IMG/VR virus record: IMGVR_UViG_3300046744_000316
Location: 1-42,153 of that record
DNA length: 42,153 nucleotides
Origin: a virus
Direction: 5' to 3' (one strand)
Every line of letters begins with the position of its first letter. The stretch's first letter is position 1. Below, piece by piece: positions 1-42,153 of this stretch. The position numbers and the translations under genes are program-made. A model generated the notes under the pieces. It made no database searches. It saw nothing but the letters and a program-made list of their open reading frames with translations, and had not been told where the DNA came from.

Positions 1-719
1 AGCTCAGCGCCACCTAGCAACATAGTATATTCACCACCGATATTTTGTAGTGCGTCATCTTGATCACCGTTTGTGTATGCTGTTAAACCACCAAGTCCTG
101 CTGTACCTTCGTATGCAAATTTACTCGCATCCATATCATATGACATAGCGCCGCCTAATACTGCTCCGCCAAAAGCAAAGTCGCTTACACCGCCGCCGAT
201 TACTGTGTTTTCACTGTCCAGGTTATAATCTAATGCGCCTGTAACACTTGCAATACCTGCGTCTACAGTGTATGCACCTTGCACGTTACTGATATCTGTT
301 ACATCAGTTGTCCAATCAGTAAAACCAAGTGCTACACTTGCTGCACCTGCTGTAACTTTAACAGATTCAGTCATAACTGGCGCTGTCAATGTGTGATTGC
401 CTTCTGCATCTGGCATTACACCGTTGTCGTCGCCAATTGCAATTCCAACACTATTTACAGTTGTACCAACTGTCCAATTGTCTAGTGTAATTGAACCGCC
501 GTCTACTGCACTTAAATCTAGATCAACAGTTGCCAATCCACTAGCATTGATATCTAAATCAAGTGCCATTGCACCACCCCATTTGTCTGTGGTTGCATTT
601 TCTGAGAATGTTAACTCAACTTCGCCTGATAGTGTCGGTCCCGATACTACTGCTGGCGCTTCAGCAAATGCCGCTCCCGCGACGAACATTGCTGCTATTG
701 TGGTAAATACGTTACGCAT
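1..719 (-). CDS. Porin-like outer-membrane beta-barrel protein, C-terminus cut by window edge
   Basis: The frame is open from an ATG at 717-719 to the window edge, about 239 residues without a stop. It starts with a clean signal peptide (MRNVFTTIAAMFVAGAAFAE). The mature part alternates short Gly/Asp-rich turns with amphipathic beta strands and few charged clusters, as in alphaproteobacterial trimeric porins (opening LSGEVELTF type). An AAGGAA ribosome site lies 7 bases before the ATG. It is the last gene of the operon that starts at 3414, but a late-type octamer and a terminator hairpin lie between it and pseudoazurin, so it may also be transcribed alone. If real, it would change outer-membrane permeability of the host. 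The family call rests on composition and signal peptide; the diagnostic C-terminal aromatic residue is outside the window. Confidence 0.6.
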   Translation of the reverse strand, partial: MRNVFTTIAAMFVAGAAFAEAPAVVSGPTLSGEVELTFSENATTDKWGGAMALDLDINASGLATVDLDLSAVDGGSITLDNWTVGTTVNSVGIAIGDDNGVMPDAEGNHTLTAPVMTESVKVTAGAASVALGFTDWTTDVTDISNVQGAYTVDAGIASVTGALDYNLDSENTVIGGGVSDFAFGGAVLGGAMSYDMDASKFAYEGTAGLGGLTAYTNGDQDDALQNIGGEYTMLLGGAE

Positions 720-756
720 AATAATTTCCTTCTTTTTTGTTATGTGTTCATAAAGC

Positions 757-783
757 AAAGGGCAAGTTCGACGCTTGCCCTTT
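757..783 (-). terminator. Hairpin terminator after pseudoazurin
   Basis: A perfect 10-bp stem (AAAGGGCAAG / CTTGCCCTTT) with a 7-base loop lies between pseudoazurin and the porin-like gene. The stem's own last three bases are T, followed by GCTTTATG, so it is a strong hairpin with a short T-tract. It could also shield or stabilise the porin mRNA leader. Confidence 0.55.
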
Positions 784-791
784 CGCTGTGT

Positions 792-799
792 TATTTATT
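792..799 (-). promoter_or_regulatory. Late-type promoter octamer upstream of porin-like gene
   Basis: Minus-strand AATAAATA, one base from the T4 late consensus TATAAATA, lies 73 bases before the porin start and upstream of the hairpin at 757-783. Single octamers of this kind are weak evidence; this one gains support from the series found at other gene starts in the window. Confidence 0.3.
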
Positions 800-864
800 A
801 CAAGCGTTGCTGTGAGTGCAACATTTTGTTATAATCTGAAATTTATGTTGTTTTTATGCAACAT

Positions 865-1293
865 CTATAGATCAGCCAGTAATGCTTTCATTTTCTTTTT
901 AGACTTGCCACGCATTTTCATATCAGTGATTGCATCTAAATTAGATGTATCGTCACCAACGACTACCATTGCAATCATTCCCATTGATTTGTGTGGGGTA
1001 CATTGGTATAGGTAAATGCCTGGAGCATCAAATGTAATAGCAACTTCTTTACCATTCTTTGATTTCTTAGGTGCATCCCAGCCATCTGGACCTGCAATAA
1101 ATTCTACATTGTGACCTTTTGAAGTTGGTACCCAAGTAATTGTATCGCCTACATCGATACGAGCAATGTCTTCGGAGTAAACCATTTTAGCTCCGTCGTC
1201 ACGTTTGTTTAACATTTCAATTGTTGTGTCTGCGGCTAGTGCTGGTGTCGCCATAACTGCAAGCAATCCTAGTGTAGTCAATAGTTTAATCAT
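865..1293 (-). CDS. Pseudoazurin (type I blue copper protein)
   Basis: A 142-residue protein with a 20-residue signal peptide ending ALA-A, then a cupredoxin domain. The four type I copper ligands are visible: H61 (KGHNVEF), C98 and H101 (YQCTPHKSMGM), and M106; the Cys+3 His and Cys+8 Met spacing matches pseudoazurin. Pseudoazurin is a periplasmic one-electron carrier that accepts electrons from cytochromes and feeds nitrite or other terminal reductases. The basic C-terminal helix region (KMRGKSKKKMKALL) is typical of the docking face. AAGGAA precedes the start. It follows six-plus small membrane-protein genes in the same direction, so it is probably co-transcribed with them. A copper electron carrier is very unusual cargo for a phage. 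Confidence 0.88.
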   Translation of the reverse strand: MIKLLTTLGLLAVMATPALAADTTIEMLNKRDDGAKMVYSEDIARIDVGDTITWVPTSKGHNVEFIAGPDGWDAPKKSKNGKEVAITFDAPGIYLYQCTPHKSMGMIAMVVVGDDTSNLDAITDMKMRGKSKKKMKALLADL

Positions 1294-1314
1294 ATTTTTT
1301 CCTTTTCTATATAA

Positions 1315-1533
1315 TTATCCGCCCGGTACAAATTTATTTTTTGGTTTGTACCAAATTTTTTGGTCGTGTAGTCTGCCGAGTAATTCTTGTATCTCGTGCA
1401 TTTCTTTTTTGAGCATATCACTTGTTTCGCCGTTAGCAATTGCCATTCCCCTGCGTCCTGCCTTGGCTCTAAGTGCTTGCTCTATAATTTCAATATCTCT
1501 TACTGAAAGAGTAAATTTAATATTAGGCTTCAT
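1315..1533 (-). CDS. Small protein of unknown function, 72 aa
   Basis: I do not recognise this protein. It is soluble and helical: residues 8-25 (LSVRDIEIIEQALRAKAG) and 35-55 form two likely amphipathic helices, followed by a basic aromatic tail (IWYKPKNKF). Its start overlaps the end of the upstream 78-aa gene by 11 bases, so translation is probably coupled. The fold could be a short helical hairpin adaptor, but nothing seen supports a specific role. Confidence 0.6.
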   Translation of the reverse strand: MKPNIKFTLSVRDIEIIEQALRAKAGRRGMAIANGETSDMLKKEMHEIQELLGRLHDQKIWYKPKNKFVPGG

Positions 1534-1759
1534 CGGGTACCTCTACCACGTTTTGATTTTCTGGTAAGCATAGAACAGATGTTATTGAGTCATTGAAGCC
1601 TGCTTTTGCTATAACTTCTACTGCCAGTCTATCACTGTTATCGGGATTCATAACATACTCCACACATTCTTCTTTGGAATTAAATTCTAGTATTGGAATT
1701 ATAAAAGGGTCTGCTAATGCCATTGTAACGATAATTAAAAATTTCATAAACTGTTCCAT
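1523..1759 (-). CDS. Small exported two-cysteine protein, paralogue of 38404-38658
   Basis: A 78-residue protein with a hydrophobic N-terminus (MKFLIIVTMALADPFIIP) that can serve as signal peptide or anchor. The body FNSKEECVEYVMNPDN ... ITSVLCLPENQ matches the protein at 38404-38658 (FESREACIQSVMDPQD ... IHAVNCLPEDK) in spacing and both cysteines, so the two are paralogues. A second ATG four codons in (1745-1747) is also possible. The start lies within the end of the 42-aa gene upstream. Function unknown; the conserved cysteine pair and export signal suggest a small periplasmic, perhaps disulfide-bonded, domain. Confidence 0.65.
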   Translation of the reverse strand: MEQFMKFLIIVTMALADPFIIPILEFNSKEECVEYVMNPDNSDRLAVEVIAKAGFNDSITSVLCLPENQNVVEVPDEA

Positions 1760-1872
1760 TCAACCTTTACATATTGTGCGTCTAATTCATCTCTGTACTC
1801 AATTGCATCCAAAACACAATTAAATACACGTCTAACAGTACTATCTGAAAAATATCCTATAATTTCAATCAT
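1744..1872 (-). CDS. Very small protein, 42 aa
   Basis: A short frame starting ATG at 1870-1872 that shares bases with the stop of the 69-aa gene (TAATG) and has a good AGGAG eight bases upstream. The product begins MIEIIGYFSDSTVRRVFNC and has mixed soluble character (VLDAIEYRDELDAQYVKVEW). Its stop lies inside the next gene's start region. Tight packing, ribosome site and coding-like composition support it; the function is unknown. Confidence 0.55.
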   Translation of the reverse strand: MIEIIGYFSDSTVRRVFNCVLDAIEYRDELDAQYVKVEWNSL

Positions 1873-2081
1873 TACCAAACTCCTAATGTTTTAGCATTGC
1901 CTGCTATAATAAAGCAACAAGTTAATATGTGTAAGACAATCCAAAATGTTCTAAATGCTAATGCACGCCTTACATCTGTTTGTGTTATGGGTAAGAACTC
2001 TGGCTTGTCATCGTCATCAAGGCCTATTGGCATTCCTACTGTCCTTGCCCACATTTTTAAAAAGCGTCTTTGTCCGCTCAA
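1872..2081 (-). CDS. Small single-TM protein, 69 aa
   Basis: The product has a basic, soluble N-terminus with an acidic run (GLDDDDKPEF at 20-29) and one C-terminal membrane helix at about residues 42-62 (FRTFWIVLHILTCCFIIAGNA). The start overlaps the end of the DoxX-like gene by four bases and the stop shares bases with the next start. A one-helix peptide with cytosolic head is the usual form of accessory subunits of respiratory complexes or of host-takeover peptides, but I see no family signature. Confidence 0.6.
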   Translation of the reverse strand: MSGQRRFLKMWARTVGMPIGLDDDDKPEFLPITQTDVRRALAFRTFWIVLHILTCCFIIAGNAKTLGVW

Positions 2082-2491
2082 GTTCTATTACCTCTTAGGG
2101 CAAAGTACATACCACCTACCCATAACAATACGTGTAAGTTATCATACAGTAAAACGTCCCAAAAACTTGCTGGTTCTCCTATCCAAATAACTCCTGTCAT
2201 AATACTTGCAATGGTAATACCGCTGAAGCGTGTAATTAAATCACCAATTTCTTTGGTCTTTTTCACATAACCTAGCAATCCGCCGATTAATATACCTATT
2301 GCTCCACCTATTTCACCAAGTACAACAAAAGTCCAAACCAACAATGTTAGTCCAAAGGATTCTGCTGTATCAACATCAATAGGCCATTTGTCTAATCCTT
2401 GCTGTAAGAAAACAACAATGATTGGTATACGTATGAGCCAATGTGTCATACAAAATTCTGGTATTTTACTTGTAATAGTTTTTAAGGACAT
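2078..2491 (-). CDS. DoxX-like four-helix membrane protein
   Basis: A 137-residue integral membrane protein with four predicted helices: about 17-32, 46-76 (long, Gly-rich GEIGGAIGILIGGLLG), 88-105 and 112-130. Length, four-helix layout, the early R-x-P (LIRIPIIVVFLQQGLDKW) and the Gly-rich second helix fit the DoxX/SURF4-type superfamily, whose members associate with quinol oxidases, thiosulfate:quinone oxidoreductase or redox complexes. It sits between a COX IV-like peptide and a one-helix protein. Its start overlaps the upstream gene by ten bases. The family call is tentative; a generic small membrane protein remains possible. Confidence 0.5.
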   Translation of the reverse strand: MSLKTITSKIPEFCMTHWLIRIPIIVVFLQQGLDKWPIDVDTAESFGLTLLVWTFVVLGEIGGAIGILIGGLLGYVKKTKEIGDLITRFSGITIASIMTGVIWIGEPASFWDVLLYDNLHVLLWVGGMYFALRGNRT

Positions 2492-2712
2492 TTGAAATTT
2501 TTACACCCATTTAAGTTAGTAGGAGCATATACACTCCCATCATATTGCGAACCTGTTTTAGCTTCGCCTGTTTCTACACCAAAGTTACAACTGGTTACTG
2601 CTAGGAAAAAAGCAAGTGCTCCATACACTGTCCATTTGGTCCATTTCATAAACTCGCCAAAAGTTTGCTCCGATGTAGCTTGAGCAACTGGTCGCGGATC
2701 TAGCTCCCCCAT
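2482..2712 (-). CDS. Cytochrome c oxidase subunit IV-like single-TM peptide (aa3-type, alphaproteobacterial)
   Basis: A 76-residue protein. I chose the ATG at 2710-2712 because AGGAG lies eight bases upstream. Residues 13-34 (TSEQTFGEFMKWTKWTVYGALA) resemble the signature of the small alphaproteobacterial aa3 oxidase subunit IV, where an EQ-x-TF-x-GF-x-KW segment leads into one membrane helix; the helix here is about 24-40. Unlike bacterial subunit IV, which ends after the helix, this protein has a tail of about 35 residues with a C-terminal cysteine pair (GCKNFKCP), plus one Cys at the helix end (VTSCNFG, possibly a lipobox). It could insert into or compete within the host oxidase. Identification is by motif only. 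Confidence 0.45.
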   Translation of the reverse strand: MGELDPRPVAQATSEQTFGEFMKWTKWTVYGALAFFLAVTSCNFGVETGEAKTGSQYDGSVYAPTNLNGCKNFKCP

Positions 2713-2885
2713 CCAGCAAACTCCTCTTTGTTTTTCATACGTTCGTGACGTGTTGGCAGATAATGTTCGGTTATACCCAAACAGTCCCAACCTGTTTCTG
2801 CAAGCCACTCAGCTAGGTGAGTTTTACTTGTAAACTTCATAGAGAATGTTTCTCCAGATTGTCTATTTAAAATGGTATAATTCAT
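2700..2885 (-). CDS. Small soluble protein, 61 aa
   Basis: The ATG at 2883-2885 overlaps the upstream stop (ATGA); an in-frame ATG six codons earlier lies inside the upstream gene. The product (MNYTILNRQSGETFSMKF ...) looks like a small alpha/beta soluble domain with conserved-looking Trp/Glu (HLAEWLAETGWDCLGITEHYLP). I do not recognise it. It is the only clearly soluble member among the upstream half of this operon. Its end overlaps the COX IV-like gene and contains that gene's ribosome site. Confidence 0.6.
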   Translation of the reverse strand: MNYTILNRQSGETFSMKFTSKTHLAEWLAETGWDCLGITEHYLPTRHERMKNKEEFAGWGS

Positions 2886-3055
2886 TTGTTCAGTCCAAAG
2901 CAAGGTAAAATATTTAAATTACAATAACGGCCGTAATCTTCTAATCCAACCATCATCATAAGCATTAATACGGGTAAAACAGCAATAACAAAGAATATAA
3001 CTAAGAAAGCCCAGCCTAATCCTTTGGTTGTGCAATATTGTGTTTGTTCACTCAT
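2882..3055 (-). CDS. Small single-TM protein, 57 aa
   Basis: A 57-residue product with one long, Met-rich membrane helix (about 14-37, WAFLVIFFVIAVLPVLMLMM) and four cysteines outside or at its edges (C8, C46, C52). The ATG at 3053-3055 overlaps the upstream stop as ATGA, with GGGAGG ten bases upstream. The extramembrane segment after the helix (GLEDYGRYCNLNILPCFGL) carries two cysteines six residues apart, which could form a periplasmic disulfide or bind metal. Function unknown. Confidence 0.6.
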   Translation of the reverse strand: MSEQTQYCTTKGLGWAFLVIFFVIAVLPVLMLMMMVGLEDYGRYCNLNILPCFGLNK

Positions 3056-3414
3056 TCGTGTTCGCCTCCCGCTGCACGGCCGTTGTACTTACGACCAGAC
3101 TTCATAATGTTGTTTAGTGACGCTGGATTGTTTTCTGCTTGACGGAATGTCACAACTGTGATTGTGATACCGCTGATGAGCAATATGTGGAAGGCTGCAC
3201 TAATACCAAAAGCCAAATAACTTCCTACCATTACAGCAAAGATACCACTCCAAATAAAGAATAGACATTGAAAGATCATATGACCTACCATAGGGTCTAA
3301 GTTGCGTAGTGGTGACTTTTCTACTGTCATAACGCTGTCCCACATCTCGCGTGGCATAGTAATTAGTGATGAAATAGTTGTTGCCCAACCAATGGGTTTA
3401 CTTGGTTTATTCAT
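3052..3414 (-). CDS. Two-TM protein of unknown function, first gene of the respiratory-type operon
   Basis: A 120-residue product with two membrane helices (about 48-72, FQCLFFIWSGIFAVMVGSYLAF, and 74-90) between a soluble N-terminal arm (PREMWDSVMTVEKSPLRNLDP) and a basic C-terminal tail ending GRAAGGEHE. I recognise no family. GGAG lies upstream of the ATG, and a sigma70-like promoter with a palindrome lies 26-54 bases before the start, making this the first gene of an eleven-gene minus-strand string ending in pseudoazurin and porin. Confidence 0.65.
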   Translation of the reverse strand: MNKPSKPIGWATTISSLITMPREMWDSVMTVEKSPLRNLDPMVGHMIFQCLFFIWSGIFAVMVGSYLAFGISAAFHILLISGITITVVTFRQAENNPASLNNIMKSGRKYNGRAAGGEHE

Positions 3415-3439
3415 TTAAGTCTCCTGTGTGTATGTACTA

Positions 3440-3475
3440 TATATAGCAGGGTTTGACCATAAAGTCAACCCTGCT
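3440..3475 (-). promoter_or_regulatory. Sigma70-type promoter with overlapping palindrome for the 3414-1 operon
   Basis: On the minus strand TTGACT (3463-3468) and TATATA (3440-3445) are 17 bases apart. Almost the whole spacer and -35 is covered by an inverted repeat, AGCAGGGTTTGAC (3445-3457) against GTCAACCCTGCT (3464-3475), perfect except for one extra T. No T-tract follows, so an operator is more likely than a terminator. Confidence 0.55.
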
Positions 3476-3496
3476 AGGGTGTGTAAAAGTGTAGCA

Positions 3497-4408
3497 CTAT
3501 ATAGTATTTTTTTCCTGTATAAAATTATTGTAATTACTAATTCTAAATGTAATTCTATGTAACACACGTTCAGCAAGTATTTCTGGATCGTTTTGATCAC
3601 GCTTATGTAAAGTTAATAATTGATCCATTAACACAATATCTCCTGGTTCGTACCAATGCTGATAAATGTATTTGTCTTGGAACATATGATCATATAAACG
3701 TTGAAACAGTGTTTCGTCTTGTGTAATTATTTTACATTTATTGTTAGTGTAAAAGTAAATGCCTTTGACACCTGCGATGTTTTGTTGGAGCAACCACATT
3801 TTATAAGGACCATCTTCGCCGTCCTTTTTCATCATTTTGTACTGTGTTTCGTTTAGTCCTTTTGCCCAAACCTCTGGTGTATAGCTATATTCACAATGCA
3901 CACCTTCTAATTCTTTTTTAAAGTCATCATCTAAATCATTGTATGCTAGATTTGTATTCAAATAACTTGTGCTAGTATTTTCACAACCTTCGTAACCTTG
4001 TAGTGCTACACCATCAGCACGATCCAATCCGTTTAAGTTGGCGTGCCAATCTAAAATACCACTGCTGAATATACCAGTTGTAATACCTTTTTTATTTTTT
4101 TTACCTGTCGTTCTTTGTATAGGATATAGTTCTTTGTCTTTATCCCATTTGTCAGTGTTAGGAGGAGTCTTACCAATATAAAACTCCCCTTCTTTTGTAT
4201 AAATCATTTGTCTGTAGTTAGCAACTGTGCCTATACGTTCCACAAAATTAACAAACCAATATGGTAATCTTTCTTGATGCTTTAATACAACTATTAAGTC
4301 TTTGCGTAAGATATTTTTTATTTTATCAGCATCACTATCACTTAAATTTGTAATGTCAACATTATTAATTTGTGTAGCTACACCGTTTAAACTTTCTACT
4401 TGCATCAT
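3497..4408 (-). CDS. TauD/TfdA-family 2-oxoglutarate oxygenase-like protein with Asn in the HxD site
   Basis: A 303-residue protein in the size range of TauD (283 aa). The family core is visible: DWHAN at 120-124 (first half of the metal site), HWYEPGDIVLMDQLLTLH ending at H268 (distal His), and ERVLHRITF with R285 where TauD has its 2-oxoglutarate-binding Arg. The expected HxD is H122-A-N124, so the acidic metal ligand is Asn. The enzyme may still bind iron through two His, or be altered in chemistry; a family-wide HxN clade is also possible. TauD-like oxygenases are known in marine T4-like phages. Substrate unknown. Starts ATGATG overlapping the upstream stop. Confidence 0.75.
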   Translation of the reverse strand: MMQVESLNGVATQINNVDITNLSDSDADKIKNILRKDLIVVLKHQERLPYWFVNFVERIGTVANYRQMIYTKEGEFYIGKTPPNTDKWDKDKELYPIQRTTGKKNKKGITTGIFSSGILDWHANLNGLDRADGVALQGYEGCENTSTSYLNTNLAYNDLDDDFKKELEGVHCEYSYTPEVWAKGLNETQYKMMKKDGEDGPYKMWLLQQNIAGVKGIYFYTNNKCKIITQDETLFQRLYDHMFQDKYIYQHWYEPGDIVLMDQLLTLHKRDQNDPEILAERVLHRITFRISNYNNFIQEKNTI

Positions 4409-4830
4409 TTTCTGTCTGATTTCTTTGGCATTGTAAATAATGCTCTAACGTGATGAGGATGCTCTTTACAAGGTTGTCTAGCAAATACTACCCAACGAAA
4501 TCCTTGAGCAGCAGACCAGTCTGGATATTCTTGCGCTATAAACTCTTTCATACTTGTGCCTGTGGTAAACACATCATCACAGATCATAATCTGATCATTA
4601 GGATCGCCACTTGCATATTCTTGCATTGCTTCTGCAAATGGTAATCCACCTCTTGGTATACCTACTGCTTTGTAAAAAGGTCTATCTTGGTATTCCATAA
4701 CCATTCTTGCTATGGCTCGCCATTCATCTGGATGTATTGCATCACATTCTAGTTTCCAACTCAATGGCAAACCTGCGTGTGATATAAAGTCTCCTGCTTC
4801 AAATAGTCTTGCATTTGTTCTATGTGGCAA
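4405..4830 (-). CDS. Phosphoribosyltransferase, TTG start
   Basis: A 141-residue type I phosphoribosyltransferase. The PRPP-binding loop is IMICDDVFTTGTS at 81-93, and the upstream VGIPRGGLPFAEAM (57-70) matches the pyrophosphate-contact region. It transfers ribose-5-phosphate from PRPP to a base; the base cannot be told, although orotate- or xanthine-type enzymes are closest in layout. The start codon is TTG at 4828-4830, chosen because AGGAG lies at ideal distance and no ATG is available. It overlaps the aldolase end by 11 bases, so the two are likely coupled. Confidence 0.75.
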   Translation of the reverse strand: MPHRTNARLFEAGDFISHAGLPLSWKLECDAIHPDEWRAIARMVMEYQDRPFYKAVGIPRGGLPFAEAMQEYASGDPNDQIMICDDVFTTGTSMKEFIAQEYPDWSAAQGFRWVVFARQPCKEHPHHVRALFTMPKKSDRK

Positions 4831-5635
4831 TGCTGGCTCCTGTAATCATTTTAATATTCGTACTTATTTTAGCATTAAATGCTTCGTCTGTCAAATCATA
4901 ATATAAGCCTTCGGATAATGCTCTTGAAAAACTTGCTGTAATACCTTTGTTTATTGATAACCTTTGACACGCTTCTGCTGTACTATATCCACCACTTAGA
5001 AATACAACCTTTTCAACATTATCAAACACTGTAAGATTATGATACAAGTTGGGTACTTCGGGTGGTGTTAGTTTGAGGATGCACTTGCCTGGAAACTCGT
5101 CCAAAAATTCATATAATTGATACATAAGAGTATCTTCAACTTGTTCTTTGATTGGATGATTGATAGGTACTTCTGGTTCAATAATAGGTACAAGTCCGTA
5201 ATCAAAAATAGTACGAGCTAGTGTAAACTGTTGCTTGAGTACAGGATGTACCATTCCCTCACCGTGTACAATACTGCGCATCTTTGTACCATAAATCTTA
5301 GGACCAATACCGTTTGTAGCAAACTCCAACATCTGCTTTACTGGAAACTGTTTGAGTGTTCCGTCAGCATCACATCCACTGTCAATCTTTAGGAACGTGT
5401 CAATACCTTTTTCATCCAAAACGTTAACCATACCACGTGTGACTGTGTCCTGGTAGAGGATTGCTGCCCAGATGTTTGAATCGTTGAAGTCAGGTGAGTT
5501 AACCATACGCATACGCATTTCGTGTACACGTTCCATTTTGTTGTCTTCTGTGTACTCACGTCCGTAGCGTTCTAGTACGCCACCTGTCGAACCACCACTG
5601 TGATCCATTGCTGCAATAAATCTGCGATCACTCAT
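4820..5635 (-). CDS. Class I fructose-bisphosphate aldolase
   Basis: A 271-residue protein starting MSDRRFIAAMDHSGGS; this start overlaps the upstream HAD gene by eight bases. Family motifs of the bacterial (staphylococcal-type) class I aldolase are in order: FIAAMDHSGGSTGG, KIYGTKMRS, YGLVPIIEPEV, CILKLTPPE with the Schiff-base Lys, and VVFLSGGYSTAEA for phosphate binding. It interconverts fructose-1,6-bisphosphate with glyceraldehyde-3-phosphate and DHAP, and would steer host carbon toward or away from glycolysis during infection. About 20 residues shorter than cellular relatives. A related aldolase (KDPG or sedoheptulose bisphosphate) activity cannot be excluded. Confidence 0.85.
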   Translation of the reverse strand: MSDRRFIAAMDHSGGSTGGVLERYGREYTEDNKMERVHEMRMRMVNSPDFNDSNIWAAILYQDTVTRGMVNVLDEKGIDTFLKIDSGCDADGTLKQFPVKQMLEFATNGIGPKIYGTKMRSIVHGEGMVHPVLKQQFTLARTIFDYGLVPIIEPEVPINHPIKEQVEDTLMYQLYEFLDEFPGKCILKLTPPEVPNLYHNLTVFDNVEKVVFLSGGYSTAEACQRLSINKGITASFSRALSEGLYYDLTDEAFNAKISTNIKMITGASIAT

Positions 5636-5966
5636 ATGACTCTCCTGTTTCACGGAAGAAGTTTTCACTCCAAAATGCCTTGTCGTCAATCCATACATCG
5701 TAGTTCTCTTTTTTGCCTACGCTGAGTTCGTGAAATTTAGCACCCCATTCAACTAATTGATTGTTTGTTAAGTTAAAATAATCTACACCACTTACGCAGC
5801 CTCGTGCTGTCATATATTTAATTGTATGACCTGCATCGTACAATGCATTTACTCGTGCAATGCGTTCTGGCATTGGGATATGATTTGCATAATCCTTCTT
5901 GCCGCCGCTGTCTGGAATGATTACTTCCTTGCATATAGTTCCGTCGATGTCAATTACATATTTCAT
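5628..5966 (-). CDS. HAD-superfamily phosphatase-like protein, 112 aa
   Basis: The N-terminal motif I YVIDIDGTIC (3-12) gives the nucleophile Asp and acid/base Asp of HAD phosphatases; YMTARG (51-56) is motif II, and DVWIDDKAFW (90-99) fits motif IV. The protein lacks a cap domain. Relatives occur in phages and capsule clusters as small sugar- or nucleotide-phosphate phosphatases, but the substrate is unknown. It precedes and overlaps the aldolase gene. Confidence 0.75.
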   Translation of the reverse strand: MKYVIDIDGTICKEVIIPDSGGKKDYANHIPMPERIARVNALYDAGHTIKYMTARGCVSGVDYFNLTNNQLVEWGAKFHELSVGKKENYDVWIDDKAFWSENFFRETGESYE

Positions 5967-5987
5967 TAAATGTCCTTTTTATAAAAG

Positions 5988-6020
5988 AATAGCCGACCCT
6001 AGATTATAGAGACGGCTATT
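5988..6020 (-). terminator. Hairpin after queuosine-precursor transporter
   Basis: A perfect 8-bp stem, AATAGCCG and CGGCTATT, with a 17-base loop lies in the gap after the transporter stop at 6037. On the minus strand it is followed by CTTTTAT, a modest T-tract; on the plus strand by TGTTTTCTT. It probably ends or attenuates transporter transcription. Confidence 0.5.
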
Positions 6021-6036
6021 TGTTTTCTTATTTAAT

Positions 6037-6651
6037 TTATTTACTATCTTCTGAAAGTCGTCCATTAATATACTTTAGTAGTAATCCGTATGCTGGTAAG
6101 AAAATAACCAACCCTACGCCAATCTTCAGTACTGTTTGTGATCCTGCAATCTCCATCCAGTTTGCTGCCATATACTCATCTGCTGAGTTGTTGAATGCCA
6201 CCCAAAAGAAAGTGTAACTATCAATAATATTGGCTGCTACTGTTGATACAGCTGGTGCTAACCACCAAGCCTTATACTTTTCACGCAAATACTGGAAGAC
6301 ATAAACGTCTAACATTGTTCCAATAGCATAGGCTGTTGCACTTGCAAAACCAATACGCAGTGCCACTGATTGTGGTGCGCCTTCAAGCATTACAACTGCA
6401 ATGCTTCCGATGATTGCCAACGGATATGCCGCTGCAATTGTTGCTCGAGCAATATTCTTACCTAACATTCTAACTGTTAAGTCAGTTGCTAAAACAACTA
6501 ATGGGAACGTAAATGCTGCCCAAGTTAATTTGATACCAGCTATTTCTACTGGAATAGCAACTAGTGCATTACTTACTGTGATAACAACTACGTGTAATAA
6601 CACTAGTTTGAGCAACATACTTCTATCAATGTTTTTAAAAATTCCTATCAT
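6037..6651 (-). CDS. YhhQ/VUT-family queuosine-precursor transporter
   Basis: A 204-residue membrane protein with about six helices. The family signature is present: early helix with SNALVAIP, then VLATDLTVRMLGKNIAR (53-69), the conserved T-D-x-x-x-R-x-x-G of VUT/YhhQ transporters, and NIIDSYTFFWVAF (141-153). The family imports queuosine precursors such as preQ0/preQ1, which are used for tRNA Q modification or, in phages, for 7-deazaguanine DNA modification. No other queuosine or DNA-modification gene is seen here, so the use is open. GGGAG lies upstream of the ATG, and the gene follows the tmRNA by about 20 bases. Confidence 0.85.
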   Translation of the reverse strand: MIGIFKNIDRSMLLKLVLLHVVVITVSNALVAIPVEIAGIKLTWAAFTFPLVVLATDLTVRMLGKNIARATIAAAYPLAIIGSIAVVMLEGAPQSVALRIGFASATAYAIGTMLDVYVFQYLREKYKAWWLAPAVSTVAANIIDSYTFFWVAFNNSADEYMAANWMEIAGSQTVLKIGVGLVIFLPAYGLLLKYINGRLSEDSK

Positions 6652-6669
6652 ACAATTCTCCCTTGTTTT

Positions 6670-6957
6670 GGAATGAGGCCCGTTCTGTTGCTAGGTGGAA
6701 CCCATACCCCGCATACCTAATTAGGCTGCAATTGCCATTGCTGGCGCACGATTGTCATTTGCAATTGTGAATGTTGACCAATAACGCAGTCATCCGGTAA
6801 ACTCCACTTCACTTTCACACCTGTCGATCCTAGTTCAGCCCCATCATAATTACTCTATGCCGTAAATTTGTAGTTTTTACGCTACAAAGTAATTATGGTG
6901 GAGCTGCCGGGTACTGCCCCCGGGTCCAGTATGCGTTCACGTTGCTTCAACGTCTAC
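6670..6957 (-). ncRNA. ssrA: Circularly permuted two-piece tmRNA
   Basis: Read on the minus strand, the acceptor piece comes first: a T-arm CCGGG-GGCAGTA-CCCGG and CAGCTCCACCA ending at 6896. A loop follows (6843-6895), closed by ATAATTACT/AGTAATTAT. The coding piece then starts GGGGCTGA at 6842. Acceptor strands GGGGCTG and CAGCTCC pair over 7 bp with the G3-U wobble that marks alanine tmRNA. The tag frame is 6762-6721: GCA AAT GAC ... GCC TAA, giving ANDNRAPAMAIAA. The break and order match alphaproteobacterial permuted tmRNA. It tags stalled nascent proteins and frees ribosomes. The outer 5' and 3' ends are approximate; SmpB is not seen in the window. Confidence 0.93.
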
Positions 6958-6961
6958 AGTC

Positions 6962-6992
6962 TATTTATAACATAGATTTAAGCTTGTGTCAA
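6962..6992 (-). promoter_or_regulatory. tmRNA promoter: sigma70 elements overlapping a late octamer
   Basis: TTGACA (6987-6992) and TATAAA (6964-6969) are separated by exactly 17 bases; the -10 is embedded in TATAAATA (6962-6969), the exact T4 late octamer. The predicted start falls near 6957, at the beginning of the acceptor piece. One site could serve both host and late phage RNA polymerase. Confidence 0.65.
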
Positions 6993-7000
6993 CAGACAAG

Positions 7001-7213
7001 TTACCATTTAGTAGATTTAATTTTTTGAAGTTGACGCTGAGATTTTACTGCATTAAGACAGTTTAATATTTTGCGCTGTTTTTGAAACGGTCTAGAATAT
7101 CCATTCTTGTTTTGCCAAGTCTTATCTTGTTCCATTTCTTTTGACAGGGCTTCGCCTAACATTTTTTCCATAAACATAAGTTCATCGTCAGTTAGTAATT
7201 GTATCTTGTTCAT
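7001..7213 (-). CDS. Small basic helical protein, 70 aa
   Basis: Start at the ATG 7211-7213 (MNKIQLLTDDELMFMEKMLGEAL), with GGAG eight bases upstream; an earlier ATG at 7282 lies deep in the upstream gene. The N-terminal half is an acidic helix, the C-terminal half is Lys/Gln-rich (RPFQKQRKILNCLNAVKSQRQLQKIKSTKW). Unknown function; the basic tail might bind nucleic acid. It overlaps the 70-aa gene upstream by 26 bases. Confidence 0.55.
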   Translation of the reverse strand: MNKIQLLTDDELMFMEKMLGEALSKEMEQDKTWQNKNGYSRPFQKQRKILNCLNAVKSQRQLQKIKSTKW

Positions 7214-7400
7214 ACCGTTTTCTCCACTCTTGTTCAAAGTTCTCATCATATTCATAAAGAGGTGCACCATCTGCGCCGTCACGCCATAGACGATTAAAAT
7301 AACTATTGTAACTACTTATGACTGTGTTGGGTGATGCGTCGAGGTGGCCTTTAACCATATAGAATATTCTGTATTCTTCTTTAAGGTCGTTTCTCAACAT
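7188..7400 (-). CDS. Small acidic protein, 70 aa
   Basis: A soluble product rich in Tyr, Asp and Glu (SSYNSYFNRLWRDGADGAPLYEYDENFEQEWRKRYEQD). I do not recognise it. A late-type octamer TGTAAATA (7405-7412) sits directly before the start ATG, so the leader is nearly absent, as for several other genes here. Its end contains the ribosome site of the next gene. Confidence 0.55.
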   Translation of the reverse strand: MLRNDLKEEYRIFYMVKGHLDASPNTVISSYNSYFNRLWRDGADGAPLYEYDENFEQEWRKRYEQDTITN

Positions 7401-7404
7401 ACTG

Positions 7405-7412
7405 TATTTACA
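7405..7412 (-). promoter_or_regulatory. Late-type promoter octamer (TGTAAATA)
   Basis: Minus-strand TGTAAATA lies four bases before the ATG at 7400, followed by CAGT as in the site before 22802. Two bases differ from TATAAATA. Confidence 0.35.
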
Positions 7413-7445
7413 AAATTGTTATACATTGGGCGCTAACATAGGTTA

Positions 7446-8198
7446 TTAATTAGACTTTATAAGTTCGATAACAGTGGCACTAGGGTCAACGGTTCCAAAC
7501 CTGTATCTATACGGAGTTTTATGATGACTACCGTGATATAGTAAGTCAAACCAGCATAGTAAATATTTTGCCTTATCCCAATCTTGTACCTCACCGTACC
7601 AATGTCCCCAAGTATTAACTATTGAAGATTGAGTTAATACCAGTATACAATGAAAACAATACAATGAAAATAAAATTGGTGAAATGAAGAACAAACCAAG
7701 TAACACACAAACATTTATTAAGATATAGTAATCAGTAGTAAATTTCATTAATTTAGAACGTTTGTACAATAAACCGTAACTTAATTCTTGTAATTTTTTA
7801 TCTTTTGGTGTAGGCCAAATAAACCAACCTACAAAAAATGCGCCTATTCTTCCGTAAATTTTTGGAGAATGAGGATCTCCATCTTTGTCACTAAATTTAT
7901 GATGAGTGGTATGTGAAGAAACCCAAACAGGTATAGGACCAGCACCGGATAATGTTGATAAGAAGACTAATGTATAATGCCAAAATTTATTAGTTTTAAA
8001 AGATTGATGAGTAAAATATCGATGATATCCAACACTTGTTGAAAATAGGGCTAATAAATATGCAATTAATATTAATAAAATACAGACTATAAGTGGAAGT
8101 ATGTAAAAAGAATATATTATTCCTATTATTGCAGGTATATGTATTACCCACAAATGTATATAATTTTTTTGTATAGTTTGAACATTAGAGTTTTTCAT
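7446..8198 (-). CDS. Membrane fatty-acid desaturase (acyl-CoA delta-9 type)
   Basis: A 250-residue membrane protein with the three His boxes of stearoyl-CoA-type desaturases: HRYFTH (59-64), HTTHH (96-100) and HGSHH (222-226), with NTWGH (195-199) before the third. The boxes bind a di-iron centre that inserts a double bond into a saturated acyl chain; hydrophobic helices flank them at about 14-50, 72-92 and 155-190. Shorter than cellular relatives at the C-terminus, where no cytochrome b5 domain is present. Its base composition is AT-richer than its neighbours, hinting at separate acquisition. It would raise membrane fluidity of the infected host. A CATAAATA octamer lies five bases upstream of the ATG. 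Confidence 0.85.
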   Translation of the reverse strand: MKNSNVQTIQKNYIHLWVIHIPAIIGIIYSFYILPLIVCILLILIAYLLALFSTSVGYHRYFTHQSFKTNKFWHYTLVFLSTLSGAGPIPVWVSSHTTHHKFSDKDGDPHSPKIYGRIGAFFVGWFIWPTPKDKKLQELSYGLLYKRSKLMKFTTDYYILINVCVLLGLFFISPILFSLYCFHCILVLTQSSIVNTWGHWYGEVQDWDKAKYLLCWFDLLYHGSHHKTPYRYRFGTVDPSATVIELIKSN

Positions 8199-8202
8199 TT
8201 AA

Positions 8203-8210
8203 TATTTATG
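8203..8210 (-). promoter_or_regulatory. Late-type promoter octamer before desaturase
   Basis: Minus-strand CATAAATA (one base off TATAAATA) lies five bases before the desaturase ATG. Confidence 0.4.
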
Positions 8211-8469
8211 TAAACTGTCTTTCCAGAAGATTATAATCTTCTAATGTAGTAATCATATCGCCAGCTAGATAAAAATTCATTTCTTTCAATAGTTCTTCGT
8301 CACTGCTATAAACACCAGCACATATATAATTATTTTTATCTATGTATTTTATGATCTCGTCTTTGTTTTTCCAATTAGGAAACCGTATCAAACATCTTGC
8401 TGTATCTTCACAAACCATAATAGTTGTAGGAACTAATTGGTATTTGTCTTCAAATTCATATTTTATCAT
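8206..8469 (-). CDS. Hypothetical protein, 87 aa
   Basis: A soluble alpha/beta product (MIKYEFEDKYQLVPTTIMVCEDTARCLIRFPNWKNKDEIIKYI ...). The start shares bases with the stop of the 59-aa gene (TAATG), so translation is coupled. No motif is recognised. Confidence 0.6.
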   Translation of the reverse strand: MIKYEFEDKYQLVPTTIMVCEDTARCLIRFPNWKNKDEIIKYIDKNNYICAGVYSSDEELLKEMNFYLAGDMITTLEDYNLLERQFT

Positions 8470-8648
8470 TATATGTCGTTCTTCATTTGCTGTATTTCTT
8501 GTCTACGATCTGTAATTAGTTTTTTTAGATCATTAAGTGCCTGCCTTGCACGAACCGCACTAACCTTTACACCATTCTCTTCAAAGTTTTCTATTTCTTT
8601 GAGATATGTTGCAAATGCTAATTTAAGTTGTTCGTGTGTGTCACTCAT
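8469..8648 (-). CDS. Small helical protein, 59 aa
   Basis: ATG at 8646-8648 inside the end of the HAD gene. The product MSDTHEQLKLAFATYLKEIE ... VSAVRARQALNDLKKLITDRRQEI is two amphipathic helices with a basic, coiled-coil-like second half. Small proteins of this form recur in marine T4-like phages, but no function is known to me; DNA-binding or adaptor roles are possible. Overlaps both neighbours. Confidence 0.65.
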   Translation of the reverse strand: MSDTHEQLKLAFATYLKEIENFEENGVKVSAVRARQALNDLKKLITDRRQEIQQMKNDI

Positions 8649-9213
8649 CCAGTATTATCTCGCACACTTTTTTCCAGTCATCTACTCTTTCTACTTCAGG
8701 ATGATGAAACCAAGTGTTCCAAGGATGGCTAATTAGAATAGGCTTCAAACCAAACTTCAATCCTGTTACAGCATTTTCAGGTTTATCTTCTAACCAATAC
8801 AAGCCTGTTCCGTCATACTGTTCAAGTATGTGATCTTTAGGACCATTAGCCGTAACATAATGCATTTTGTCAAAAGTCTTTTTACCAAACAAGTATCTTA
8901 GATGTCGATTCCTAGTTTCTTGAACATACTCATTTGTTCCAACTGCTGTGCAAATATCAATCTCAAAGCCATTGTCTACAAGTTTTTGCACACCTTCTTT
9001 TGCATCACGTAGATAAGCTAAATGTGATATCCAAACGCTTTCGTTGAAGTCTTTTATAAGTCCTTCAGCTTGATCTCTATTGATATCATATCGCAGATTG
9101 ACTGCATAGTTGTCTGGACTTTGTATAGCAAAGCCTTCTTCTTCCATCCACTCGTTGAATTTTGTATTCCAATCCAGTAATACTCCGTCAACATCTGTAA
9201 TTATTTTTTTCAT
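8641..9213 (-). CDS. HAD-superfamily 5'(3')-nucleotidase-like phosphatase
   Basis: A 190-residue protein with motif I ITDVDGVLLDWN (5-16), a helical cap (about 20-75), motif II-like DICTAVG (91-97), a Lys before the NGPKDHIL segment, and motif IV YWLEDKPENA (139-148). The layout resembles small HAD 5'(3')-deoxyribonucleotidases found in phages, which hydrolyse dNMPs; the substrate is not proven. It is the first gene after a consensus sigma70 promoter and is therefore likely expressed early. Confidence 0.75.
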   Translation of the reverse strand: MKKIITDVDGVLLDWNTKFNEWMEEEGFAIQSPDNYAVNLRYDINRDQAEGLIKDFNESVWISHLAYLRDAKEGVQKLVDNGFEIDICTAVGTNEYVQETRNRHLRYLFGKKTFDKMHYVTANGPKDHILEQYDGTGLYWLEDKPENAVTGLKFGLKPILISHPWNTWFHHPEVERVDDWKKVCEIILDE

Positions 9214-9232
9214 AGATCTCTCTTTCTATATT

Positions 9233-9261
9233 ATTATAGTAAATTATTACAGAATTGTCAA
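9233..9261 (-). promoter_or_regulatory. Consensus sigma70 promoter (TTGACA-17-TATAAT)
   Basis: TTGACA at 9256-9261 and TATAAT at 9233-9238 on the minus strand, exactly 17 bases apart, 20 bases before the HAD gene. Both hexamers are perfect. It marks a likely early transcription unit running 9213 to about 8206. Confidence 0.75.
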
Positions 9262-9264
9262 GTG

Positions 9265-9612
9265 TTAACTGTTTGCGTGTACTGTTGATTGAGTCACTGA
9301 AGTAATTTTTGCACCACAGCCGTATGTATCGTCTTTACGTCCTATGTTAAGATTGTTAGCAAATACATTTGCGCTGTGTGTAGCTAGGCCTGTTTGATGT
9401 GTGCTACATCCAGGAATGGTGTGTGCTACTTCGTTATCGCCTTTTCTAACAACCCCTACATTTTCTACAAAAACATCGCTACTACCGTCTGCTGTTACTA
9501 TGTTTTGTGGAGCAGCATCGCAAGCAATGCCGTCATCAGGATCAGCATCACCAACACTCACGTGAATTGTGTTTACTATATCTACTCCATCTTTTCTTGC
9601 AACTAAAGGCAT
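9265..9612 (-). CDS. PAAR-domain tail-spike tip protein
   Basis: A 115-residue PAAR-like protein: repeated short beta turns with Gly and the characteristic His/Cys positions HVSVGD, CDAAP, HTIPGCSTHQTG, THSANVFANN, IGRKDDTYGCG, ending TVHANS. PAAR proteins cap the central spike of contractile tails (T4 gp5.4) and bind a metal at the tip. It is encoded behind the Sm-like protein gene and the nrd genes. AGGA lies upstream. Confident family call; placement on this phage's spike is inferred. Confidence 0.75.
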   Translation of the reverse strand: MPLVARKDGVDIVNTIHVSVGDADPDDGIACDAAPQNIVTADGSSDVFVENVGVVRKGDNEVAHTIPGCSTHQTGLATHSANVFANNLNIGRKDDTYGCGAKITSVTQSTVHANS

Positions 9613-9620
9613 AAATTTTC

Positions 9621-9914
9621 CTAAGCTAATGCAATTCCTGTGGTGCTTTGTACATATTGCTTTGCCATATTATCTTCTGTTTTATGGCAAAAAACCACTG
9701 CACTTTTATTTATTTTGATATTGCTTTTAGGATCTACTGTAAAAGTATATGGACCTAATCCAATACCCTCAGGAGTAGACATTAATGCCATAGGCTTTGT
9801 AATTGTAATTGTCGTATTATCCTCTTCAACAAATCGGCAGACAATTTCATCACCTCCTGCGGCTGTTTTAATGGTTACAGTATCATTCATTTTATATGGT
9901 GCTTCTAATAACAT
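9621..9914 (-). CDS. Conserved marine T4-like phage protein, possible Sm-like fold
   Basis: A 97-residue product opening MLLEAPYKMNDTVTIKTAAGGDEIVCRFVEED, with strands and a G-D-E-I-V pattern reminiscent of Sm/Lsm-type beta barrels, then KPMALMSTPEGIGLGPYTF and a C-terminal KTEDNMAKQYVQSTTGIALA. The pattern looks familiar from marine T4-like phage genomes; the Sm-like reading is tentative. Starts in the stop of glutaredoxin (one shared base). Confidence 0.5.
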   Translation of the reverse strand: MLLEAPYKMNDTVTIKTAAGGDEIVCRFVEEDNTTITITKPMALMSTPEGIGLGPYTFTVDPKSNIKINKSAVVFCHKTEDNMAKQYVQSTTGIALA

Positions 9915-10165
9915 TATAGTGTATATCCTGTTCCTGTATAGTTTGTATTTTCGACATATGAAAGTAATTGTTCATATCCGCCTACTTTATGTCCGTTAAT
10001 TACTATTTGTGGAAATGTGCGAGCTTCTGGAAATTCTTCTAAAACTCTTTCTCTTTCAAAGTCTTTTCCCATTTCTAAATATTCAAACTCAAAGTTACTT
10101 TTTTCACAAAACATCTTTGCCTTTGTACAACTCGGACACGCCGGTTTTCCCCAAATTTGTATCAT
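9914..10165 (-). CDS. Glutaredoxin
   Basis: An 83-residue thioredoxin-fold protein with the redox site C10-P-S-C13 after the first strand (MIQIWGKPACPSC), TFPQIVINGHKVGGYEQL (50-67) with the cis-Pro and GG-Y glutathione-contact segment. It reduces the ribonucleotide reductase disulfide. Its start overlaps the nrdB stop by four bases, so both are made together, as in T4-like nrd operons. The functional T4 counterpart is NrdC, but sequence kinship is to general glutaredoxins. Confidence 0.9.
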   Translation of the reverse strand: MIQIWGKPACPSCTKAKMFCEKSNFEFEYLEMGKDFERERVLEEFPEARTFPQIVINGHKVGGYEQLLSYVENTNYTGTGYTL

Positions 10166-11265
10166 AGTGAAAATCCTTTTAGGCTGTCTTTGCTTACGTC
10201 TTGTTTGATACCACCAATAACATATGATTCAACTTCTGTCTCTTGTGGAGCAACTTGTAGCCCAGAGCTACTTAACCAATGTTGTGTCCAAGGAAGTGGG
10301 TTGGTATTCACTGGTTGATCAAATATTGCTTGCATACCTAGTGCTTTTAATCTACGGTTTGCAATGTACTCGACATATTGATTTAATAACGTTGTGTTTA
10401 ACCCAATCATTGATCCGTCTTTGAAAAGGTATTCTGCCCAATCTTTTTCTTCAGCTACACATTCACGCCATAAGTCGTAAACTTCCTCTTGGCAGTCTTT
10501 TGCAATTTTGGCCATTTCTGGATCGTCTTTGCCGTTTGCCCACAACTTCAATACGTGTGTGCTTAGTGCTAGATGCTGTGCTTCGTCACGAGCAATTAAT
10601 GAGATAATCTTTGCAGACCCTTCCATTAATTTTAGTTCGCCAAAGCCAAACGTACAAGCAAAACTTACGTAAAAACGTAGTCCTTCTAATATATTAACTG
10701 TCATCATTGCTAGATACATTTTCTTCTTAACATCATACATCGAACCTTCGCCACGATGGAAATATGCATCTGCTGCTTCGTTGAATGCATCGTAGTGTTT
10801 GGTTACACTAGTTGCTCTAGCAATAATTTTTTCATCATCTAGAATAGTGTCAAACACTTCTGCAGGATCAGCATACACATTTTTCATAATGTGTGTATAA
10901 CTGCGTGAATGGATTGTTTCAAAGAAATCCCAAGTAACAATACAGCCCTCTAGTTCAGGAAGTGATACGTGTGGCAAAAATGCTAAACAAGGGCCACGTC
11001 CTTGTACACTGTCGAGCAGTGTTTGATACTTTAGATTTGCTGTAAAGATGTGCTTCTGTTCTGGACGGAAGTTTGCAAAGTCAGCTCTATCTTTTTGTAG
11101 ACTTACTTCTTCAGGACGCCAAAAGTATCCTAGCATTGTTTGATTCAATTTATCAAACACTGGAAATTTAAACACATCATAACGCTGTGTGTTTTGATCT
11201 GCTCCGAAGAACATATTCTGTTTTGTGAAGTCTACCTTCTCTTTATTAAAAACTGTCTTTGACAT
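10162..11265 (-). CDS. nrdB: Class Ia ribonucleotide reductase, small (beta) subunit
   Basis: A 367-residue R2 protein. The di-iron ligands D85, E116, H119, E194, E228 and H231 and the radical Tyr Y123 (ETIHSRSYTHI) are all present and offset by about +1 and -10 from E. coli R2. It generates the tyrosyl radical that the large subunit uses to make deoxyribonucleotides. The C-terminus (SKDSLKGFSL) is the peptide that docks on the large subunit, although it lacks the usual multiple acidic residues. It has its own promoter 34-62 bases upstream and overlaps glutaredoxin downstream. Confidence 0.97.
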   Translation of the reverse strand: MSKTVFNKEKVDFTKQNMFFGADQNTQRYDVFKFPVFDKLNQTMLGYFWRPEEVSLQKDRADFANFRPEQKHIFTANLKYQTLLDSVQGRGPCLAFLPHVSLPELEGCIVTWDFFETIHSRSYTHIMKNVYADPAEVFDTILDDEKIIARATSVTKHYDAFNEAADAYFHRGEGSMYDVKKKMYLAMMTVNILEGLRFYVSFACTFGFGELKLMEGSAKIISLIARDEAQHLALSTHVLKLWANGKDDPEMAKIAKDCQEEVYDLWRECVAEEKDWAEYLFKDGSMIGLNTTLLNQYVEYIANRRLKALGMQAIFDQPVNTNPLPWTQHWLSSSGLQVAPQETEVESYVIGGIKQDVSKDSLKGFSL

Positions 11266-11298
11266 TTAGATTCCTCTTTCTGTGTATCTCTATAGATA

Positions 11299-11327
11299 AC
11301 TATACAGCCATTAAGGCTGTATGTCAA
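11299..11327 (-). promoter_or_regulatory. nrdB promoter with palindrome in the spacer
   Basis: TTGACA (11322-11327) and TATAGT (11299-11304), 17 bases apart, lie in the nrdA-nrdB gap. An inverted repeat ATACAGCC-N5-GGCTGTAT (11302-11322) fills the spacer. Without a T-tract it is more like an operator than a terminator. A further exact late octamer TATAAATA (11337-11344) covers the nrdA stop. Confidence 0.65.
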
Positions 11328-11339
11328 CTAGTTTTGTAT

Positions 11340-13658
11340 TTATATTGCGCAGGCTTCGCAGTATTCTTCATACTCGTCATCTGTGCCAGTAAATTCACCA
11401 CGTGCCAAAGGTTGATCTACTTGTGTTTCTTCCTGTAATTCACTTGGATCAGTTTTATAATCATAAGTGTTTTGATAATAACTAGTTTTCCATCCTAGTT
11501 TATATGTTTGTAATAGGTCTTGTATCATTACACTCATTGGAACTTCATTGTCAGGATATTGTGTAGGATTGTAACTCCAGTTGCCACTAATTGCTTGATC
11601 AAAGAACTTTTGCATAACTGCAACAACATTTATATATCCTTGATTACCATTCATTTCCCATAACAATGTGTAATAGTTCTTTAGAGTTTGGTACTGTGGA
11701 ACAATCTGCTTAAGAGGCCCTTTTTTACTCTTCTTAACGGACAGGTAACCTCTAGGTGGCTCGATTCCATTTGTTGCGTTCGACACAACGGAACTGCTCT
11801 CTGAAGGCATTTGTGCGGACAATGTGCTGTGCCTAAGACCGAATTCCAATATGTCTTTCCTAAGAGATGCCCAATCATAATTTAACTTATTCTCTACAAT
11901 GTTATCGACATCTTTCTTATATGTGTCAATAGGAAGAATGCCGTCTGAGTATTTAGTGCGGTCAAAGTAGTCACAAGCACCACGTTCCTGCGCTAAGTTG
12001 TTGCTGGCTTTTAACAAATAGTATTGAAATGCTTCTGTCAAATCGTGTACAAGTTTCCACGCTCTGTCTTCTTCGTAACTCACGTGATTTTTAGCAAGGT
12101 AATGTGCAAGTCCAATATAGCCTACACCAAGTGAACGTCTTGCCTTTGTGCTAATCTCTGCAGCCTTGATTGGATAACGTTGGTAATCAATTATTTCTTC
12201 TAAAGCTCTTACTGCTAAATCACATAATTCTTCTAAATCATCTAATGTTTTTATTGTGCCAATATTAATAGCACTTAAAATACACAAAGCTATTTCGCCT
12301 TCACTATCATCTATATGAGTAAGTGGTTTTGTTGGAAGTGTAATTTCTTGACATAGATTACTCATATAAACAGTGTCTTTAAATGAACTGTGCGTGTTAC
12401 AATGATCAACATTCATAATATAAATGCGTCCAGTTTCTGCACGTTCTTTGATCAATGCTGAAAATAGTTCCATTGCATCAACTTTCTGTTTTTTGATGCT
12501 AGTTTTTCGCTCGTACATTTCGTACATTTCTTTAAACACGTCAGGATCCCCAAAATATGCTTCGTATAATCCTGGTACGTCGTGGGGGCTAAACAATGTA
12601 ATGTCGCCGCCCCCGAGCAACCTTTCGTACATTGTTTTGTTAAGTTGAATAGAATAATCCAACTTACGAACTCTATTATCTTCTGTGCCTTTGTTGTTCT
12701 TGAGTACAAGTATGTCCTCAATCTCTTGATGCCAAAACGGGAAGTGCGTTGTAGCACTACCGCCACGTACACCATTCTGTGTGCAACAACGCACTGTTGA
12801 TTCAAACTTCTTTAGGAATGGGATGATTCCTGTGTGCGCAACTTCGCCTCCTCGAATTTTTGAATTAACTCCTCTGATGCGCCCTGCGTTAATGCCGATG
12901 CCAGCTCTCTGCGCTGTGTAACGTCCAATAGACATATCACTGGCAAAAATGGAATCAAGCGTGTCATCCGAATCAACGAGGACACAGGAGGCAAACTGTC
13001 TGACTGGTGTGCGCACTCCGGCCATAACCGGCGTTGGGATATTGATTCTAAAAAGTGAGGTCGCATCGTAGTATCTCCTTACATAGTGCATACGTGTTTC
13101 TTTAGGATAATTTGCAAATAACGTAGCTGCAATCATCATATACATAAACTGTGGCGTTTCAAATAATTGTCCATTGGAACGATCTTGGCAAAGGTATTTG
13201 TCTACAACTTGTCTTAGTCCAGCGTAGGTAAAGTTCTCGTCACGCTTGTGATTAATATAGCTATCTAAACGTTCAACTTCCTCAGATGTATAATTATTAA
13301 AAATGTCAGAATCATAAACACCTCGTTCAATATTTTTCTCAATCATTTCTTGCAATGAACAAGATTCGTAACCTCCAAATACTTCTTTATTGGTTCCATA
13401 CGAAAGCAATCTTGCTGCTGCGTATTGATAGTTTGGGTTTTCCAAACTAATTAGGTCATTTGCACTTCTAACTAAAATTTCTTGAATTTCTTTTGAGCTC
13501 ATACCATTATAAAATTGAATATTTGCGTTCATTTCGATTAAACTACTACTTACTCCAGCTAAATCCTTACAAGCGTGTTCTACTACTTTGTGGATTTTAT
13601 CTATGTTTAGCTCTTCTTGTTCGCCATTACGCTTAACGATCATGGTATTATCACTCAT
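11340..13658 (-). CDS. nrdA: Class Ia ribonucleotide reductase, large (alpha) subunit
   Basis: A 772-residue R1 protein, near the 761 of E. coli. The N-terminal ATP-cone (MIVKRNGEQEELNIDKIHKVV) suggests allosteric activity control is kept. Active-site pieces are visible: ASCVLVDSDDTLDSIF with the first redox Cys, MSNLCQEITLPT with the thiyl-radical Cys, and PSESSSVVSNATNGIEPPRG. The C-terminal CEAC (C767, C770) is the shuttle pair re-reduced by glutaredoxin. It reduces NDPs to dNDPs with NrdB. A TATAAT with weak -35 (TTCAAT, 17 bases) lies upstream at 13683-13711. No intron or split is seen, unlike some phage nrdA genes. Confidence 0.97.
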   Translation of the reverse strand: MSDNTMIVKRNGEQEELNIDKIHKVVEHACKDLAGVSSSLIEMNANIQFYNGMSSKEIQEILVRSANDLISLENPNYQYAAARLLSYGTNKEVFGGYESCSLQEMIEKNIERGVYDSDIFNNYTSEEVERLDSYINHKRDENFTYAGLRQVVDKYLCQDRSNGQLFETPQFMYMMIAATLFANYPKETRMHYVRRYYDATSLFRINIPTPVMAGVRTPVRQFASCVLVDSDDTLDSIFASDMSIGRYTAQRAGIGINAGRIRGVNSKIRGGEVAHTGIIPFLKKFESTVRCCTQNGVRGGSATTHFPFWHQEIEDILVLKNNKGTEDNRVRKLDYSIQLNKTMYERLLGGGDITLFSPHDVPGLYEAYFGDPDVFKEMYEMYERKTSIKKQKVDAMELFSALIKERAETGRIYIMNVDHCNTHSSFKDTVYMSNLCQEITLPTKPLTHIDDSEGEIALCILSAINIGTIKTLDDLEELCDLAVRALEEIIDYQRYPIKAAEISTKARRSLGVGYIGLAHYLAKNHVSYEEDRAWKLVHDLTEAFQYYLLKASNNLAQERGACDYFDRTKYSDGILPIDTYKKDVDNIVENKLNYDWASLRKDILEFGLRHSTLSAQMPSESSSVVSNATNGIEPPRGYLSVKKSKKGPLKQIVPQYQTLKNYYTLLWEMNGNQGYINVVAVMQKFFDQAISGNWSYNPTQYPDNEVPMSVMIQDLLQTYKLGWKTSYYQNTYDYKTDPSELQEETQVDQPLARGEFTGTDDEYEEYCEACAI

Positions 13659-13679
13659 ATTATCTCCTGTTACTTTAAA

Positions 13680-14105
13680 TTAATTATACTGAGGCAGTTT
13701 AGAATATTGAACTTCTGAAACCAATTTATTTTGCCTATAAAATCCAACACTACCATTATTATAAATTCCAATTGTTATATTGTCAACTGAAAGTAGATAC
13801 AAATACCTACTTTTATCTCTGTCTAGTGTTATGTTTATCTTAAAATTGGCCTCAGAAAAACGGTCTGTTAATTGTAATGTGTAAAAAATTGCAAGTAATT
13901 TTTTAAATTCACAATAATCATTTTGTTGAATCATTTCCCAAGGATCGGGCCAAGTTGTTTCATCATATGGATCTGTACTAATTGCATTTGTAGGAATGTT
14001 ATTCCAAAAATCAAACAGAAGTTTAAATGGATCTGCACTAGTTTCTACAGTATTTCTTAATTTTTTCCAAACGGTTATTCTCTTGTAATAATCTAATGGA
14101 AACAT
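13680..14105 (-). CDS. Tail-fibre-adjacent hypothetical protein, 141 aa
   Basis: I chose ATG 14103-14105 (MFPLDYYKRITVWKKLRNTV), directly after the tail-fibre stop; an alternative start 16 codons earlier would overlap it. The product is acidic and aromatic (FDFWNNIPTNAISTDPYDETTWPDPWEMI) followed by beta-rich repeats (YLYLLSVDNITIGIYNNGSVGF). No enzyme motif. Its position suggests a fibre chaperone or adaptor; this is inference from synteny only. Confidence 0.6.
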   Translation of the reverse strand: MFPLDYYKRITVWKKLRNTVETSADPFKLLFDFWNNIPTNAISTDPYDETTWPDPWEMIQQNDYCEFKKLLAIFYTLQLTDRFSEANFKINITLDRDKSRYLYLLSVDNITIGIYNNGSVGFYRQNKLVSEVQYSKLPQYN

Positions 14106-14106
14106 A

Positions 14107-15717
14107 TTAAAACATATAAGTGCTAGTAAATGTAAAGTCGTCTGAGCCAACACCTTCGTCTAGTGTTAGATTTTTAACTTCAATCAAAATTTTGTTTGCA
14201 GATAAATTTGCTCTAAATTCTAAAGCATTTAATAATGTACTATTACCAGTAAAGGTGAAATCATCTCCAAAGTCAACGGTGCTAGTGCTTAATGACTTAT
14301 TCCATTCAAAACGCCAAGTGCCTCTTCTTGCAACTGGACCCGGAGTGTTGTTTGCAGTATATCTATATTCTACAAGGATGACACCTTTATCCACTGGTGC
14401 AGGTAAGCCCATAAAATATTCATAATCAAGTTTACCTAAAATACTTGTACTTACAGGAAAACTTAATTCAACTTTATTTGGTCCTTCAACTTCGGGTGGA
14501 TAAAGTGCTGTGTTCAGTAAAGGATCAACTGTTAAATCTGCTGTACGTTGAAAAAAGTCACCAGTGCTAACGTTGCCATCTTTTCCAAATCTAATTACAC
14601 TATCGGTTGCATTTTGGCTATTTGCTCCATCAGTGCCCACAAAATTAAATTTGTTATTTCTCGATGTGTTGTATTTGCCGTTGTCAATAATAATAGCCTG
14701 AGCATCTATATTATTAAAAAGCATATTTTCTAGAGTATTGTATTGCGGACCTGTCTGCTGACCTGCTGCACCAATAATGCTATCAATACCAAATTTAAAA
14801 CCATAACCACAAGTTTCAATTCTTCCACCATCAAATTGATTATAACTAGTATCGTCATCTGACAAATATGCGTAGGCCATATTTTCAACGTTTACGTTTT
14901 TAAAAATGTTTTGATTAGAGTCTAATGAACCTATACTTCCACTACGTAATTTAAAAGCGCCATAATCAACATCAGCACTGTCTCCAAAACTCCATTGTCC
15001 AACAATTCTCAAATTAGTAAATAGACTATCTCTACAATTTTGTAATATAACAGTTCCACCGTAACTACTATGAGTTATTGTCATATCACGTAAAGTGATG
15101 TATCTTGGTTGATTTGTACTGTCGTTTGTGCTGTCATCTGCATAATTACCACTACCAACACTTTCACCATTTTTGGTATAGAATGCATTAGCACCTGTGC
15201 AGGTAATCAATGTTTTACCTATACCATCGCCGACAATGTTTGCAAATGGAGGAATAAAGATTGAACTAGTAACTTGATATTCGCCTGCCGGTATACGCAA
15301 TGTAATATTTTTATTAGCACCGCCTATAGGTGATAAAAACAATTGATCAACTGCTCTTTGTAATGCTGCTGTTTGATCTGAGCCATCGCCTGTTGCACCA
15401 AAGTCTGTGACACTTACAATATCATCTAGTTTTTGTGCAATAGAACGCTGAATAGGAGTTGCACCAGTAGCACCCGTCTGCACATTGTCATTAGTTCTAT
15501 ATGTGTATTGTCCTACTAGATCAAGAATGTTGCTTTTTAATGTAAGTATTTCTGTGTTACCTGTAGCAGGAGCACCTTCACTTACACTACCATTACCTAT
15601 ATAAAGTTTTTGTAGATCAACTGCCCATCCTAGTTCACCACTTGAAAGTTGCGGCACACCCGATACCCTAGCTTTACCTCTACGATTTTGTATCCTTGAA
15701 ATCTGTACAACGGCCAT
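14107..15717 (-). CDS. Tail fibre/spike with Mtd-like N-terminus and right-handed beta-helix
   Basis: A 536-residue virion protein. Residues 1-55 (QISRIQNRRG ... LSSGELGWAVDLQKLYIGNG) match the N-terminal attachment domain seen in phage major-tropism-determinant and fibre proteins. VSVTDFGATGDGSDQTAALQRAVD (about 101-124) is the pectate-lyase-3/tailspike beta-helix opening; helix coils with NxF/NxL stacking follow to about 380. The C-terminal third is beta-rich. It likely binds or degrades host surface glycan. The DNA opens with a ribosome site AGGAG and a GCTAAATA octamer at 15742-15749. Confidence 0.85.
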   Translation of the reverse strand: MAVVQISRIQNRRGKARVSGVPQLSSGELGWAVDLQKLYIGNGSVSEGAPATGNTEILTLKSNILDLVGQYTYRTNDNVQTGATGATPIQRSIAQKLDDIVSVTDFGATGDGSDQTAALQRAVDQLFLSPIGGANKNITLRIPAGEYQVTSSIFIPPFANIVGDGIGKTLITCTGANAFYTKNGESVGSGNYADDSTNDSTNQPRYITLRDMTITHSSYGGTVILQNCRDSLFTNLRIVGQWSFGDSADVDYGAFKLRSGSIGSLDSNQNIFKNVNVENMAYAYLSDDDTSYNQFDGGRIETCGYGFKFGIDSIIGAAGQQTGPQYNTLENMLFNNIDAQAIIIDNGKYNTSRNNKFNFVGTDGANSQNATDSVIRFGKDGNVSTGDFFQRTADLTVDPLLNTALYPPEVEGPNKVELSFPVSTSILGKLDYEYFMGLPAPVDKGVILVEYRYTANNTPGPVARRGTWRFEWNKSLSTSTVDFGDDFTFTGNSTLLNALEFRANLSANKILIEVKNLTLDEGVGSDDFTFTSTYMF

Positions 15718-15741
15718 TCTTAACTCCTGAATTATTGTTAG

Positions 15742-15749
15742 TATTTAGC
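15742..15749 (-). promoter_or_regulatory. Late-type promoter octamer before tail fibre
   Basis: Minus-strand GCTAAATA lies 25 bases before the fibre ATG, overlapping the stop of the homing endonuclease gene. It would let the fibre be transcribed independently of the inserted endonuclease. Confidence 0.45.
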
Positions 15750-16629
15750 CGTTGATTAAGTTAAACTGATTCTTCAACTGTGCAACTACCGCTTGCCTAG
15801 TAATGCCCATCCTTTCAGCTATCTCATTATTAGATAGATTTGCGTGATAAAAGTCAAGTAATTGTTTTAATCTTTCTTCTGTCCAACCCTTCCTTTTGTT
15901 CATATAGTCACGGTGTTCCTTATTATATTTCGCTCTTAAAACAGGATCTTTCATACGCTCTCTTCGCTGTTTAGCTCTGTGTATTGGATCACCAGTCAAC
16001 CCGTGCTTGTAATTAGCATTACCAAATCCGCTACGATTTTTGCTGTAATTTGCTTTAGTTTCTTCGCTATGACGGAACCCAAGACCGCCATTTAATTTTG
16101 CACGTGACGCCACTATTTTTTCAATAGTTTCTTTTGGTTGCTTTTTACCTAGCAAATGTGGAACTAATTCGCCGCTTGCAAACATACGTTTTTTTGTTTC
16201 GCTTTGTCTTTTGTTCATTTCAGCTGTAGGCTTCCAGCCTTTCCTACGTGTAGCCCACTCGTTTTTCATCCATTGACGTTTAGCTTCTCTTTGTTCCTCT
16301 GTCAATTTTCTGCCATACATATGATTATTAGGTCCTGATTGATCTATGTATCTTGGATCGCCTATTCCAACATTGTAATATCTATTCCAACATCTTTTTT
16401 TCCTGTTCTTTAGATATGTGTGCTCTACAAATGCTATTTCTTCTTTAGTGCCTGTAAAAATAATTCTACGTCTAAATCCTTGAGGAATGTTATCCTTTGT
16501 AAAACTCTCCATCAACGTAGATGAATGAGTATAACTATTGTCTGGACTGCCTTGATGCTTTCCTATGTAATACATTTTGTTTTTTGCATCATACCAAATG
16601 TAAACAAAGCCGTCATCCGTGTTTTTCAT
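15745..16629 (-). CDS. GIY-YIG homing endonuclease with NUMOD3-type repeats
   Basis: A 294-residue protein from ATG 16627-16629 (MKNTDDGFVYIWYDAKNKMYYIGKHQG); an upstream ATG at 16743 would be buried in the exonuclease frame. FVYIWY ... YYIGKH is the GIY-YIG pair, with the catalytic Arg in RRRIIFTGTKEE and Glu in FVEHTYL. Then follow GRKLTEEQREAKRQW, GKKQPKETIEK and GFRHSEETKANYSK repeats of NUMOD3 DNA-binding type, and a C-terminal helix-turn-helix (NNEIAERMGITRQAVVAQL). It overlaps the exonuclease end by 17 bases. As a free-standing homing enzyme it would spread itself between related phages. Confidence 0.88.
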   Translation of the reverse strand: MKNTDDGFVYIWYDAKNKMYYIGKHQGSPDNSYTHSSTLMESFTKDNIPQGFRRRIIFTGTKEEIAFVEHTYLKNRKKRCWNRYYNVGIGDPRYIDQSGPNNHMYGRKLTEEQREAKRQWMKNEWATRRKGWKPTAEMNKRQSETKKRMFASGELVPHLLGKKQPKETIEKIVASRAKLNGGLGFRHSEETKANYSKNRSGFGNANYKHGLTGDPIHRAKQRRERMKDPVLRAKYNKEHRDYMNKRKGWTEERLKQLLDFYHANLSNNEIAERMGITRQAVVAQLKNQFNLING

Positions 16630-17296
16630 AATACTGCCTGCATCTATTCCACCACTCTTGTTCCCACTCTGCGAACTCGTCTGGCCACAAATCAAACTGC
16701 TGATACTCCAAGCCTCTACTGCACATAAAAATGTGTCCTTCACGTATGTCTGTGCCGTGTACTTCGTTGTGCCCTAATGCATATGCTGTAAGCTGTAAAT
16801 AATAATCCTCTACCCATTCAGGCTTTTTGGGTTTATTGGTTTGCTTAAAATCCATAATACAAGGATTGCCTTTGTATTGTCCTACCAAGTCAGTAGTACC
16901 TGCATAAATGTTAGGAACATAAAGGGGTACTTCGCTTCCCCATATCTCATCTACGTGTACCATTGCTTCATCACGTATGACACAAGCCATTTGATATGCT
17001 TGTTGTGCATAAGGATTACTACCTGCACTTTCTGTCCACACGCCGTTGTCAACATAGTCTTCAAGATACTTGTGCATACGTGTGCCTACGCCGCTGGCTT
17101 CGGTTACAATCTCTTGTGCTTTTTGTTCACCTACACGTTTTTTCCACGCAATAAGATGACTCATATCTTTGGTACCGCTAAGAATAGTAGTTACGCTTGC
17201 TACTGGTGCACCACCTGGTGCAGCGTAACGGCGTTTGCCATTTACTTCTACACGTTTTAATTTTTCGTATGTATACTTAGGTTTGATTAATGTCAT
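16613..17296 (-). CDS. PD-(D/E)XK (RecB-like) exonuclease
   Basis: A 227-residue nuclease. Motifs in order: GVGTRMHKYLEDYV (early conserved His), SEVPLYV, YAGTTDLVGQYKGNPCIMDFKQTNK, where TTDLVG supplies the catalytic Asp and DFK the acidic-x-Lys of the PD-(D/E)XK core, and EDYYLQLTAYALG, the QxxxY helix of RecB-family nucleases. Homologues are common in marine T4-like phages and probably act in DNA recombination or host DNA degradation. The last 17 bases lie inside the endonuclease frame, so the coding end is intact. Confidence 0.85.
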   Translation of the reverse strand: MTLIKPKYTYEKLKRVEVNGKRRYAAPGGAPVASVTTILSGTKDMSHLIAWKKRVGEQKAQEIVTEASGVGTRMHKYLEDYVDNGVWTESAGSNPYAQQAYQMACVIRDEAMVHVDEIWGSEVPLYVPNIYAGTTDLVGQYKGNPCIMDFKQTNKPKKPEWVEDYYLQLTAYALGHNEVHGTDIREGHIFMCSRGLEYQQFDLWPDEFAEWEQEWWNRCRQYYEKHG

Positions 17297-17310
17297 ACGT
17301 TATGATAACA

Positions 17311-17607
17311 TTAAAGATCGGATAAGTCAACGGCTCGTTTTGCCATTTTTCCTACACTGTCTCCATCAGCACCGCCTTTTGGTGCTTTGTCAACGAAACT
17401 TACTTCTTCCTGTGTGTAGTGTCCAATTAGTCCTTTGATTCTTTCGTCTGCTTGGTAAGCTGCATCAAATGTTTCATAGTTAAACTGTGGAACTTCATTG
17501 TTGTCCATCATTTTGTCTAAATCTTCAAATGAAATAGACTGGACACCTTCTGACTTCAATAGTCGAAGTAATCGATAAAGATTGTCGCTGTTTACTTCTT
17601 CAGTTAC
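17311..17607 (-). CDS. Downstream half of probable -1 frameshift product (98 aa)
   Basis: An open frame that has no ATG or GTG. Its only plausible start codon is a TTG at 17557-17559 without a ribosome site. The frame runs without stop back to the A9 tract at the end of the upstream gene, and the residues before the TTG (VTEEVNSDNLYRLLRLLKSEGVQ) look like real coding sequence, forming an amphipathic helix. I read it as a C-terminal extension of the 394-aa protein made by -1 slippage. The body (FNYETFDAAYQADERIKGLIGHYTQEEVSFV) and the tail VGKMAKRAVDLSDL are soluble and of unknown function. An A9/A10 sequencing error fusing the frames is the main alternative. Confidence 0.6.
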   Translation of the reverse strand, partial: VTEEVNSDNLYRLLRLLKSEGVQSISFEDLDKMMDNNEVPQFNYETFDAAYQADERIKGLIGHYTQEEVSFVDKAPKGGADGDSVGKMAKRAVDLSDL

Positions 17608-17616
17608 TTTTTTTTT
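17565..17616 (-). promoter_or_regulatory. Predicted programmed -1 ribosomal frameshift site
   Basis: On the minus strand the zero-frame gene ends TCA AAA AAA AAG TAA. The A AAA AAG heptamer (17607-17613) is the classical bacterial dnaX-type slippery sequence. Eight bases later a perfect 7-bp stem GAAGTAA (17592-17598) and TTACTTC (17565-17571) with a 20-base loop can stimulate slippage. A -1 shift continues for 98 residues, giving a 492-residue product. Confidence 0.6.
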
Positions 17617-18788
17617 GAAAGTGTACGTGCTAGTTTACGTGAGTCAACACTTTCACTCGGTGCTGCTCTACGATCGCCTCTCATAGCTTTTAATTTTGCA
17701 AGTGCTTGTGGATTTAATTTCAATACACCTGCATCAATCATCATTTTTACAGCCGGATCATCTAGCATAAATTCTGCAGGAACTTTGTTTCCATCTTTAT
17801 CAAATGTCCAATATTGTTTACCTTTGATATTTTGTTTTGGTCCTGAACCAAACTTATTTTGAATACTTTTTTGTAAATTTAGATCTGCAGGATCGTTGCT
17901 GTCCATTCCACCAAACTCGTCTAGTTCAACACTTTCACGTGTCTCTCTGCCTGCTGGTTCTTCGCCGCCTGCTGCTGCTGGTGCTGCTGCAAAATCATCA
18001 TCTGCGGGTGGCACAACACCTGCTGCATCATCCATATCAACGGTTGGCTCTAAGCCTGCAGCCATATCGTCGCCGCCCATTGGAGGCTGCATTTCACCTT
18101 CGCCTGTCAACATCATAACACCACTACTCAGTGCGCCTCTAGTTGACTCTAATGAAGCATAAAGTTCGTCCAAGCTTGCTTTGATTGTTTCAACATACTG
18201 GTTACTTTGATCTACGCCCATTTCGTCTCTAACAGCATCAGCAAGATCCAACATTGATTCTGTTTTCATTTCTGCTGTATCTTCCATCCAACCTGTTACT
18301 CTGTCAACCATATCCTTAGCTGCCATAACAATCTCTGCTTGGTCTTCTGCACCTTCACGTACAACAGATTCTTTTGCTTCTGCATCTGCTTTTTTGTTAC
18401 CAGCATCGACCATTGCTTTGATACCTTTAGACTTTTTGTCTTTGGCTGCTTTTTTCATTGGCTCTTTTTTGTCGCCATCTTTATCCAAATCAAGGAAATC
18501 TGGCTTTGCACCTTCTAGCATATCATCATCAATGTCACCACGTTCACTAATTTCAGCATTTAACACATCTAAAAATAATTTAGATTTTTGATACTCATCG
18601 CTTTCAACTACATTACTAAAACTTTCGTTCATTTCGATTTGACTTAGTCTTGTTCTAAGTTTGTTACGAGCATTATGTAATTGTGCTAGTGTAAAAGATT
18701 CTAATGCAATGCGTTTTCCGAAACGTTTTGCAAGGCTTTCGTTTAATTTTTTTGCTGTTACTGGTTTAGCGAACTCTGAAATATTCAT
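17604..18788 (-). CDS. Large acidic virion-type protein, 394 aa (zero-frame product)
   Basis: Opens MNISEFAKPVTAKKLNESLAKRFGKRIALESFTL, then an acidic central region with FLDLDKDGDKKEPMKKAAKDKK (about 97-118), an EF-hand-like Asp run; a Pro/Ala/Asp-rich linker at about 235-280; and a basic C-terminal part with KQYWTFDKDGNKVPAEFML. Proteins of this build occur in marine T4-like phages and are likely capsid or scaffold components; I see no enzyme motif. The C-terminus ends LSKKK at the A-tract that forms the frameshift site. It is preceded by a GATAAATA octamer and AGGA. The N-terminus resembles leaders of several other small proteins in this window. Confidence 0.75.
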   Translation of the reverse strand: MNISEFAKPVTAKKLNESLAKRFGKRIALESFTLAQLHNARNKLRTRLSQIEMNESFSNVVESDEYQKSKLFLDVLNAEISERGDIDDDMLEGAKPDFLDLDKDGDKKEPMKKAAKDKKSKGIKAMVDAGNKKADAEAKESVVREGAEDQAEIVMAAKDMVDRVTGWMEDTAEMKTESMLDLADAVRDEMGVDQSNQYVETIKASLDELYASLESTRGALSSGVMMLTGEGEMQPPMGGDDMAAGLEPTVDMDDAAGVVPPADDDFAAAPAAAGGEEPAGRETRESVELDEFGGMDSNDPADLNLQKSIQNKFGSGPKQNIKGKQYWTFDKDGNKVPAEFMLDDPAVKMMIDAGVLKLNPQALAKLKAMRGDRRAAPSESVDSRKLARTLSKKK

Positions 18789-18813
18789 TGGTGATTTCCT
18801 ATGTTATTAAAAG

Positions 18814-18821
18814 TATTTATC
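18814..18821 (-). promoter_or_regulatory. Late-type promoter octamer (GATAAATA)
   Basis: Minus-strand GATAAATA, 26 bases before the ATG at 18788. It differs from TATAAATA at one base and recurs before 40552 and 28418. Confidence 0.45.
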
Positions 18822-18822
18822 T

Positions 18823-19236
18823 CTAGTAAAAGATTATTTGTTCTAATTTATTATTAATTGCACGTAGTTCGTCGTATGCAACACTTAATCTAATATCTAG
18901 CACATCTTTTTTGTGGTCATCTTTAGTTTTATCTATTGTATGTTGATAAAATCTTGCATCTAATTCGTGTTTTTGTATTTTTTGATCTAAAACTAGGATG
19001 TAATTTATCTTTTCATTTTCATTATATAATTTTGCTATTGCAAGAGCACTATGCTTACTATAAACTGATCCTATTTGTTCTTGTTTTTTACTATCAAATA
19101 AAATAAAGCTTTTGTCTTTTAGTTGGCGTATAACAACAGGTCCAATGCGTATAGAGTTACCTACCTTTACAGGCAAAGGATGTTTCTTCACTCCACAAGA
19201 AATGAGAGTTTTTAATTCATTAATTAGATGCTGCAT
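18823..19236 (-). CDS. Hypothetical protein, 137 aa
   Basis: A small alpha/beta N-terminal part with paired strands (IRIGPVVIRQLKDKSFILFDSKKQEQIGSVY) followed by SKHSALAIAKLY and a charged coiled-coil-like helix (about 80-137). The strand-turn-helix start suggests a small DNA- or protein-binding domain, but I recognise no family. Its start overlaps the next upstream gene by 17 bases. Confidence 0.6.
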   Translation of the reverse strand: MQHLINELKTLISCGVKKHPLPVKVGNSIRIGPVVIRQLKDKSFILFDSKKQEQIGSVYSKHSALAIAKLYNENEKINYILVLDQKIQKHELDARFYQHTIDKTKDDHKKDVLDIRLSVAYDELRAINNKLEQIIFY

Positions 19237-19429
19237 TATTAACCAGATACTGCTTTCCTTGATATAAGACTTTTTTAATTATATCTTTTCTTATCAAATT
19301 GTCAAGAACATATTGCTGTCTTTCTGTAAATTCTTCGTAATCACATAATGTTTCCATTTTTGCAAGTAATTTCTTTTCCTCTAAAGAAATTTGTACTCTA
19401 AGTTCATTAGTGATTTGTTTAAAATTCAT
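19220..19429 (-). CDS. Small protein with possible winged-helix features, 69 aa
   Basis: Opens MNFKQITNELRVQISLEEKK, then TLCDYEEFTERQQYVLDNLIRKDIIKKVLYQGKQYLVNN, an arrangement of helix-helix-strand-turn-strand like a minimal winged helix. Function unknown. Start shares a base with the stop of the 88-aa gene. Confidence 0.55.
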   Translation of the reverse strand: MNFKQITNELRVQISLEEKKLLAKMETLCDYEEFTERQQYVLDNLIRKDIIKKVLYQGKQYLVNNAASN

Positions 19430-19695
19430 TAGACTGCTGTGCTACCAGTTGTATTAGCAGCACCCATCGTATCTGGTTGTTGCGCTTGTTGCGCTTTTGA
19501 TTTTCTTGCAGCGGCAACAGCTAGAGTCGCTGCTCTAACTTGTTCGTCTGCTGATTTTTTTTGTAAGGTAAGTTGACGCATTTGGTCTTGAATAGAAACT
19601 ACACCGTCTTTTGCCTGTTGCAATGCATCTTGTGCTTGCTTAACCGGATCTACCATTGGTGCCTCATCTAGTTTTTGTAAATCAGTGATTTTCAT
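19429..19695 (-). CDS. Coiled-coil protein, 88 aa
   Basis: Opens MKITDLQKLDEAP, then a long Gln/Ala-rich coiled coil (about 15-70: VKQAQDALQQAKDGVVSIQDQMRQLTLQKKSADEQV), ending in an Ala/Gln/Thr-rich tail. No known family; likely a virion or internal head component given its leader and neighbours. Overlaps the basic 86-aa gene by four bases. Confidence 0.65.
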   Translation of the reverse strand: MKITDLQKLDEAPMVDPVKQAQDALQQAKDGVVSIQDQMRQLTLQKKSADEQVRAATLAVAAARKSKAQQAQQPDTMGAANTTGSTAV

Positions 19696-19952
19696 CTATT
19701 CATTGCCTTTACTCTGATACTCGCTGCATTAGTCTTTTTTGTACGTTTTGCTTTACGAGTCATTTTGCTTCCCATTCTTGCTTTGGTTATTGCTAACCTA
19801 AGTCTTTTCTTTACGTCTGGTGGAGCAAAACATTGGGCTACATTTGTAACTGTTCTACCTTTTCTTGGACCGGAGGTACATCGGTATTTTCTTACTACCT
19901 TATTTCCTCTTTTGGCGAATACCTGTCTTTCAAAAAGTTCTCTAATTAACAT
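19692..19952 (-). CDS. Small highly basic protein, 86 aa
   Basis: I chose ATG at 19950-19952 (MLIRELFERQVFAKRG). The body is extremely rich in Lys and Arg (RKYRCTSGPRKGRTVTNVAQCFAPPDVKKRLRLAITKARMGSKMTRKAKRTKKTNAASIRVKAM). Charge and the short leader fit a DNA-associated internal head protein. It shares its leader type with the basic 78-aa protein at 40316-40552. Function unproven. Confidence 0.65.
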   Translation of the reverse strand: MLIRELFERQVFAKRGNKVVRKYRCTSGPRKGRTVTNVAQCFAPPDVKKRLRLAITKARMGSKMTRKAKRTKKTNAASIRVKAMNR

Positions 19953-19953
19953 T

Positions 19954-20184
19954 TTACAATTGCATAACGATAACAACTATAGTTGATAATAAACCTGCTA
20001 CAATTGTGCCTGCTGCTCCTATAATAACTTTTACAAGGCTTTGTTGTCCTGATGCCATTTGTTCGGCAATGCCGTCTAGTTTATCTTCAACAGTGCTTAG
20101 ACGCTTTTCAAATTGTTCGTAGCGTAATGCACACAAATCTACGTGTGCTTCTAAGCTCTCTTTTTCGATTGATTTAGTCGACAT
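19954..20184 (-). CDS. XhlA-like coiled-coil plus TM protein, possible holin-type
   Basis: A 76-residue protein: soluble N-terminal coiled coil (SLEAHVDLCALRYEQFEKRLSTVEDKLDGIAEQM, about 9-42), then one Gly/Ala-rich membrane helix (IIGAAGTIVAGLLSTIVVIVM, 54-74). This is the layout of XhlA-type hemolysin/holin accessory proteins. With the lipase and M15-type peptidase elsewhere in the window it is a lysis candidate, but tail or head membrane-anchored roles are equally possible. Confidence 0.5.
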   Translation of the reverse strand: MSTKSIEKESLEAHVDLCALRYEQFEKRLSTVEDKLDGIAEQMASGQQSLVKVIIGAAGTIVAGLLSTIVVIVMQL

Positions 20185-20198
20185 TCATTACTCCAATA

Positions 20199-20206
20199 TA
20201 TTTACG
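20199..20206 (-). promoter_or_regulatory. Late-type promoter octamer (CGTAAATA)
   Basis: Minus-strand CGTAAATA, 15 bases before the ATG at 20184, with GGAG in between. Two bases differ from TATAAATA, and the T4-late reading is correspondingly weak. The 76 bases between genes 20184 and 20261 otherwise hold nothing I can name. Confidence 0.3.
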
Positions 20207-20260
20207 ACAGGAAATAGCCTTTTCGTTACCTAATAAATGCCTAAGTGTTCTACCACTGTA

Positions 20261-20635
20261 TTATTTATCATCAACTATACCAAAAAGAATATTAATTTTT
20301 TCTCCTTTTGTAATAAAAATTGGCTGATCGAAATTCGCAGTTTCATTTAATTCGGTCACAAAAGGAACCAGCATAAAATCTTTGCATAGCATTTCTAAAT
20401 TTAAAGCGTCTTCATATTCAACAGTAAAATTCAATTGCCAAGCTTTATTGTCGCCAAATACATCGTTTTTAGTTATAAAAGGATCAAAGTTAATAGTTGG
20501 GTTTACCCTAAGTCCAATTGTGTTTATCACTGTGAGAAAGTTTTGTTTTTGTCCATATAAAATTTTGTCTTCTCTTGAAGTCCTTGGATGATTTGTAATA
20601 TCAACTGTGGTTATTAAATAAAAGTTAGTATGCAT
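20261..20635 (-). CDS. Hypothetical virion-type protein, 124 aa
   Basis: From ATG 20633-20635 (MHTNFYLITTVDITNHPRTSREDKILYGQKQNF), overlapping the sulfotransferase end by 11 bases. The product is beta-rich with repeated hydrophobic strands (KAWQLNFTVEYEDALNLEMLCKDFMLVPFV; QPIFITKGEKINILFGIVDD). A baseplate or neck component is possible by neighbourhood. No family recognised. Confidence 0.6.
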   Translation of the reverse strand: MHTNFYLITTVDITNHPRTSREDKILYGQKQNFLTVINTIGLRVNPTINFDPFITKNDVFGDNKAWQLNFTVEYEDALNLEMLCKDFMLVPFVTELNETANFDQPIFITKGEKINILFGIVDDK

Positions 20636-21179
20636 AGCCGTATTCAATAATATCCTTTAGGAATATATCCCAAACCAAGTCTCGTAATTCTGGTGTATAT
20701 AAATCTTTATAATTGTGTTCTCTAGATAAGTTTAACACAGGCAAGGGCTTATTGCAACCTAATAGTTCTTGTATCTGTACAAAGTCATCTTCCAGTGTTT
20801 CGTATTTGAGTATAATAGTATGTGTACCAAACCAACTGTGCTGTGGAGTATGCAATCTATACCAATTACGAGCCCAAAGTAAAAAGGGTTGATAACTTAA
20901 ATTAGTTTCAAAGTTGCTTACTCTACTCAACAACCACTGCTTGAAGTTTGTTCTGCCGCCGTCGCTGAACATATACCAACTTGCCATCCTTGCCCAAGGA
21001 TTGCGTACAACACCAAATGTTTTTTGTGTGCGTGGAAAGTATTCGTTGACTTCTACAATGTGTCCGTGCTTACGGCCTTCAATAGTGGTAAAGTTTGTGT
21101 CTAGCCAATTCGAAATACTGGTGCCAGCAGTTTTAGGATTATGTATAAATGTGACTTGCTCATTAGGTAGGTGTCGCAT
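20625..21179 (-). CDS. Sulfotransferase-family protein
   Basis: A 184-residue protein with the two PAPS-binding motifs: a 5'-phosphosulfate loop FIHNPKTAGTSISNWL (11-26) and a 3'-phosphate motif VVRNPWARMASWY (57-69). Cellular sulfotransferases move sulfate from PAPS to a sugar or other acceptor. Two further sulfotransferase-like proteins lie in the glycan cluster at 30831 and 32532; this is the clearest of the three. A TGTAAATA octamer lies just before the ATG. Confidence 0.75.
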   Translation of the reverse strand: MRHLPNEQVTFIHNPKTAGTSISNWLDTNFTTIEGRKHGHIVEVNEYFPRTQKTFGVVRNPWARMASWYMFSDGGRTNFKQWLLSRVSNFETNLSYQPFLLWARNWYRLHTPQHSWFGTHTIILKYETLEDDFVQIQELLGCNKPLPVLNLSREHNYKDLYTPELRDLVWDIFLKDIIEYGYAY

Positions 21180-21183
21180 ACTA

Positions 21184-21191
21184 TATTTACA
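21184..21191 (-). promoter_or_regulatory. Late-type promoter octamer before sulfotransferase
   Basis: Minus-strand TGTAAATA, four bases before the ATG at 21179. It lies next to the strong terminator that ends the upstream gene, which implies that a new transcript starts here. Confidence 0.4.
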
Positions 21192-21195
21192 GTCA

Positions 21196-21225
21196 CAAAA
21201 AAAGGCCCACTTAAAAAGTGAGCCT
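21196..21225 (-). terminator. Rho-independent terminator of the 21598-21251 gene
   Basis: Minus strand: stem AGGCTCACTT / AAGTGGGCCT (10 bp, one G-U) with a 3-base loop, then a run of seven T. A textbook intrinsic terminator, 26 bases after the stop at 21251. Confidence 0.85.
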
Positions 21226-21250
21226 TAATTATTATTAAGTTAATTAAAAC

Positions 21251-21598
21251 TTATGCTGCGTCGAACGCATCCAAATCACGGATAAGAACAACTTGTGATG
21301 ATAAATCAATACCGTCTACTGTTCCTAATGCTTGGTGTCTAGCTGTCAAAGACGCTGCATCTGAATGATGTCCGTCGATGATTGCAAAGATTTTACCTGC
21401 TGTACCTGTTGATTTGTACATTAATGGTGAAAACTCACGTACGATTGTTTCAATCGCTCCGCCAATTCCGTCTTTTGCTGCTAATGAAGCACCAGCGTCG
21501 ATTTCGATCGCTGTAATTTGTGATGTGCTGTACTGTTCGCCGTGATCATAACCTGATCCTGTTCCCGCTACTGGGTTTACTCTTGTGAAAGCTGCCAT
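21251..21598 (-). CDS. Probable small virion protein, 115 aa
   Basis: A 115-residue Ala/Ser/Gly-rich protein (MAAFTRVNPVAGTGSGYDHGEQYSTSQITAIEIDAG ... LSSQVVLIRDLDAFDAA). It has its own late-type promoter, a strong TAGGAG ribosome site and its own terminator, so it is expressed as a single-gene unit, a pattern typical of abundant virion proteins. No catalytic motif; family not recognised with certainty. Confidence 0.65.
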   Translation of the reverse strand: MAAFTRVNPVAGTGSGYDHGEQYSTSQITAIEIDAGASLAAKDGIGGAIETIVREFSPLMYKSTGTAGKIFAIIDGHHSDAASLTARHQALGTVDGIDLSSQVVLIRDLDAFDAA

Positions 21599-21655
21599 TT
21601 TAATCTCCTATGTTCTCTAATGACCACTCCATTCTCTATGGAGTTTCTTATATTG

Positions 21656-21663
21656 TATTTAGT
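21656..21663 (-). promoter_or_regulatory. Late-type promoter octamer (ACTAAATA)
   Basis: Minus-strand ACTAAATA, 58 bases before the ATG at 21598. It has two differences from TATAAATA. The leader between holds a short inverted repeat (GAGAATGGAG region) and the ribosome site. Confidence 0.35.
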
Positions 21664-21681
21664 ATATTGAGATAAAAACGG

Positions 21682-22551
21682 TTACTTACGGGCTTTTTTT
21701 GCACGATTATGCAATATTTTAAGTTGATCTATATATGCAGGACCTGCTTTTACAATGTCGTGAACTATCATAACCAACGGAAAGTACGCTGATGCAATGC
21801 TTGCAGGTATTGTTTGACCTTTGCTGATCATATTTAAAAAACGACTTACAAAAGGTAAACTGTTTACTGGCAGTATCAATCTATACATTTGTACGTCTGC
21901 CATACCCATTTTATCCGGTGTGCTTATTTTTGGTTCTGGATCAGTAGCATTAAAATCTTCTAAGTTATTATCACCAGCAAACTTGCTGAACATAGGCATA
22001 ACATCACTATCACTTAATTTACTTCTAGCCGCAAACAATAAACGTGTAATGGTTGTTTTTCTTTCTGCTTGTGTGTCAGTGTTAAATGTATTCAGCCTTC
22101 TACGTATTTCTCTATATTGAGGATTAGATATATCTAAATCGGATTCTATCAATGCTAATGCTTTAATGTCTTCCGGAGTAACACTATCGCCGCTTGCAAG
22201 ACGTCTAAGGAAGCCATTTAGTTTTCCTACACTAATGACTGTAGTTTTTCTTAATTTTGCAGCTGAATCAAAATCTTTTAATTTTTTTAGAGCAGATTCA
22301 TCACCCATTATAAAATAATAAAGATTGAACAAATCTGTGCTGTCAATTCTAAAACGATTATATTCTCTAAACATTACAGTTTTGTATGCATATTTCATAG
22401 CATCAGTTTTATGTTTGCGATAAAAACGCATAGCTTGTAAACAAAGGATTGTGAGGTATGCTTTTTCTTTACAGTCAGTGTAAGATAGCAAACGCTGATT
22501 TCTTGCATCACGAGTCATTCTTGACTCCTGTAAATCTTTTATGAAATTCAT
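21682..22551 (-). CDS. Conserved marine T4-like phage protein, 289 aa
   Basis: Opens MNFIKDLQESRMTRDARNQRLLSYTDCKEKAYLTIL. The first eleven residues resemble T4 capsid-targeting leaders (short hydrophobic/acidic helix then Arg). The body is helical and basic, with no enzyme motif; the C-terminal part (IPASIASAYFPLVMIVHDIVKAGPAYIDQLKILH) is moderately hydrophobic. A structural or head-internal role is likely by context. Overlaps the 84-aa gene by four bases. Confidence 0.65.
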   Translation of the reverse strand: MNFIKDLQESRMTRDARNQRLLSYTDCKEKAYLTILCLQAMRFYRKHKTDAMKYAYKTVMFREYNRFRIDSTDLFNLYYFIMGDESALKKLKDFDSAAKLRKTTVISVGKLNGFLRRLASGDSVTPEDIKALALIESDLDISNPQYREIRRRLNTFNTDTQAERKTTITRLLFAARSKLSDSDVMPMFSKFAGDNNLEDFNATDPEPKISTPDKMGMADVQMYRLILPVNSLPFVSRFLNMISKGQTIPASIASAYFPLVMIVHDIVKAGPAYIDQLKILHNRAKKARK

Positions 22552-22802
22552 CTTCGCTTGCTTTCTTTTATTTTTTCTACACCAACTTTAAATTTTTTAC
22601 TACTACCAGCTTTGATGCTATTGATCAATCTTCTTTCAAGATCAATAGCTTGCTCAGTATCATATATTTTATGCACTTGTTCAAGTAGATTTACTGCACT
22701 ATCAATAATGTTAGTGCCTGTAGTCTGAATAAAATCATCACTGCGTTCTTCAACACGTAGATTACTTAATTCTTCTAATATACTTCTAGTGCGTTTTCTC
22801 AT
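22548..22802 (-). CDS. Helical hypothetical protein, 84 aa
   Basis: A basic helical protein (MRKRTRSILEELSNLRVEERSDDFIQTTGTNIIDSAVNLLEQVHKIYDTEQAIDLERRLINSIKAGSSKKFKVGVEKIKESKRR). A TATAAATA octamer lies four bases before the ATG. It and the 289-aa gene are one overlapping unit. Unknown function; likely virion. Confidence 0.65.
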   Translation of the reverse strand: MRKRTRSILEELSNLRVEERSDDFIQTTGTNIIDSAVNLLEQVHKIYDTEQAIDLERRLINSIKAGSSKKFKVGVEKIKESKRR

Positions 22803-22806
22803 ACTG

Positions 22807-22814
22807 TATTTATA
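22807..22814 (-). promoter_or_regulatory. T4-late-type promoter, exact TATAAATA
   Basis: Exact minus-strand octamer followed by CAGT and the ATG at 22802. The leader would be only a few bases or the transcript leaderless. Confidence 0.5.
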
Positions 22815-23568
22815 TCATTTTTTCTATGTTGGCAATATAGTTGACCATACTATGATCAGAGAAGCTATCAATGCCACCTTGCTTGATACCCATCCACATA
22901 CCACGCCAGCGATCTTTTGTACGCTGCCAAGTTGTGAGTTTACGCTCTAAGCCGTGTGCATTCATATAATGTTCTGTGCCGTGATGCACATAACCCATAG
23001 CTCTTAATGGCACTCTAGTAACAATATCATTATTGTTTACCCAACGATGATGTGCTACATTTAAACTACGACAGTAACCACGCCATCCTACTCTTGGCGA
23101 ACCGTATGTGTACACTTCCTGTATATCTGGCATATCAACATCGCAGTTGCATCTACTAGCCATAATAGTTGTCATAGCAGCACCTAAACTATGTCCGCAA
23201 AACCAAATGTTCTTGTCTCGGTTAGTTTTACGTGCTAGGTCTTCAGATACCATAGGCCATAGCTCATCTACTTCTGCTTTGAATCCTCTGTGTACTCTAC
23301 TGACTGTTTCTGCTATCACTGGTGTTGCTTTCAAATCAGCCTTAATATCGTTAAACTCACTTGGTTGCGTTCCTCTACAAGCAATTACTAAATCTATCTT
23401 ATTCATAAATCGATATGCCTGTGCTCCGTCTTTGTTGTAAAATTCTACTGTAGTAAACCCTAATTTTCTAACATCTTTTTTTACTTGGTCTATATTGTCA
23501 TTGTATGCTATACTTGCTAGTTTTGCAAATAGTAAACTTCGTTCCATAAATTTCATTTCTGTAATCAT
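22810..23568 (-). CDS. Class 3 (alpha/beta-hydrolase) lipase
   Basis: A 252-residue alpha/beta hydrolase of the lipase-3 family. VIACRGTQ (61-68) is the oxyanion-hole strand, GHSLGAAM carries the nucleophile S127, and the triad is completed by D181 (NNNDIVTRVP) and H239 (FSDHSM); YTYGSPRVG (154-162) is family-typical. No signal peptide, so it acts in the cytoplasm or is released at lysis. It may break down host membrane lipid for lysis or for acyl supply; with a phage desaturase nearby, lipid remodelling is plausible. Confidence 0.85.
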   Translation of the reverse strand: MITEMKFMERSLLFAKLASIAYNDNIDQVKKDVRKLGFTTVEFYNKDGAQAYRFMNKIDLVIACRGTQPSEFNDIKADLKATPVIAETVSRVHRGFKAEVDELWPMVSEDLARKTNRDKNIWFCGHSLGAAMTTIMASRCNCDVDMPDIQEVYTYGSPRVGWRGYCRSLNVAHHRWVNNNDIVTRVPLRAMGYVHHGTEHYMNAHGLERKLTTWQRTKDRWRGMWMGIKQGGIDSFSDHSMVNYIANIEKMI

Positions 23569-23586
23569 TTTGCCCTCCTAAATAAA

Positions 23587-24108
23587 TTACATCGGTGTGA
23601 ACCTCACGTTTTCAATTACCCAGTCGATAGGTTCTTCATATGCAAATTGCAGCATATACCTATCGTGTTCATTGTTTGTTACACTATGAATCCACTCTCC
23701 TGTATTTAATATCACAGCGTTCTCTTTGTAATAGTATGTATGCCTTTTTTCATCTGCATCAAAGAAGTCAACAGGAGCAAACACATCCAGTGACGGAGAC
23801 AGATACCAACTTACACTGCTACTCTTTTTTGTGTATTGGACAAAGTCAATATGCCTTGGAACTGGGTCGTATGGCGGATTATGTAATAGATAAACATTGT
23901 GGGGAAGTATATTCACACATTTTAACAAAGGCTTCATATCAAGGTACGGAACGTTCCTACTAATGCCGTGCATAGTTCTTTCTTTGTCTTTTTTAGCGTA
24001 CTGGCCGTATCTAGTATATGTTGCCTTTTTAGCAACCTTTAGCATTTTTTTCCTAAAGTCGTCTGTGATAAAATGTTTTAGTTCGTGCCAAAAAGGTCCT
24101 TGATGCAT
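23587..24108 (-). CDS. 2OG-Fe(II) oxygenase-like beta-barrel protein, 173 aa
   Basis: Residues about 75-165 have the double-stranded beta-helix pattern PRHIDFV (HxD), a long middle section, then ILNTGEWIHSVTNNEHDRYMLQF with a distal His and an Arg that could bind 2-oxoglutarate. This fits short phage 2OG-Fe(II) oxygenases. The substrate is unknown. The N-terminal 60 residues are basic and helical. TATAAT at the usual distance upstream, next to the terminator of the next unit, may serve as promoter. Confidence 0.55.
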   Translation of the reverse strand: MHQGPFWHELKHFITDDFRKKMLKVAKKATYTRYGQYAKKDKERTMHGISRNVPYLDMKPLLKCVNILPHNVYLLHNPPYDPVPRHIDFVQYTKKSSSVSWYLSPSLDVFAPVDFFDADEKRHTYYYKENAVILNTGEWIHSVTNNEHDRYMLQFAYEEPIDWVIENVRFTPM

Positions 24109-24142
24109 AATGTCCTCTCTACTTACTATTAATTATACAAAA

Positions 24143-24172
24143 TAAAAAAAATGGGTGCTAACCTTGGCACCC
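24143..24172 (-). terminator. Rho-independent terminator of the phosphate transporter
   Basis: Minus strand: GGGTGC / GCACCC stem with an 8-base loop, followed by A then eight T. It lies 38 bases after the transporter stop. Between 24109 and 24210 I see nothing else. Confidence 0.75.
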
Positions 24173-24209
24173 GGCGTGTGTATTACGTCACAACCCGACC
24201 CTATGGGTA

Positions 24210-25181
24210 TTAAAGGCCGTTAGGCACAATAATATAATGGATCATCAACACAAGTGCAACACTTGCACCCAAGCCTACCATCATCTTACCAAAATCCTTT
24301 GCAACAAGTGGAAACACCGACTTGGTTTTCTTCTTGCCAAAGTATGTTGCCATTGCCAACTCACGACCTGCTAACAAACCAACAAATACCCAAGTTGTAC
24401 TCATTGGAATGTCATTCAACTCTTTGAAGAAGTAAAGACACAACCAATAAAACAAGTCAATCAAGGTTGCACTTCTAACGTAGCGTGTGTTGTGTTTCTC
24501 TAGTACAATCTTTTGGATCTTACCACCACGTTCTCTAAACATAAAGAACAAGCCTGCAACAAACACAACGCTGACGAACACCATTAAGTCTGCTGGTACT
24601 TCACGTGGAAGAAACACTGCAATATTTGCAACATCGTGTGACAACCAAGTGAACCACAATCCGCCTGTTGCTACCCATTGTGCAATACGCCAAAACTTTT
24701 TATTGCCTTCGCTCACTGGTTTTGTTTCGTCATACCACTTGCCAAAGTATTTGTGTATAGCAAACCATACTGCATAAGCAAATGCGGCTGCTACACCATA
24801 ACCCATAATGCTTTTCATCAGCATCTTCTCTAGCACAAAGGTACTAGCAAACACTGACAGCACCAAGAAACTTGTGCTAACTGGCACACCCATCCTTGTA
24901 AGTGCTACAAGTATAGCAGGTGCGGCTGCGTGATACCATTGTACTTCTTGGAAAGGTATTTTGTTTAAGCGACCATAACTGATATCGCCTCCGTTCATAT
25001 ACCATCCATACCAGAGTGTATATAATAAAACAGCCGAAGCGGCTGCCCATAATACTTTAAAGTTGAATCGCTCGTTGTTTGATGCCATCCAAGTACCGAG
25101 CGTTTGTACTGAATCGTTTGCTATAACTGCATAGGCAGCTAGTAAGAAGCCAACAAGGCTCCATAGTGTGAGTAGTTCCAT
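24210..25181 (-). CDS. PiT-family inorganic phosphate transporter
   Basis: A 323-residue membrane protein with about nine helices. The duplicated PiT signatures are visible: VIANDSVQTLGTWM (20-33; family GANDxANAxGT), RMGVPVSTSFLV (96-107) and a second PMSTTWVFVGLLAGRELA (about 257-274). It would import phosphate with cations. It is shorter than most cellular PiT proteins (420-500 aa), lacking the long central loop. Phosphate is limiting in sea water and for phage DNA synthesis, so this supports infection. A palindrome-bearing leader lies upstream. Confidence 0.88.
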   Translation of the reverse strand: MELLTLWSLVGFLLAAYAVIANDSVQTLGTWMASNNERFNFKVLWAAASAVLLYTLWYGWYMNGGDISYGRLNKIPFQEVQWYHAAAPAILVALTRMGVPVSTSFLVLSVFASTFVLEKMLMKSIMGYGVAAAFAYAVWFAIHKYFGKWYDETKPVSEGNKKFWRIAQWVATGGLWFTWLSHDVANIAVFLPREVPADLMVFVSVVFVAGLFFMFRERGGKIQKIVLEKHNTRYVRSATLIDLFYWLCLYFFKELNDIPMSTTWVFVGLLAGRELAMATYFGKKKTKSVFPLVAKDFGKMMVGLGASVALVLMIHYIIVPNGL

Positions 25182-25224
25182 TTCGTTCTCCTTTGTTTGA
25201 CGGCTTTACCCCGTCGCTCACAAA

Positions 25225-25265
25225 TGTAACTTTTATAAGTTACAATTTTAATTATCATTTGTCAA
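25225..25265 (-). promoter_or_regulatory. Divergent control region: palindrome and -35 box before phosphate transporter
   Basis: A perfect 8-bp inverted repeat TGTAACTT-TTAT-AAGTTACA (25225-25244) and a consensus -35 TTGACA on the minus strand (25260-25265). The -10 is poor, overlapping the palindrome. A plus-strand CATAAATA (25272-25279) begins the divergent unit. The palindrome is a good operator candidate. A further GACGG/CCGTC hairpin lies in the transporter leader. Confidence 0.45.
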
Positions 25266-25380
25266 CCTGATCATAAATAAAACGGCCAGAAAAGAGAAGT
25301 TATTCACACCTTCGACCTGACACGTTGAAAAGACAACGGGCGTCCGCCATATAAGACAGCATTACATATTGGAGAAAACA

Positions 25381-25572
25381 ATGACAACTATAGCAAACCT
25401 GCTTGGTAGTGTAATGACTGCGGTCAGACTACCAAGAAGAAAATCAGGATTGATGAAGATCAATCACAACCTTGAAACTTATGTTAAGACAGAATTTAAC
25501 AAAGGTGATCAGGCATACGTCTTAGACTGTATGCTACGTGGAGACACTCTCGACAGACGTAACATAATATAA
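25381..25572 (+). CDS. Small basic protein, 63 aa
   Basis: From ATG 25381 (MTTIANLLGSVMTAVRLPRRKSGLMKINHNLETYVKTEF), with GGAG upstream. It has a short hydrophobic N-terminus and a basic middle; its start MTT...A resembles that of the DUF1127 protein downstream. A strong terminator follows, so it is a single-gene unit. Unknown function; a small host-directed regulator is plausible. Confidence 0.6.
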   Translation: MTTIANLLGSVMTAVRLPRRKSGLMKINHNLETYVKTEFNKGDQAYVLDCMLRGDTLDRRNII

Positions 25573-25582
25573 ACTAAAATAG

Positions 25583-25612
25583 TAGGGCAGCTTCACAGTT
25601 GCCCTATTTTTC
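25583..25612 (+). terminator. Rho-independent terminator, plus strand
   Basis: TAGGGCA / TGCCCTA stem with a 10-base loop then TTTTTCT, 11 bases after the stop at 25572. Confidence 0.85.
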
Positions 25613-25622
25613 TGGGTGCGCA

Positions 25623-25651
25623 GATATGCACAGTTGCATTGTACGCATATC
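25623..25651. repeat. Inverted repeat in the leader before the DUF1127 gene
   Basis: GATATGC (25623-25629) and GCATATC (25645-25651), with a 15-base loop that itself contains TGCA repeats. It is followed by GGGTTTTTG, so it may be a second terminator, or an operator of the unit that starts with GTTAAATATAAT (25692-25703). Confidence 0.35.
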
Positions 25652-25772
25652 GGGTTTTTGCTATTTGCACTTGTTTTTCACGGTTATACGTGTTAAATAT
25701 AATTGTAGAAGGAGAAAAACTAACGCAAGTTAGACTCGGATCACACATACATATATAGATAGGAAAAAATAA

Positions 25773-26033
25773 ATGACTACTTTAGTAGCAAATACCTTTG
25801 AGATTGTTGGATTACACGGCATCGCCAACTTTTTCAAAAAACTAGGTGCCGAACTCAAAAGACGTAGACGCATTCGTCAAACAATTAACGAACTATCAAG
25901 ACTTACAAACCACGAACTAAACGACATTGGTCTTAGTCGCGGAGACATTTGGTATGTTGCAAACCAGTCATACCCAAAAGCACTAAGTGGCGAAGCTGTA
26001 GAAGCAAACCGCAACTTGAGAGGTTGGGTATAA
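25773..26033 (+). CDS. DUF1127 small protein
   Basis: An 86-residue protein with the DUF1127 (YjiS-like) domain at about 31-65: RRRRIRQTINELSRLTNHELNDIGLSRGDI, the Arg-rich helix and L-x-DIG-x-x-R-x-DI signature. Alphaproteobacteria carry many such proteins, some of which bind RNA or act in phosphate and nutrient control. In a phage it may redirect host regulation. It is first of a five-gene unit with TAATG and ATGA overlaps. Confidence 0.8.
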   Translation: MTTLVANTFEIVGLHGIANFFKKLGAELKRRRRIRQTINELSRLTNHELNDIGLSRGDIWYVANQSYPKALSGEAVEANRNLRGWV

Positions 26034-26224
26034 TGGAAGCAGTAGGAAACACCCCCGTACCAACACCAAAGTTTATCAAAACACTTGGCAAATATGTCGT
26101 TGCATTTGCAATGGGCGTATGGGCATTTGGTGAATCGGCAGGCAGAGCAAGAGCAGCCGCTGAACTATCACGCCAAGGCTACTACAAAGAAGCCAAAGCA
26201 CTTATGTTGGATGACAACAGATGA
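26033..26224 (+). CDS. Small protein with GYYK motif and one hydrophobic helix, 63 aa
   Basis: ATG at 26033 shares the stop of the DUF1127 gene (TAATG). One hydrophobic helix ([18 protein letters not shown], about 18-35) and a C-terminal [19 protein letters not shown]. This last motif recurs in the 44-aa protein at 26665 (RELRSRGYYKKAEEISE). It may be a small membrane-linked adaptor for the c-subunit gene that follows; this is inference from position. Confidence 0.6.
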
Positions 26225-26442
26225 CAGGTGATATAGCAACAATGGGCGCAATGATTGGCGCCGGACTAGCAACATTCGGAATGGGTGGCGCTGCCATCGC
26301 AGTAGGAATGATTGTTGGTAGTGTACTCAAAGTTATGCCTAAGAAGCCTGACAATGGTACAATGTTTGTCGGTGTTGCATTTGCAGAAGCATTAGGTATA
26401 TTCGCATTCTTAGTAGCACTCCTACTAATGTTTGCTGTCTAA
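26221..26442 (+). CDS. ATP synthase F0 subunit c homologue
   Basis: A 73-residue two-helix protein with the length and layout of bacterial subunit c. Helix 1: [22 protein letters not shown] (12-33) with the glycine-rich face that packs the c-ring. Helix 2: [23 protein letters not shown] (49-71) with the ion-binding carboxylate E56 in the canonical (A/V)EALGIF context of alphaproteobacteria. The polar loop, which normally is R-N/Q-P and contacts the central stalk, is VMPKKPDNG here, so the conserved Arg is replaced. It would therefore form or join a c-ring but contact gamma/epsilon abnormally, suggesting control, uncoupling or altered gearing of host ATP synthase. It overlaps the preceding gene by four bases. 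Confidence 0.85.
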
Positions 26443-26663
26443 TGGTAGGCGATCAACACATAGAGATATCAGCACAGGTAGTACAGAAGCTAGGGTTTTA
26501 TATGTTTGTAGTAATGACTTCATTGCTTATTATATGTATAGCCTTTGGCTTCTACGCTGTGATTGATCAGTTCAAACAACCAAATTGGCAAGAAGCGTGT
26601 ATCGCACAAGGCGGTGTACCAGTACAAATAGAAAAGTCAACATACGACTGCAAAGGAATATAA
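26442..26663 (+). CDS. Single-TM protein with two periplasmic cysteines, 73 aa
   Basis: Start shares a base with the end of the c-subunit gene. One membrane helix (about 15-42, KLGFYMFVVMTSLLIICIAFGFYAVI), then a short outside segment with two cysteines (WQEACIAQGGVPVQIEKSTYDCKGI). Such C-x17-C tails can close into a small disulfide loop. It could associate with the phage c subunit in the membrane; function unknown. Confidence 0.6.
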   Translation: MVGDQHIEISAQVVQKLGFYMFVVMTSLLIICIAFGFYAVIDQFKQPNWQEACIAQGGVPVQIEKSTYDCKGI

Positions 26664-26664
26664 T

Positions 26665-26799
26665 ATGTTTAAGAAGTTTATGAAAGCAATGGAATACAGA
26701 AGTTATTGTATGGCAATCAGGGAACTTAGAAGCAGAGGCTATTATAAAAAAGCTGAAGAAATCTCTGAGTACAAACACAAAATGTTTCCGACCTACTAA
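26665..26799 (+). CDS. Very small basic helical protein, 44 aa
   Basis: ATG two bases after the stop of the 73-aa gene. The product MFKKFMKAMEYRSYCMAIRELRSRGYYKKAEEISEYKHKM is a basic amphipathic helix that shares the GYYK(E/K)A motif with the 63-aa protein at 26033. Last gene of the DUF1127/c-subunit unit. Confidence 0.55.
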   Translation: MFKKFMKAMEYRSYCMAIRELRSRGYYKKAEEISEYKHKMFPTY

Positions 26800-26803
26800 T
26801 AGG

Positions 26804-26832
26804 TTGACAAACGCTAAATAATACGTTAGATT
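26804..26832 (+). promoter_or_regulatory. Sigma70-type promoter (TTGACA-17-TAGATT) with embedded GCTAAATA
   Basis: Consensus TTGACA (26804-26809) and TAGATT (26827-26832), 17 bases apart, 35 bases before the 104-aa gene. GCTAAATA (26813-26820) lies in the spacer. Early and late reading are both possible. Confidence 0.55.
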
Positions 26833-26866
26833 AATAACACTACACACATACACATAGGAGAATATA

Positions 26867-27181
26867 ATGAGCGTAGACACAAAGTACGGCGAAGCCATCT
26901 TTAAACAAACACAGGAAGTTGCTGAAATGTTTAAAGCCGCAATGCCTAAAATCACAACTAATAAAAACGGTTACGAAATCCGCACCAAAGTGCTAGAAAT
27001 GGCACAAAACAATGTATGGCAAGATTATCACGCTAAACTAGGTGCATATGAAACCACTGTGAAAAAAGACGGAGACGAAGTTGTAACAACAATTTCTATT
27101 CCTGAAGTTCCTGGTGCCGAAGCGGTGCTAGAGGCAGCTGAAAAGTTTTATGGATTTGTAGGCGGTAAACCAACTAAATAA
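26867..27181 (+). CDS. Conserved phage protein, 104 aa
   Basis: Soluble, acidic alpha/beta protein: MSVDTKYGEAIFKQTQEVAEMFKAAMPKITTNKNGYEIRTKVLEMAQNNVWQDYHAKLGAYETTVKKDGDEVVTTISIPEVPGAEAVLEAAEKFYGFV. The AGGAG ribosome site and own terminator mark a single-gene unit, likely well expressed. Proteins like this occur in marine T4-like phages; function unknown to me. Confidence 0.65.
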   Translation: MSVDTKYGEAIFKQTQEVAEMFKAAMPKITTNKNGYEIRTKVLEMAQNNVWQDYHAKLGAYETTVKKDGDEVVTTISIPEVPGAEAVLEAAEKFYGFVGGKPTK

Positions 27182-27209
27182 CGTATAGGACAACTAATTT
27201 CAAGTAGGC

Positions 27210-27225
27210 GGGCATAGCCCTTTTT
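27210..27225 (+). terminator. Short terminator after the 104-aa gene
   Basis: GGGC-ATA-GCCC followed by five T, 29 bases after the stop at 27181. The stem is short, so termination may be partial. Confidence 0.55.
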
Positions 27226-27268
27226 AACAAGCACATTTTAGAAACGCCCTCGTAGGAAACTGCGGGGG

Positions 27269-27529
27269 CTAATCTATATCTAAAGCTCTTGGATTATCGC
27301 CGCCTGCTGTTGCTAGGTACGATGCTTTATCTTTGTGTAAATCATCGCCATCTGGATATCCTGCGTCAGTTGAACTAAGATATTTTTCATCTGGCGAATT
27401 GCTATGTTGTCTGTTTAGGTGAGAAAGTATTTGTTTGAATCTACTAGGCGGTTCGCCTGGTACATCAATAACATTTGATTCTTGATCAAGGACATCCAAT
27501 AAAGCTCGAATAATATCTTGTGCTCGCAT
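27269..27529 (-). CDS. Small acidic phage protein with virion-type leader, 86 aa
   Basis: Opens MRAQDIIRALLDVLDQES, an amphipathic leader resembling those of other window proteins, followed by a hydrophilic, disordered-looking body (VPGEPPSRFKQILSHLNRQHSNSPDEKYLSSTDAGYPDGDDLHKDKASYLATAGGDNPRALDID). Likely a virion or head-associated protein; no motif. Preceded by an exact late promoter. Confidence 0.65.
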   Translation of the reverse strand: MRAQDIIRALLDVLDQESNVIDVPGEPPSRFKQILSHLNRQHSNSPDEKYLSSTDAGYPDGDDLHKDKASYLATAGGDNPRALDID

Positions 27530-27546
27530 TTAATTTCTCCGTACAG

Positions 27547-27554
27547 TATTTATA
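27547..27554 (-). promoter_or_regulatory. T4-late-type promoter, exact TATAAATA
   Basis: Exact minus-strand octamer 17 bases before the ATG at 27529, with GGAG between. Confidence 0.5.
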
Positions 27555-27580
27555 ATAAGTACAGCACGAAAGGATGACGT

Positions 27581-27997
27581 ATGAACATTAAAAAAATATT
27601 TTGGGCCGGTTGTGGTTTCCTATTATTGGGCATTGCTTACTTAGGAGTAATTCTACCTGGCCTACCTTGGAGTATCTTTGTAGTAATGGCTGCATACTGT
27701 TTTGCCAAGAGCAGCAAAAGAATGCACGATTGGTTGTACAATCATAAACTGTTTGGTCCATTTTTAACAAACTGGAGTGAGAAGAAAGTATTTCCATTGA
27801 AGTTGAAATACTTTATGATCGCTACTATGGCAACCACTGTTGCATTTACTTACTTCGCAACAGGCAACGATAAGGCTGCTTTATGGACTGGTGGATTTAT
27901 GATTCTTGTTGCTGTGTATTGCTGGAGATATCCAAGCACTACTGAAGAGTATGATAGACGCAAGGCTGCTGGAGAAAAGATAGCCTGGTTTAAATAA
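27581..27997 (+). CDS. YbaN/DUF454 membrane protein
   Basis: A 138-residue protein with about four hydrophobic segments (7-24, 26-41, 77-93, 101-112). The family pattern is clear: GCGFLLLGIAYLGVILPGLPWSIFVVMAAYCFAKSSKRMHDWLYNHKLFGPFL. DUF454/YbaN proteins are widespread inner-membrane proteins of unknown role, sometimes near heme genes. GGATGA ribosome site upstream. Unusual for a phage. Confidence 0.8.
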   Translation: MNIKKIFWAGCGFLLLGIAYLGVILPGLPWSIFVVMAAYCFAKSSKRMHDWLYNHKLFGPFLTNWSEKKVFPLKLKYFMIATMATTVAFTYFATGNDKAALWTGGFMILVAVYCWRYPSTTEEYDRRKAAGEKIAWFK

Positions 27998-28001
27998 AAA
28001 G

Positions 28002-28033
28002 AAAAAAGGTAGAGGGGGTCTTCTCCCTCTACC
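28002..28033 (-). terminator. Rho-independent terminator, minus strand
   Basis: Minus strand: GGTAGAGGG / CCCTCTACC perfect 9-bp stem, 8-base loop, then TTTTTTCTTTTT. It ends the 76-aa gene (stop 28043). It lies directly after the converging DUF454 gene and could block read-through. Confidence 0.85.
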
Positions 28034-28042
28034 AATTGATGT

Positions 28043-28273
28043 TTACTTGTGTTGCCAGATGGCCCACAGTACCCACACAGCAATTAATCCCATAATTCCT
28101 TCTGAACCAAGCGAACCTAACATTGCTGTTACGTTTGCCACTACACTCATTTCTGGCATAAATGGCATATTGCCTAGTCCTAGAACTTCTAAGATGATTG
28201 CAAGAGCTGCAATGCTAACACCAACGTTTGCTAATGCGCCTGCCCACTCTTTTACTTTATTAAGCATTTCCAT
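28043..28273 (-). CDS. Small two-helix membrane protein, 76 aa
   Basis: Two hydrophobic segments: WAGALANVGVSIAALAIILEVLGLG (10-34) and GIMGLIAVWVLWAIW (59-73), with a short Pro/Met-rich loop. GGAGG lies upstream; the second ATG two codons in is also possible. Its layout fits a small phage holin or a conserved cyanophage-like membrane peptide. It has its own TTTAAATA octamer and own terminator, so it is a separate unit, as expected of lysis or takeover peptides. Confidence 0.6.
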   Translation of the reverse strand: MEMLNKVKEWAGALANVGVSIAALAIILEVLGLGNMPFMPEMSVVANVTAMLGSLGSEGIMGLIAVWVLWAIWQHK

Positions 28274-28315
28274 TTGAAAATACCTCCTTCTTTTGTGCTA
28301 CATTATGTAGCAGAG

Positions 28316-28323
28316 TATTTAAA
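28316..28323 (-). promoter_or_regulatory. Late-type promoter octamer (TTTAAATA)
   Basis: Minus-strand TTTAAATA 43 bases before the ATG at 28273. One base off TATAAATA. Confidence 0.35.
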
Positions 28324-28385
28324 TATACATCAGTATACTATTAAAACCCAACTAAACCGTAATACGATAGCTTAACCTACAAAAA

Positions 28386-28393
28386 GATAAATA
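28386..28393 (+). promoter_or_regulatory. Late-type promoter octamer before ALA synthase
   Basis: GATAAATA 25 bases before the ATG at 28418, first position of the glycan cluster. The leader is very AT-rich with weak GAGAG ribosome site. Confidence 0.45.
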
Positions 28394-28417
28394 TTTTTTT
28401 AATTAACAGAGAGTTTA

Positions 28418-29617
28418 ATGATAGATTTATCCCCGTTTGAAAAAGTAATTGATGACTTGAAGCAAGAAGGCAAGTATAGAATTTTCAATGATATACTGCG
28501 TGAACGTGGAGACTTTCCAAAAGCAATTTGGTATGGTCCGTATAATATTAAAAATATTGTAAACTGGTGCAGCAATGATTACTTAGGAATGGGACAACAT
28601 AAAGTTGTAATAGATGCGATGCATACTGCATTGGACCAAACAGGTGCTGGTTCAGGTGGTACAAGAAACATTGGTGGTACATCGCACTATCACGTTGCAC
28701 TAGAATTTGAACTAGCGTCTTTGCATAGCAAGGAAAGGGCGTTGTTGTTCTCTAGTGCATTTGTCGCAAATGAATGGAGTCTAATTGCTTTAAGCAAAAT
28801 CATTCCCAACATTGTGTTTTTGAGTGACTCAAAGAATCACGCAAGCCTCATACAGGGTATCCGACACAGTGGTGCTGATAAATTAGTATGGCAGCACAAT
28901 GATATGGAGCAATTAGAGCAACGATTGGTCGAGAGTACCGCCAGCGGACAAGTCCCCTGCATTGTTTTCGAATCTATATATAGTATGGATGGCGATGTAA
29001 GCCCAATTGAAGCAATTTGCGACCTTGCCGACCGTTATGGAGCAATAACTTATATCGACGAAGTCCACGCTGTAGGATTGTATGGAGAAGCTGGAGCAGG
29101 GTATTTAGAAAAATTGAATATTCAAGATAGAGTTGATATTGTAAACGGAACACTCGGCAAAGCATTTGGCATCACAGGAGGTTATATTGCCGGAAAAGGG
29201 GTAGTCATAGACGCTGTCCGGAGTGTGGCTAGTGGATTTATTTTTACTACGTCACTGTCACCTGTGCTTTGTGCTGGAGCGTTGGCTAGTATAAAGTATT
29301 TAAAAGACCACAACGAACTCCGCGAACAGCATCAGGCTCAAGCAATGAAGTTAAAAACTAAATTGATTGAAGCTGGCGTGGAGGTTTTAGATAAAGCCTG
29401 TACTCATATCGTTCCTGTGATGATCCGTGATGCCAAAGTATGCAAAGCAATCAGTGATTGTTTATTAGATGACCACGGCATCTATGTTCAACCAATCAAC
29501 TATCCAACGGTTGCTGTGGGTGAGGAGCGTCTCCGTTTTGCTCCAACTCCACTTCATACTGACGCTATGATTGAAGAGTGTGTTATGGCAGTTACTAAAT
29601 GTCTCAATTCACTGTAG
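28418..29617 (+). CDS. hemA: 5-aminolevulinate synthase
   Basis: A 399-residue fold-type I PLP enzyme. Features that mark ALA synthase over other alpha-oxoamine synthases: the N-terminal YRIFNDI (R21 region for succinyl-CoA), GTRNIGGTSHYHVALE (81-96), FESIYSMDGD (184-193), TYIDEVHAVGLYG (211-223) with the PLP-ring Asp D214, NGTLGKAFG with the PLP Lys K248, FIFTTSLSP, and YVQPINYPTV. The pattern is alphaproteobacterial, and K248 has the same number as in Rhodobacter. It condenses glycine and succinyl-CoA to 5-aminolevulinate, the first step of heme in the C4 pathway. It opens the plus-strand glycan cluster and overlaps the next gene by 19 bases. It may boost host heme, or make ALA for another conjugate. 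Confidence 0.93.
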   Translation: MIDLSPFEKVIDDLKQEGKYRIFNDILRERGDFPKAIWYGPYNIKNIVNWCSNDYLGMGQHKVVIDAMHTALDQTGAGSGGTRNIGGTSHYHVALEFELASLHSKERALLFSSAFVANEWSLIALSKIIPNIVFLSDSKNHASLIQGIRHSGADKLVWQHNDMEQLEQRLVESTASGQVPCIVFESIYSMDGDVSPIEAICDLADRYGAITYIDEVHAVGLYGEAGAGYLEKLNIQDRVDIVNGTLGKAFGITGGYIAGKGVVIDAVRSVASGFIFTTSLSPVLCAGALASIKYLKDHNELREQHQAQAMKLKTKLIEAGVEVLDKACTHIVPVMIRDAKVCKAISDCLLDDHGIYVQPINYPTVAVGEERLRFAPTPLHTDAMIEECVMAVTKCLNSL

Positions 29618-30834
29618 AAGAAAAACGTATAGGACGTCTTGAAAGACAAAGAGACGCACAACACAATAAATCAAAAAAGGTATTGTCTCAAAAACTTATT
29701 ACCAAAAATTCTATAGAAGATTTTAATTGGTTGTTTCATAAAGAGCATATAAAATTAATAAAGAACAATAATAAAAAATTATTAATAATAGAAACACCTT
29801 TTCATTTAGCGCACAGCGATGTACCGTTTGATCAAGTAATTTATTTTAAAAACATTGTAAAAACATTTGAACATCTGCTACCTGATATTAAAAATGGTAA
29901 AATAAAAATAATATACTTGTTCGCAGATGCTTGGGGAACAGTAAACAATAACGAGTCACACAAAAGCTATAGCGGAGCACTTTTGGCATTAGACTTGTAC
30001 GATGTATTATACCAAGCCAACAAAAAAGCTGGAATTTTGGAACATAGTGTTTTTTGTACTGGTACTAGCTTGAAAGGTGTATTACAACAAGAAGATTGGC
30101 CTATTGTTTATTACAACGAACCTTTTAATAGATATTTTACAATTGGAGAAGACTTGCGTGTATCCAGTAGGTTTTTTAAAAAACATTTTTTGTGGTTAAA
30201 CAGAAGAACAAGAGATCATAAATTATATGCATTACATCAAGCTCATAAACACAAAATTTTTGATAATTCTTTGTATACATTCCACGACTTTGAAAATGAA
30301 ACTAATGAAGTTTATGAATTGAAATTAAAAAAATATACTCAAGATATAGATTTAGATTTCTTAAGTTATAAAACTTTGCCTGATGTATTAGATAATAATT
30401 ATGATTTAAAATATGATAATCAGCATCGAGAAACATTACTAAATTTAAAAAAACACGCAAATAAATGCTACGCAGAAATAGTAAGTGAATATATGGGTAG
30501 CGATCATAAAGTATTCTTGACAGAAAAAATTTCAAGAAGTATTGTAATGGGTAAACCTTTTCTTGTAATAGGCGATAGAGGAATGTTAGCCGAATTGCAA
30601 ACACTTGGTTTTCGCACGTTTGATGATTTTTGGGACGAAAGCTATGATAACCTACCAACTGTAAAAGAACGTATAGATGCTGTAATGTTTATATTAAAAG
30701 ATATACAGGAAAATCTATTGCACCTTAAAGGATATCAAGATCATATGCTTGAAATACTACAGCATAATAAAAAACATTACTTTGGTTCATACAAACAATC
30801 ACAATTAAAATACTTCAGAGAAATGATTAAATGA
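29599..30834 (+). CDS. Putative glycosyltransferase, 411 aa
   Basis: A large, Lys- and Asn-rich protein whose C-terminal third holds FLTEKISRSIVMGKPFLVIGDRGMLAELQTLGFRTFDDFWDESYD (about 307-351). This is a GT-B nucleotide-sugar-binding pattern common in phage and bacterial glycan clusters. The N-terminal half (IETPFHLAHSD ... IIYLFADAWG) is a second Rossmann-like domain. Very AT-rich codon use compared with the hemA gene just before it suggests separate origin. Acceptor and sugar unknown. Overlaps both neighbours. Confidence 0.55.
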   Translation: MSQFTVEEKRIGRLERQRDAQHNKSKKVLSQKLITKNSIEDFNWLFHKEHIKLIKNNNKKLLIIETPFHLAHSDVPFDQVIYFKNIVKTFEHLLPDIKNGKIKIIYLFADAWGTVNNNESHKSYSGALLALDLYDVLYQANKKAGILEHSVFCTGTSLKGVLQQEDWPIVYYNEPFNRYFTIGEDLRVSSRFFKKHFLWLNRRTRDHKLYALHQAHKHKIFDNSLYTFHDFENETNEVYELKLKKYTQDIDLDFLSYKTLPDVLDNNYDLKYDNQHRETLLNLKKHANKCYAEIVSEYMGSDHKVFLTEKISRSIVMGKPFLVIGDRGMLAELQTLGFRTFDDFWDESYDNLPTVKERIDAVMFILKDIQENLLHLKGYQDHMLEILQHNKKHYFGSYKQSQLKYFREMIK

Positions 30835-31373
30835 CGCCTAAGTTTGTGATTGATAATGTGGTTAATATGAGTCTATGGCAAGACACTGTTTGGATAAATC
30901 ATAGTAAAAAATTGTTTTTTGTTCCTATATGGCGAAATGGTAACACAGAGTTTATGTATGCTGCTGATAAATTTGGTTTTAAACTTGAAATTTTAGATAA
31001 CGTAGATTATATTGGATTCGCCTTCATCCGTAATCCTAATTTACGTATTGCTGGACAAATATGGCGAGCAATGCAAAATCAAGGATTGTCTTTTAACCAA
31101 TGCATCAAAAATCTAAATACAGATCTCGATCCACACTTCCGAACACAACATAGTTTTGTAGAAAAATATAATATAGAATATTATCTTGATCTTGATAATT
31201 TACAACTAACAGACAACGTAGATATCAATGAAATAATTTATCATATGCAAAAAATTAGTGATCCACGTTGCAAAACCAAAAATAAATCTAAATTAGAATC
31301 TAGATTAATTTACCATTCTTATTTAATAAAAACGATATACAAATTTGACTTTTTACTGTATAATAAATTATGA
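30831..31373 (+). CDS. Possible sulfotransferase-fold protein, 180 aa
   Basis: KLFFVPIWRNGNTEFMYAADKFGF (27-50) and IGFAFIRNPNLRIAGQIWRAM (61-81) resemble the 5'- and 3'-phosphate motifs of PAPS sulfotransferases, the second being the better match (RNP-x-x-R). The P-loop-like part lacks the usual K/R-x-G-T/S. The C-terminus is basic and helical. It is AT-rich like its neighbour. The assignment is weak; it could be a degenerate or novel transferase. Confidence 0.4.
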   Translation: MTPKFVIDNVVNMSLWQDTVWINHSKKLFFVPIWRNGNTEFMYAADKFGFKLEILDNVDYIGFAFIRNPNLRIAGQIWRAMQNQGLSFNQCIKNLNTDLDPHFRTQHSFVEKYNIEYYLDLDNLQLTDNVDINEIIYHMQKISDPRCKTKNKSKLESRLIYHSYLIKTIYKFDFLLYNKL

Positions 31374-32560
31374 TTATAAATGAAGCAAAAACTTGTAGAG
31401 TCTGTGCAAACAATATTAAACAGGTTGCTGACTTTGGAGAAATACATATAAACGATTTTCCTTTAGCACAAGGCACGAGCCCAGGCAGTGCGCCTATGGT
31501 ATTGGACCAGTGCATCAGCTGCAACCTTGTGCAACTTCGTCATACAGTTGATCCTAAGATATTATATGGAGAACATTATTGGTATCAAAGTGGTCTCAAC
31601 AATAAAATAAAACAAAATCTATTTGATATTGCTACAACTGTAAATGAAATTACCGAACCAGGAGATATAGTTTTAGATATTGGAGCAAACGACGGAACAC
31701 TATTATCAGCAGTTAGCAAAGATCGAACACGCATTGCCTGTGAACCTGCTCCAAATTTTTTAAATGATTTAGAACCACATAGTGATTATATTATAAATGA
31801 TTTATGGAACCACCAACTTATGCCCGATCAAAGTGTGGCAAGTGTAATTACTGCAATAGGAATGTTTTACGATATGGATGATCCAAACACTTTTATCAAT
31901 AGTGTTAGAGAGTGTTTACGTGCAGATGGTGTATTCATTGCACAGCTAATGACACTTGCTCCAATGCTTAGAATGAATGACATTGGTAATGTTTGTCACG
32001 AACATTTAGAATATTATAGTTACAAAAGCCTTGTTACTCTTTTTGAAAGGAATGGTTTAGAAATTGTTAAGGTTATTGAGAATGATATCCAAGGCGGAAG
32101 TTACCAAATTTATGCTACACACTATAACAAAGGCAGTGTTGAATACACCGAAGACATTTCAACAGTGGGAGAATTTTTTGAGTCTGTAAACAACAACAGC
32201 CGACAATTAAAAGATCTACTTTCAATGTATGCAAAGCAAGGCAAACGCTGTTATGTTTATGGTGCCAGCACAAAAGGCAACACAATATTACAGCTATGGA
32301 ATCTAAAAGAATATTTTGACGGAGCAGCCGAAATACATCCAGATAAGATTGGTAGATATACTGTGGGCACAGATATTCCTATTGTTGCTGAAGAAGAAGC
32401 ACTGTCCAAAGCAGATGTTTTATTTGTTCCTAACTATGGATTCAAAGATGTGTTTACTAAAAAGTTAGATATGTGGATACGCAAAGGTGGCAAATTACTA
32501 TTTGCTATGCCAACTGTAGAAGAAATAAACAATGAAAACATTAATACTAGCAACACCTAG
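31370..32560 (+). CDS. NDP-sugar C-methyltransferase type three-domain methyltransferase
   Basis: A 396-residue protein with three parts: an N-terminal zinc motif CRVCAN...CISCNLVQL (9-57), a SAM-binding domain with VLDIGANDGTLLSAV (about 99-113) and ITAIGMFYDMDDP, and a C-terminal Rossmann-like domain (YVYGASTKGNTILQLW, about 297-312). This is the layout of sugar C-3 methyltransferases such as TylC3 and NovU. It probably methylates a dTDP/GDP-4-keto sugar before transfer. Overlaps both neighbours. Confidence 0.8.
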   Translation: MIINEAKTCRVCANNIKQVADFGEIHINDFPLAQGTSPGSAPMVLDQCISCNLVQLRHTVDPKILYGEHYWYQSGLNNKIKQNLFDIATTVNEITEPGDIVLDIGANDGTLLSAVSKDRTRIACEPAPNFLNDLEPHSDYIINDLWNHQLMPDQSVASVITAIGMFYDMDDPNTFINSVRECLRADGVFIAQLMTLAPMLRMNDIGNVCHEHLEYYSYKSLVTLFERNGLEIVKVIENDIQGGSYQIYATHYNKGSVEYTEDISTVGEFFESVNNNSRQLKDLLSMYAKQGKRCYVYGASTKGNTILQLWNLKEYFDGAAEIHPDKIGRYTVGTDIPIVAEEEALSKADVLFVPNYGFKDVFTKKLDMWIRKGGKLLFAMPTVEEINNENINTSNT

Positions 32561-33245
32561 AAGCGGTTCACACGCTTATGCAAGTCTTTGGCCTATTGAT
32601 TATAGCGAAGTAATGAATATCGAAGACTTACTGTTACCAAGGTTAGAACACAATGGAAAAATTGATTACAATGTTTGTAGCGACGATTTCTTACACGCAT
32701 TGAACACATTTGATTTTCAACGTGCTTATGATCTGCGACCAGTTATGCAAATTCAACATTTCGTTCTAACTTTTGATAGCTCGCTTATAAAAACAAAAAC
32801 TAAACAATATCCTGATAAAGAAACATTTTTAAATGAACACAAAAATAGATGGTTAAAAATAAAAGATAGACAAGACTGGACCATTAAATTAATTGAATAC
32901 CAAGGTGTTCCAGAAAGCATTATTTTTGATATGATAAAGTGTTCAGACAACACAGTCGCACTTAAACGCAAAGATTTGAAAGCACAAGCATTAAGTCTTT
33001 GTGTAACCAATATGACACAAAATTGGCATAACAGTACAGAATCAATAAAACTAGATTATGATTTGTTCAAACGTAGTTTAGAAAGTATAATGCAAAACAA
33101 CAATTGGGTAGACAAATTCAATGTAGATACTATATACTATGAAGACTTAGATTTATCTAAAAGCAAAATTAAAAAAAATAAAAACAAAATAGATTATGAT
33201 GAGCAAAAACTGAATAAAATATATGTTGAAACAATTAATAGCTGA
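32532..33245 (+). CDS. Sulfotransferase-like protein, 237 aa
   Basis: Opens MKTLILATPRSGSHAYASLW, the PAPS 5'-phosphosulfate loop (TPRSGSH). A second motif TVALKRKDLKAQALSLCVTNMTQNWHN (about 141-167) fits the 3'-phosphate region (R-x-x-L). The rest is helical and Lys-rich. Probable sulfation of a glycan or lipid. Overlaps both neighbours by 22-29 bases. Confidence 0.6.
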   Translation: MKTLILATPRSGSHAYASLWPIDYSEVMNIEDLLLPRLEHNGKIDYNVCSDDFLHALNTFDFQRAYDLRPVMQIQHFVLTFDSSLIKTKTKQYPDKETFLNEHKNRWLKIKDRQDWTIKLIEYQGVPESIIFDMIKCSDNTVALKRKDLKAQALSLCVTNMTQNWHNSTESIKLDYDLFKRSLESIMQNNNWVDKFNVDTIYYEDLDLSKSKIKKNKNKIDYDEQKLNKIYVETINS

Positions 33246-33879
33246 TACAGACTTTAGCGAAGCATACCGTATAGAAAGCAGTACTTATTTTAAAAATATT
33301 ACTTCTACCGACCTTGATTATTGGAACGTACACGAAGAAATATTTTCTACAGTGGAAAAAGATGCTAAAATATTAGATATCGGAACTTGGTTTGGTATAG
33401 TTCCGTGGGGACTGCAACAACTTGGCTATAAAAATGTGCAATGCACAGAGTGCGAAGCACATAGTCAAAGCAAGAAAGAAAGTTTTAACAAATTACATCG
33501 ACATTTTAATATATCGCCATTTGAACTACATATAAAACCTCAAACAAATTTTATTTTACCACAAAAATATGATGTGATAACGATAACAAAAACCAATTTA
33601 CACTGGAAGACAGAACAGGTTGTACATTACAATGGAAGTGAAGTGAATACTGAATGGCAAGTGCTTGGCGCTGATAACAAACAACACACATTTTTTTCAT
33701 TGTACAAAATTGAGGATTGGCAATATCTTTTCAATAAAGCATTTGATTATCTCAATCCAGGAGGTAGGTTACTAATCAATCCAGAGCCAGCTTTTGATAA
33801 TATAGATTACTATGCAGATACAAATAAGTTCTTACTCCAATACAAGAAGGATAATCATTTGGAGATAAAAAAAGAATGA
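33223..33879 (+). CDS. SAM-dependent methyltransferase, 218 aa
   Basis: A class I methyltransferase with motif I AKILDIGTWFGIVPWGLQQLG (48-68), post-I VQCTECEAHSQSK (73-85), motif II-like YDVITITKTNLHW and AFDYLNPGGRLLINPEP near the end. The substrate is unknown; by context it acts on a sugar or small metabolite of the cluster. Overlaps the next gene by four bases. Confidence 0.7.
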   Translation: MLKQLIADTDFSEAYRIESSTYFKNITSTDLDYWNVHEEIFSTVEKDAKILDIGTWFGIVPWGLQQLGYKNVQCTECEAHSQSKKESFNKLHRHFNISPFELHIKPQTNFILPQKYDVITITKTNLHWKTEQVVHYNGSEVNTEWQVLGADNKQHTFFSLYKIEDWQYLFNKAFDYLNPGGRLLINPEPAFDNIDYYADTNKFLLQYKKDNHLEIKKE

Positions 33880-34772
33880 GTTATTATATAGCAGGTGATA
33901 GGGGACTTGTAGGTAGACACTATCGTAAATTTAAAAAAGATGCTAGAGGCGGTAACACCAGTAACACCGATTATTCTCATTACGTCAGCACGTACACACA
34001 TTTATTAGCAGGGCCCAAACCAACTCATCTTGTAATTAATGCTGCGACTGTTGGAGGATTGCAAGAGGACTTAGATGATAGTTTTAACTTGCTAATGAGA
34101 AATTTAAAAATACAAAACAATCTATTTGACGTAGCAGCAGAAGCAGGTATACAAAGAGTGTTATTACAAGGAAGCACTTGTAGTTATCCGGAAACAGGCC
34201 CTCAGCCTTTTATGGAGTTACAACTGTTATCTGGAAAACCTTTTGAAGGTTATATGACTACTGCACTTCCTAAACTTGTGGGTATGTATCAATGTAGAGC
34301 AAGTAATGATAAGAATAATACCAAATGGCGTACAGCAATTTGTACAAATATGTTTGGTCCTGGCGACAGGACTGGAGAACACGCTCACGTTGTTGGTGCC
34401 CTTATGCAAAAGTTTGTAGATGCTGTGAAGAAAGATTACACTGAAGTTGAAATATGGGGAGACGGCAGTCAAAGCAGAGATATTCTGTATATCAAAGATG
34501 CAGTTCGTGCAATGGATTTAACATTAAACAACGATATGTTTGACACAGTTAACATTGCAAGCGGTGTAGAAATTACCATCAAAGAACTAGCTGAACATTT
34601 AAAGACAATTAGTGGATTCAACGGGCGTTTATTCTATAACACCGATAAGCCTACAGGCATAATGAAACGAAGCATAAACATTGAAAGATTAAAATCGTTA
34701 GGATGGAAAGCAGAATATACAATGAAAGAAGCATTAGAACAAACTTACAGGTGGTACTATGATAACACCTAA
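33876..34772 (+). CDS. GDP-L-fucose-synthase-like extended SDR, Thr in place of catalytic Tyr
   Basis: A 298-residue NAD(P)-binding protein: YIAGDRGLVGRHY (4-16) is the Rossmann loop, AATVGG (56-61), LLQGSTCSYP (96-105) like the GSSCIYP of GDP-fucose synthase, and late ASGVEITIKELAE. The catalytic YxxxK should appear as YAxAK, but the sequence is GYMTTALPK (125-133): K133 has T129 four before it, and the nearest Tyr is Y126. This could be a degraded site, a three-residue insertion that moves the Tyr, or altered chemistry. It likely makes or mimics a 6-deoxysugar. Overlaps the next gene by 14 bases. Confidence 0.7.
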   Translation: MSYYIAGDRGLVGRHYRKFKKDARGGNTSNTDYSHYVSTYTHLLAGPKPTHLVINAATVGGLQEDLDDSFNLLMRNLKIQNNLFDVAAEAGIQRVLLQGSTCSYPETGPQPFMELQLLSGKPFEGYMTTALPKLVGMYQCRASNDKNNTKWRTAICTNMFGPGDRTGEHAHVVGALMQKFVDAVKKDYTEVEIWGDGSQSRDILYIKDAVRAMDLTLNNDMFDTVNIASGVEITIKELAEHLKTISGFNGRLFYNTDKPTGIMKRSINIERLKSLGWKAEYTMKEALEQTYRWYYDNT

Positions 34773-35829
34773 TGCACATATGCATCCTGTTTACGATGCC
34801 AACGAAAAAAATGCTGTAACTGATTATTTAAACAGCGGCGGCTGGATAATGGAACACACAAAAACTAGAGAACTAGAAAAAATGATTTGTGATTACACTG
34901 GTGCTAAATTTGCACATATGGTTCCTAGTGCTACAATGGGATTATTGCTCTGTAGTATGTTATCCAATATCAAACACAACGAACGTTTTGATTGTCCTGC
35001 ATACACGCAAGCTGCAACAGCTAACGGTGCAATGCTGCTAGGTGGTAAGCCCCGTTTTGTAGATGTAGATCCAACAACGTTTACTTTAAATTTTAATCAT
35101 ATAAGAAATAGAGTCGTTTTTATTACAAGTATCAATGGCAGAACTCCTGCTCATTACGAACATAAAATAAAAATGTTACAAGATGACGGACATTTTGTTA
35201 TTGAAGATGCAGCACAGGCATTGGGCAGCTGGCATAGAGATAGACACGTTGGTACCATTGGACACGTAGGCGTGTTTAGTTTCGGGGCACCTAAAATTAT
35301 CACAACCGGACAAGGTGGTTGTATAGTAACAAATGATATTGGTTTAAGTGAACGAATACACGCTATCAAAAACTTTGGTAGGACTGTAGGAGTTGGAGAA
35401 GTTTACAACGTAATGGGTATGAACTTTAAATTTACTGATTTACAGGCAGCATTTGGAATTGAACAAATGAAAAAATTACCAGAGATCATTGAACGTAAAA
35501 AACACATTTATGATTTTTATAGGAATAAATTAAAAGATGTATGTGATTTTGTTCCAACTGATTTAAATAAGGTTACACCAACTTATCCAGAAATACTTGT
35601 CAATGATAGAGACAAACTTGCAAAACATCTAGGCAATTTTGGTTACGGCACTAGGGCTGTATACTCTAATCTAGGAGCACAACCGTACCTGCGTAATAGA
35701 ACAATACCGTGGGCTCCAAATACAGATTACATTGCTGCTAGAGGATTGCAGATTCCGAGTGCAAACGATTTACTAGATTATGATATGAATGAACTTTGCA
35801 CTGTTATCAAAGAGCACTATAAACTTTAA
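34759..35829 (+). CDS. DegT/DnrJ/EryC1/StrS-family sugar aminotransferase
   Basis: A 356-residue PLP protein. FVIEDAAQALGS (about 149-160) holds the PLP Asp, GVFSFGAPKIITTGQGGCIV (about 172-191) the Schiff-base Lys, and HAIKNFGRT, NFKFTDLQAAFGIEQM are family landmarks. It transfers an amino group to a keto-sugar nucleotide, as in perosamine or 4-amino-sugar synthesis. The enzyme couples well with the SDR upstream. It converges with and overlaps the epimerase on the other strand at 35807-35829. Confidence 0.88.
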   Translation: MITPNAHMHPVYDANEKNAVTDYLNSGGWIMEHTKTRELEKMICDYTGAKFAHMVPSATMGLLLCSMLSNIKHNERFDCPAYTQAATANGAMLLGGKPRFVDVDPTTFTLNFNHIRNRVVFITSINGRTPAHYEHKIKMLQDDGHFVIEDAAQALGSWHRDRHVGTIGHVGVFSFGAPKIITTGQGGCIVTNDIGLSERIHAIKNFGRTVGVGEVYNVMGMNFKFTDLQAAFGIEQMKKLPEIIERKKHIYDFYRNKLKDVCDFVPTDLNKVTPTYPEILVNDRDKLAKHLGNFGYGTRAVYSNLGAQPYLRNRTIPWAPNTDYIAARGLQIPSANDLLDYDMNELCTVIKEHYKL

Positions 35830-36700
35830 TTAGATTGTCTATGCCTTGCTCAAGACTTTCAGTGGCATAAAAGTCTAATGTTCTTATCTTGCTGTAGTCT
35901 ACAAAATAATTTCTTCCATCTTGGTCGTGTTCAAGTGTTGTATTTTTTTCAAAATTCCAATTAGGCAATCTATTTTTTATTATTTGGCAAACTTCAAACT
36001 TTGTAAAATTTAATTTATTATCACCAACGTTCCATACTTGTCCTTGCATTATTTCAAATTGTTCTAAAGCCATTGCAAATGCTTTTACTAAATCATTTAC
36101 TGCTAGAAATGTTCTTTTATGGTGCCCTTCGTAAAGTATCATAGATTGGTTGTTACAGGCTTTGCGTACAAAATCATTTATTAACAAATCGTGTCTAAGT
36201 CTATTGCTTACGCCAAATGCTGTCGCAGGCCTAAGTATGACGCTGGTTTTGTTTAAATAGTTCTCGCCTAATAGTTTGTATTCAGCATAGGTGCTTATAG
36301 GATTGGCTTGGATATGTTCTGTGCATACACAATCCAATGATCCATAGACACTGCCTGTGCTTGCATATATAAAAGGCTTTTCTAGTGCAGCATCTATAAT
36401 CCTTTTAGTGCCTTCAACATTTACTTTGTAAGCCAAGTCAGGTTCCAAGTTACAAGCAGGAAAGCCAATAATGCCAGCTAAATGTATTATTGCATCGGCT
36501 TGTTTTATTATAGGTTCAACTTCCGGTGTGCAAATATCTACACAATGTAGATTAAAGTTATCGTTGTCCACTATGTTGAGTACAGGTTCAATACCCCACT
36601 TGAGCCAATCTATACAATCAACAGTATGACCTTGACGTAAAAAATATTCACTGAGCCTGCATCCTATATAACCTGCGCCGCCTGTTATTGCTATTCGCAT
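35807..36700 (-). CDS. NAD-dependent epimerase/dehydratase (extended SDR)
   Basis: From ATG 36698-36700 (MRIAITGGAGYIGCRLSEYFLRQG), a 297-residue protein with the GGAGYIG cofactor loop, IIHLAGI, YASTGSVYG (catalytic Ser/Thr) and TYAEYKLLGE (Y-x-x-x-K catalytic pair). The active site is intact, unlike that of the plus-strand SDR. A UDP/GDP-sugar 4-epimerase or reductase is likely. Overlaps the cupin gene by ten bases. Confidence 0.85.
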   Translation of the reverse strand: MRIAITGGAGYIGCRLSEYFLRQGHTVDCIDWLKWGIEPVLNIVDNDNFNLHCVDICTPEVEPIIKQADAIIHLAGIIGFPACNLEPDLAYKVNVEGTKRIIDAALEKPFIYASTGSVYGSLDCVCTEHIQANPISTYAEYKLLGENYLNKTSVILRPATAFGVSNRLRHDLLINDFVRKACNNQSMILYEGHHKRTFLAVNDLVKAFAMALEQFEIMQGQVWNVGDNKLNFTKFEVCQIIKNRLPNWNFEKNTTLEHDQDGRNYFVDYSKIRTLDFYATESLEQGIDNLIKVYSAL

Positions 36701-37065
36701 TTGGTAATTGGTTCCTCGCAATCATTCCAACGTTTTGTTAACATAGCAATCATTTTACAGTCAGCAGTTGGATAAAATGTATGCGGCACACCCAATGGCA
36801 AGTATATACAATCACCAGCACTAACTGGTGTGACTAATTCTTTACCATCTGTCATTTCAGTATACACCCCTTCTCCTTCTACAAACATAATATATTCGTC
36901 GAACTCCTTGTGATAATGATGTCCTCTGACAGCACCTTTGAGTGTAACAATATAATTCCATTCAACTATATTATATTGTTCAGGATAGAATGTTTGTATA
37001 ATACCTCTACCATCTTTGAATGTCATAGGATTTATTTCTGGCTCTATCTTCACAATACGCTTCAT
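36691..37065 (-). CDS. Cupin, sugar 3,4-/3,5-epimerase-isomerase type
   Basis: A 124-residue single-domain cupin. Motif 1: GAVRGHHYHKEFDEYIMFVEGEG (44-66), motif 2: GDCIYLPLGVPHTFYP (83-98). It resembles WxcM/FdtA-like sugar isomerases and dTDP-4-dehydrorhamnose epimerases, which isomerise keto sugars in surface-glycan routes. It is first of a two-gene minus unit with the epimerase. Divergent from the SGNH gene with only ten bases between the starts. Confidence 0.75.
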   Translation of the reverse strand: MKRIVKIEPEINPMTFKDGRGIIQTFYPEQYNIVEWNYIVTLKGAVRGHHYHKEFDEYIMFVEGEGVYTEMTDGKELVTPVSAGDCIYLPLGVPHTFYPTADCKMIAMLTKRWNDCEEPITKCE

Positions 37066-37075
37066 AAGTATATAT

Positions 37076-37711
37076 ATGAATTTAGCTGTTGGTGGATGTA
37101 GTTTTTCTGATTACCGTTATGACATCTACCCTTATGGTAGACAGGTTGCAGATCATTTTGGTTTGGATTATTTTCACGCTGCGGCTTGTGCTGGCAGTAA
37201 TCACAGAATATGGCGTGTATTGACCAAAGCAATTATGGAAAAAGATCTTGTCAGTGGCGATACCATTTTATTACAGTATACCATATTGGATAGAAAAGAA
37301 GTTTGGAGCCCAGATCCAAAAAGATTCTATTCACCTTACGAAGAACTAGACGATTATTGGAACAGCGGTAAGTTATTTAGATTGACTGCACATAGTGCGG
37401 AATACAGTCAAAACGTACACGAAAAACAATATAGTAATTTACATAATAGATTTACAGACTACGAATATAACCAAGAGGTTTTTATAACACAACACACCGC
37501 ATTTCAAGCACTATGTGATATAAACAATATTAAATGTGTTCACATTAATACTCAGTATGATGCTGATCATAGGATAGCAGGAGTAAATCTTGAAAGTATA
37601 CTCAATGATGTCTTGTTACGTATGGACAGTGGTCATATGAATCAGCGTGGTCACACATTGGCAGCATCACGAATTATAAAGCATTTAGATCCAGCCATTG
37701 ATTCCAACTAG
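37076..37711 (+). CDS. SGNH/GDSL-hydrolase-like protein
   Basis: From ATG 37076 (MNLAVGGCSFSDYRYDIYPYGRQVADHFG). Block I is GCSFSDY (nucleophile Ser), HAAACAGSNHRIWR holds block II/III-type Gly and Asn, and the C-terminal DSGHMNQRGHTLAASRII holds the catalytic D-x-x-H. Members deacylate or acylate sugars and lipids. It may remove or move acetyl groups on the glycan made by the cluster. It converges with the HNH gene and overlaps it by 38 bases. Confidence 0.7.
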   Translation: MNLAVGGCSFSDYRYDIYPYGRQVADHFGLDYFHAAACAGSNHRIWRVLTKAIMEKDLVSGDTILLQYTILDRKEVWSPDPKRFYSPYEELDDYWNSGKLFRLTAHSAEYSQNVHEKQYSNLHNRFTDYEYNQEVFITQHTAFQALCDINNIKCVHINTQYDADHRIAGVNLESILNDVLLRMDSGHMNQRGHTLAASRIIKHLDPAIDSN

Positions 37712-38204
37712 GATGTCTAACTTGAATTGGTAATTGTTTGCGTTTTCTAACCAGTTCGTAATAACCGGGTGCATAAGGTTTGTATCTAGGGCGCCATTCA
37801 GCACCTACTTTGTTACCTTTGCGCCAGTTGCAAGCTTTACAGGCTGTTATACAATTTTCCCAACTGGTACCACCGCCTTTGCTTATGGGCTTTACGTGAT
37901 CTGTAGTTAGGTCAACTCTTTTAAAAGTATCTCCACAATAACCGCACTCATACAAATCCCGCAAGTACAAATTTGTTTTACTGAATCTAGGCTTGCGGGT
38001 CTTATGCATATACTGCTTTAACATTATCACAGCGGGCACCCGTGTTTCCCAATTGGGACTCCGAACCAACCAATCATCATACCACTCAAGCACATTACAC
38101 TTGTCGTGGTACATATACATTACAGCTTCTTTCCACTGTACAATACTTAAAGGTAAAAATGAAACGGGTGCAGCATCTGCATTGAGAACTAGTGTATCAC
38201 TCAT
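37674..38204 (-). CDS. HNH endonuclease
   Basis: A 176-residue protein with an HNH (McrA-like) domain: CGYCGDTFKRVDLTTDHVKPISKGGGTSWENCITACKACNWRKGN (about 93-137), with two CxxC zinc pairs and the H, N, H positions. The N-terminal part (LVLNADAAPVSFLPLSIVQWKEAVMYMYHDK) matches the family's usual leader. Common in marine T4-like phages; may be a homing or DNA-processing nuclease. Exact late promoter just upstream. Confidence 0.85.
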   Translation of the reverse strand: MSDTLVLNADAAPVSFLPLSIVQWKEAVMYMYHDKCNVLEWYDDWLVRSPNWETRVPAVIMLKQYMHKTRKPRFSKTNLYLRDLYECGYCGDTFKRVDLTTDHVKPISKGGGTSWENCITACKACNWRKGNKVGAEWRPRYKPYAPGYYELVRKRKQLPIQVRHPSWNQWLDLNAL

Positions 38205-38209
38205 AATAA

Positions 38210-38217
38210 TATTTATA
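38210..38217 (-). promoter_or_regulatory. T4-late-type promoter, exact TATAAATA
   Basis: Exact minus-strand octamer six bases before the HNH ATG, overlapping the stop of the 64-aa gene. Confidence 0.5.
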
Positions 38218-38407
38218 AATCATCGCCTTCGGTCATCTTAATACAGAGCGCCTGTTGTCCTGCTTTGAAGTATCCAAAGCCTTTGCCTACTTCATCAGCT
38301 AATGCTTCTCTTGCGTAGAAACATTCTGTCATCGTATCGTGGCCGCTTACAAACTCTACATAAGGAATTGCATCATAAAAATACACAAAAACCAGTGCCC
38401 ACATCAA
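38213..38407 (-). CDS. Small exported-type protein with two cysteines, 64 aa
   Basis: Opens MMWALVFVYFYDAIPYVEF, hydrophobic like a signal or anchor, then HDTMTECFYAREALADEVGKGFGYFKAGQQALCIKM, two cysteines about 26 apart. Layout echoes the 84-aa protein upstream and the 78-aa protein at 1523, so the three may be distant relatives. Overlaps the upstream gene by four bases. Confidence 0.6.
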   Translation of the reverse strand: MMWALVFVYFYDAIPYVEFVSGHDTMTECFYAREALADEVGKGFGYFKAGQQALCIKMTEGDDL

Positions 38408-38658
38408 GTTTCGTTGCCTTTGACTTCACCGTTGTATTCTTGTAGTATTTGTTTAATCTTATCTTCTGGAAGACAATTGACAGCGTGTATTGGCATACGT
38501 TGACCATACTCTAAAAACAATTTACGAACATATTTTTTTTGATCTTGTGGATCCATTACACTTTGTATACAGGCTTCTCTGCTTTCAAACTTTGGTGTGT
38601 AGAATATGTAAACATCTCCTGCCAAAGTAGCAAATATAACAACCATTAACCAATTCAT
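38404..38658 (-). CDS. Small exported two-cysteine protein, paralogue of 1523-1759
   Basis: An 84-residue protein: hydrophobic N-terminus (MNWLMVVIFATLAGDVYIF), then the shared body FESREACIQSVMDPQDQKKYVRKLFLEYG ... IHAVNCLPEDK. It aligns in both cysteines and VM-P / CLPE with the protein at 1523-1759. Unknown function. Overlaps upstream and downstream genes by four bases, so the 120-84-64-aa genes form one translationally coupled unit. Confidence 0.65.
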   Translation of the reverse strand: MNWLMVVIFATLAGDVYIFYTPKFESREACIQSVMDPQDQKKYVRKLFLEYGQRMPIHAVNCLPEDKIKQILQEYNGEVKGNET

Positions 38659-39017
38659 AACCCACCTCCTTTTTTATCCCAAGGCTGAGCACCAGTGTAA
38701 GGAGCAAAGCCTGTTCCTGATTGCATCAAACAAGCCATACCGTCACTGTATACATTAATAATACTGAAACTGCCTGTTTCTTGATTGACAAAAAAGAACA
38801 TACCGCCGTTGTACATTTGTCCGTTTGTTGAACTAAACTGTGATCCATTGCCAGTAAACAACATTGCTTCTTTGTATTTTTTTGGTGTTTTCATAACTTC
38901 TATCCAAGGTCCACAAGGCTGTTGTGTTAAAAACCTTTTACCCTGTGTATCTTGAGCATTTGCACCAAAAGAAAACAAAGATATTAATACAAATGCTAGG
39001 CTAATCCTAAACATCAT
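38655..39017 (-). CDS. Exported protein of unknown function, 120 aa
   Basis: A signal peptide (MMFRISLAFVLISLFSFGANA) precedes a beta-rich body (QPCGPWIEVMKTPKKYKEAMLFTGNGSQFSSTNGQMYNGGMFFFVNQETGSFSIINVYSDGMACLMQSGTGFAP). Two cysteines may pair. It could be periplasmic or a virion protein; no family recognised. GGAG upstream. Confidence 0.65.
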   Translation of the reverse strand: MMFRISLAFVLISLFSFGANAQDTQGKRFLTQQPCGPWIEVMKTPKKYKEAMLFTGNGSQFSSTNGQMYNGGMFFFVNQETGSFSIINVYSDGMACLMQSGTGFAPYTGAQPWDKKGGGL

Positions 39018-39033
39018 TTCTCTCCTATACTAA

Positions 39034-39064
39034 TATTTATAGCATTATTTTGTTTTACAGTCAA
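39034..39064 (-). promoter_or_regulatory. Promoter: sigma70 elements overlapping exact late octamer
   Basis: TTGACT (39059-39064), 17 bases, TATAAA (39036-39041) within TATAAATA (39034-39041), 17 bases before the 120-aa gene. Same arrangement as the tmRNA promoter. Confidence 0.55.
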
Positions 39065-39091
39065 CCATACACTTGTAACAAAACAGCGCAG

Positions 39092-39622
39092 TTAAAAAAA
39101 CTGTGCTATTGTTTGCTTGGCGGCTGCTTCAATTGCTAGATCCCATTGGGTCATACCATTGTAGTCAAATACCGTGTGCTTGCTTAATTCAACACTCAAC
39201 CAACTTGCACTGTTCATTTCATTTTGTAATTGTTGGTTGTGCCATACAGCAACACCTGCACAGAATTTATATCCTCTAGGGGCATCGCCCATAGCAAATC
39301 TTTTCAGCATTAGATCATCTGATGTTACAGCATACTTGCCGCCTACTCTAAACGTGCTGGTGCTGTGCCACTCTTTGGTGTGCAACATTATGATTGAATT
39401 CTTGCTAACAGGACCACCTGCATACACAGGTTCTATGCCCTTGGGTACGGCTGCACCTACTCTAGTCAACAAATCTTGTGTGTTAAAGTTGCTTTTACGA
39501 TTAACAACAACGCCTGTGGTTTGTATATCGTTTTGCTCGAACACAAACACCACAGAGTTTTTAAAATAAGGATCTTGTACACTTGGTCTAGCTACCAAAC
39601 ATTTTGCTACGTAATTTTCCAT
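39092..39622 (-). CDS. AlgH/YqgE (UPF0301) family protein
   Basis: From ATG 39620-39622 (MENYVAKCLVARPSVQDPYFKNSVVFVFEQND), sharing bases with the stop of the peptidase gene. The 176 residues show the family pattern: L-x-A-x-P-x-x-x-DP-x-F-x-x-x-V-x-x-x-x-E, then TGVVVNRKSN, PVYAGGPVS, FRVGGKYAVTSDD, GYAGW-like region replaced by KFCAGVAVWHNQQLQNEM, and W/S-E near the end. Cellular members are of uncertain, perhaps regulatory, role. Found occasionally in phages. Confidence 0.8.
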   Translation of the reverse strand: MENYVAKCLVARPSVQDPYFKNSVVFVFEQNDIQTTGVVVNRKSNFNTQDLLTRVGAAVPKGIEPVYAGGPVSKNSIIMLHTKEWHSTSTFRVGGKYAVTSDDLMLKRFAMGDAPRGYKFCAGVAVWHNQQLQNEMNSASWLSVELSKHTVFDYNGMTQWDLAIEAAAKQTIAQFF

Positions 39623-40314
39623 TATGCGACAGTTGTACCTTTGCCAGTGTTGAATGCTTGTGCTATTCTCTGTGGAGGGCTGCCTGTGCCACCTGCACCC
39701 CACATAACACCACCGCCTTGGCTTGCACCTACGAGATCAACGTGTATGCCCACTGAATTCATATAACCTGGAGCTGCTCCTAAACCTCTAGCTCCTGCAC
39801 GTTTACAAGCTGCCACAAAGTCAACCACCCTAGGATCATCACCTTTGGTGTTCAGCATATTGCCTTTTTCATCGAACAAATACACATCTGCTGCATTGCC
39901 CCCATCGTGTCGTGTGCTTCCTGTGCGTCTGCGGCCTTTGCCTTTGACATCTTGTCCACCTGAGAATATCTCCACTGTGAGTCCTGTGGCTGCACTAGCA
40001 CTTTGTAATATCTTCATTAATGCTGGTTTGATTGCTTTGTTGCGTATTTGATTTTTAAAGTTTGCACTGTAACGCACTGAGCCTGAACCCTTGCCCGCAG
40101 CGGGATTCTTTGGTGAGCCATCTGGGTTGTAGAATTTTGCATAGTTTGCATCCCAGTCATCTTGTGCTGCACCGCTTGCTGTTGGACGAGCCACAACTGG
40201 ATCGCCACTTTTGGCTTGTAGTTCAGGGTCTGCACCTGGGTTGTACATTTTACCTATGTCTGAACCTTTGCCAAACAAGCTGCCTAAATTTTCTGTTACG
40301 TCACGTATCTTCAT
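39622..40314 (-). CDS. M15-type (D-Ala-D-Ala carboxypeptidase-like) peptidase, putative cell-wall hydrolase
   Basis: From ATG 40312-40314 (MKIRDVTENLGSLFGKG), 230 residues. The C-terminal part has STRHDGGNAADVYLF (S-x-H-x-x-G-x-A-x-D, first zinc His and Asp) and GIHVDLVG (second zinc HxD), the signature of M15/D,D-peptidase folds. It would cut peptidoglycan cross-links or stems. The N-terminal 90 residues are hydrophilic with a short leader like that of virion proteins here, so it may be a virion-borne hydrolase rather than a free endolysin. Confidence 0.75.
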   Translation of the reverse strand: MKIRDVTENLGSLFGKGSDIGKMYNPGADPELQAKSGDPVVARPTASGAAQDDWDANYAKFYNPDGSPKNPAAGKGSGSVRYSANFKNQIRNKAIKPALMKILQSASAATGLTVEIFSGGQDVKGKGRRRTGSTRHDGGNAADVYLFDEKGNMLNTKGDDPRVVDFVAACKRAGARGLGAAPGYMNSVGIHVDLVGASQGGGVMWGAGGTGSPPQRIAQAFNTGKGTTVA

Positions 40315-40315
40315 A

Positions 40316-40552
40316 CTATTTTGCACCCTTGTTGTAGTCTGGCAGTTCGCCGCCGTACTTCTTGCCTTTGAGTTTGGTACCGCCCACTTTGATTACCTTT
40401 TTACCCACACGATGTTTACGCTTGCTGTCACGTCTTATAAGACCTTGACTCTTGCAGCTATCCAGCGCACTCTTGCCCAATTGTGCTGGGCTTCCTGCGT
40501 ATTTTTTACAGGTGCTGGGTTTGGTTCCAGTGAACAGTTCTCTAAGTTTCAT
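40316..40552 (-). CDS. Small highly basic protein with virion-type leader, 78 aa
   Basis: Opens MKLRELFTGTKPSTCKKYAG, then a Lys/Arg-rich body (KSQGLIRRDSKRKHRVGKKVIKVGGTKLKGKKYGG). The start resembles the basic 86-aa protein at 19692 (MLIRELFERQ). DNA-condensing internal head protein is a reasonable guess. Late promoter GATAAATA lies four bases before the ATG. Confidence 0.6.
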   Translation of the reverse strand: MKLRELFTGTKPSTCKKYAGSPAQLGKSALDSCKSQGLIRRDSKRKHRVGKKVIKVGGTKLKGKKYGGELPDYNKGAK

Positions 40553-40556
40553 ACGG

Positions 40557-40564
40557 TATTTATC
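40557..40564 (-). promoter_or_regulatory. Late-type promoter octamer (GATAAATA)
   Basis: Minus-strand GATAAATA, four bases before the ATG at 40552, overlapping the stop of the 60-aa gene. Confidence 0.45.
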
Positions 40565-40746
40565 TATTCTGGTTGTGGTAATGCAAATGTCAGTGCCTTT
40601 CGTTTACCCGAGGTTGTGCGTATGTGCAGTTCACCGCTACGCTCATACCATTCTATTTTGGTTATTTCTGTGGGCTGTCTATCCTTGCCCACCAAGATCT
40701 TCTGTCCTACTTCTAGGTTAAGTGTGAATGCTTTTACATCTGCCAT
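40564..40746 (-). CDS. Small hypothetical protein, 60 aa
   Basis: A beta-rich product (MADVKAFTLNLEVGQKILVGKDRQPTEITKIEWYERSGELHIRTTSGKRKALTFALPQPE) resembling a short SH3-like barrel. GGAG upstream. Function unknown. Divergent from the plus-strand gene at 40799. Confidence 0.55.
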   Translation of the reverse strand: MADVKAFTLNLEVGQKILVGKDRQPTEITKIEWYERSGELHIRTTSGKRKALTFALPQPE

Positions 40747-40756
40747 ATTATTCTCC

Positions 40757-40764
40757 GCTAAATA
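40757..40764 (+). promoter_or_regulatory. Late-type promoter octamer (GCTAAATA)
   Basis: GCTAAATA 35 bases before the ATG at 40799, in the divergent gap. Confidence 0.4.
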
Positions 40765-40798
40765 TAAAACACGCAGTTATTTATATAGGAGCAACAGA

Positions 40799-41122
40799 AT
40801 GGCAAAAAAATATCAACCCAGCCCAGTCCCCTGGAGAACACAAGGATCACACAAGCCCAACGGAGAAGCTGTATACATAGTGCAAGACGCAGAACAAACA
40901 GCTATAGGCACTATACGTTCAGAAGGACTTGAAGCAGAGACTATACTGGCAAATAGAAAGCTGATTGAAAATGCTCCTAGAATGGCACGTGTGCTTATAG
41001 AAGTAGTTGCTATATGTATTAATAACAACATACCTGTTAAAGCAAACCTATGTGATCTTATACAGGATATAACTGGTGTAAACCCAAGAACATTTGACGG
41101 CATAGAGGTTGATGATGCCTAA
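40799..41122 (+). CDS. Conserved phage hypothetical protein, 107 aa
   Basis: ATG 40799 with AGGAG seven bases upstream. MAKKYQPSPVPWRTQGSHKPNGEAVYIVQDAEQTAIGTIRSEGLEAETILANRKLIENAPRMARVLIEVVAICINNNIPVKANLCDLIQDITGVN: a Pro-rich N-terminus, a beta hairpin and two helices. The N-HKPNGE...V pattern and 'ANRKLIENAPRM' look like a family in which host and phage members sense or bind small ligands, but I cannot name it. First of three overlapping genes. Confidence 0.6.
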   Translation: MAKKYQPSPVPWRTQGSHKPNGEAVYIVQDAEQTAIGTIRSEGLEAETILANRKLIENAPRMARVLIEVVAICINNNIPVKANLCDLIQDITGVNPRTFDGIEVDDA

Positions 41123-41294
41123 AAGCACGAAGTGTGCGCAAAAAAAATTGTACACAAACAAACAAACCTTGATCGAGACTATAACACATACAGTATATGG
41201 TGTATGCTCACTGTTGAATATACACACAACACGCCCTACAATAACAACCTTGATGCACATACAGTATAGAACAATATGCTCACTGTTGAATTGA
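41112..41294 (+). CDS. Possible small protein containing an internal duplication, 60 aa
   Basis: ATG 41112 lies inside the end of the 107-aa gene and its stop overlaps the next start (TGATG). The frame MMPKSTKCAQKKLYTNKQ... contains VYGVCSLLN and YRTICSLLN, coded by a DNA duplication. Basic, Thr-rich. The overlaps favour coding; the low-complexity, repeat-derived sequence speaks against it. Confidence 0.35.
   Translation: MMPKSTKCAQKKLYTNKQTLIETITHTVYGVCSLLNIHTTRPTITTLMHIQYRTICSLLN
41164..41291 (+). repeat. Imperfect direct duplication
   Basis: Unit 1 (about 41164-41219) and unit 2 (about 41245-41291) share AACCTTGAT, CACATACAGTATA and an exact 16-mer ATGCTCACTGTTGAAT (41204-41219 and 41276-41291). 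Unit 2 lacks about ten bases. It lies across the 60-aa frame and up to the next gene's start. Confidence 0.7.
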
Positions 41295-41533
41295 TGATCC
41301 GCGTTATCCGTTGCCAAGACTATCCAGAAGACACACACACGGTGATTGAAACCCACTTGAAGACTGACTATACTGTAACAGGATACTACGGTGAGGACGG
41401 ATTAGAATGGCTCATTGAATACCGTGGCCTTCGTAGTACTGTGTTGTTAGAACTAGCTCTAAGTGAGTATATACTGAGTGTGAACAGTTATAGTAACAGT
41501 GAAGAGTATACTGTACCCAGCATTATATGGTGA
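41294..41533 (+). CDS. Small acidic protein, 79 aa
   Basis: ATG 41294 overlaps the preceding stop (TGATG); no ribosome site is seen, as expected for coupled translation. The product MIRVIRCQDYPEDTHTVIETHLKTDYTVTGYYGEDGLEWLIEYRGLRSTVLLELALSEYIL has a beta-beta-alpha pattern. Function unknown. Confidence 0.5.
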   Translation: MIRVIRCQDYPEDTHTVIETHLKTDYTVTGYYGEDGLEWLIEYRGLRSTVLLELALSEYILSVNSYSNSEEYTVPSIIW

Positions 41534-41537
41534 TGCT

Positions 41538-41672
41538 ATGGTGATGACAAAGTATTTTAACTATGCCTCTCTGAGCCTCAGCCAAAGGTTTAAAAATCTA
41601 CTACAAAAGTTTGAAATCTATAGGAAAATTCTCCGTAAGGTGGAGAACGACAGGCCGTACGGCCCCGTATGA
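41538..41672 (+). CDS. Possible very small basic protein, 44 aa
   Basis: A short frame directly after the 79-aa gene: MVMTKYFNYASLSLSQRFKN, then LLQKFEIYRKILRKVENDRPYGPV. It would form a basic amphipathic helix. No ribosome site beyond a weak GGTGA. A hairpin (TTCTCC/GGAGAA) lies within it, so the stretch may instead be structured RNA. Kept as a low-confidence call. Confidence 0.25.
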   Translation: MVMTKYFNYASLSLSQRFKNLLQKFEIYRKILRKVENDRPYGPV

Positions 41673-42079
41673 ACCGTCGTTAGGACCCGTATGACCAGTC
41701 GATAACCACCATATGACACGGTTTTTTGGTTTTGATTTTTTCTTTAAAATTCAAACCTGTACACCGAGATCTTCATCCTTCGAGTGGAGGTTGAAGTATA
41801 CACTGTAAGTCATTGTATATACAGTATATTCATCTTTATATAATAGAATCAATGACTTAGCGTATACTATAACTTCACTGTATAAGTCTTTGATACTATT
41901 GACTTTTTCATTGTTGTTTGTTTTCAATAGGTTATCCGACGAGTCTACTTCGTCGTGTAAGTCTTTGATTTCGTAGAGGAAATCAATTCCTTATTAGATA
42001 TCAATAGGTTAGAGCGGGAAGTTCATCCTCAAGGTGGGGTCCCGGGTGATTTGGAGATTTTGGTGCATCTCGGAATTTA
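41673..42079. other. Non-coding region with inverted and direct repeats
   Basis: No convincing gene. The stretch holds repeated CC(G/A)TATGA near 41664-41715, a 10-bp inverted repeat TAAGTCATTG (41806-41815) / CAATGACTTA (41850-41859), and a pair of repeated blocks: TAAGTCTTTGAT at 41883-41894 and 41958-41969, and TCAATAGGTTA at 41924-41934 and 42001-42011, about 76 bases apart. Local hairpins include CGACGA/TTCGTCG (41938 region) and GATTTC/GAAATC (41967 region). A TATAAT occurs at 41839-41844. Candidate structured RNA, control region or replication origin. Confidence 0.5.
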
Positions 42080-42152
42080 GTTTAATATTAAACTATCTCA
42101 GGGCAATGGTTTAACGTTAAACTATCTTGATGACAATGGTTTAACATTAAAC
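42080..42152. repeat. Palindrome array GTTTAAYRTTAAAC, three copies to window end
   Basis: GTTTAATATTAAAC (42080-42093), GTTTAACGTTAAAC (42109-42122), GTTTAACATTAAAC (42139-42152). The copies are spaced 29 and 30 bases, with similar spacers TATCT..GG/GA..CAATG. The first two are perfect 14-bp palindromes and the third is near-perfect. The array probably continues beyond the window. It suits binding sites for a dimeric protein placed on nearly every third helical turn. Confidence 0.75.
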
Positions 42153-42153
42153 C

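Follow-up and report, generated by a model that had tools for sequence, protein, structure and literature searches.

Genes for 5-aminolevulinate synthase (ALAS) have been described in phages. Wegner et al. (2024; PMC11480375) reported a phage gene set of valaS, hemO and pcyX, and the enzyme of the freshwater phage CB_2 makes 5-aminolevulinate (ALA). A later study tracked the abundance and transcripts of viral alaS in an estuary (PMC13390420). Two other described systems are close enough for comparison: HemA of Rhodobacter capsulatus (2bwn) and the two-gene hemO-pcyX cassette of marine phages (PcyX_EBK42635, 5owg).

The stretch of DNA analysed here, referred to as the window, is the complete linear virus record IMGVR_UViG_3300046744_000316 of IMG/VR, with a length of 42,153 bases. 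It contains the following gene:

28418..29617, plus strand: 5-aminolevulinate synthase (ALAS, viral-type AlaS), 399 aa, ATG start, PLP lysine K248 (TIGR01821, PDB 7x98/2bwn, residue map, tree)

The window ALAS belongs to the phage type already published in 2024 (PMC11480375). Like valaS, it is phage-encoded, falls in a clade apart from bacterial ALAS, keeps the catalytic residues, and shares approximately 53-58% identity with alphaproteobacterial enzymes (PMC11480375). As in CB_2, the genome also contains hemO and pcyA/X, arranged with ALAS as a "broken cassette" (PMC11480375). Unlike valaS, compared by its description, the window gene is followed by a glycan block and preceded by a DUF454 gene (PMC11480375); the main text of that study mentions neither DUF454 nor alternative oxidase and glycan genes. 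R. capsulatus HemA is 53% identical to the window protein, has the same length and fold, and agrees with it in every catalytic residue examined, whereas the viral enzyme stands outside the cellular clade, carries V341 in place of His342 and has a shorter C-terminus. With the marine-phage cassette the virus shares a hemO adjoining a ferredoxin-dependent bilin reductase (FDBR) gene whose closest structure is PcyX. It differs in that the ALAS gene stands 37 kb from the pair.

The reading preferred here, with a probability of roughly 0.88, is that the window virus carries a valaS feeding a heme-to-bilin route through host enzymes, and that the glycan genes downstream are independent of it. The virus thereby joins the published phage group steering tetrapyrrole metabolism.

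Identity and relatives of the viral ALAS

The gene at 28418-29617 is an intact ALAS gene under purifying selection; its product appears functional and would catalyse the initial reaction of heme and bilin pigment synthesis. In a profile search, the ALAS equivalog model TIGR01821 matched the protein with 566.6 bits (cut-off 338.55). The top matches among solved structures are the ALAS entries 7x98 and 2bwn. Identity to the R. capsulatus enzyme is 53% across 383 residues. The residues kept are R21, N54, T83, R84, N85, I86, S137, H142, K156, S189, D214, V216, H217, T245, K248, T365 and R374 (Rhodobacter numbering). Across 53 viral-type ALAS sequences, K156 is missing from one and the others never vary. 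The preliminary description of this DNA had seen a full-length ALAS with all catalytic motifs, and this view stands: every residue checked is present, and the loss of key residues in homologues, named there as a sign against it, was not found. Pairwise dN/dS values between the window ALAS and its near relatives are about 0.09-0.13 (dN 0.06-0.17, dS 0.5-1.9), which argues for purifying selection on the protein. The formation of ALA is predicted from the sequence and by analogy with the CB_2 AlaS, whose activity has been published (PMC11480375).

The enzyme might instead be another alpha-oxoamine synthase, such as KBL, BioF, a serine palmitoyltransferase or an enzyme with a novel acyl specificity. 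These proteins have a common fold family, and the window ALAS does match the KBL and BioF models below their cut-offs. However, the ALAS model alone is passed, since the rival alpha-oxoamine synthase models all stay under their own thresholds (333 bits against 460 for glycine C-acetyltransferase, 314 against 426 for BioF). The residues of ALAS, including R21, T83, N85, I86 and T365, are retained, and in the tree the protein clusters with ALAS, apart from the three rows of other alpha-oxoamine synthases. A place among non-ALA acyl-amino transferases, which had also been named as a sign against ALAS, was therefore not observed. On family scores, residues and tree, a non-ALAS acyltransferase was ruled out, and we regard it as highly improbable.

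The published phage valaS are described as lacking the heme-regulatory His342 and Cys400 (PMC11480375). The position of Rhodobacter His342 is occupied by V341 in the window protein; C395 lies near the C-terminus, and there is no clear equivalent of Cys400. The loss of His342 was considered as a peculiarity of the viral enzyme, but this idea was dropped, as the residue is mostly absent from the sampled cellular rows as well.

The preliminary description had proposed a phylogeny against cellular HemA. In the smaller, careful tree, viral-type ALAS form one group against alphaproteobacterial ALAS with a support of 100/100, and the window ALAS lies inside this group and outside the cellular clade; the larger tree, with alphaproteobacterial ALAS, is a quick version and also shows the viral-type sequences as one group. 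The grouping is in agreement with Wegner et al. (PMC11480375). A search of IMG/VR for relatives yielded at least 599 encoding stretches, the best 80 of which are 70-100% identical; the viral sample is biased towards the window, from which the search started. The group of ALAS-encoding viruses is thus large, yet no ALAS of the window clade was found in 50,697 deposited phage records, where the best matches reach at most 37% and annotations, when given, read KBL or BioF. At the DNA level, the window had no match among known phage records. Only one of 16 long related records encodes a T4-type capsid (PF07068), and no phage family is therefore named.

Heme oxygenase, bilin reductase and the use of ALA

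A longer record, IMGVR_UViG_3300048548_000653 (76,977 bases; G001), represents the same virus. Positions 1-39930 of the window correspond to 37048-76977 of G001; identity is 99.99% over one stretch of 21,197 bases and 100% in the stretches tested at both ends. Two genes are found in this record:

G001 27712-28134, strand not given: heme oxygenase (hemO), with weak but clear matches to solved heme oxygenases
G001 26943-27497, strand not given: FDBR, adjoining hemO (structure match to PcyX)

The best structure match of the FDBR is the phage PcyX 5owg with 250 bits, followed by PcyA with 53 bits. A point against the bilin route is the distance: since the pair is 37 kb away, it is not co-transcribed with ALAS in the window virus. 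In one relative (L075, in record G039), whose ALAS falls with that of the window in one clade of eight rows (100/91), ALAS, FDBR and hemO lie inside about 2.5 kb. Among 41 longer related records, hemO is present in 15, FDBR in 15 and both in 14; the 26 records in which no hemO was detected also count against this route, although they are mostly fragments. In one related locus (L111 8134-8947, minus strand), genes resembling a ClpS adaptor and a small heat-shock protein, recognised by eye, are located directly beside hemO.

ALA dehydratase (ALAD), the next enzyme after ALAS, was detected in none of the 16 long related viral records, so host enzymes must carry ALA onward. The window ALAS would act as a phage-encoded ALA synthase (valaS), and the ALA dehydratase and later enzymes of the host would convert its product to heme in the infected cell. 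The heme oxygenase of the virus may then open heme to biliverdin, which its PcyX may reduce to phycoerythrobilin. We infer that the protein is active, that the flux passes through host enzymes and that the phage benefits from it. The supply of tetrapyrroles is the most likely role of the window ALAS. Such a supply during infection was already suggested in the preliminary description, and it gains from the presence of hemO and pcyX in the same virus, the three-gene cassette of L075 and the activity of the CB_2 enzyme (PMC11480375).

Alternatively, the main task of ALAS could be to supply respiratory heme proteins in the infected cell, bilin synthesis being of minor importance or lacking, as Wegner et al. 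also proposed (PMC11480375). Many ALAS-bearing viral records are indeed without hemO or FDBR. Moreover, alternative oxidase (PF01786, 249-278 bits) occurs in seven of the 41 ALAS-bearing viral records (L030 4457-5050, minus strand; G016-G019, G021, G028 and G032), a hint that respiration is affected by phages of this group. Alternative oxidase, however, contains no heme and argues equally for by-passing heme enzymes, and the window virus itself carries the heme-consuming hemO and pcyX. A search of the literature on alternative oxidase as a phage auxiliary metabolic gene found no paper devoted to the topic. The theme of pseudoazurin, COX and ATP synthase, on which the preliminary description had drawn, is weak here: the scanned window proteins gave a single COX4_pro_2 match, below the Pfam cut-off, and no match to pseudoazurin or ATP synthase. 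Respiration as the main purpose is considered rather unlikely. The heme-to-bilin route, to which hemO and pcyX point, leaves room for it as a second outlet: heme may also feed respiration, and support of respiration is possible alongside bilin formation.

Surroundings of the gene: promoter-like motif and exchange site

One feature precedes the gene and two follow it:

28386..28393, plus strand: late-promoter-like GATAAATA, one mismatch from TATAAATA, 32 nt upstream of the ALAS start (sequence; 11 related loci)
29599..37065, no strand assigned: glycan block, AT-rich, swappable, outside the ALAS system (Pfam/NCBIfam; absent in L003/L004; GC3)
37674..38204, minus strand: HNH endonuclease (family f9), which in relatives forms the conserved right-hand edge of the variable site (PF01844; neighbour survey)

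A late-type promoter had been claimed for ALAS. Alone, GATAAATA is weak, as one third of the shuffles equal it, but it keeps the same position at -32 in 11 related loci. Exact copies of TATAAATA are not enriched in the whole window (seven against 5.6 expected). A T4-like late promoter appears plausible from the sequence, because five of these seven sites lie just upstream (5-72 nt) of a minus-strand gene.

The glycan block encodes an unknown or glycosyltransferase-like protein, a Methyltransf_14 (C-methyltransferase-like) protein, GDP-fucose-synthase-like and other NDP-sugar epimerases (two in number), a DegT aminotransferase and a cupin. The overlap of ALAS with a glycosyltransferase-like gene, reported from the first inspection, is real: the first gene of the block starts with an ATG at 29599, within the 3' end of ALAS. 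This arrangement, with seven genes on one strand and a pathway of the amino-sugar type, makes it tempting to assume that ALAS provides a precursor, either ALA itself or a cyclised C5N unit, which the downstream genes would build into a glycan or lipid decoration.

The nearest relatives among the matches listed (L003 and L004, 91% ALAS identity) speak against such a role. Their DNA matches the window from 27326 onwards until ALAS ends, at 29604, and the match resumes at 37083; the block at 29599-37065 is absent. The sequence AAATGTCT at the 3' end of ALAS is common to the window and both relatives, and the ATG within it is the start of the next gene in either case. In L003/L004, an unrelated gene uses this overlapping ATG; its product is SGNH-hydrolase-like by eye, without a family match. 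The block also differs from ALAS in base composition: its GC3 is 0.21-0.29, while ALAS has 0.35 and several core genes reach 0.36-0.41. The preliminary description had noted GC-richer codon use in ALAS; the difference exists, but the outliers are the glycan genes, and ALAS matches the other genes of the phage. Furthermore, the partner kept by ALAS across 80 viral loci is DUF454 and not the glycan genes, and the block showed no acyl-activating or amide synthase gene of the kind that C5N would call for.

The role of ALA in a glycan, likewise put forward in the preliminary description, was therefore rejected by synteny and has very little probability left; a tempting but wrong link is thereby removed. 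To say that ALAS heads a glycan cluster is true of its position but misleading as to partnership. Because of the junction in L003/L004 and the differing GC3, the segment from ALAS to the HNH gene is regarded as a cargo-exchange site. The glycan block is an independent exchangeable unit, a newcomer entering via the ATG in the 3' end of ALAS.

Several other genes of the window were recorded. A membrane protein with a PiT-like motif, NDSVQTLGT (24210-25181, minus strand), is conserved in related viruses, where the DNA identity reaches 87%; it has no Pfam match and is absent from deposited phages. A DUF1127 gene is located at 25773-26033 (plus strand), and the gene at 25949-26224 (plus strand) belongs to a family whose members look DUF1127-like in relatives and which is among the commonest in related viral loci. 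On the minus strand, there are genes for a TauD-like dioxygenase (3497-4408), a vitamin-uptake transporter-like protein (Vut_1, 6037-6651), a fatty acid desaturase-like protein (7446-8198) and a class 3 lipase (22810-23568).

DUF454 as neighbour of ALAS and a phage-type ALAS in a louse symbiont

Upstream of ALAS and its promoter-like motif, three features were identified:

27581..27997, plus strand: DUF454 (YbaN-like) small inner-membrane protein gene, upstream of ALAS here (PF04304, 104 bits; adjacency in relatives)
28008..28033, no strand assigned: terminator-like hairpin 3' of DUF454 (sequence)
28043..28273, minus strand: small membrane protein, 76 aa, family f19, between DUF454 and ALAS, with an equally placed homologue in L003/L004 (translation; f19 neighbours)

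A survey of gene neighbourhoods in phages, as advised in the preliminary description, covered 80 viral loci, with duplicates of the window left out, and the conserved neighbour of ALAS that emerged is DUF454. It lies on the ALAS strand within two genes of ALAS in 58 of the 80 loci, and downstream of it in 53 of those 58. In 49 of the 80, the start of DUF454 falls between -23 and +13 nt from the ALAS stop. In the window virus, the hairpin at 28008..28033 suggests that DUF454 and ALAS are probably separate transcripts. Another family in the survey (f36, plus strand, 28047-28277) was discarded as a spurious open reading frame opposite the real f19 gene.

DUF454 corresponds to YbaN in E. coli, a direct member of the Fur regulon with unknown function (PMC7157518; PMC10164565), and a DUF454 gene is up-regulated under iron restriction in Avibacterium (PMC7970244). 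Both observations make a role of DUF454 in iron or heme plausible. Its proximity to ALAS gives this protein a strong genomic link to ALA synthesis. Among the 58 alphaproteobacterial genomes compared, DUF454 exceeded the cut-off in 18, and none of those also having ALAS has the two genes close together; the link is therefore phage-specific so far.

One phage-type ALAS is found in a bacterium:

L084 (WNLJ01000010.1) 5001-6188, strand not given: phage-type ALAS of Neisseriaceae bacterium PsAf (tree)

PsAf is a symbiont of the louse Polyplax serrata (PMC9376444). Its ALAS falls inside the viral clade, together with that of a further locus, L078 (98/93). Read by eye, the gene is flanked by a patatin-like gene on one side and by outer-membrane efflux/ABC genes on the other, with surA and lptD nearby, and these surroundings place it in the bacterial chromosome. 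In the PsAf genome, ALAD is present, and no N-terminal domain of glutamyl-tRNA reductase and no HemL over the cut-off were detected; as the assembly is a draft (BUSCO 85.8%, PMC9376444), the absence of the reductase is suggestive only. So is, accordingly, the replacement of the C5 route by the phage-type ALAS. If true, it would support the ALAS function of the viral clade, and the case suggests that a phage ALAS can be the sole ALA source of a cell.

Both the adjacency of ALAS and DUF454 and the phage-type ALAS in the PsAf chromosome seem unreported. We tentatively propose, at somewhat less than even odds for the two parts jointly, that many uncultured phages possess ALAS and DUF454 as a conserved, translationally coupled pair in which DUF454 serves the handling of iron or heme, and that in this betaproteobacterial louse symbiont the glutamyl-tRNA route has given way to a phage-type ALAS.

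More viral-type ALAS genes occur in metagenome bins (L085, L132, L082 and L083). Two of them, L082 and L083, show the gene order of the phages and seem to be phage contigs that were binned with bacteria. Rhodobacteraceae Water_Bin34 (G045), listed with L085 and L132, has three viral-type ALAS copies beside its own ALAS.
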